From contig QMSI01000008.1 in NCBI GenBank assembly GCA_003649615.1, positions 1 through 34,366 of the forward strand: a stretch of DNA of 34,366 nt, given 5' to 3'. Shown here piece by piece: positions 1-34,366 of this stretch. The stretch's first letter is position 1. Every line of letters starts with the position of its first letter. The notes beneath the pieces are model-generated. The model ran no database searches. It was not told the origin of the DNA and worked only from the letters and a program-made list of their open reading frames with translations. This stretch comes from Thermoprotei archaeon (lineage in GTDB: Archaea; Thermoproteota; Methanomethylicia; Nezhaarchaeales; B40-G2). Made by a program: the position numbers and the translations under genes.

Positions 1-163
1 GGTCGAGGTTAGCGACAGCTATAGGTATGTGCCCCATTCCTCCCCCATAACCCCAGCCGAAGAGAACCATCACTATTATGGGCATACCTATCACCATGGC
101 CAAGGTTCTAACATCCCTCCTAAGCTGTTTAAGCTCCTTGATCACCAGCGCTGCCAACCTCAA
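1..163 (-). CDS. ABC-2 type transporter permease, N-terminal fragment
   Basis: This is the first 54 codons of an integral membrane subunit of an ABC exporter; the window edge cuts the rest. A cytoplasmic amphipathic start (AALVIKELKQLRRDVRT) leads into a first membrane segment (LAMVIGMPIIVMVLFGWGYG). Then comes HIPIAVANLD, the beginning of the extracytoplasmic domain typical of ABC-2 permeases. The chosen TTG start lies 6 bases after the ATPase stop and has GGTG 7 bases upstream. It would pair with the ATPase encoded just before it. The substrate cannot be inferred. Truncation is by the window edge, not by mutation. Confidence 0.8.
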   Translation of the reverse strand, partial: MRLAALVIKELKQLRRDVRTLAMVIGMPIIVMVLFGWGYGGGMGHIPIAVANLD

Positions 164-169
164 CCCTCT

Positions 170-1090
170 TCACCCCGCCAGCCCGATGAAAACGTCCTCG
201 AGGTTAACGTTGACCTGGCTAAGCGAGCGTACCTCAACGCCTGCTCTCTCTAAGGCCGTGAACAAAGCAGGTATAGCTGTCTCAGCGTCCTCCACGACGA
301 GGTGAAGCCTCTCTTCATTAACCTTCTCCACCTTGAAGACGAAGCTTAACCCTTCTAAGACATGTATCACTTCATCCAGCCCTGATTTAGGCACTAGTTC
401 TATGAGGTCTCCTCCATGAAGCTTACGTTTAAGTCCTCTAGGAGAATCTACCGCTACTAGCCTACCTTTATTCATCAAGCCTAGCCTATCGCAGTTTTCA
501 GCTTCATCCATGTAATGTGTGGTTACGAGTAAAGTAACCCCTTCATTATTCAGCTTTCTGAAAAAGCTCCAGAAGGATCTCCTCAGAGGAGGATCTACGC
601 CTGCCGTGGGTTCGTCGAGGATGAGAAGCTTAGGGCTATGGAGGAGAGCAGAGGCCAAGGAAAGCCTCTGCTTCATACCTCCGCTTAGCTTACCTGCTAA
701 ATGATGTTCAAAGCCTTTAAGCTCAACAAAGTCCAAGAGTTCCTCGATCCTACGTTCACGCTCAGACTTGGATAGACCATACACTGAGCCATAAAAGTCT
801 AAGTTTTCCCACACGGTTAAGTCGTCGTACAGGCTAAACTTCTGAGGCATGTAGCCAAGTATCCGTTTAACCTTTTCAGCCTCCTTGAAGGGATCGTGGT
901 CATAAATTCTTATGTGGCCCTTAGAGGGAAGGAGAAGGCCGCAAATCATCCTTATGGTCGTGGTCTTACCTGCTCCGTTAGGTCCTAGGAGACCAAAGAT
1001 CTCACCCGTCTCCACTTCAAGGTCCAAGGAGTCCACAGCTACTAACCCCTTGAACCTCTTGGTGAGACCCCTAGTCCTAACGGCGAACAT
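170..1090 (-). CDS. ABC transporter ATP-binding protein (ABC-2/DRA exporter type)
   Basis: This is the ATPase subunit that powers the adjoining ABC-2 permease at the membrane. The 306-residue protein has all nucleotide-binding motifs: Walker A GPNGAGKT at 36-43, signature LSGGMKQ, Walker B LLILDEPTAGVDP, and H-loop TTHYMDE. A roughly 90-residue C-terminal extension is typical of ATPases paired with ABC-2 permeases. I chose ATG at 1090 because a TATATAA element at 1113-1119 (minus strand) sits about 26 bases upstream, which suits a leaderless transcript. An in-frame TTG at 1105 would add 5 residues. It is divergent from a TrmB-family regulator 68 bases away, which probably controls it. The substrate is unknown; drug or lipid export is a generic guess. 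Confidence 0.93.
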   Translation of the reverse strand: MFAVRTRGLTKRFKGLVAVDSLDLEVETGEIFGLLGPNGAGKTTTIRMICGLLLPSKGHIRIYDHDPFKEAEKVKRILGYMPQKFSLYDDLTVWENLDFYGSVYGLSKSERERRIEELLDFVELKGFEHHLAGKLSGGMKQRLSLASALLHSPKLLILDEPTAGVDPPLRRSFWSFFRKLNNEGVTLLVTTHYMDEAENCDRLGLMNKGRLVAVDSPRGLKRKLHGGDLIELVPKSGLDEVIHVLEGLSFVFKVEKVNEERLHLVVEDAETAIPALFTALERAGVEVRSLSQVNVNLEDVFIGLAG

Positions 1091-1112
1091 CAGTCTACCG
1101 ACCAAAACAACC

Positions 1113-1119
1113 TATATAA
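1113..1119 (-). promoter_or_regulatory. TATA box for the ABC transporter operon, in a divergent promoter region
   Basis: TTATATA on the minus strand is centred about 26 bases before the ATG of the ATPase gene. The neighbouring TTTATTAA (1122-1129) on the plus strand could serve the regulator gene. The two promoters therefore almost overlap, so one bound regulator could block both. Confidence 0.55.
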
Positions 1120-1158
1120 TCTTTATTAACTAGTAGAGGTGAAAATTTATGTGGGATT

Positions 1159-1965
1159 ATGTTGGAGAGGATGGAGGAGCTCAAGGCCTACCGAGCGCTT
1201 AAAGCCTGTGGTTTATCTAGCTACGAAGCTAAGGCTTACATAGCACTGGCTCTTCAAGGACCTGCTTCAGCTAGACGCATAGCTGAAACTGCGGGCATAC
1301 CGTACACTAAGGTCTACGACACCTTATCGAAGCTGGAGCGAAAAGGAATGGTCGAGGTTTTACCGAGTAGACCCATGAAGTATAGAGCTTTGCCTCCCAA
1401 TGAGGTGGCTGAGAACATTAGAACCCAGTTAAACCAGGTAGCCTCTCAAGCAGAAGAGGCCTTGATCGAAGAGCTTCAACCCTTGTACTCCTTAGAGGTC
1501 TTGGAGAAACCTATAGTCAAGCTCTTGAAGGCTCGCAGAGACATGGAGGCTGCCTTAAAGGAGATAATTGATAATGCTAATCACGAGGTAGTGATTCATG
1601 TGGGCTGGGCCGACCCCTCCTACCTTAGAAGCCTCTTAGATCGGCTTCGAGCAGCTGTGAAGCGTGGGGTAAAGGTGAAAGCCTTAGCCTCCCCTAGGTA
1701 TGCGAAGAGCGACGCCATCACCTCCTTGGCCAGTCTAGCTGAGCTGAAGCTCGCCAAGTCTTTGTTGCCGATAAACGTAGTAGTGGCTGATGGATCTGAA
1801 GCCCTATTCATGTTAGCCTCCAAGGTCCGTGAAGGGAGGCCTTCTAGGAGGCTAACCCTACGGATAACCCTCAAGGAACTAGCTGGACTGATAAAGGAGT
1901 ATACAGAACTAGCTTGGGAAACCACGAGCCAGTCTCTAGAAGCTAGGGGCCTTAAATCGCATTAA
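1159..1965 (+). CDS. TrmB-family transcriptional regulator
   Basis: This 268-residue protein is probably a DNA-binding regulator of the divergent ABC exporter. Residues about 8-80 form a winged helix of the TrmB type (GLSSYEAKAYIALALQGPAS, then AGIPYTKVYDTLSKLERKGMV). A helical linker follows (about 80-110), then an effector domain with the phospholipase-D-like fold of TrmB proteins (VVIHVGWADPSYLRSLLDRL). Family members sense sugars or other small molecules; the ligand here is unknown. The ATG at 1159 has no good ribosome site, whereas a GGTGA at 1138-1142 is ideally placed for another, out-of-frame ATG at 1149 (see findings). The 3' end overlaps the convergent amidotransferase gene by 14 bases. 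Confidence 0.88.
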   Translation: MLERMEELKAYRALKACGLSSYEAKAYIALALQGPASARRIAETAGIPYTKVYDTLSKLERKGMVEVLPSRPMKYRALPPNEVAENIRTQLNQVASQAEEALIEELQPLYSLEVLEKPIVKLLKARRDMEAALKEIIDNANHEVVIHVGWADPSYLRSLLDRLRAAVKRGVKVKALASPRYAKSDAITSLASLAELKLAKSLLPINVVVADGSEALFMLASKVREGRPSRRLTLRITLKELAGLIKEYTELAWETTSQSLEARGLKSH

Positions 1966-2533
1966 TGAAGTTTTGTAGAATCGAGAAGCCCCATGGCCTA
2001 TCCTTATCGTACCTCTCAGGGTGAAACTGTACGCCGTAAATCTTCCTGCCATTGACCTTAAGAGCTTCAACAGGGTTATCGAGAGACGATGCCAAAACCG
2101 TGAACCTGCTGTCCTCATAGACCTCTTCGCTCACCCTTGCCCTATGGTTCTCCCACACCAAGGGGTTCTCTAGTCCTTCAAAGAGAGCCTCCTTAACATG
2201 TATGCGTAGCTCCTTGAAACCTACACGCCTACCCGTCATCTTAACCAGGGGCATTCCGAAGGACTGTGCTATCAAGTGTAGACCGAAGCATATGCCTAGC
2301 ACAGGGGCGCTGGTGTGACGTACCAGTATTTTCTCGTCCTTTAGCTTAGGGCCGTTAAGGCCTTTACAAGGCGCTGTGCCCGTTAAGATGAAGGCATCGT
2401 AACCACCCTGTAAGCAAGCTTCAGGCCTAACCACAATCGGCTTAACCCCAAGCCTCTTTAAGCTACGCTTAATTCTCTTGAGCGCAGTCTTGCCCTTACC
2501 TTCAGGGTAGTTGTTGAGCACAGCTATCTTCAA
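1952..2533 (-). CDS. Stand-alone class I glutamine amidotransferase, GuaA-glutaminase-like
   Basis: This enzyme hydrolyses glutamine and would hand ammonia to a partner synthase. The 193-residue single domain has the catalytic triad: nucleophile C82 in LGICFGLHLIA, and H171 and E173 in VQFHPER. Its length and order resemble the separate archaeal GMP synthase glutaminase subunit (IYGVQFHPE is shared). However, the usual GICLGHQ is GICFGLH and the SHxDxV segment reads ENHRARV, so a paralogue with another partner is possible. No synthase subunit is adjacent. The TTG start has GGTGG 3 bases upstream. It is divergent from the isomerase small-subunit gene (86-base gap). Confidence 0.8.
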   Translation of the reverse strand: MKIAVLNNYPEGKGKTALKRIKRSLKRLGVKPIVVRPEACLQGGYDAFILTGTAPCKGLNGPKLKDEKILVRHTSAPVLGICFGLHLIAQSFGMPLVKMTGRRVGFKELRIHVKEALFEGLENPLVWENHRARVSEEVYEDSRFTVLASSLDNPVEALKVNGRKIYGVQFHPERYDKDRPWGFSILQNFINAI

Positions 2534-2619
2534 AATCCACCCTTACTCCCATACCTAGAAAAGCCTAAAAAACGTAGCCTCTGCTCTTAGAGCCCTAGAG
2601 GTGGCTTAAGCTGAGCTGG

Positions 2620-3123
2620 GTGGTTAAGGGGAAGGTATTGAAATATGGAGATAACATAGACACCGACGTCATCGTACCGGGGAAGTACCTTATACATATA
2701 GAGCCGGAGGAGCTGGCCAAACACGCCATGGAAGGCATAGACCCAGCCTTCCCTGAGAAAGCTAAAGGAGGCTGTATCTTAGTAGCGGGTAAGAACTTTG
2801 GATGTGGCTCAAGCCGTGAACAGGCGCCAGTAGCCTTAAAGCATGCAGGGGTTAAAGCCGTCATAGCCGATTCTTTCGCTAGGATCTTCTATAGGAACGC
2901 TGTTAACATAGGCCTGCCCCTCGTCGCTCTCCCCGAAGCTCCAGGGATCTTCGAAGAAGGAGACGAAGCTGAGGTGGACCTTCAGGGAGGCTTAGTGAGA
3001 AACCTTAGGACGGGGAAGGCTGTTAGCTTTAAACCTCTCCCACCTATGCTCTTGGAAATCTTATCGTCAGGCGGGCTAGTGGAATACATGAGACGTAGGT
3101 TTAGCGCTCAAAGAAAGCCTTAA
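2620..3123 (+). CDS. leuD: 3-isopropylmalate dehydratase / homoaconitase small subunit
   Basis: This is the small (swivel-domain) subunit of an aconitase-family isomerase that moves a hydroxyl between neighbouring carbons of isopropylmalate or homocitrate. At 167 residues it has the normal archaeal length. Diagnostic segments are YGDNIDTDVIVPGKYL near the N-terminus, NFGCGSSREQAP (about 66-77), and ADSFARIFYRNAVNIGLP. GTG at 2620 gives MVKGKV, which fits family N-termini. However, the strong GAGGTGG at 2598-2604 is spaced for an in-frame CTG at 2611. The catalytic large subunit carrying the Fe-S cluster is not in the window. The family is used for both leucine and homocitrate-type pathways; the substrate is unresolved. 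The 3' end overlaps the convergent glyA by 23 bases. Confidence 0.9.
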   Translation: MVKGKVLKYGDNIDTDVIVPGKYLIHIEPEELAKHAMEGIDPAFPEKAKGGCILVAGKNFGCGSSREQAPVALKHAGVKAVIADSFARIFYRNAVNIGLPLVALPEAPGIFEEGDEAEVDLQGGLVRNLRTGKAVSFKPLPPMLLEILSSGGLVEYMRRRFSAQRKP

Positions 3124-4405
3124 GAACCCCTTTAACGAAGTCCTGGCCATCGATGCAGTAACGAACAGTGTTGAAGTCAGCCAATAGTTTATGTACCTCT
3201 TCCTTGATCCTTTCAGGCTCCTCTCGTTTAATGAGAAGCCTCCACATCAGCTCGGCTATGGTTTCCATCTCCCTCTCCTTCATACCCATTCTCGTTACTT
3301 CCTGCGTCCCTATCCTGACCCCTGAAGGGTTGTGTACTTTTCCTACAGCATCCCACGGAAGCAGGTTCCGGTTAACAATTATATCAGCCTCCTCCAGCCT
3401 CCTAGCAGCCTCTCCTCCCCCTCCAAGCTTTGAAGCCTCGAACACTACTTGATGTGACTCCGTGAAGCCTCTATGTGCACCGAGAACGTTTATCCCGTAG
3501 TCGTGGAGTGCCTTAGCCAGTGTCTTAGCGTTCCTAACTATCTGTGTCGCGTACTCCTTACCGTAGAGAAGCATTTCAAGAAGTGTGACAGCGAGGCTGG
3601 GTAGCCGAGCTAAGTGATGATTGGACACTAGGCCTGGAAACACGGCCTTCTTGACCTTTCTAAATAACGTTTCATCGTTAGCCAGCAGCATACCTCCTTG
3701 CGGGCCCGGAAAGGTTTTATGGGTAGAGGATGAAACGACGTCAGCCCCTTCCTTTAAAGGATCTTGGAAGACCCCTCCAGCCACCAAACCTAACACGTGG
3801 GCAGCATCATAGTGTATGAGGGTGCCATAGGGCTCAGCTATCTTTCTTATCTCCTTCACAGGGTGGGGAAACAGGATTAAGCTTGCTCCAAGCGTTATGA
3901 GGTTCGGCTTCGCCTTCTCCACGACGCTGGCTAAGGCTTCTAGGTCTATGTTCATGTCCTCATGGTTGAAGGGAATGCTGTACACCTTCAACCCTCTACA
4001 TCCAGCTGCTCCAACCTCTCCGCAGCTAATATGGCCACCAGCAGGTATAGAAAGGCTGAGGAGAACATCCCCTGGCTTGGTCAGGGCAAAGAAGACCGCT
4101 AGGTTGGCGAGAGCTCCCGAGATAGGTCTAACATCGACGAAGTTGGCGTTAAATACTCGAGATGCCAACTTGATGCATAGGTCTTCGATAAGGTCTATTA
4201 ACCCCCCTCCTTGGTATTCCCTGTCGTAAGGTTCGCCCTCAGCATATCTATGGTTGAAGTCGCTGGGTAGAAGAGCCCTAGCGAGGGGGCTCATCTTATT
4301 TTCACTAGCGATCAAGTTAAGCGTCGATCTACCACGCCACTCCTCCTGTTTTTGAACAGTCTCGACGATTACTTTCAACTCAGAGAGAGCTTCTTCCAGG
4401 TCCAA
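3101..4405 (-). CDS. glyA: Serine hydroxymethyltransferase
   Basis: This PLP enzyme of the cytoplasm converts serine to glycine and passes a one-carbon unit to a (methano)pterin or folate carrier. The 434-residue protein is the usual length. It shows STLNLIASENKMSP (about 27-40), NHRYAEGEPYDREYQGG, the PLP-contacting HYDAAHVLG (D200, H203), and the Schiff-base lysine K230 in SSSTHKTFPGPQGG. The TTG start sits 2 bases after the stop of the upstream dehydrogenase gene and has AAGGAGGT 6 bases upstream, indicating translation from the same mRNA. It is the last gene of the minus-strand group led by the AbrB-PhoU gene. Confidence 0.96.
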   Translation of the reverse strand: MDLEEALSELKVIVETVQKQEEWRGRSTLNLIASENKMSPLARALLPSDFNHRYAEGEPYDREYQGGGLIDLIEDLCIKLASRVFNANFVDVRPISGALANLAVFFALTKPGDVLLSLSIPAGGHISCGEVGAAGCRGLKVYSIPFNHEDMNIDLEALASVVEKAKPNLITLGASLILFPHPVKEIRKIAEPYGTLIHYDAAHVLGLVAGGVFQDPLKEGADVVSSSTHKTFPGPQGGMLLANDETLFRKVKKAVFPGLVSNHHLARLPSLAVTLLEMLLYGKEYATQIVRNAKTLAKALHDYGINVLGAHRGFTESHQVVFEASKLGGGGEAARRLEEADIIVNRNLLPWDAVGKVHNPSGVRIGTQEVTRMGMKEREMETIAELMWRLLIKREEPERIKEEVHKLLADFNTVRYCIDGQDFVKGVLKAFFER

Positions 4406-4407
4406 GC

Positions 4408-5430
4408 TTAAACCTCCTTAAGCCTCCTTGCTATATCCCTAGCTAGGTCCATGGTACCCGAAGACCCTCCGAGGTCTGGAGTTAGAGCAAGCCCTTCCTT
4501 TAAGGCCTCCGTTACTGCTAACTCCAGCTTCCTTGCAGCTTCAGCCTCACCTAGCCACTCAAGCATCAGTTTAGCTGCCAGTATTGTGCTACAGGGATTG
4601 GCTATTCCTTTACCAGCATACTTTGGAGCAGAGCCGTGGACAGGCTCGAAAAGCGCATAGCGCTCTCCTATATTGGCAGCTGGAGCTATGCCCAGACCAC
4701 CTACGAGGGCAGCTGCTTCATCTGATAAGATGTCTCCAAACATGTTAGTAGTTACTATGACGTCAAACTCGTGGGGCCTCCTGATCAACTGCATGGCGCA
4801 AGCATCCACGTACATCTCGTCGAAGGATACTGAAGGATAGCGGGAGGCCACCTCACGACAGGCTTTAGCGAAAAGGCCGCACGTGAGGCGCATGACGTTG
4901 GCTTTATGCACAGCCGTGACTCTACGTTTTCCGCTCCTCTGCTCCGCCATTTTGAAGGCGTATTCAGCTATGCGCCGAGAACCCTTCATAGTTATGGGCC
5001 TTAGACAAACTGCTGCTTCACCAGGAACTACCTCAAACTCCCATCCTTTATACACGTCTTCCGTATTTTCACGGACGATCACGAAATCTATGTCGGGCCT
5101 TAAGCACGGTATACCTGGATAGGCCTTGAAAGGCCTGACGTTTGCGTATAGGTCTAGTAGGAGCCTCAGCTTAACTATGACATCTGCCGCCGACTCTCCT
5201 ACCGGGCCTTTAAGGCAAGCAACGCTCTCCTCTAAGATTACCTTTAAGGTATCCTCAGGTAAAGCCTTGCCATATCTACGTAAGGCTCCATCGCCCGCCT
5301 CCACCTTCACGTATTCCATCTTTAGCCCTTTGCTAACGTCCTGTAAAGCATCGAGTACGTGAAGGGTCGCTTCTATCACTTCCGGCCCTATGCCATCACC
5401 AGGTATGACAGCTATCCTATAACTAGACAT
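4408..5430 (-). CDS. leuB: Isopropylmalate / homoisocitrate dehydrogenase family enzyme
   Basis: This NAD(P)-dependent oxidative decarboxylase acts on a beta-hydroxy acid. The 340-residue protein has the full family pattern: [10 protein letters not shown] (about 9-18), [14 protein letters not shown] with the substrate-binding arginines, [17 protein letters not shown] with the catalytic lysine, the metal-binding [14 protein letters not shown], and [20 protein letters not shown]. Isopropylmalate (leucine) fits the nearby isomerase subunit and condensing enzyme, but homoisocitrate for lysine or coenzyme B chain elongation is equally compatible, so the symbol is provisional. The ATG start has GGAG 4 bases upstream. 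It lies 35 bases after the AbrB-PhoU gene and 2 bases before glyA. Confidence 0.9.
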
Positions 5431-5465
5431 ACGTCTCCGCTTGGACCTTTAAGGCTTGAGGGGGT

Positions 5466-6506
5466 TTAAGGCTTAGCCCTCACAGCCATGGCGTTGGGTG
5501 TAGCTAGGTTAATGGTGACCTCAGCTATGTCAGCACCGTACTCGGCAATTCTACGTAGGCTATCGAGTACGAGGCTTAGGCTGACGATAGACTTCACGTC
5601 TAAGTTAAGCTTGACTAGCTCCTCCACCGTCCTCCTCCCAGCATCCACCGCCTCCACTGACCTGGAGATGCAGTGATGGGCTACTTTAGCGTCAAGCTCC
5701 TCCAATGCCTTGAGAGCCTCGCTATATACTTGGCCAGCAAGCTCGCTTACCTTTAAGGCGTCGTTGAGGGCTTCAGGGCTGAGCTTCCTATCTAGGGCTA
5801 GAGCCATGTAGGCTATCCTAGCAGCATGGTCTGCTACCCTCTCGATACTCTTAGCTACGAGCCTATAACCTAAACAGTCTCTAGGGTTGCCTAACCCGAT
5901 CTCCTCGCTCAACGCACGGTTCTGTACAGCCATCTTGAGCTGCCTAACGATGAAGAAATAGAACCTATCTACCTCATCGTCTCTACTTATGACCTCGCCC
6001 GCTAAGCCTTGATCGCAGTTGGCGTAAGCTGAGATCGCGTCTTTATGCATAGAAGCGGCTATAATACTCATCCTATTGACCGCTTTCTTCACCGGAAGCT
6101 CTGAGTAACCTATTAAACACTGTGTTAATAGCTCATCAGCCGACTCCTCGATGACCTCGACTCCCATGAGCTTCCTCCTCGCAACCTCCTTCAACACCGC
6201 ACGGTGCTTAGAGGTGCCTTGATGGAACCTTATCCTTATCATTTCATGTCCCGTGAGGTAGTATGATATGAAGTTCCTGACCGCTACCTCAGGGTCCATG
6301 GAGGAGGAGACTTCCATGAATGCCTCGATCCCAGGCTCTATCTTAGCTTCACCTCTAGGAACTATGAGGAGGGAGGAGTCTGATTGAGGAATCAAGGTTA
6401 CCTGGTGTCCAGGTTTAAGCCCCACACTCCTAGCCCAGTCCTTAGGTAGGGAAACCACGTAGGTAGCCCCACCAGTAAGCTGGATACGCCTAATCTCTGC
6501 GGACAA
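5466..6506 (-). CDS. AbrB-PhoU fusion, phosphate-uptake-regulator-like protein
   Basis: The 346-residue protein joins a SpoVT/AbrB-type swapped-hairpin domain (about 5-52: IRRIQLTGGATYVVSLPKDW, then GLKPGHQVTLIP) to two PhoU-like helical bundles (about 110-210 and 215-335: ERVADHAARIAYMA and RRIAEYGADIAEVTI). This architecture is common in archaea and is annotated as a phosphate uptake regulator. The AbrB part suggests DNA binding and the PhoU part metal or protein contacts. No Pst phosphate transporter lies nearby; it instead heads a group with the dehydrogenase and glyA genes. The TTG start has GAGGTG with 7-base spacing, and a good TATA box lies upstream. Confidence 0.88.
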   Translation of the reverse strand: MSAEIRRIQLTGGATYVVSLPKDWARSVGLKPGHQVTLIPQSDSSLLIVPRGEAKIEPGIEAFMEVSSSMDPEVAVRNFISYYLTGHEMIRIRFHQGTSKHRAVLKEVARRKLMGVEVIEESADELLTQCLIGYSELPVKKAVNRMSIIAASMHKDAISAYANCDQGLAGEVISRDDEVDRFYFFIVRQLKMAVQNRALSEEIGLGNPRDCLGYRLVAKSIERVADHAARIAYMALALDRKLSPEALNDALKVSELAGQVYSEALKALEELDAKVAHHCISRSVEAVDAGRRTVEELVKLNLDVKSIVSLSLVLDSLRRIAEYGADIAEVTINLATPNAMAVRAKP

Positions 6507-6550
6507 GGTAGAACACCTCTTTACACTACTTAGTAAGTTATAGAGGCTAC

Positions 6551-6559
6551 ATATAAAAG
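6551..6559 (-). promoter_or_regulatory. TATA box of the AbrB-PhoU / dehydrogenase / glyA group
   Basis: CTTTTATAT on the minus strand, preceded by TAAG, lies about 50 bases before the TTG start. It predicts a leader of roughly 20-25 bases that contains the GAGGTG ribosome site. It separates this group from the upstream condensing-enzyme gene. Confidence 0.6.
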
Positions 6560-6631
6560 CTTAGCGAAGTATATGCTTAGACATTATCCCTCAAGAGAGC
6601 TGGGGGCAGAGAAGATTGTTACTTTTCAGGC

Positions 6632-7840
6632 TTATTTAGGGCTCCCCAGAATGGAGTTTACGAGCTGAAGGAACTCTTCGTCGCTTAAAGCTGACTTCCT
6701 CTCCTCGCTTATAGACTTGACTGCTTCGGTTATCTTGGTTAATCCTTCCTCGTCCATAGCTATTCCTAGCTCCTCTAGCTTAGCCTTAATGGCATGTCTA
6801 CCTGACAATTTACCTATGACCAGTCTTCTACGCTGACCTACAAGCTCCGGTGGGTAGGGCTCATAGGTAGTGGGGTTGACGATGACGGCGTGTTGATGGA
6901 CGCCGCTCACATGGGCGAAGATATTTTCTCCAGCCACAGGTTTATTGGGATGGACCTTTATCTTGGATATACGCTCCACGAGCTTACATAGCTCGTAGAG
7001 GTGTTCGGTCCTAAACCCACCTATGCCGTAGAGGTTGTGAAGAGCTAAGATAACCTCCTCTGTAGGTGTTACGCCAGCTCTCTCGCCTAGGCCATTCACC
7101 ACTGAAGATATAACGGAGGCCCCCACCTCTATGGCTGCGAGAGAATTCGCTAAGCCTAAGCCATGGTCGTTGTGGCAGTGTATTTCAATAGGCGTGCCCG
7201 GTGGCAGCGCTTCACGGATCTGTTTAACGAGGAACCTCATGGCGCTTGGGTGTATACATCCAAGCGTATCTACTATCCTAGCTCTATCGCAGCCAGCTTC
7301 AATAACTGCCCTAAAGACCTGCTTCAGGAACTCCAGGTCAGTCCTCGTGGAGTCCTCTGCGCTATAAGTTATGTATAGGCCGTGGTCCTTAGCGTACTCA
7401 ACCAGCTCCACGGCTCTTTGAAGATACTCCTCCCTGCTCATCCTCAGCTTAAACTTAAGATGCATATCGGAGGGAGGAAAGGAGAGGACGAGGCCGAAAG
7501 TTTCACACTTTATGACTTCATCTATGTCAGCCTTCACCGCCCTAGCGAAGCCAAAGATCTTAGCCTCCAAGCCCTCCTTAACCAGCCTCCTCAAAGCCTC
7601 CCTCTCTCCCTGCGACGCCGCTGGAAAGCCGGCTTCGATTTGTTGAACTCCCACCAGGTCCAGCATCCTTGCGATAGCTATCTTGTCCTCAGGCCTGAAG
7701 ACGACGCCAGGAGTCTGTTCACCTTCTCTCAACGTGGTGTCATGTATGATGACTTCGCTCGGCAGCTTCATGAAGGCCCTCACTTCTGGGTGGAAGTTAA
7801 GAGGGCTTACCACCACTTTACTAGCGATGTCTGGGTTCAA
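6632..7840 (-). CDS. 2-isopropylmalate synthase / homocitrate synthase family enzyme
   Basis: This enzyme condenses acetyl-CoA with a 2-oxo acid to begin leucine, lysine or 2-oxo-acid chain-elongation synthesis. The 402-residue TIM barrel has HDTTLREGEQTPG (33-43 onward), metal-ligand HCHNDHG followed by LGLANSLAAIEVGA, NGLGERAG, and SGVHQHAV. It ends without the leucine-binding regulatory domain of long LeuA proteins. RIVDTLGCIHP has arginine where LeuA usually has asparagine (NxPDTVG), which leans toward homocitrate synthase; I cannot settle the substrate. TTG at 7840 has GGTG 6 bases upstream; an in-frame TTG at 7855 would add 5 residues but lacks a ribosome site. It is divergent from hisD. 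Confidence 0.9.
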   Translation of the reverse strand: MNPDIASKVVVSPLNFHPEVRAFMKLPSEVIIHDTTLREGEQTPGVVFRPEDKIAIARMLDLVGVQQIEAGFPAASQGEREALRRLVKEGLEAKIFGFARAVKADIDEVIKCETFGLVLSFPPSDMHLKFKLRMSREEYLQRAVELVEYAKDHGLYITYSAEDSTRTDLEFLKQVFRAVIEAGCDRARIVDTLGCIHPSAMRFLVKQIREALPPGTPIEIHCHNDHGLGLANSLAAIEVGASVISSVVNGLGERAGVTPTEEVILALHNLYGIGGFRTEHLYELCKLVERISKIKVHPNKPVAGENIFAHVSGVHQHAVIVNPTTYEPYPPELVGQRRRLVIGKLSGRHAIKAKLEELGIAMDEEGLTKITEAVKSISEERKSALSDEEFLQLVNSILGSPK

Positions 7841-7889
7841 GGGATCCACCTTCAACGATGAAATTCAGCCCTTAGCTACGGGTTGACAG

Positions 7890-7899
7890 CTTTAAAAGC
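7890..7899 (-). promoter_or_regulatory. TATA box of the condensing-enzyme gene
   Basis: GCTTTTAAAG on the minus strand, preceded by AAAA, predicts transcription start near 7869. That gives a leader of about 28 bases holding the GGTG site used by the TTG at 7840. Confidence 0.6.
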
Positions 7900-8018
7900 T
7901 TTTCTACGATATATGTAAAAGAGTGCTTTTACTTAGTTTAAGATGCTTAGTGGAGGATGCGACATAGCTTAAGCCACGTTTAGTCCTTAACGTAGGCTTG
8001 AATACATTTTTAATCAAA

Positions 8019-8027
8019 GCTTTAAAG
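8019..8027 (+). promoter_or_regulatory. TATA box of the histidine operon
   Basis: GCTTTAAAG preceded by AAA matches the element of the divergent gene. It predicts transcription start near 8049, about 20 bases before the hisD start. The 229-base intergenic region (7841-8069) holds both promoters back to back, and I saw no clear operator palindrome in it. Confidence 0.55.
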
Positions 8028-8069
8028 GAAGCTTAGCTAGGCTTTAACCCTAGCTTCACGGTGAAAACA

Positions 8070-9389
8070 TTGAGGGTAGTTGAAGCCTCAAAACTGACCT
8101 CGGAGGAGTATGCTCGTATCGTCAGCCGCGGGGCCCTTGATCTATCCAAGGCCTTAAAAGAGGTTGAGAAAGTCGTCGTGGAGGTTAAGGAGAAGGGCGA
8201 TGAAGCTCTAAAGAGGTTCTCCAAGGAGTTCGACGGCGTCGAGGTCGATCTAGAGAGGTGGAGCTTCAAAGTCGACGAGGAGGAGGTTAAGGAGGCTTAC
8301 CGTGAAGTTGGCGAGGAGGCCTTAGAAGTCATCAGGAGAGCCGTGAAAAACGTCAAGAAATACCATGAGGCTAGGAGGCCCACGAGCTTCTCGGTAAAGG
8401 TGGAAGAAGGCGTAATAGCCGGATCATTGATCAAACCCCTCAGCCGAGTAGGTGTATACGTGCCTAGAGGTAGGTCAGGGTATCCTTCCACCGCCATTAT
8501 GACGGTGGTGCCAGCTAAGGTGGCAGGCGTGAAGGAAGTGTTAGTCTGTACTCCCCCCTTGAGGAACGGTAAAGCCCCCACGTTAACCTTAGTAGCTGCC
8601 ATAGAAGCTGGAGCTAGCCAGGTGTTTAAGGTGGGGGGCGCCCACGCTATAGCTGCCATGGCTTATGGCACCGAGACCATACCTAAGGTAGACAAGATAG
8701 TAGGTCCGGGAGGCCTATACGTCACTGCAGCTAAATTGCTTGTCAATAAAGAAGTTGCCATAGACCTCCCGGCGGGCCCGAGCGAAGTATTGGTAATAGC
8801 TGACGATTCAGCCGACCCAGCCTATATAGCGTTGGACCTCCTAGCTCAAGCTGAACATGATCCTGCCTCCACCTCTATACTTGTCACCACCTCTAAGGAG
8901 TTAGCGATTAAGGTGGTGGAGGAGATCGACCGTAGAAGAGAGGCTTACCCTAAAGGCAGCGCTGAAAGGGAACGGCTAGATAAGAGCTTGGAGGAGAGGG
9001 GATGGATCATTGTCGTTGAAAGCTTGGATGAAGCGGTTAAGATAGTGAACGACTTTGCCCCTGAACATGTGGAGTTCATAGTTAAAGATCCTTTAAGCCT
9101 GCTCGGCGCCGTCAGGAATGCTGGGTCAATGTTCATGGGTGAGTACTCACCCATAGCCATCGGAGACTATGCTGCCGGCCCGAGCCATGTCTTACCTACC
9201 GGAGGGTACGCTAAAGTCTACTCAGGGTTGTCGACGAGAGACTTCGTTAAAGAAGTAGGGTTCATTAACTGTAACGAGGAGGGGATGAAAAGGATAGGAT
9301 GGATAGCGGCTAAGCTAGCCGAGCTGGAAGGTTTTAAGTTACATGCCTTATCGGTGGAGGAGAGGCTGAGGAGGCTGAAGCCTAGTTGA
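8070..9389 (+). CDS. hisD: Histidinol dehydrogenase
   Basis: This zinc enzyme performs the last two steps of histidine synthesis: NAD-dependent oxidation of histidinol to histidinal and then histidine. The 439-residue protein has normal family length. Visible signatures are [47 protein letters not shown], zinc and active-site segment [11 protein letters not shown], catalytic FAPEHVEF (Glu-His pair), and [12 protein letters not shown] chose TTG at 8070 because GGTGA at 8060-8064 is spaced 5 bases upstream. An in-frame GTG at 8061 would add 3 residues but overlaps that ribosome site. It is the first gene of the his cluster and overlaps hisH by 4 bases (TTGA). Confidence 0.97.
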
Positions 9390-9991
9390 AGGTCGCCGTG
9401 GTAGACTACGGCATGGGTAATCTTAGAGGGGTCAAGCTCGCCATAGAAAGAGCTGGGGGAAGAGCTGTCATAACCAATGACCCGGCGGAGGTAACGGAGG
9501 CAGACGCCATAGTCCTTCCAGGAGTAGGGGCGTTTAAAGACGCTATGGAGAGGCTCAGAAGCATTGAAGAGGTAGTGAAAGACCAGATAAGAGCTGGAAA
9601 ACCTTTGCTCGGCATATGCTTAGGACTACAGCTCCTCTTCACGGAGTCTATGGAGGGTGGTTTACATAGAGGCTTAGACCTGTTGAAGGGAAGAGTAGTG
9701 AAGCTTCCTGCAGGTGTTAAGGTTCCACACATGGGCTGGAACAAGGTGAACATCGCTAAGTGGACTAGGTTTGTCGAAGACCTTCCTCAAGGAGCCTACA
9801 TGTACTTTGTCCACTCCTTTTACGCTGATCCCCTCAACAAGGACGTAGTGTTAGCTACGACGGAGTACGGGGTAGAGTTTCCCTCCATCGTCGAGGCCGA
9901 TCCACTATACGCTACTCAGTTCCATCCGGAGAAGAGCGGGAAAACAGGGTTGAAGCTGCTTCGAAACTTCATCAGCATAGCTAAGAGGTGA
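9386..9991 (+). CDS. hisH: Imidazole glycerol phosphate synthase, glutaminase subunit
   Basis: HisH releases ammonia from glutamine and channels it to HisF, which makes imidazole glycerol phosphate and AICAR. The 201-residue class I amidotransferase shows VDYGMGNLRGV at the start, the oxyanion segment PGVGAF, nucleophile C78 in LGICLGLQLLF, PHMGWN, and H180/E182 in TQFHPEKSG. All triad residues are present. The TTG start overlaps the hisD stop as TTGA, so translation is likely coupled. The next gene, hisA, begins within a few bases of its stop. Confidence 0.97.
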   Translation: MKVAVVDYGMGNLRGVKLAIERAGGRAVITNDPAEVTEADAIVLPGVGAFKDAMERLRSIEEVVKDQIRAGKPLLGICLGLQLLFTESMEGGLHRGLDLLKGRVVKLPAGVKVPHMGWNKVNIAKWTRFVEDLPQGAYMYFVHSFYADPLNKDVVLATTEYGVEFPSIVEADPLYATQFHPEKSGKTGLKLLRNFISIAKR

Positions 9992-9997
9992 AAGCAC

Positions 9998-10750
9998 ACG
10001 CTGTTAATACCTTCAGTGGACCTGGTCAAGGGCAAAGTTGTGAGGTTGACTAAGGGAAAGTTGGAGGAAATGAGGGTATACTACGACGACCCTGTAGAGG
10101 CAGCCAGGGAATGGGAGGAGGAAGGTGCCGATGCATTACACGTAGTTGACATCGAAGCAGCTATGGGGATTGGGGAGAACCTTGAAGCCATAGAGAAGGT
10201 GCTCTCCTCGGTTAGCGTTGAGGTCCAAGTCGCTGGAGGTATACGTAGCGTAGAGAAGGCACGTAGATTAGTGGAGCTTGGAGCTACAAGGATAGTAGTG
10301 GGCACGAGGTTCATCGAGAAACCGGAGGAAGTAGCTAGGATCGCAAAGGAGCTTGGCTCCTCTAGAGTAATGGTAGCGCTGGACCACCGTTCAGGCACCG
10401 TCGCCGTGAGGGGCTGGGTAGAACAGACGGGGCTAGATGTCTATGGAATGGCTGTAGAAGCTGAGAAGGCGGGAGCTGGGTGGATACTTTTCACCTCTGT
10501 TGAAAGAGACGGTACGCTTAGCGGATTAGACTTGGCTTCGTTAAACAGAATGGTCAAGTCGGTTAAGATACCGGTAGTGGCGGCTGGTGGAGTAGCGAGC
10601 ATCGAAGATATAGTGAACGCAGCTAAATCAGGGGCAGCGGGTTTAGTGCTGGGCAAAGCGCTTTACGAGAAACGTGTCAAGCTTAGTGAAGCCTTGAGGA
10701 AGCTAGAGGAGCTTGGACTACGCAGGTCACATAGAAGGGGGAAGCCTTGA
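9998..10750 (+). CDS. hisA: ProFAR isomerase, probably with a non-canonical start codon
   Basis: HisA is the TIM-barrel isomerase that converts ProFAR to PRFAR, the substrate of HisHF. The first ordinary start, GTG at 10016, would cut off strand beta-1. Upstream in-frame codons encode LLIPSVDL, which lines up with the usual MLIIPAVDL start and supplies the catalytic Asp as residue 8. Between the in-frame TGA at 9989 and 10016 there is no ATG, GTG or TTG. The GGTGA at 9987-9991 is spaced for ACG at 9998 (6 bases); CTG at 10001 is the alternative. From ACG the protein has 250 residues, with the second catalytic Asp at 129 in VALDHRSG. The GTG version has 244 residues. Gene identity is secure; the start is inferred. 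Confidence 0.95.
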   Translation, partial: TLLIPSVDLVKGKVVRLTKGKLEEMRVYYDDPVEAAREWEEEGADALHVVDIEAAMGIGENLEAIEKVLSSVSVEVQVAGGIRSVEKARRLVELGATRIVVGTRFIEKPEEVARIAKELGSSRVMVALDHRSGTVAVRGWVEQTGLDVYGMAVEAEKAGAGWILFTSVERDGTLSGLDLASLNRMVKSVKIPVVAAGGVASIEDIVNAAKSGAAGLVLGKALYEKRVKLSEALRKLEELGLRRSHRRGKP

Positions 10751-11640
10751 GTAGATTCCTTCAAGCATTGAAAGCTAGGCTAAAGTTGACCAAGCTAGGG
10801 TTAAGCCACGGAAACGACGCTGACGGTATAACGTGCGCAGCTCTCTTCTTACGTAAATATCCAGGAGCCACCGTGGTCTTAGCTGAGCCGTGGGAAATTA
10901 AGCCTACATGGACCTGCTGGTTGAACTGGTTTGCCTGGGACTTCGTAGCCGACCTTCCCTGTCCCTTTAGAGCTAAGCTTCACGTAGATCACCATAAGAC
11001 AGGGAGACCCTGCGCTAAAGTAGAGTTCTATGACCCTGAAGCTCCTTCAGCCGCCTCGCTGGCTTTGAAAGCCTTGCAGCTGGAAAGCGACGAAGAGGCA
11101 GCCAGGTTGGTGGAGCTAGCTAATGAATGCGACACCGCTAAGATAAGGTCTCAGGAAGCTTGGGACCTAAACGATGCGGTAAAAGGTTCAAGGATAGAGG
11201 AAAGGGTAACTTTAGCTAAGCTGCTAGCCATGAAGGGTTTAGCAGCGCTCAGTGAACCTATGGTCAAGGGTTGGATTGAGGTTAACAAGGCCAGAAGGAG
11301 GAAGGTGCAGACGCTCGTTGAGAAGGTGCCTATCGAAGATTTCCTTTTCATTAAGTTAAGGGAGGTTGACGAAAAATTCCCCGTGAGGACCTTCATGCTG
11401 ACGCTCGAGGAGAAAGGAGCTAAGCTAACATGCGTCATCACTCCCAGAAGGAGCAGGTTTAAGGTTCACTTAGGCTCAAGACGTGATAGCGGAATAGACT
11501 GCGCTGAGATAGCCTTTAAGCTAGGGGGTGGAGGCCATAGATACGCAGCGGGAGCTACCGTAGACAACCTCGATGAAGCACTGAGAAGAATAAAGGAAGC
11601 CTTAGGGTTGAAGGAGCTTAAGGTCATGGAGCTCGCTTGA
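10747..11640 (+). CDS. DHH/DHHA1 family phosphoesterase inside the his cluster
   Basis: This 297-residue protein is predicted to be a manganese-dependent phosphoesterase. Motif I is HGNDADG (D24, D26), D69 in ADLP may be motif II, motif III is HVDHHKTG (D81-H82-H83), and NECDT (D130) resembles motif IV. The C-terminal DHHA1 domain carries GGGGHRYAAGA (260-270). Relatives cleave short RNAs, cyclic dinucleotides or other phosphodiesters; the substrate here is unknown. Its TTG start overlaps the hisA stop by 4 bases (TTGA), and hisF follows, so it is co-expressed with histidine enzymes. A role as histidinol-phosphate phosphatase is conceivable but unproven. A tryptophan-rich stretch lies between motifs I and III (see findings). 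Confidence 0.88.
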   Translation: MSRFLQALKARLKLTKLGLSHGNDADGITCAALFLRKYPGATVVLAEPWEIKPTWTCWLNWFAWDFVADLPCPFRAKLHVDHHKTGRPCAKVEFYDPEAPSAASLALKALQLESDEEAARLVELANECDTAKIRSQEAWDLNDAVKGSRIEERVTLAKLLAMKGLAALSEPMVKGWIEVNKARRRKVQTLVEKVPIEDFLFIKLREVDEKFPVRTFMLTLEEKGAKLTCVITPRRSRFKVHLGSRRDSGIDCAEIAFKLGGGGHRYAAGATVDNLDEALRRIKEALGLKELKVMELA

Positions 11641-11685
11641 TGGACGAAAACCGATATTAAGCTGGCCAACTGCTTCATTAGCGCT

Positions 11686-12498
11686 ATGCTGGCGAAGCGT
11701 ATCATCCCCTGCCTCGACATGAAGGACGGTAGAGTAGTCAAAGGAATAAAGTTCCTAAATCTGAGGGATGCAGGCGACCCTCCTACCTTAGCTGCCTACT
11801 ACGAGGAGCAGGGAGCCGACGAAATAGTATTTCTAGACGTTACGGCTAGCCATGAAAAACGCAAGATCCTTGTGGATGTCGTGACAAGGACGGCCGATCA
11901 GCTATCCATCCCGTTCACCGTGGGGGGCGGAATATCCAGCCTCGAAGACATAAAGATCGTGTTACACTCAGGAGCCGATAAAGTCTCTATTAACACCTCC
12001 GCTGTCCAGCAGCCCGAGCTGGTGAAGGAAGCCGCCCAGGTGTTCGGAAGCCAATGCATAGTTGTAGCCATAGACGCGAAAAGAGTTTACGTGGAGTATC
12101 CAAGTCAAGCTCAAGACAAACTTTTAGTCGAGGTAGAGGAAGGGCTTTGCTGGTGGGAGGTATATACCCACGGTGGTAGGAAGCCCACCGGCCTAGATGC
12201 CTTACAGTGGGCTAAAAAGGTAGAGGAGCTTGGGGCTGGAGAGATACTCCTCACTAGCATGGACTGTGATGGCACACAGGACGGCTATGATCTTCCGCTT
12301 ACAAAGACAGTATCTAGGTTAGTCAACATACCTGTGATAGCCAGCGGAGGAGCAGGTTCCCCACACCACATATATGAAGCTTTAACTGAAGGTGAAGCGG
12401 ACGCAGCTCTAGCTGCCTCCATTTTCCACTACGGGAAGTACACAGTCAAGCAAGTTAAAGAGTACTTAGCAGAGCGTGGTGTGGAGGTTAGGATTTGA
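11686..12498 (+). CDS. hisF: Imidazole glycerol phosphate synthase, cyclase subunit
   Basis: HisF is the TIM-barrel cyclase that uses HisH-derived ammonia and PRFAR to form imidazole glycerol phosphate plus AICAR. The 270-residue protein starts [20 protein letters not shown], with catalytic D11, and has D130 in [14 protein letters not shown], and [13 protein letters not shown]. Residues about 136-160 form a longer loop than in bacterial HisF, as in many archaeal versions. The ATG has no ribosome site, but GATATTAA about 31 bases upstream (near 11653) could be a TATA box for a nearly leaderless transcript. The 45-base gap after the DHH gene leaves room for this. It is the last his gene here; hisG, B, C, E and I are absent. 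Confidence 0.97.
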
Positions 12499-12533
12499 AG
12501 GACAACTTATAGACTGCTAAATAACAAGTAAAG

Positions 12534-12541
12534 ATATATAT
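12534..12541 (+). promoter_or_regulatory. TATA box of the DUF2061-like gene
   Basis: ATATATAT in the short gap after hisF predicts transcription start near 12564, so this small gene probably has its own promoter. Confidence 0.45.
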
Positions 12542-12576
12542 AGGAGATAAATAGATTACAGTTGGGGGAGGGCGGA

Positions 12577-12891
12577 GTGGCGACCAAAAACATGGCAAAG
12601 GCACAGGGCAAACTATGCCTAGTAGCCAACTCTAAGGTGTTAGCCAAAACCTTCTCATGGAAAGTTCTAGGTGTATTGACCTTATTCATAGTATCCTACA
12701 TGCTCACTGGCTCACCGGTAGCTTCAGGAACTATCGCCCTAACCTACCACTTACTAAACACAGTTCTATACTATCTTCATGAGAAAGCCTGGGAAGGACA
12801 TCATCCTTCAGTTAAAGCCTTCTTGGCTTCGTTAACTTCCTTCATACTCAGTACGCTGCTACTGGTCTGGCTAGCCTTTCCTACTCCGTAA
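12577..12891 (+). CDS. Small membrane protein, DUF2061-like
   Basis: This 104-residue protein of unknown function resembles the DUF2061 family. A short basic N-terminus (KVLAKTFSWKVLG) is followed by three predicted membrane segments, about residues 27-45 (FSWKVLGVLTLFIVSYML), 49-67 (ASGTIALTYHLLNTVLYYL) and 82-101. The SWKVLG, IVSYMLTG and YYLHEKAW segments are the family signature (usually YYxHERxW). The GTG at 12577 has GGGGAGG about 5 bases upstream; TTG at 12562 would add 5 residues. It ends 14 bases before the convergent coiled-coil gene. Family role is not established. Confidence 0.75.
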   Translation: MATKNMAKAQGKLCLVANSKVLAKTFSWKVLGVLTLFIVSYMLTGSPVASGTIALTYHLLNTVLYYLHEKAWEGHHPSVKAFLASLTSFILSTLLLVWLAFPTP

Positions 12892-12905
12892 ACCTATGAA
12901 CCCCT

Positions 12906-13379
12906 TTAGATGAACACGTCAAGCGTGTTAAACCTCTCTTGGCAGGCTTCCTTGGGGATGTAGCCTTCATCAACCTTTAGCAGCGGAGGCTCACAGCCAT
13001 AATGTTCCTTGCTTGATAGCTGTCTCAGCATCTTAGCTACGGTGGCTCGGCTCGGTGGATCTATACCTACGTAGATGCTCAGCTTGACTGCTTCTCCTTG
13101 AACCTCGCTGGGTTTCACCGGCCTAGAAAGCTTCCTATAGGCTTCGAGAGCTGCTCGATACACGAGCCTCCTCATAGACTCCACGTCGACCCTACGCACA
13201 CCATTATACATGTAAGGATGTTCGTCTAGGTTTAAGTCGGAGGCCCAGTGGGGGAATTGAGCTCCTGCGTTCTTCATAGCCCTAAGAACTCGTTTAAGCT
13301 TAAAGACCTCCGTCTTCAACCTATCATACTGAGCCTTATAGAAGCTTAAAGCTCTCTTGAGCTCCTCTACCTCATCCAA
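12906..13379 (-). CDS. Unidentified coiled-coil protein with a possible DNA-binding tail
   Basis: I do not recognise this 157-residue protein. Residues 1-38 are strongly heptad-like and charged (MDEVEELKRALSFYKAQYDR, then LKTEVFKLKRVLRAMK), which suggests a dimeric coiled coil. A middle part (about 45-90) contains HPYMYNGVRRVD and a helix VESMRRLVYRAALEAYRKL. The stretch SRATVAKMLRQLSSKEHYGC followed by PPLLKVDEGYIPKEA reads like a recognition helix plus wing, so a regulator is possible. It starts with TTG and has a TATA-like TAAATAGT (13429-13436, minus strand) upstream. It is convergent with the DUF2061-like gene and divergent from PGI/PMI. Codon use matches the neighbours. Confidence 0.7.
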   Translation of the reverse strand: MDEVEELKRALSFYKAQYDRLKTEVFKLKRVLRAMKNAGAQFPHWASDLNLDEHPYMYNGVRRVDVESMRRLVYRAALEAYRKLSRPVKPSEVQGEAVKLSIYVGIDPPSRATVAKMLRQLSSKEHYGCEPPLLKVDEGYIPKEACQERFNTLDVFI

Positions 13380-13575
13380 CGAGGACCTGCCTCCACCTCA
13401 AGGAGACAAAAGTACTATGTCCGGTAATACTATTTATCTCCTTGGGGTTGGAGGCTATGTTCATCCATCTTAAGCCCATGTTAAACCTTAACTTGAAGCA
13501 GATAGCCTAGCACAGGCCACTTAACTTTGATAAATTCCTGTTAAGTATAGGTTATAGCGGGCTGGAGGCTGCTCC

Positions 13576-14553
13576 ATGAAGTTGCTTGATCATTATAGAG
13601 AATGGCGGAAAATGGCGGAGAAAATCCTCAAAGAAGAGGTAGAGAACCTTAAGCCCTTGAAGTTCAAGGCAATAGCCTTTACAGGAATGGGCGGCTCAGG
13701 CATAGTAGGCGACTACGTCAAGTCTTTCTTACAGGATGTATCGAGGACCCCCATAATCGTAGTCAAAGACCTTTATTTACCCACTTGGATAGGGAAAGAT
13801 TGGCTAGTAGTAGCAGTATCTTACTCAGGAAATACTTCAGAGACGCTTAGTGCGGTGAAGGAAGCGCTGTCTAAGGAAGCTTACGTAGCAGCGGTATCGT
13901 CCGGAGGAAAGTTGCTAGAGCTGATGGATAAGGAGAGGCTACCTTATGTTAAGGTAGGGGGAGGCTACGCCCCAAGGTCTGCGTTACCTTTACTGCTATA
14001 TGCCAGCTTAAAGCTGCTTGATGAGCTAGGACTAAGCATACCTATGAATCAAGTACAGGAAAGCCTGGATGTGCTGGGAGGAGTAAAGGAGGCTGAAGAC
14101 GAAGGGAAGAGTATAGCTGAAGCACTGAAAGGATATACGCCTATCATAGTGTCCGATGTAAGGTATGAAGCATTAGCTTGGAGGTTCAAGAGCGAGCTTA
14201 ACGAAAACGCTAAGATCGTAGCTAAATGTGAAACAGTTCCTGAATCCATGCATAACGACGTCGAAGGCTACGAGGAAGCCTCATCTAAGTTCAAAGCACT
14301 TCTACTAAGCGCTCATGACGACACGGTCTACACAAAGGTGCTCGAGAAGTTTATTGAAGAGCTTCTCAAGGAAAAAGGGTTTAAGCCGTATAGGCTCGAG
14401 CTTAAAGGTAAAGGTAGGTTGGCTAAACTAATGCACGGCGCTCACGTCGCAGGCTTCACTTCACTATACCTGGCCGAGAAGCGTAAAGTCGAGCCGGTGA
14501 AAGTAGAGCTAATAGCTAGGTACCGAAAGTTCCTCGAAGAAGCTTTACCTTAA
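13576..14553 (+). CDS. Bifunctional phosphoglucose/phosphomannose isomerase
   Basis: This SIS-fold enzyme interconverts fructose 6-phosphate with glucose 6-phosphate and mannose 6-phosphate in archaeal sugar metabolism. The 325-residue protein has two SIS domains, with phosphate-binding GMGGSGIVGDY (37-47) and SYSGNTSET (82-90). E210 (NENAK) and H226 (SMHNDVEGYE) are 16 residues apart, the same spacing as the catalytic Glu203/His219 pair of the Pyrobaculum enzyme. A C-terminal lysine in KRKVEPVKVE would be the third active-site residue. The ATG has GGAGG 7 bases upstream. It lies in the 196-base gap's downstream side, divergent from the coiled-coil gene, and does not share a transcript with hisF. 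Confidence 0.93.
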   Translation: MKLLDHYREWRKMAEKILKEEVENLKPLKFKAIAFTGMGGSGIVGDYVKSFLQDVSRTPIIVVKDLYLPTWIGKDWLVVAVSYSGNTSETLSAVKEALSKEAYVAAVSSGGKLLELMDKERLPYVKVGGGYAPRSALPLLLYASLKLLDELGLSIPMNQVQESLDVLGGVKEAEDEGKSIAEALKGYTPIIVSDVRYEALAWRFKSELNENAKIVAKCETVPESMHNDVEGYEEASSKFKALLLSAHDDTVYTKVLEKFIEELLKEKGFKPYRLELKGKGRLAKLMHGAHVAGFTSLYLAEKRKVEPVKVELIARYRKFLEEALP

Positions 14554-14698
14554 AGCAAGATAGAGCTTAAAGTAAACTTCCAAGTTATTTATATCTCCTA
14601 ACGCATCGAGGCTCAATAGACATGGAAGAGAAACGGCCAGACGAGAGGGAGCCTTATTTAAGAGTGGCAGTATAATAGTATATTTGGAACTAGAGGAA

Positions 14699-14893
14699 AT
14701 GTCCAAGAAACATGAAGTAAGGGAAGAGTTTCTCTGCGAAAAATGCTATATGTTCGATGGATGGGCAGAGCATAGAAATCCCAGGGGGATGAGGCTAGTG
14801 AAATGTAGAGCTATTGATGCATATGTACAACCACCGTATGAGCGCTGTCCTGCTTTTCTTTCAAAAGCTATAGGGATTCAAAGGTCTTCTTGA
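14699..14893 (+). CDS. Small four-cysteine (zinc-ribbon-like) protein
   Basis: This 64-residue protein of unknown function has four cysteines, C13, C16, C36 and C50 (CEKCYMFDGW, VKCRA, RCPAF), that could bind zinc. It is rich in charged and aromatic residues and has no membrane segment. I chose ATG at 14699 because TATAATAG (14671-14678) is about 26 bases upstream and GAGG lies 3 bases before it. An in-frame TTG at 14684 would add 5 residues and could use TTATTTAA at 14654-14661. The 3' end overlaps the convergent endonuclease-IV-like gene by 26 bases. A binding or adaptor role is only a guess. Confidence 0.65.
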   Translation: MSKKHEVREEFLCEKCYMFDGWAEHRNPRGMRLVKCRAIDAYVQPPYERCPAFLSKAIGIQRSS

Positions 14894-15707
14894 GGAAGAG
14901 GGCATCTCCCTCTATGTTAGGCGACTCAGATATTATCACTCCTTCCACGTGAAAGTCCTTTAAAGCCTTAGCTAAAGCCTCATAGTTATAATCGGACTCC
15001 TCCAAGTTAACATGTTTAATCTCGCCTCTCTCTCCATACTCTATGCCCGAGAAATGCATGTGCATGTTCTTTAAACACTCCTCCCCTAGCTCCTTCTCCA
15101 AGAGAATGAAGATGGAAGAGATCTCATCATAGGTGTTGTAGCCGCCGTTAGTCCTCGCATGGAGATGAGCAAAGTCTATACAAGGCAGGACACCTTCTAT
15201 CTCTTGGCTTAAGTCCACCACCTCGTGCAAGTTACCATACTCAGCTAAGCCGCCAGCCGTCTCAGGCCTGACCCATACCGTTACACCCTCGTCTCTAAGC
15301 TCCTTCATCAGTCTTTTCAACGATCTCTTCACTTTTTTATGCACCGCCGAGGGCTCGTCATCACCATAATACGCTGGATGGAAAGTGATAGACCATCCCC
15401 CGCATTTATGAGCCACCCTAGCCGTGTCCATGATGCGTTTAATGCTGGCTTCAACTTTTTCCTCATCCGGTGAGTTAAGGTTTACATAGTAAGGTGCATG
15501 AGCTGTTAAAACGACGTTAACCTCCTCACTCACCTTCTTAACCTCCTCAGTTAGCTTATCGCTCATCCTAACCCCTCTAACGAACTCCAGCTCCATGGCG
15601 TCCAGGCCTAGAGCCTTAACGGTCTTTATGCCCTCTACGCTGGAAGGTTTAGGGCTAGCTATAGGAACCCCAGCGGTGCCGAAGAGGAGGCCTTTAAGCT
15701 TCTGCAA
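14868..15707 (-). CDS. nfo: Endonuclease IV / xylose-isomerase-like TIM barrel protein
   Basis: Endonuclease IV cuts DNA at abasic sites with three zinc ions. The 279-residue protein begins LLFGTAGVPIASPKPSSVEG and ELEFVRGVRMSD, as in archaeal endonuclease IV. Likely metal ligands match the E. coli enzyme in position: H70 (TAHAPYYVNL), H110 (TFHPAYY), E149 (RPETAGG), D178 and H181 (IDFAHLHAR), H216 or H218 (MHMHFSG), H232 and E261 (SESPN). The Asp of the D229-x-H231 motif is not obvious (E229-I-K-H here), so a related sugar-phosphate isomerase remains possible. The TTG start has only a weak GGGAAGAG site. A TATA-like ATACTATA lies at 15736-15743 (minus strand). Confidence 0.85.
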   Translation of the reverse strand: MQKLKGLLFGTAGVPIASPKPSSVEGIKTVKALGLDAMELEFVRGVRMSDKLTEEVKKVSEEVNVVLTAHAPYYVNLNSPDEEKVEASIKRIMDTARVAHKCGGWSITFHPAYYGDDEPSAVHKKVKRSLKRLMKELRDEGVTVWVRPETAGGLAEYGNLHEVVDLSQEIEGVLPCIDFAHLHARTNGGYNTYDEISSIFILLEKELGEECLKNMHMHFSGIEYGERGEIKHVNLEESDYNYEALAKALKDFHVEGVIISESPNIEGDALFLKKTFESL

Positions 15708-15735
15708 GGCTCTTCCCTGATGGAAAAAGGCTTAG

Positions 15736-15743
15736 TATAGTAT
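15736..15743 (-). promoter_or_regulatory. TATA-like element of the endonuclease-IV-like gene
   Basis: ATACTATA on the minus strand is centred 32-33 bases before the TTG start, predicting a leader of only about 7 bases. The rest of the 213-base gap (15708-15920) holds the promoter of the winged-helix gene and no other ORF I would support. Confidence 0.4.
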
Positions 15744-15878
15744 TTCAGCCTTACTTCTCCTTGGCCGTTGATTGAAGTAGACGTAGGGAAGTAGAAGTGA
15801 TGTTAGTCTTTTAATCCTCTGAACACATCAGGTTTGTTCATAGATCTTTGCTCACTTGATTTAGTAGCAGTAGTAAAA

Positions 15879-15886
15879 ATTATAAA
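15879..15886 (+). promoter_or_regulatory. TATA box of the winged-helix gene
   Basis: ATTATAAA predicts transcription start near 15909, 12 bases before the ATG at 15921. This argues against a longer protein starting at TTG 15834, because the box would lie inside that reading frame. Confidence 0.5.
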
Positions 15887-15920
15887 CTCGACTGGCCTTC
15901 CAAATGGCCGGTGTCGGTTC

Positions 15921-16187
15921 ATGTCCGAGCTATACGCTCGTATAATGGCTAACGATGTGCAGAAGGAGATCATAAAGAACTTGAAGGAAGGTGAGAAGAC
16001 CACAAGCCAGTTAACGGAAGCGATCAATAAACTGACCCCTACAGGCATTCCACCCTTAACCGTCTACCTTCAGGCCTGGTTTCTAGAACAGAAAGGTCTC
16101 ATCTCAAGCACGGGTGAAGGGATCGAACGAACCTATAGGCTTACCGATAAGTGGAAGGAGCTGGAGGCCCAGGCCCAGAAGAGTTAA
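15921..16187 (+). CDS. Small winged-helix transcription regulator
   Basis: This 88-residue protein looks like a single winged helix-turn-helix domain. MANDVQKEIIKNLKEGEKTT forms the first helices, SQLTEAINKL and PPLTVYLQAWFLEQKGLI the helix-turn-helix, and ISSTGEGIERTYRLTDK the beta wing. The short helical tail (WKELEAQAQ) could dimerise. It resembles ArsR/PadR-like archaeal regulators; no ligand site is evident. ATG at 15921 has GGTG at 15910-15913, the 7-base spacing common in this window. deoC follows after 35 bases, beyond a T-run, so regulation of deoC is possible but not shown. Confidence 0.8.
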   Translation: MSELYARIMANDVQKEIIKNLKEGEKTTSQLTEAINKLTPTGIPPLTVYLQAWFLEQKGLISSTGEGIERTYRLTDKWKELEAQAQKS

Positions 16188-16190
16188 TGA

Positions 16191-16196
16191 TTTTTT
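16191..16196 (+). terminator. T-run after the winged-helix gene
   Basis: Six consecutive T residues directly follow the stop codon region. Archaeal transcription often ends at such runs. No hairpin is visible. Confidence 0.3.
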
Positions 16197-16222
16197 CAAA
16201 GGTTATTTTGTTTGGACCTTAA

Positions 16223-16933
16223 ATGGGTGAGCTAGGCGATTTTCTAAAGCTTACGTTGAAAGAACTCCCTTCTCTAATCGACTACTCAGTGCTTAGACCG
16301 GAAGCTACACTCAGCGACGTGGAGAAAGCATGCTACGCTGCTTTAAAATATGGCTTCGCGGCGGTGTGCGTTAACTCTTTCCACGTTGACTTAGCGTACT
16401 TCCTCCTAAAAGGAAGCCCAGTTAAAGTATGCGTTACCGTGGGCTTCCCGTTGGGGGCTACGCTTAGCGAGGTTAAGGCCTATGAGGCAGCTGAAGCTGT
16501 ACATAGAGGAGCGAGGGAAGTAGATTTCGTAATTAACCTAGGCCTAATAAAATCAGGCTGCTTCAAGGAGGCTCTAGGCGATGCTAAAGCTGTGGTAGAT
16601 GCTGTAAGATCAGCGGAGCCAGAAACGGTCATTAAGATGATAATTGAATCTAGGCTGCTAAACATGGAAGAAAAAGCGTTAGCCTGTAGGGTAGCGAGGG
16701 AGGCCAAAGTAGACTATGTTAAGACCTGTACAGGCTTTACGTCCTGTCAAGCCCATCCTGATGACGTGGTGCTTCTCACGAAGCTTGCTCCGGGCTTGAA
16801 GATCAAGGCGTCGGGAGGGATAAGGACCCTGAGCCAAGTCTTAGCCTTAGTGAAAGCTGGAGCATCAAGGATAGGTACGAGCTCCGCTGTGGAAATAATG
16901 CTTGAAGCCCAGCGAGCCTTGCCTACAAATTAA
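16223..16933 (+). CDS. deoC: Deoxyribose-phosphate aldolase
   Basis: This class I aldolase reversibly splits 2-deoxyribose 5-phosphate into glyceraldehyde 3-phosphate and acetaldehyde, in deoxynucleoside breakdown. The 236-residue TIM barrel matches the family length. It has LIDYSVLRPEAT near the start, VCVTVGFPLGAT, D101 in EVDFVINLG, the Schiff-base lysine K167 in VDYVKTCTGF, and K195 in LKIKASGGIR, corresponding to D102, K167 and K201 of the E. coli enzyme. The ATG lacks a ribosome site, so the transcript may be leaderless. The tRNA-Val gene follows 86 bases downstream on the same strand. Confidence 0.96.
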   Translation: MGELGDFLKLTLKELPSLIDYSVLRPEATLSDVEKACYAALKYGFAAVCVNSFHVDLAYFLLKGSPVKVCVTVGFPLGATLSEVKAYEAAEAVHRGAREVDFVINLGLIKSGCFKEALGDAKAVVDAVRSAEPETVIKMIIESRLLNMEEKALACRVAREAKVDYVKTCTGFTSCQAHPDDVVLLTKLAPGLKIKASGGIRTLSQVLALVKAGASRIGTSSAVEIMLEAQRALPTN

Positions 16934-16989
16934 GATTACGCGCTTAGTACAGGGTATGAAGCACCTTAGGATTAATGAACCAGAAAAAG

Positions 16990-16997
16990 CTTTTATC
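16990..16997 (+). promoter_or_regulatory. TATA box of tRNA-Val
   Basis: CTTTTATC preceded by AAAAAG is centred 26-27 bases before the first tRNA base, the spacing expected for archaeal stable RNA promoters. Confidence 0.65.
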
Positions 16998-17019
16998 ACG
17001 TTTGAGACCGAGCTCTAAC

Positions 17020-17093
17020 GGGCCGGTCGTCTAGCTGGTTAGGATAACCGCCTTACACGCGGTTGGTCCCCGGTTCGAACCCGGGCCGGCCCA
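17020..17093 (+). tRNA. tRNA-Val (anticodon UAC)
   Basis: The 74-base cloverleaf is complete. Acceptor GGGCCGG pairs with CCGGCCC, followed by discriminator A. The D stem is GTCT/GGAT, the anticodon stem ACCGC/GCGGT with loop CTTACAC (anticodon TAC at 17054-17056), and the T stem CCCGG/CCGGG with loop TTCGAAC. CCA is not encoded and there is no intron, both normal for archaea. Its 3' end lies 90 bases from the axis of the inverted repeat. Confidence 0.97.
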
Positions 17094-17273
17094 TAATTTT
17101 CTCGCCATCTGAAAGGTGGCAGCTCTAACTTTCAATCTCACCGCTACTTAAAATGTCATACCAGTCTCTATAAGAATGTACCTAGGTACATTCTTATAGA
17201 GACTGGTATGACATTTTAAGTAGCGGTGAGATTGAAAGTTAGAGCTGCCACCTTTCAGATGGCGAGAAAATTA
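17094..17273. other. Axis of symmetry and gene-free centre
   Basis: These 180 bases lie between the two mirrored tRNA-Val genes. The axis falls in CCTAGG at 17181-17186, inside GTACCTAGGTAC (17178-17189). Each half holds 90 unique bases downstream of the tRNA, starting with a short T-run that could end tRNA transcription. I see no ORF, integrase fragment, or copy of the tRNA 3' end here. The true continuation of the genome beyond 17183 is not represented in the window. Confidence 0.95.
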
Positions 17274-17347
17274 TGGGCCGGCCCGGGTTCGAACCGGGGA
17301 CCAACCGCGTGTAAGGCGGTTATCCTAACCAGCTAGACGACCGGCCC
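17274..17347 (-). tRNA. tRNA-Val (UAC), mirror copy
   Basis: Identical to the tRNA at 17020-17093. The two lie tail to tail, 180 bases apart, only because of the inverted duplication. Confidence 0.95.
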
Positions 17348-17369
17348 GTTAGAGCTCGGTCTCAAACGT

Positions 17370-17377
17370 GATAAAAG
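17370..17377 (-). promoter_or_regulatory. TATA box of tRNA-Val, mirror copy
   Basis: Same CTTTTATC element as at 16990-16997, on the minus strand. Confidence 0.6.
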
Positions 17378-17433
17378 CTTTTTCTGGTTCATTAATCCTA
17401 AGGTGCTTCATACCCTGTACTAAGCGCGTAATC

Positions 17434-18144
17434 TTAATTTGTAGGCAAGGCTCGCTGGGCTTCAAGCATTATTTCCACAGCGGAGCTCGTACCTATCCTT
17501 GATGCTCCAGCTTTCACTAAGGCTAAGACTTGGCTCAGGGTCCTTATCCCTCCCGACGCCTTGATCTTCAAGCCCGGAGCAAGCTTCGTGAGAAGCACCA
17601 CGTCATCAGGATGGGCTTGACAGGACGTAAAGCCTGTACAGGTCTTAACATAGTCTACTTTGGCCTCCCTCGCTACCCTACAGGCTAACGCTTTTTCTTC
17701 CATGTTTAGCAGCCTAGATTCAATTATCATCTTAATGACCGTTTCTGGCTCCGCTGATCTTACAGCATCTACCACAGCTTTAGCATCGCCTAGAGCCTCC
17801 TTGAAGCAGCCTGATTTTATTAGGCCTAGGTTAATTACGAAATCTACTTCCCTCGCTCCTCTATGTACAGCTTCAGCTGCCTCATAGGCCTTAACCTCGC
17901 TAAGCGTAGCCCCCAACGGGAAGCCCACGGTAACGCATACTTTAACTGGGCTTCCTTTTAGGAGGAAGTACGCTAAGTCAACGTGGAAAGAGTTAACGCA
18001 CACCGCCGCGAAGCCATATTTTAAAGCAGCGTAGCATGCTTTCTCCACGTCGCTGAGTGTAGCTTCCGGTCTAAGCACTGAGTAGTCGATTAGAGAAGGG
18101 AGTTCTTTCAACGTAAGCTTTAGAAAATCGCCTAGCTCACCCAT
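17434..18144 (-). CDS. deoC: Deoxyribose-phosphate aldolase, mirror copy
   Basis: Identical to 16223-16933: 236 residues with Schiff-base K167 in VKTCTGF. No substitution separates the copies, which argues against an old duplication. Confidence 0.93.
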   Translation of the reverse strand: MGELGDFLKLTLKELPSLIDYSVLRPEATLSDVEKACYAALKYGFAAVCVNSFHVDLAYFLLKGSPVKVCVTVGFPLGATLSEVKAYEAAEAVHRGAREVDFVINLGLIKSGCFKEALGDAKAVVDAVRSAEPETVIKMIIESRLLNMEEKALACRVAREAKVDYVKTCTGFTSCQAHPDDVVLLTKLAPGLKIKASGGIRTLSQVLALVKAGASRIGTSSAVEIMLEAQRALPTN

Positions 18145-18170
18145 TTAAGGTCCAAACAAAATAACCTTTG

Positions 18171-18176
18171 AAAAAA
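18171..18176 (-). terminator. T-run after the winged-helix gene, mirror copy
   Basis: Mirror of the T-run at 16191-16196. Confidence 0.3.
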
Positions 18177-18179
18177 TCA

Positions 18180-18446
18180 TTAACTCTTCTGGGCCTGGGC
18201 CTCCAGCTCCTTCCACTTATCGGTAAGCCTATAGGTTCGTTCGATCCCTTCACCCGTGCTTGAGATGAGACCTTTCTGTTCTAGAAACCAGGCCTGAAGG
18301 TAGACGGTTAAGGGTGGAATGCCTGTAGGGGTCAGTTTATTGATCGCTTCCGTTAACTGGCTTGTGGTCTTCTCACCTTCCTTCAAGTTCTTTATGATCT
18401 CCTTCTGCACATCGTTAGCCATTATACGAGCGTATAGCTCGGACAT
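18180..18446 (-). CDS. Small winged-helix regulator, mirror copy
   Basis: Identical to 15921-16187: 88 residues, same ATG and GGTG site. Confidence 0.78.
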   Translation of the reverse strand: MSELYARIMANDVQKEIIKNLKEGEKTTSQLTEAINKLTPTGIPPLTVYLQAWFLEQKGLISSTGEGIERTYRLTDKWKELEAQAQKS

Positions 18447-18659
18447 GAACCGACACCGGCCATTTGGAAGGCCAGTCGAGTTTATAATTTTTACTACTGC
18501 TACTAAATCAAGTGAGCAAAGATCTATGAACAAACCTGATGTGTTCAGAGGATTAAAAGACTAACATCACTTCTACTTCCCTACGTCTACTTCAATCAAC
18601 GGCCAAGGAGAAGTAAGGCTGAAATACTATACTAAGCCTTTTTCCATCAGGGAAGAGCC

Positions 18660-19499
18660 TTGCAGAAGCTTAAAGGCCTCCTCTTCGGCACCGCTGGGGT
18701 TCCTATAGCTAGCCCTAAACCTTCCAGCGTAGAGGGCATAAAGACCGTTAAGGCTCTAGGCCTGGACGCCATGGAGCTGGAGTTCGTTAGAGGGGTTAGG
18801 ATGAGCGATAAGCTAACTGAGGAGGTTAAGAAGGTGAGTGAGGAGGTTAACGTCGTTTTAACAGCTCATGCACCTTACTATGTAAACCTTAACTCACCGG
18901 ATGAGGAAAAAGTTGAAGCCAGCATTAAACGCATCATGGACACGGCTAGGGTGGCTCATAAATGCGGGGGATGGTCTATCACTTTCCATCCAGCGTATTA
19001 TGGTGATGACGAGCCCTCGGCGGTGCATAAAAAAGTGAAGAGATCGTTGAAAAGACTGATGAAGGAGCTTAGAGACGAGGGTGTAACGGTATGGGTCAGG
19101 CCTGAGACGGCTGGCGGCTTAGCTGAGTATGGTAACTTGCACGAGGTGGTGGACTTAAGCCAAGAGATAGAAGGTGTCCTGCCTTGTATAGACTTTGCTC
19201 ATCTCCATGCGAGGACTAACGGCGGCTACAACACCTATGATGAGATCTCTTCCATCTTCATTCTCTTGGAGAAGGAGCTAGGGGAGGAGTGTTTAAAGAA
19301 CATGCACATGCATTTCTCGGGCATAGAGTATGGAGAGAGAGGCGAGATTAAACATGTTAACTTGGAGGAGTCCGATTATAACTATGAGGCTTTAGCTAAG
19401 GCTTTAAAGGACTTTCACGTGGAAGGAGTGATAATATCTGAGTCGCCTAACATAGAGGGAGATGCCCTCTTCCTCAAGAAGACCTTTGAATCCCTATAG
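18660..19499 (+). CDS. nfo: Endonuclease IV-like protein, mirror copy
   Basis: Identical to 14868-15707: 279 residues, with the same candidate metal ligands H70, H110, E149, D178, H181, H216 and E261. Confidence 0.83.
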   Translation: MQKLKGLLFGTAGVPIASPKPSSVEGIKTVKALGLDAMELEFVRGVRMSDKLTEEVKKVSEEVNVVLTAHAPYYVNLNSPDEEKVEASIKRIMDTARVAHKCGGWSITFHPAYYGDDEPSAVHKKVKRSLKRLMKELRDEGVTVWVRPETAGGLAEYGNLHEVVDLSQEIEGVLPCIDFAHLHARTNGGYNTYDEISSIFILLEKELGEECLKNMHMHFSGIEYGERGEIKHVNLEESDYNYEALAKALKDFHVEGVIISESPNIEGDALFLKKTFESL

Positions 19500-19668
19500 C
19501 TTTTGAAAGAAAAGCAGGACAGCGCTCATACGGTGGTTGTACATATGCATCAATAGCTCTACATTTCACTAGCCTCATCCCCCTGGGATTTCTATGCTCT
19601 GCCCATCCATCGAACATATAGCATTTTTCGCAGAGAAACTCTTCCCTTACTTCATGTTTCTTGGACAT
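19474..19668 (-). CDS. Small four-cysteine protein, mirror copy
   Basis: Identical to 14699-14893. It overlaps the 3' end of the endonuclease-IV-like copy by 26 bases, as in the left arm. Confidence 0.63.
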   Translation of the reverse strand: MSKKHEVREEFLCEKCYMFDGWAEHRNPRGMRLVKCRAIDAYVQPPYERCPAFLSKAIGIQRSS

Positions 19669-19813
19669 TTCCTCTAGTTCCAAATATACTATTATACTGC
19701 CACTCTTAAATAAGGCTCCCTCTCGTCTGGCCGTTTCTCTTCCATGTCTATTGAGCCTCGATGCGTTAGGAGATATAAATAACTTGGAAGTTTACTTTAA
19801 GCTCTATCTTGCT

Positions 19814-20791
19814 TTAAGGTAAAGCTTCTTCGAGGAACTTTCGGTACCTAGCTATTAGCTCTACTTTCACCGGCTCGACTTTACGCTTCTCGGCCAGGTA
19901 TAGTGAAGTGAAGCCTGCGACGTGAGCGCCGTGCATTAGTTTAGCCAACCTACCTTTACCTTTAAGCTCGAGCCTATACGGCTTAAACCCTTTTTCCTTG
20001 AGAAGCTCTTCAATAAACTTCTCGAGCACCTTTGTGTAGACCGTGTCGTCATGAGCGCTTAGTAGAAGTGCTTTGAACTTAGATGAGGCTTCCTCGTAGC
20101 CTTCGACGTCGTTATGCATGGATTCAGGAACTGTTTCACATTTAGCTACGATCTTAGCGTTTTCGTTAAGCTCGCTCTTGAACCTCCAAGCTAATGCTTC
20201 ATACCTTACATCGGACACTATGATAGGCGTATATCCTTTCAGTGCTTCAGCTATACTCTTCCCTTCGTCTTCAGCCTCCTTTACTCCTCCCAGCACATCC
20301 AGGCTTTCCTGTACTTGATTCATAGGTATGCTTAGTCCTAGCTCATCAAGCAGCTTTAAGCTGGCATATAGCAGTAAAGGTAACGCAGACCTTGGGGCGT
20401 AGCCTCCCCCTACCTTAACATAAGGTAGCCTCTCCTTATCCATCAGCTCTAGCAACTTTCCTCCGGACGATACCGCTGCTACGTAAGCTTCCTTAGACAG
20501 CGCTTCCTTCACCGCACTAAGCGTCTCTGAAGTATTTCCTGAGTAAGATACTGCTACTACTAGCCAATCTTTCCCTATCCAAGTGGGTAAATAAAGGTCT
20601 TTGACTACGATTATGGGGGTCCTCGATACATCCTGTAAGAAAGACTTGACGTAGTCGCCTACTATGCCTGAGCCGCCCATTCCTGTAAAGGCTATTGCCT
20701 TGAACTTCAAGGGCTTAAGGTTCTCTACCTCTTCTTTGAGGATTTTCTCCGCCATTTTCCGCCATTCTCTATAATGATCAAGCAACTTCAT
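19814..20791 (-). CDS. Bifunctional phosphoglucose/phosphomannose isomerase, mirror copy
   Basis: Identical to 13576-14553: 325 residues with the E210/H226 pair. Confidence 0.91.
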   Translation of the reverse strand: MKLLDHYREWRKMAEKILKEEVENLKPLKFKAIAFTGMGGSGIVGDYVKSFLQDVSRTPIIVVKDLYLPTWIGKDWLVVAVSYSGNTSETLSAVKEALSKEAYVAAVSSGGKLLELMDKERLPYVKVGGGYAPRSALPLLLYASLKLLDELGLSIPMNQVQESLDVLGGVKEAEDEGKSIAEALKGYTPIIVSDVRYEALAWRFKSELNENAKIVAKCETVPESMHNDVEGYEEASSKFKALLLSAHDDTVYTKVLEKFIEELLKEKGFKPYRLELKGKGRLAKLMHGAHVAGFTSLYLAEKRKVEPVKVELIARYRKFLEEALP

Positions 20792-20987
20792 GGAGCAGCC
20801 TCCAGCCCGCTATAACCTATACTTAACAGGAATTTATCAAAGTTAAGTGGCCTGTGCTAGGCTATCTGCTTCAAGTTAAGGTTTAACATGGGCTTAAGAT
20901 GGATGAACATAGCCTCCAACCCCAAGGAGATAAATAGTATTACCGGACATAGTACTTTTGTCTCCTTGAGGTGGAGGCAGGTCCTCG

Positions 20988-21461
20988 TTGGATGAGGTAG
21001 AGGAGCTCAAGAGAGCTTTAAGCTTCTATAAGGCTCAGTATGATAGGTTGAAGACGGAGGTCTTTAAGCTTAAACGAGTTCTTAGGGCTATGAAGAACGC
21101 AGGAGCTCAATTCCCCCACTGGGCCTCCGACTTAAACCTAGACGAACATCCTTACATGTATAATGGTGTGCGTAGGGTCGACGTGGAGTCTATGAGGAGG
21201 CTCGTGTATCGAGCAGCTCTCGAAGCCTATAGGAAGCTTTCTAGGCCGGTGAAACCCAGCGAGGTTCAAGGAGAAGCAGTCAAGCTGAGCATCTACGTAG
21301 GTATAGATCCACCGAGCCGAGCCACCGTAGCTAAGATGCTGAGACAGCTATCAAGCAAGGAACATTATGGCTGTGAGCCTCCGCTGCTAAAGGTTGATGA
21401 AGGCTACATCCCCAAGGAAGCCTGCCAAGAGAGGTTTAACACGCTTGACGTGTTCATCTAA
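20988..21461 (+). CDS. Unidentified coiled-coil protein, mirror copy
   Basis: Identical to 12906-13379. On this strand the TTG start at 20988 and the TATA-like TAAATAGT at 20931-20938 can be read directly. Confidence 0.68.
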   Translation: MDEVEELKRALSFYKAQYDRLKTEVFKLKRVLRAMKNAGAQFPHWASDLNLDEHPYMYNGVRRVDVESMRRLVYRAALEAYRKLSRPVKPSEVQGEAVKLSIYVGIDPPSRATVAKMLRQLSSKEHYGCEPPLLKVDEGYIPKEACQERFNTLDVFI

Positions 21462-21475
21462 AGGGGTTCATAGGT

Positions 21476-21790
21476 TTACGGAGTAGGAAAGGCTAGCCAG
21501 ACCAGTAGCAGCGTACTGAGTATGAAGGAAGTTAACGAAGCCAAGAAGGCTTTAACTGAAGGATGATGTCCTTCCCAGGCTTTCTCATGAAGATAGTATA
21601 GAACTGTGTTTAGTAAGTGGTAGGTTAGGGCGATAGTTCCTGAAGCTACCGGTGAGCCAGTGAGCATGTAGGATACTATGAATAAGGTCAATACACCTAG
21701 AACTTTCCATGAGAAGGTTTTGGCTAACACCTTAGAGTTGGCTACTAGGCATAGTTTGCCCTGTGCCTTTGCCATGTTTTTGGTCGCCAC
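21476..21790 (-). CDS. DUF2061-like membrane protein, mirror copy
   Basis: Identical to 12577-12891: 104 residues and three predicted membrane segments. Confidence 0.73.
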   Translation of the reverse strand: MATKNMAKAQGKLCLVANSKVLAKTFSWKVLGVLTLFIVSYMLTGSPVASGTIALTYHLLNTVLYYLHEKAWEGHHPSVKAFLASLTSFILSTLLLVWLAFPTP

Positions 21791-21868
21791 TCCGCCCTCC
21801 CCCAACTGTAATCTATTTATCTCCTATATATATCTTTACTTGTTATTTAGCAGTCTATAAGTTGTCCT

Positions 21869-22681
21869 TCAAATCCTAACCTCCACACCACGCTCTGCTA
21901 AGTACTCTTTAACTTGCTTGACTGTGTACTTCCCGTAGTGGAAAATGGAGGCAGCTAGAGCTGCGTCCGCTTCACCTTCAGTTAAAGCTTCATATATGTG
22001 GTGTGGGGAACCTGCTCCTCCGCTGGCTATCACAGGTATGTTGACTAACCTAGATACTGTCTTTGTAAGCGGAAGATCATAGCCGTCCTGTGTGCCATCA
22101 CAGTCCATGCTAGTGAGGAGTATCTCTCCAGCCCCAAGCTCCTCTACCTTTTTAGCCCACTGTAAGGCATCTAGGCCGGTGGGCTTCCTACCACCGTGGG
22201 TATATACCTCCCACCAGCAAAGCCCTTCCTCTACCTCGACTAAAAGTTTGTCTTGAGCTTGACTTGGATACTCCACGTAAACTCTTTTCGCGTCTATGGC
22301 TACAACTATGCATTGGCTTCCGAACACCTGGGCGGCTTCCTTCACCAGCTCGGGCTGCTGGACAGCGGAGGTGTTAATAGAGACTTTATCGGCTCCTGAG
22401 TGTAACACGATCTTTATGTCTTCGAGGCTGGATATTCCGCCCCCCACGGTGAACGGGATGGATAGCTGATCGGCCGTCCTTGTCACGACATCCACAAGGA
22501 TCTTGCGTTTTTCATGGCTAGCCGTAACGTCTAGAAATACTATTTCGTCGGCTCCCTGCTCCTCGTAGTAGGCAGCTAAGGTAGGAGGGTCGCCTGCATC
22601 CCTCAGATTTAGGAACTTTATTCCTTTGACTACTCTACCGTCCTTCATGTCGAGGCAGGGGATGATACGCTTCGCCAGCAT
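21869..22681 (-). CDS. hisF: Imidazole glycerol phosphate synthase cyclase subunit, mirror copy
   Basis: Identical to 11686-12498: 270 residues with D11 and D130. Confidence 0.95.
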
Positions 22682-22726
22682 AGCGCTAATGAAGCAGTTG
22701 GCCAGCTTAATATCGGTTTTCGTCCA

Positions 22727-23620
22727 TCAAGCGAGCTCCATGACCTTAAGCTCCTTCAACCCTAAGGCTTCCTTTATTCTTCTCAGTGCTTCATCGAGGT
22801 TGTCTACGGTAGCTCCCGCTGCGTATCTATGGCCTCCACCCCCTAGCTTAAAGGCTATCTCAGCGCAGTCTATTCCGCTATCACGTCTTGAGCCTAAGTG
22901 AACCTTAAACCTGCTCCTTCTGGGAGTGATGACGCATGTTAGCTTAGCTCCTTTCTCCTCGAGCGTCAGCATGAAGGTCCTCACGGGGAATTTTTCGTCA
23001 ACCTCCCTTAACTTAATGAAAAGGAAATCTTCGATAGGCACCTTCTCAACGAGCGTCTGCACCTTCCTCCTTCTGGCCTTGTTAACCTCAATCCAACCCT
23101 TGACCATAGGTTCACTGAGCGCTGCTAAACCCTTCATGGCTAGCAGCTTAGCTAAAGTTACCCTTTCCTCTATCCTTGAACCTTTTACCGCATCGTTTAG
23201 GTCCCAAGCTTCCTGAGACCTTATCTTAGCGGTGTCGCATTCATTAGCTAGCTCCACCAACCTGGCTGCCTCTTCGTCGCTTTCCAGCTGCAAGGCTTTC
23301 AAAGCCAGCGAGGCGGCTGAAGGAGCTTCAGGGTCATAGAACTCTACTTTAGCGCAGGGTCTCCCTGTCTTATGGTGATCTACGTGAAGCTTAGCTCTAA
23401 AGGGACAGGGAAGGTCGGCTACGAAGTCCCAGGCAAACCAGTTCAACCAGCAGGTCCATGTAGGCTTAATTTCCCACGGCTCAGCTAAGACCACGGTGGC
23501 TCCTGGATATTTACGTAAGAAGAGAGCTGCGCACGTTATACCGTCAGCGTCGTTTCCGTGGCTTAACCCTAGCTTGGTCAACTTTAGCCTAGCTTTCAAT
23601 GCTTGAAGGAATCTACTCAA
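22727..23620 (-). CDS. DHH/DHHA1 phosphoesterase, mirror copy
   Basis: Identical to 10747-11640: 297 residues, DHH motif at 81-83, GGGGH at 260-264. It keeps the 4-base overlap with hisA. Confidence 0.86.
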   Translation of the reverse strand: MSRFLQALKARLKLTKLGLSHGNDADGITCAALFLRKYPGATVVLAEPWEIKPTWTCWLNWFAWDFVADLPCPFRAKLHVDHHKTGRPCAKVEFYDPEAPSAASLALKALQLESDEEAARLVELANECDTAKIRSQEAWDLNDAVKGSRIEERVTLAKLLAMKGLAALSEPMVKGWIEVNKARRRKVQTLVEKVPIEDFLFIKLREVDEKFPVRTFMLTLEEKGAKLTCVITPRRSRFKVHLGSRRDSGIDCAEIAFKLGGGGHRYAAGATVDNLDEALRRIKEALGLKELKVMELA

Positions 23621-24369
23621 GGCTTCCCCCTTCTATGTGACCTGCGTAGTCCAAGCTCCTCTAGCTTCCTCAAGGCTTCACTAAGCTTGACACGTTTCTC
23701 GTAAAGCGCTTTGCCCAGCACTAAACCCGCTGCCCCTGATTTAGCTGCGTTCACTATATCTTCGATGCTCGCTACTCCACCAGCCGCCACTACCGGTATC
23801 TTAACCGACTTGACCATTCTGTTTAACGAAGCCAAGTCTAATCCGCTAAGCGTACCGTCTCTTTCAACAGAGGTGAAAAGTATCCACCCAGCTCCCGCCT
23901 TCTCAGCTTCTACAGCCATTCCATAGACATCTAGCCCCGTCTGTTCTACCCAGCCCCTCACGGCGACGGTGCCTGAACGGTGGTCCAGCGCTACCATTAC
24001 TCTAGAGGAGCCAAGCTCCTTTGCGATCCTAGCTACTTCCTCCGGTTTCTCGATGAACCTCGTGCCCACTACTATCCTTGTAGCTCCAAGCTCCACTAAT
24101 CTACGTGCCTTCTCTACGCTACGTATACCTCCAGCGACTTGGACCTCAACGCTAACCGAGGAGAGCACCTTCTCTATGGCTTCAAGGTTCTCCCCAATCC
24201 CCATAGCTGCTTCGATGTCAACTACGTGTAATGCATCGGCACCTTCCTCCTCCCATTCCCTGGCTGCCTCTACAGGGTCGTCGTAGTATACCCTCATTTC
24301 CTCCAACTTTCCCTTAGTCAACCTCACAACTTTGCCCTTGACCAGGTCCACTGAAGGTATTAACAGCGT
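23617..24369 (-). CDS. hisA: ProFAR isomerase, mirror copy
   Basis: Identical to 9998-10750, including the same non-canonical start region. The mirror gives no independent support for the start, since it is probably the same molecule. Confidence 0.93.
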   Translation of the reverse strand, partial: TLLIPSVDLVKGKVVRLTKGKLEEMRVYYDDPVEAAREWEEEGADALHVVDIEAAMGIGENLEAIEKVLSSVSVEVQVAGGIRSVEKARRLVELGATRIVVGTRFIEKPEEVARIAKELGSSRVMVALDHRSGTVAVRGWVEQTGLDVYGMAVEAEKAGAGWILFTSVERDGTLSGLDLASLNRMVKSVKIPVVAAGGVASIEDIVNAAKSGAAGLVLGKALYEKRVKLSEALRKLEELGLRRSHRRGKP

Positions 24370-24375
24370 GTGCTT

Positions 24376-24981
24376 TCACCTCTTAGCTATGCTGATGAAG
24401 TTTCGAAGCAGCTTCAACCCTGTTTTCCCGCTCTTCTCCGGATGGAACTGAGTAGCGTATAGTGGATCGGCCTCGACGATGGAGGGAAACTCTACCCCGT
24501 ACTCCGTCGTAGCTAACACTACGTCCTTGTTGAGGGGATCAGCGTAAAAGGAGTGGACAAAGTACATGTAGGCTCCTTGAGGAAGGTCTTCGACAAACCT
24601 AGTCCACTTAGCGATGTTCACCTTGTTCCAGCCCATGTGTGGAACCTTAACACCTGCAGGAAGCTTCACTACTCTTCCCTTCAACAGGTCTAAGCCTCTA
24701 TGTAAACCACCCTCCATAGACTCCGTGAAGAGGAGCTGTAGTCCTAAGCATATGCCGAGCAAAGGTTTTCCAGCTCTTATCTGGTCTTTCACTACCTCTT
24801 CAATGCTTCTGAGCCTCTCCATAGCGTCTTTAAACGCCCCTACTCCTGGAAGGACTATGGCGTCTGCCTCCGTTACCTCCGCCGGGTCATTGGTTATGAC
24901 AGCTCTTCCCCCAGCTCTTTCTATGGCGAGCTTGACCCCTCTAAGATTACCCATGCCGTAGTCTACCACGGCGACCTTCAA
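24376..24981 (-). CDS. hisH: Imidazole glycerol phosphate synthase glutaminase subunit, mirror copy
   Basis: Identical to 9386-9991: 201 residues with triad C78, H180 and E182. Confidence 0.95.
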   Translation of the reverse strand: MKVAVVDYGMGNLRGVKLAIERAGGRAVITNDPAEVTEADAIVLPGVGAFKDAMERLRSIEEVVKDQIRAGKPLLGICLGLQLLFTESMEGGLHRGLDLLKGRVVKLPAGVKVPHMGWNKVNIAKWTRFVEDLPQGAYMYFVHSFYADPLNKDVVLATTEYGVEFPSIVEADPLYATQFHPEKSGKTGLKLLRNFISIAKR

Positions 24982-26297
24982 CTAGGCTTCAGCCTCCTCA
25001 GCCTCTCCTCCACCGATAAGGCATGTAACTTAAAACCTTCCAGCTCGGCTAGCTTAGCCGCTATCCATCCTATCCTTTTCATCCCCTCCTCGTTACAGTT
25101 AATGAACCCTACTTCTTTAACGAAGTCTCTCGTCGACAACCCTGAGTAGACTTTAGCGTACCCTCCGGTAGGTAAGACATGGCTCGGGCCGGCAGCATAG
25201 TCTCCGATGGCTATGGGTGAGTACTCACCCATGAACATTGACCCAGCATTCCTGACGGCGCCGAGCAGGCTTAAAGGATCTTTAACTATGAACTCCACAT
25301 GTTCAGGGGCAAAGTCGTTCACTATCTTAACCGCTTCATCCAAGCTTTCAACGACAATGATCCATCCCCTCTCCTCCAAGCTCTTATCTAGCCGTTCCCT
25401 TTCAGCGCTGCCTTTAGGGTAAGCCTCTCTTCTACGGTCGATCTCCTCCACCACCTTAATCGCTAACTCCTTAGAGGTGGTGACAAGTATAGAGGTGGAG
25501 GCAGGATCATGTTCAGCTTGAGCTAGGAGGTCCAACGCTATATAGGCTGGGTCGGCTGAATCGTCAGCTATTACCAATACTTCGCTCGGGCCCGCCGGGA
25601 GGTCTATGGCAACTTCTTTATTGACAAGCAATTTAGCTGCAGTGACGTATAGGCCTCCCGGACCTACTATCTTGTCTACCTTAGGTATGGTCTCGGTGCC
25701 ATAAGCCATGGCAGCTATAGCGTGGGCGCCCCCCACCTTAAACACCTGGCTAGCTCCAGCTTCTATGGCAGCTACTAAGGTTAACGTGGGGGCTTTACCG
25801 TTCCTCAAGGGGGGAGTACAGACTAACACTTCCTTCACGCCTGCCACCTTAGCTGGCACCACCGTCATAATGGCGGTGGAAGGATACCCTGACCTACCTC
25901 TAGGCACGTATACACCTACTCGGCTGAGGGGTTTGATCAATGATCCGGCTATTACGCCTTCTTCCACCTTTACCGAGAAGCTCGTGGGCCTCCTAGCCTC
26001 ATGGTATTTCTTGACGTTTTTCACGGCTCTCCTGATGACTTCTAAGGCCTCCTCGCCAACTTCACGGTAAGCCTCCTTAACCTCCTCCTCGTCGACTTTG
26101 AAGCTCCACCTCTCTAGATCGACCTCGACGCCGTCGAACTCCTTGGAGAACCTCTTTAGAGCTTCATCGCCCTTCTCCTTAACCTCCACGACGACTTTCT
26201 CAACCTCTTTTAAGGCCTTGGATAGATCAAGGGCCCCGCGGCTGACGATACGAGCATACTCCTCCGAGGTCAGTTTTGAGGCTTCAACTACCCTCAA
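24978..26297 (-). CDS. hisD: Histidinol dehydrogenase, mirror copy
   Basis: Identical to 8070-9389: 439 residues with the FAPEHVEF and AEHDPAS segments. Confidence 0.95.
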
Positions 26298-26339
26298 TGT
26301 TTTCACCGTGAAGCTAGGGTTAAAGCCTAGCTAAGCTTC

Positions 26340-26348
26340 CTTTAAAGC
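26340..26348 (-). promoter_or_regulatory. TATA box of the histidine operon, mirror copy
   Basis: Mirror of GCTTTAAAG at 8019-8027. Confidence 0.5.
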
Positions 26349-26467
26349 TTTGATTAAAAATGTATTCAAGCCTACGTTAAGGACTAAACGTGGCTTAAGC
26401 TATGTCGCATCCTCCACTAAGCATCTTAAACTAAGTAAAAGCACTCTTTTACATATATCGTAGAAAA

Positions 26468-26477
26468 GCTTTTAAAG
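26468..26477 (+). promoter_or_regulatory. TATA box of the condensing-enzyme gene, mirror copy
   Basis: GCTTTTAAAG, mirror of 7890-7899. The TTG at 26527 follows GGTG at 26517-26520. Confidence 0.55.
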
Positions 26478-26526
26478 CTGTCAACCCGTAGCTAAGGGCT
26501 GAATTTCATCGTTGAAGGTGGATCCC

Positions 26527-27735
26527 TTGAACCCAGACATCGCTAGTAAAGTGGTGGTAAGCCCTCTTAACTTCCACCCAGAAGTGAGGGCCTTCATGAA
26601 GCTGCCGAGCGAAGTCATCATACATGACACCACGTTGAGAGAAGGTGAACAGACTCCTGGCGTCGTCTTCAGGCCTGAGGACAAGATAGCTATCGCAAGG
26701 ATGCTGGACCTGGTGGGAGTTCAACAAATCGAAGCCGGCTTTCCAGCGGCGTCGCAGGGAGAGAGGGAGGCTTTGAGGAGGCTGGTTAAGGAGGGCTTGG
26801 AGGCTAAGATCTTTGGCTTCGCTAGGGCGGTGAAGGCTGACATAGATGAAGTCATAAAGTGTGAAACTTTCGGCCTCGTCCTCTCCTTTCCTCCCTCCGA
26901 TATGCATCTTAAGTTTAAGCTGAGGATGAGCAGGGAGGAGTATCTTCAAAGAGCCGTGGAGCTGGTTGAGTACGCTAAGGACCACGGCCTATACATAACT
27001 TATAGCGCAGAGGACTCCACGAGGACTGACCTGGAGTTCCTGAAGCAGGTCTTTAGGGCAGTTATTGAAGCTGGCTGCGATAGAGCTAGGATAGTAGATA
27101 CGCTTGGATGTATACACCCAAGCGCCATGAGGTTCCTCGTTAAACAGATCCGTGAAGCGCTGCCACCGGGCACGCCTATTGAAATACACTGCCACAACGA
27201 CCATGGCTTAGGCTTAGCGAATTCTCTCGCAGCCATAGAGGTGGGGGCCTCCGTTATATCTTCAGTGGTGAATGGCCTAGGCGAGAGAGCTGGCGTAACA
27301 CCTACAGAGGAGGTTATCTTAGCTCTTCACAACCTCTACGGCATAGGTGGGTTTAGGACCGAACACCTCTACGAGCTATGTAAGCTCGTGGAGCGTATAT
27401 CCAAGATAAAGGTCCATCCCAATAAACCTGTGGCTGGAGAAAATATCTTCGCCCATGTGAGCGGCGTCCATCAACACGCCGTCATCGTCAACCCCACTAC
27501 CTATGAGCCCTACCCACCGGAGCTTGTAGGTCAGCGTAGAAGACTGGTCATAGGTAAATTGTCAGGTAGACATGCCATTAAGGCTAAGCTAGAGGAGCTA
27601 GGAATAGCTATGGACGAGGAAGGATTAACCAAGATAACCGAAGCAGTCAAGTCTATAAGCGAGGAGAGGAAGTCAGCTTTAAGCGACGAAGAGTTCCTTC
27701 AGCTCGTAAACTCCATTCTGGGGAGCCCTAAATAA
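26527..27735 (+). CDS. 2-isopropylmalate / homocitrate synthase family enzyme, mirror copy
   Basis: Identical to 6632-7840: 402 residues with HDTTLREGEQT and HCHNDHG. An in-frame TTG at 26512 is the longer alternative start. Confidence 0.88.
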   Translation: MNPDIASKVVVSPLNFHPEVRAFMKLPSEVIIHDTTLREGEQTPGVVFRPEDKIAIARMLDLVGVQQIEAGFPAASQGEREALRRLVKEGLEAKIFGFARAVKADIDEVIKCETFGLVLSFPPSDMHLKFKLRMSREEYLQRAVELVEYAKDHGLYITYSAEDSTRTDLEFLKQVFRAVIEAGCDRARIVDTLGCIHPSAMRFLVKQIREALPPGTPIEIHCHNDHGLGLANSLAAIEVGASVISSVVNGLGERAGVTPTEEVILALHNLYGIGGFRTEHLYELCKLVERISKIKVHPNKPVAGENIFAHVSGVHQHAVIVNPTTYEPYPPELVGQRRRLVIGKLSGRHAIKAKLEELGIAMDEEGLTKITEAVKSISEERKSALSDEEFLQLVNSILGSPK

Positions 27736-27807
27736 GCCTGAAAAGTAACAATCTTCTCTGCCCCCAGCTCTCTTGAGGGATAATGTCTAAGCATATACTT
27801 CGCTAAG

Positions 27808-27816
27808 CTTTTATAT
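27808..27816 (+). promoter_or_regulatory. TATA box of the AbrB-PhoU group, mirror copy
   Basis: CTTTTATAT, mirror of 6551-6559. Confidence 0.55.
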
Positions 27817-27860
27817 GTAGCCTCTATAACTTACTAAGTAGTGTAAAGAGGTGTTCTACC

Positions 27861-28901
27861 TTGTCCGCAGAGATTAGGCGTATCCAGCTTACTGGTGGGG
27901 CTACCTACGTGGTTTCCCTACCTAAGGACTGGGCTAGGAGTGTGGGGCTTAAACCTGGACACCAGGTAACCTTGATTCCTCAATCAGACTCCTCCCTCCT
28001 CATAGTTCCTAGAGGTGAAGCTAAGATAGAGCCTGGGATCGAGGCATTCATGGAAGTCTCCTCCTCCATGGACCCTGAGGTAGCGGTCAGGAACTTCATA
28101 TCATACTACCTCACGGGACATGAAATGATAAGGATAAGGTTCCATCAAGGCACCTCTAAGCACCGTGCGGTGTTGAAGGAGGTTGCGAGGAGGAAGCTCA
28201 TGGGAGTCGAGGTCATCGAGGAGTCGGCTGATGAGCTATTAACACAGTGTTTAATAGGTTACTCAGAGCTTCCGGTGAAGAAAGCGGTCAATAGGATGAG
28301 TATTATAGCCGCTTCTATGCATAAAGACGCGATCTCAGCTTACGCCAACTGCGATCAAGGCTTAGCGGGCGAGGTCATAAGTAGAGACGATGAGGTAGAT
28401 AGGTTCTATTTCTTCATCGTTAGGCAGCTCAAGATGGCTGTACAGAACCGTGCGTTGAGCGAGGAGATCGGGTTAGGCAACCCTAGAGACTGTTTAGGTT
28501 ATAGGCTCGTAGCTAAGAGTATCGAGAGGGTAGCAGACCATGCTGCTAGGATAGCCTACATGGCTCTAGCCCTAGATAGGAAGCTCAGCCCTGAAGCCCT
28601 CAACGACGCCTTAAAGGTAAGCGAGCTTGCTGGCCAAGTATATAGCGAGGCTCTCAAGGCATTGGAGGAGCTTGACGCTAAAGTAGCCCATCACTGCATC
28701 TCCAGGTCAGTGGAGGCGGTGGATGCTGGGAGGAGGACGGTGGAGGAGCTAGTCAAGCTTAACTTAGACGTGAAGTCTATCGTCAGCCTAAGCCTCGTAC
28801 TCGATAGCCTACGTAGAATTGCCGAGTACGGTGCTGACATAGCTGAGGTCACCATTAACCTAGCTACACCCAACGCCATGGCTGTGAGGGCTAAGCCTTA
28901 A
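27861..28901 (+). CDS. AbrB-PhoU fusion protein, mirror copy
   Basis: Identical to 5466-6506: 346 residues with an N-terminal AbrB-type domain and two PhoU-like bundles. Confidence 0.86.
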   Translation: MSAEIRRIQLTGGATYVVSLPKDWARSVGLKPGHQVTLIPQSDSSLLIVPRGEAKIEPGIEAFMEVSSSMDPEVAVRNFISYYLTGHEMIRIRFHQGTSKHRAVLKEVARRKLMGVEVIEESADELLTQCLIGYSELPVKKAVNRMSIIAASMHKDAISAYANCDQGLAGEVISRDDEVDRFYFFIVRQLKMAVQNRALSEEIGLGNPRDCLGYRLVAKSIERVADHAARIAYMALALDRKLSPEALNDALKVSELAGQVYSEALKALEELDAKVAHHCISRSVEAVDAGRRTVEELVKLNLDVKSIVSLSLVLDSLRRIAEYGADIAEVTINLATPNAMAVRAKP

Positions 28902-28936
28902 ACCCCCTCAAGCCTTAAAGGTCCAAGCGGAGACGT

Positions 28937-29959
28937 ATGTCTAGTTATAGGATAGCTGTCATACCTGGTGATGGCATAGGGCCGGAAGTGATAGAAGCGA
29001 CCCTTCACGTACTCGATGCTTTACAGGACGTTAGCAAAGGGCTAAAGATGGAATACGTGAAGGTGGAGGCGGGCGATGGAGCCTTACGTAGATATGGCAA
29101 GGCTTTACCTGAGGATACCTTAAAGGTAATCTTAGAGGAGAGCGTTGCTTGCCTTAAAGGCCCGGTAGGAGAGTCGGCGGCAGATGTCATAGTTAAGCTG
29201 AGGCTCCTACTAGACCTATACGCAAACGTCAGGCCTTTCAAGGCCTATCCAGGTATACCGTGCTTAAGGCCCGACATAGATTTCGTGATCGTCCGTGAAA
29301 ATACGGAAGACGTGTATAAAGGATGGGAGTTTGAGGTAGTTCCTGGTGAAGCAGCAGTTTGTCTAAGGCCCATAACTATGAAGGGTTCTCGGCGCATAGC
29401 TGAATACGCCTTCAAAATGGCGGAGCAGAGGAGCGGAAAACGTAGAGTCACGGCTGTGCATAAAGCCAACGTCATGCGCCTCACGTGCGGCCTTTTCGCT
29501 AAAGCCTGTCGTGAGGTGGCCTCCCGCTATCCTTCAGTATCCTTCGACGAGATGTACGTGGATGCTTGCGCCATGCAGTTGATCAGGAGGCCCCACGAGT
29601 TTGACGTCATAGTAACTACTAACATGTTTGGAGACATCTTATCAGATGAAGCAGCTGCCCTCGTAGGTGGTCTGGGCATAGCTCCAGCTGCCAATATAGG
29701 AGAGCGCTATGCGCTTTTCGAGCCTGTCCACGGCTCTGCTCCAAAGTATGCTGGTAAAGGAATAGCCAATCCCTGTAGCACAATACTGGCAGCTAAACTG
29801 ATGCTTGAGTGGCTAGGTGAGGCTGAAGCTGCAAGGAAGCTGGAGTTAGCAGTAACGGAGGCCTTAAAGGAAGGGCTTGCTCTAACTCCAGACCTCGGAG
29901 GGTCTTCGGGTACCATGGACCTAGCTAGGGATATAGCAAGGAGGCTTAAGGAGGTTTAA
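28937..29959 (+). CDS. leuB: Isopropylmalate / homoisocitrate dehydrogenase family enzyme, mirror copy
   Basis: Identical to 4408-5430: 340 residues with ENTEDVYKG and [13 protein letters not shown]. Confidence 0.88.
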
Positions 29960-29961
29960 GC

Positions 29962-31266
29962 TTGGACCTGGAAGAAGCTCTCTCTGAGTTGAAAGTAATC
30001 GTCGAGACTGTTCAAAAACAGGAGGAGTGGCGTGGTAGATCGACGCTTAACTTGATCGCTAGTGAAAATAAGATGAGCCCCCTCGCTAGGGCTCTTCTAC
30101 CCAGCGACTTCAACCATAGATATGCTGAGGGCGAACCTTACGACAGGGAATACCAAGGAGGGGGGTTAATAGACCTTATCGAAGACCTATGCATCAAGTT
30201 GGCATCTCGAGTATTTAACGCCAACTTCGTCGATGTTAGACCTATCTCGGGAGCTCTCGCCAACCTAGCGGTCTTCTTTGCCCTGACCAAGCCAGGGGAT
30301 GTTCTCCTCAGCCTTTCTATACCTGCTGGTGGCCATATTAGCTGCGGAGAGGTTGGAGCAGCTGGATGTAGAGGGTTGAAGGTGTACAGCATTCCCTTCA
30401 ACCATGAGGACATGAACATAGACCTAGAAGCCTTAGCCAGCGTCGTGGAGAAGGCGAAGCCGAACCTCATAACGCTTGGAGCAAGCTTAATCCTGTTTCC
30501 CCACCCTGTGAAGGAGATAAGAAAGATAGCTGAGCCCTATGGCACCCTCATACACTATGATGCTGCCCACGTGTTAGGTTTGGTGGCTGGAGGGGTCTTC
30601 CAAGATCCTTTAAAGGAAGGGGCTGACGTCGTTTCATCCTCTACCCATAAAACCTTTCCGGGCCCGCAAGGAGGTATGCTGCTGGCTAACGATGAAACGT
30701 TATTTAGAAAGGTCAAGAAGGCCGTGTTTCCAGGCCTAGTGTCCAATCATCACTTAGCTCGGCTACCCAGCCTCGCTGTCACACTTCTTGAAATGCTTCT
30801 CTACGGTAAGGAGTACGCGACACAGATAGTTAGGAACGCTAAGACACTGGCTAAGGCACTCCACGACTACGGGATAAACGTTCTCGGTGCACATAGAGGC
30901 TTCACGGAGTCACATCAAGTAGTGTTCGAGGCTTCAAAGCTTGGAGGGGGAGGAGAGGCTGCTAGGAGGCTGGAGGAGGCTGATATAATTGTTAACCGGA
31001 ACCTGCTTCCGTGGGATGCTGTAGGAAAAGTACACAACCCTTCAGGGGTCAGGATAGGGACGCAGGAAGTAACGAGAATGGGTATGAAGGAGAGGGAGAT
31101 GGAAACCATAGCCGAGCTGATGTGGAGGCTTCTCATTAAACGAGAGGAGCCTGAAAGGATCAAGGAAGAGGTACATAAACTATTGGCTGACTTCAACACT
31201 GTTCGTTACTGCATCGATGGCCAGGACTTCGTTAAAGGGGTTCTTAAGGCTTTCTTTGAGCGCTAA
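29962..31266 (+). CDS. glyA: Serine hydroxymethyltransferase, mirror copy
   Basis: Identical to 3101-4405: 434 residues with PLP lysine K230. The AAGGAGGT site at 29948-29955 precedes the TTG start. Confidence 0.94.
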   Translation: MDLEEALSELKVIVETVQKQEEWRGRSTLNLIASENKMSPLARALLPSDFNHRYAEGEPYDREYQGGGLIDLIEDLCIKLASRVFNANFVDVRPISGALANLAVFFALTKPGDVLLSLSIPAGGHISCGEVGAAGCRGLKVYSIPFNHEDMNIDLEALASVVEKAKPNLITLGASLILFPHPVKEIRKIAEPYGTLIHYDAAHVLGLVAGGVFQDPLKEGADVVSSSTHKTFPGPQGGMLLANDETLFRKVKKAVFPGLVSNHHLARLPSLAVTLLEMLLYGKEYATQIVRNAKTLAKALHDYGINVLGAHRGFTESHQVVFEASKLGGGGEAARRLEEADIIVNRNLLPWDAVGKVHNPSGVRIGTQEVTRMGMKEREMETIAELMWRLLIKREEPERIKEEVHKLLADFNTVRYCIDGQDFVKGVLKAFFER

Positions 31267-31747
31267 ACCTACGTCTCATGTATTCCACTAGCCCGCCTGA
31301 CGATAAGATTTCCAAGAGCATAGGTGGGAGAGGTTTAAAGCTAACAGCCTTCCCCGTCCTAAGGTTTCTCACTAAGCCTCCCTGAAGGTCCACCTCAGCT
31401 TCGTCTCCTTCTTCGAAGATCCCTGGAGCTTCGGGGAGAGCGACGAGGGGCAGGCCTATGTTAACAGCGTTCCTATAGAAGATCCTAGCGAAAGAATCGG
31501 CTATGACGGCTTTAACCCCTGCATGCTTTAAGGCTACTGGCGCCTGTTCACGGCTTGAGCCACATCCAAAGTTCTTACCCGCTACTAAGATACAGCCTCC
31601 TTTAGCTTTCTCAGGGAAGGCTGGGTCTATGCCTTCCATGGCGTGTTTGGCCAGCTCCTCCGGCTCTATATGTATAAGGTACTTCCCCGGTACGATGACG
31701 TCGGTGTCTATGTTATCTCCATATTTCAATACCTTCCCCTTAACCAC
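31244..31747 (-). CDS. leuD: Isopropylmalate dehydratase / homoaconitase small subunit, mirror copy
   Basis: Identical to 2620-3123: 167 residues with NFGCGSSREQAP. Here too no large subunit is adjacent. Confidence 0.88.
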   Translation of the reverse strand: MVKGKVLKYGDNIDTDVIVPGKYLIHIEPEELAKHAMEGIDPAFPEKAKGGCILVAGKNFGCGSSREQAPVALKHAGVKAVIADSFARIFYRNAVNIGLPLVALPEAPGIFEEGDEAEVDLQGGLVRNLRTGKAVSFKPLPPMLLEILSSGGLVEYMRRRFSAQRKP

Positions 31748-31833
31748 CCAGCTCAGCTTAAGCCACCTCTAGGGCTCTAAGAGCAGAGGCTACGTTTTTT
31801 AGGCTTTTCTAGGTATGGGAGTAAGGGTGGATT

Positions 31834-32415
31834 TTGAAGATAGCTGTGCTCAACAACTACCCTGAAGGTAAGGGCAAGACTGCGCTCAAGAGAATTAAGC
31901 GTAGCTTAAAGAGGCTTGGGGTTAAGCCGATTGTGGTTAGGCCTGAAGCTTGCTTACAGGGTGGTTACGATGCCTTCATCTTAACGGGCACAGCGCCTTG
32001 TAAAGGCCTTAACGGCCCTAAGCTAAAGGACGAGAAAATACTGGTACGTCACACCAGCGCCCCTGTGCTAGGCATATGCTTCGGTCTACACTTGATAGCA
32101 CAGTCCTTCGGAATGCCCCTGGTTAAGATGACGGGTAGGCGTGTAGGTTTCAAGGAGCTACGCATACATGTTAAGGAGGCTCTCTTTGAAGGACTAGAGA
32201 ACCCCTTGGTGTGGGAGAACCATAGGGCAAGGGTGAGCGAAGAGGTCTATGAGGACAGCAGGTTCACGGTTTTGGCATCGTCTCTCGATAACCCTGTTGA
32301 AGCTCTTAAGGTCAATGGCAGGAAGATTTACGGCGTACAGTTTCACCCTGAGAGGTACGATAAGGATAGGCCATGGGGCTTCTCGATTCTACAAAACTTC
32401 ATTAATGCGATTTAA
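31834..32415 (+). CDS. Stand-alone class I glutamine amidotransferase, mirror copy
   Basis: Identical to 1952-2533: 193 residues with C82, H171 and E173. GGTGG at 31826-31830 precedes the TTG start. Confidence 0.78.
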   Translation: MKIAVLNNYPEGKGKTALKRIKRSLKRLGVKPIVVRPEACLQGGYDAFILTGTAPCKGLNGPKLKDEKILVRHTSAPVLGICFGLHLIAQSFGMPLVKMTGRRVGFKELRIHVKEALFEGLENPLVWENHRARVSEEVYEDSRFTVLASSLDNPVEALKVNGRKIYGVQFHPERYDKDRPWGFSILQNFINAI

Positions 32416-33208
32416 GGCCCCTAGCTTCTAGAGACTGGCTCGTGGTTTCCCAAGCTAGTTCTGTATACTCCTTTATCAGTCCAGCTAGTTCCTTGAGGGT
32501 TATCCGTAGGGTTAGCCTCCTAGAAGGCCTCCCTTCACGGACCTTGGAGGCTAACATGAATAGGGCTTCAGATCCATCAGCCACTACTACGTTTATCGGC
32601 AACAAAGACTTGGCGAGCTTCAGCTCAGCTAGACTGGCCAAGGAGGTGATGGCGTCGCTCTTCGCATACCTAGGGGAGGCTAAGGCTTTCACCTTTACCC
32701 CACGCTTCACAGCTGCTCGAAGCCGATCTAAGAGGCTTCTAAGGTAGGAGGGGTCGGCCCAGCCCACATGAATCACTACCTCGTGATTAGCATTATCAAT
32801 TATCTCCTTTAAGGCAGCCTCCATGTCTCTGCGAGCCTTCAAGAGCTTGACTATAGGTTTCTCCAAGACCTCTAAGGAGTACAAGGGTTGAAGCTCTTCG
32901 ATCAAGGCCTCTTCTGCTTGAGAGGCTACCTGGTTTAACTGGGTTCTAATGTTCTCAGCCACCTCATTGGGAGGCAAAGCTCTATACTTCATGGGTCTAC
33001 TCGGTAAAACCTCGACCATTCCTTTTCGCTCCAGCTTCGATAAGGTGTCGTAGACCTTAGTGTACGGTATGCCCGCAGTTTCAGCTATGCGTCTAGCTGA
33101 AGCAGGTCCTTGAAGAGCCAGTGCTATGTAAGCCTTAGCTTCGTAGCTAGATAAACCACAGGCTTTAAGCGCTCGGTAGGCCTTGAGCTCCTCCATCCTC
33201 TCCAACAT
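32402..33208 (-). CDS. TrmB-family regulator, mirror copy
   Basis: Identical to 1159-1965: 268 residues, winged helix plus PLD-like effector domain. Confidence 0.86.
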   Translation of the reverse strand: MLERMEELKAYRALKACGLSSYEAKAYIALALQGPASARRIAETAGIPYTKVYDTLSKLERKGMVEVLPSRPMKYRALPPNEVAENIRTQLNQVASQAEEALIEELQPLYSLEVLEKPIVKLLKARRDMEAALKEIIDNANHEVVIHVGWADPSYLRSLLDRLRAAVKRGVKVKALASPRYAKSDAITSLASLAELKLAKSLLPINVVVADGSEALFMLASKVREGRPSRRLTLRITLKELAGLIKEYTELAWETTSQSLEARGLKSH

Positions 33209-33247
33209 AATCCCACATAAATTTTCACCTCTACTAGTTAATAAAGA

Positions 33248-33254
33248 TTATATA
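33248..33254 (+). promoter_or_regulatory. TATA box of the ABC transporter operon, mirror copy
   Basis: TTATATA about 26 bases before the ATG at 33277; mirror of 1113-1119. Confidence 0.5.
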
Positions 33255-33276
33255 GGTTGTTTTGGTCGGTAGACTG

Positions 33277-34197
33277 ATGTTCGCCGTTAGGACTAGGGGT
33301 CTCACCAAGAGGTTCAAGGGGTTAGTAGCTGTGGACTCCTTGGACCTTGAAGTGGAGACGGGTGAGATCTTTGGTCTCCTAGGACCTAACGGAGCAGGTA
33401 AGACCACGACCATAAGGATGATTTGCGGCCTTCTCCTTCCCTCTAAGGGCCACATAAGAATTTATGACCACGATCCCTTCAAGGAGGCTGAAAAGGTTAA
33501 ACGGATACTTGGCTACATGCCTCAGAAGTTTAGCCTGTACGACGACTTAACCGTGTGGGAAAACTTAGACTTTTATGGCTCAGTGTATGGTCTATCCAAG
33601 TCTGAGCGTGAACGTAGGATCGAGGAACTCTTGGACTTTGTTGAGCTTAAAGGCTTTGAACATCATTTAGCAGGTAAGCTAAGCGGAGGTATGAAGCAGA
33701 GGCTTTCCTTGGCCTCTGCTCTCCTCCATAGCCCTAAGCTTCTCATCCTCGACGAACCCACGGCAGGCGTAGATCCTCCTCTGAGGAGATCCTTCTGGAG
33801 CTTTTTCAGAAAGCTGAATAATGAAGGGGTTACTTTACTCGTAACCACACATTACATGGATGAAGCTGAAAACTGCGATAGGCTAGGCTTGATGAATAAA
33901 GGTAGGCTAGTAGCGGTAGATTCTCCTAGAGGACTTAAACGTAAGCTTCATGGAGGAGACCTCATAGAACTAGTGCCTAAATCAGGGCTGGATGAAGTGA
34001 TACATGTCTTAGAAGGGTTAAGCTTCGTCTTCAAGGTGGAGAAGGTTAATGAAGAGAGGCTTCACCTCGTCGTGGAGGACGCTGAGACAGCTATACCTGC
34101 TTTGTTCACGGCCTTAGAGAGAGCAGGCGTTGAGGTACGCTCGCTTAGCCAGGTCAACGTTAACCTCGAGGACGTTTTCATCGGGCTGGCGGGGTGA
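33277..34197 (+). CDS. ABC transporter ATP-binding protein, mirror copy
   Basis: Identical to 170-1090: 306 residues with Walker A, signature, Walker B and H-loop. An in-frame TTG at 33262 is the longer alternative start. Confidence 0.91.
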   Translation: MFAVRTRGLTKRFKGLVAVDSLDLEVETGEIFGLLGPNGAGKTTTIRMICGLLLPSKGHIRIYDHDPFKEAEKVKRILGYMPQKFSLYDDLTVWENLDFYGSVYGLSKSERERRIEELLDFVELKGFEHHLAGKLSGGMKQRLSLASALLHSPKLLILDEPTAGVDPPLRRSFWSFFRKLNNEGVTLLVTTHYMDEAENCDRLGLMNKGRLVAVDSPRGLKRKLHGGDLIELVPKSGLDEVIHVLEGLSFVFKVEKVNEERLHLVVEDAETAIPALFTALERAGVEVRSLSQVNVNLEDVFIGLAG

Positions 34198-34203
34198 AGA
34201 GGG

Positions 34204-34366
34204 TTGAGGTTGGCAGCGCTGGTGATCAAGGAGCTTAAACAGCTTAGGAGGGATGTTAGAACCTTGGCCATGGTGATAGGTATGCCCATAATAGTGATGG
34301 TTCTCTTCGGCTGGGGTTATGGGGGAGGAATGGGGCACATACCTATAGCTGTCGCTAACCTCGACC
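34204..34366 (+). CDS. ABC-2 permease, N-terminal fragment, mirror copy
   Basis: Mirror of 1-163. The window ends at exactly the same codon on both sides, so the break belongs to the palindrome and not to two independent truncations. Confidence 0.78.
   Translation, partial: MRLAALVIKELKQLRRDVRTLAMVIGMPIIVMVLFGWGYGGGMGHIPIAVANLD

Follow-up and report, generated by a model that had tools for sequence, protein, structure and literature searches.

The DNA analysed here, a stretch of 34,366 nucleotides referred to below as the window, carries a run of histidine biosynthesis genes on the plus strand in the order hisD, hisH, hisA, DHH gene, hisF, in which the DHH gene encodes a DHH/DHHA1 phosphoesterase. 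The genes of the locus are:

6632 to 7855, minus strand: leuA-like gene (isopropylmalate/citramalate/homocitrate synthase), divergent from hisD
8061 to 9389, plus strand: hisD, histidinol dehydrogenase (TIGR00069, 509.9 bits)
9386 to 9991, plus strand: hisH (TIGR01855, 240 bits)
10016 to 10750, plus strand: hisA (TIGR00007, 232.4 bits, above the cut-off)
10747 to 11640, plus strand: DHH/DHHA1 phosphoesterase gene, TTG start, 297 amino acids, 4-base TTGA overlap with hisA
11686 to 12498, plus strand: hisF (TIGR00735, 401.8 bits)
22727 to 23620, minus strand: identical duplicate of the DHH gene, an artefact of the palindromic contig

The placement of the DHH gene between hisA and hisF, and its 4-base overlap with the hisA stop, had been noted from the sequence alone and are confirmed by the open reading frame coordinates: the hisA stop and the TTG start at 10747 share the bases TTGA, and 45 bases separate the end of the DHH gene from the start of hisF. 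In the orthologue of G001, a genome that belongs to the same family (f1) but to another genus, the TTG start is matched by an ATG at the aligned codon, with an MSR(F/L)LQA context in both. The source genome of the window (G000), from a Thermoproteota archaeon judging by its relatives, is a 1.58 Mb draft in 170 contigs that is 94% complete, and the window itself consists of two arms of 17183 bases that form a perfect inverted repeat, positions 1-17183 being the reverse complement of 17184-34366. Assembly or amplification produced this repeat as an artefact in which every gene is present twice, the DHH gene included. The linkage is real despite the palindrome, since G001 keeps hisA-DHH-hisF; the arrangement is found in both available genera of f1, and is not a one-genome accident. 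A tRNA-Val (TAC) lies near the palindrome centre (17020-17093), and a sigma-70 and terminator scan, with models ill-suited to archaea, gave results near chance level.

The DHH protein is matched by Pfam DHHA1 (PF02272) with 33.6 bits against a cut-off of 25.9, while Pfam DHH (PF01368) stays below its gathering score (19 against 28.1 bits). With the DHH motifs readable directly, this sub-threshold score marks a divergent member, and the threshold is not a defining feature. The conserved positions, numbered in the window protein and compared across 34 orthologues, are:

10807 to 10824, plus strand: motif I, H21-x-x-D24-x-D26; D24 and D26 invariant in 34 of 34 orthologues
10951 to 10953, plus strand: motif II, D69; invariant in 34 of 34
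10987 to 10995, plus strand: motif III, D81-H82-H83; invariant in 34 of 34
11002 to 11004, plus strand: G86 (N86G in DHHxxN); Asn in 32 of 32 orthologues outside the family of the window
11131 to 11133, plus strand: motif IV, D129; invariant in 34 of 34
11524 to 11538, plus strand: DHHA1 motif GGGGH, residues 260-264; invariant in 34 of 34

R214 and G243 are also invariant in the 34-sequence alignment. In motif I, residue 21 varies between His (11 of the 34 orthologues) and Asp (23), and the substrate-binding Arg of motif VI, which is R245 in the window protein, is Arg in just 11 of the 34. Judging from these motifs, an active enzyme is expected. Going by its homologues NrnA and PyapApase, in which two divalent metals are held by motifs I-IV (PMC8268124), a two-metal site formed from D24, D26, D69, H82/H83 and D129 would activate a water molecule and cleave the phosphoester, and the DHHA1 motif GGGGH, together with R245, would hold a nucleotide substrate. 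Short RNA oligonucleotides or linear dinucleotides are the likeliest substrate class, with pAp as a possible second; the sequence does not single out one substrate, because R245, although found in the window protein, varies across the subfamily. The N86G change is common to both his-linked f1 copies (G000 and G001), and no other orthologue has Gly at this position. Private changes at near-invariant positions are also carried by other families (four in f2, one in f3 and one in f9), so N86G alone would not indicate a functional shift, and it keeps alive, at low probability, the possibility that the enzyme was recruited to a new role in f1.

When a profile of the protein was compared with solved structures, the best match was TmPDE (TM1595; PDB 5o1u, 5o4z; E 2.6e-13), followed by a RecJ-like protein (8ioo), PggH and NrnA/Rv2837c. 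All of these are DHH/DHHA1 proteins, and their names or descriptions identify TmPDE, PggH and NrnA as nucleotide or dinucleotide phosphodiesterases or phosphatases. TmPDE can be aligned through DHHxxN and GGGGH, although it is distant from the window protein, whose family has DHHxxG. NrnA, the bifunctional oligoribonuclease-PAP phosphatase (COG0618; PDB 5j21, 5jju, 5cet), shares the standalone DHH-DHHA1 architecture, motifs I-IV and a GGGH-type motif, and its substrate Arg corresponds to R245; in contrast, the subfamily does not conserve this Arg, the solved NrnA chains are longer than the window protein by about 40 residues, and the window protein scores 18.7 bits on the NrnA equivalog model NF053633 against a cut-off of 350. 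This model gives weak matches (E <= 0.01) in 8 of the 34 orthologues and strong matches in none. Another likeness is to the NrnB/COG2404 clade and its archaeal arCOGs, which are active proteins with the standalone DHH-DHHA1 architecture of the window protein and are predicted nanoRNases (PMC3307487, PMC12709177), a prediction that has been made for the COG2404-type archaeal proteins (PMC3307487). NrnB (COG2404) is defined by 3'-5' exonuclease polarity on short RNA and by no cleavage of c-di-AMP (PMC12709177); the 3'-5' polarity is a biochemical criterion, and the window protein is at most a putative member. Overall, the DHH protein appears to be an unremarkable, somewhat divergent representative of an enzyme kind already known. 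HisF structures were weakly matched by profile positions 167-226 (E 0.018 and worse), which was taken as chance, a structure prediction from two sequences (window and L015) had a mean pLDDT of 44.9, and a protein-level search against plasmids returned no match.

An HMM built on ten orthologues was searched against 398 Thermoproteota genomes and gave strong matches in 69 of them, belonging to 14 families. In a tree, f1, f2, f3 and f9 were joined with full support and sequences were grouped largely by family, as would be expected of vertical inheritance; the branch leading to f1 has no unusual length and gives no long-branch sign of a shift. At the sensitivity of Pfam, the DHH protein is the only DHHA1 protein besides AlaRS in G000 and G001, and a general role would fit for this reason. 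No DHHA1 protein of GAN/RecJ length was found in either of these genomes, and the f1 counterpart of the replication protein Cdc45/RecJ may be lost or too diverged. The f3 genomes hold several DHHA1 proteins, including separate ones of about 485 amino acids, a GAN-like length.

Gene neighbourhoods differ between these families. Among the 14 orthologue-bearing families, 13 have lost the his linkage, and f3 alone of these has the gene near a his operon, where it is part of a leuA operon. In this family (G004, G005, G008) the DHH gene is last in a leuA-leuA-DHH run, with its start 3 bases beyond leuA in G005; in G004 and G005 a divergent his operon of hisZ-G-D-C-B-H, accompanied by hisA and hisF, lies next to this run, and the his genes lie on a different contig in G008. 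The his operon opposite this run at the f3 loci L018 and L020 includes a HisZ-like gene, and the divergent leuA/his arrangement of f3 is retained in the window. Elsewhere, with gene names assigned by eye, the orthologue adjoins a TrmO-like gene in f2, follows a peptidase-like (ArgE/DapE-like) gene in f9, lies by glmS and an AglB-like gene or by others in f18, and has varied neighbours in f30, f34, f52, f55, f57, f47, f62 and f66. No recurrent partner across families was found at 30 loci, some of them cut short by contig ends, a set that leaves aside the f37 locus (G118, a fragmentary match). A tblastn search of 29 loci with eight his proteins and leuA found no his clusters beyond f1 and f3. 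The order hisA-DHH-hisF occurs in just the two f1 genomes, and the expectation that relatives would conserve the his neighbourhood does not hold, the f3 gene being merely near a his operon.

The distribution of the gene was also compared with that of hisB, sought as PF00475 in the same 398 genomes. Both the DHH orthologue and hisB were present in 42 genomes, the DHH orthologue only in 27, hisB only in 233 and neither in 96, a co-occurrence no better than chance (Fisher p = 0.12; odds ratio 0.64, in the wrong direction), where the counts are of species and not of independent events. The 27 of 69 DHH-bearing genomes that lack hisB include all 13 f34 genomes, and hisD too is absent from the 16 of them with a completeness of at least 90%, several of these being assembled in one or two contigs. 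This retention of the gene without hisB and hisD is the strongest argument against a dedicated histidine role. Family f6 is an example in which hisB is present and the DHH orthologue was not found. In G003 (f3, 93% complete) both are absent; this co-absence was rejected as support for a functional link, as loss of the whole neighbourhood explains it equally well at the DNA level, where next to nothing in G003 corresponds to the f3 leuA-DHH/his region (one short 75-base match).

In histidine biosynthesis itself, the absence of a recognisable histidinol-phosphate phosphatase, which had been a premise for proposing the DHH protein in this role, is borne out among the G000 candidates scanned, none of which reaches the curated cut-offs of the HisB-N/HAD, HisJ/HisK-PHP or IMPase-HisN models. 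The G000 PHP protein scores 31 bits on the HisJ family model against 90.2, the IMPase-like protein 85.5 on the HisN model against 275, and the HAD proteins fit best to phosphoglycolate-phosphatase or CTE7-like models. The IMPase-like candidate is encoded at L030:2330-3139, and HAD candidates at L028:4565-5305 and L029:6973-7710. In the 16 genomes searched, nothing exceeded the TIGR01656 cut-off, and PHP and IMPase-like proteins are common. This gap is common and not peculiar to G000, as HisN is the commonest low-confidence step in GapMind, in 28% of 148 prototrophs (PMC7311316). One lineage has a good candidate for the step, a 393-amino-acid HAD protein encoded between hisC and hisB in G047 (L093:7983-9164, minus strand), which has relatives in G054 and G042 and no match in the family of the window (G000, G001).

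Several other roles for the DHH protein were weighed. The one proposed in the sequence-only reading, a lineage-specific histidinol-phosphate phosphatase, could now apply to f1 only, where an old DHH enzyme would have been recruited to the step and hence fixed in the his operon. The hisA-DHH-hisF order in both available f1 genera, the lack of a known phosphatase type over cut-off among the G000 proteins scanned, the N86G change beside the DHH motif in these two copies and nowhere else, and the failure of the G047 HAD protein to match in G000 or G001 are all consistent with such recruitment. Against this, orthologues at 52-62% identity share the catalytic motifs yet sit elsewhere, the subfamily persists without hisB and hisD and is missing from most hisB genomes, and the PHP, IMPase-like and HAD proteins of G000 could do the step. 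HAD-, PHP- and IMPase-type histidinol-phosphate phosphatases have phosphate removal in common with the DHH protein, and the genes of some lie within or close to his operons, but their folds are unrelated to it, and none of their models (TIGR01656, TIGR01856, TIGR02067) matches it. The characterised DHH/DHHA1 enzymes in the surveyed literature all act on nucleotides, and no literature linking DHH proteins to histidinol phosphate was found. Because the linkage is lost in relatives, an outcome that the sequence-only reading had itself set against its proposal, and the gene is kept where hisB and hisD are absent, the phosphatase role is not supported, and in its f1 form it is quite improbable; marginally less credence is given to the fuller version, in which the protein would be a fourth fold for this step and N86G, near the metal site, part of the shift. 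The same loss of linkage and retention without hisB and hisD weigh on the related proposal that the protein clears a phosphorylated by-product of the pathway (pyrophosphate from HisG/HisE, or AICAR-related nucleotides), serving the operon indirectly. The operon position suits this role, and family II pyrophosphatases do belong to the DHH enzymes (PMC3307487); family II pyrophosphatase and Ppx1, however, have DHHA2 (PMC3307487), which was sought with Pfam in the window protein and found absent, with DHHA1 instead, and the f3 orthologue is attached to leuA, of a pathway without such by-products. By-product clearance is therefore very improbable.

Two further alternatives stay within nucleotide chemistry. 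A dedicated pAp phosphatase, as opposed to an oligonucleotide phosphodiesterase, is suggested by PyapApase of Pyrococcus yayanosii (PYCH_17540), an archaeal DHH-DHHA1 phosphatase with metal-binding motifs as in the window protein and a substrate-binding Arg, shared with NrnA, that aligns with R245 (PMC8268124). This Arg is required in PyapApase but is not kept in the subfamily of the window protein, and PyapApase genes lie in sulfate-assimilation clusters (PMC8268124), as opposed to the lack of any recurrent neighbour here; such a dedicated role is unlikely. A GINS-associated replication nuclease of the RecJ/Cdc45 type would share the DHH superfamily, and 3 of the 34 orthologues weakly match the archaeal RecJ model. 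The window protein has no match to this model (RecJ_archaeal), the conserved S15/S3/Pcc1 neighbourhood of archaeal RecJ/Cdc45 (PMC3307487) was not recognised at any of the 30 loci read, and the DHHA1 proteins of about 485 amino acids coexist with the orthologue in f3, all of which makes this identity extremely unlikely.

The gene is best explained, with a probability of about 0.78, as encoding a standalone DHH-DHHA1 nucleotide or oligonucleotide phosphodiesterase/phosphatase of the NrnA/NrnB/pApase/TmPDE kind, which was put in the his operon by rearrangement. The nanoRNase-like protein caught in the operon, offered by the sequence-only reading as its alternative, fits the data, and that reading is, overall, partly supported. 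Under this explanation a vertically inherited Thermoproteota subfamily without a fixed neighbourhood would have had its f1 member set between hisA and hisF, where the gene would probably be co-expressed with the his operon and take no part in any step of histidine synthesis. Points that may count against it are the NrnA score far below its cut-off, the motif VI Arg in a minority of orthologues, N86G, which no family but the his-linked one has, and the retention of the linkage in two genera of that family. The case shows how a gene tightly placed and translationally coupled in an operon can mislead when one family alone is read: its orthologues in sister families are tied to leuA or to other, unrelated genes, and they outlive the histidine pathway. 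Were recruitment in f1 true, a step left unassigned in many genomes would gain a new enzyme fold. For the histidinol-phosphate phosphatase step in these Thermoproteota, a better kind of candidate is the HAD protein between hisC and hisB in G047. Another possible histidinol phosphatase is the PHP protein of G000 (L026:144-878, YcdX/PolX-like, 245 amino acids), which has a relative in G001; each lies near a gene of about 350 amino acids, and these two neighbouring genes look alike in sequence.
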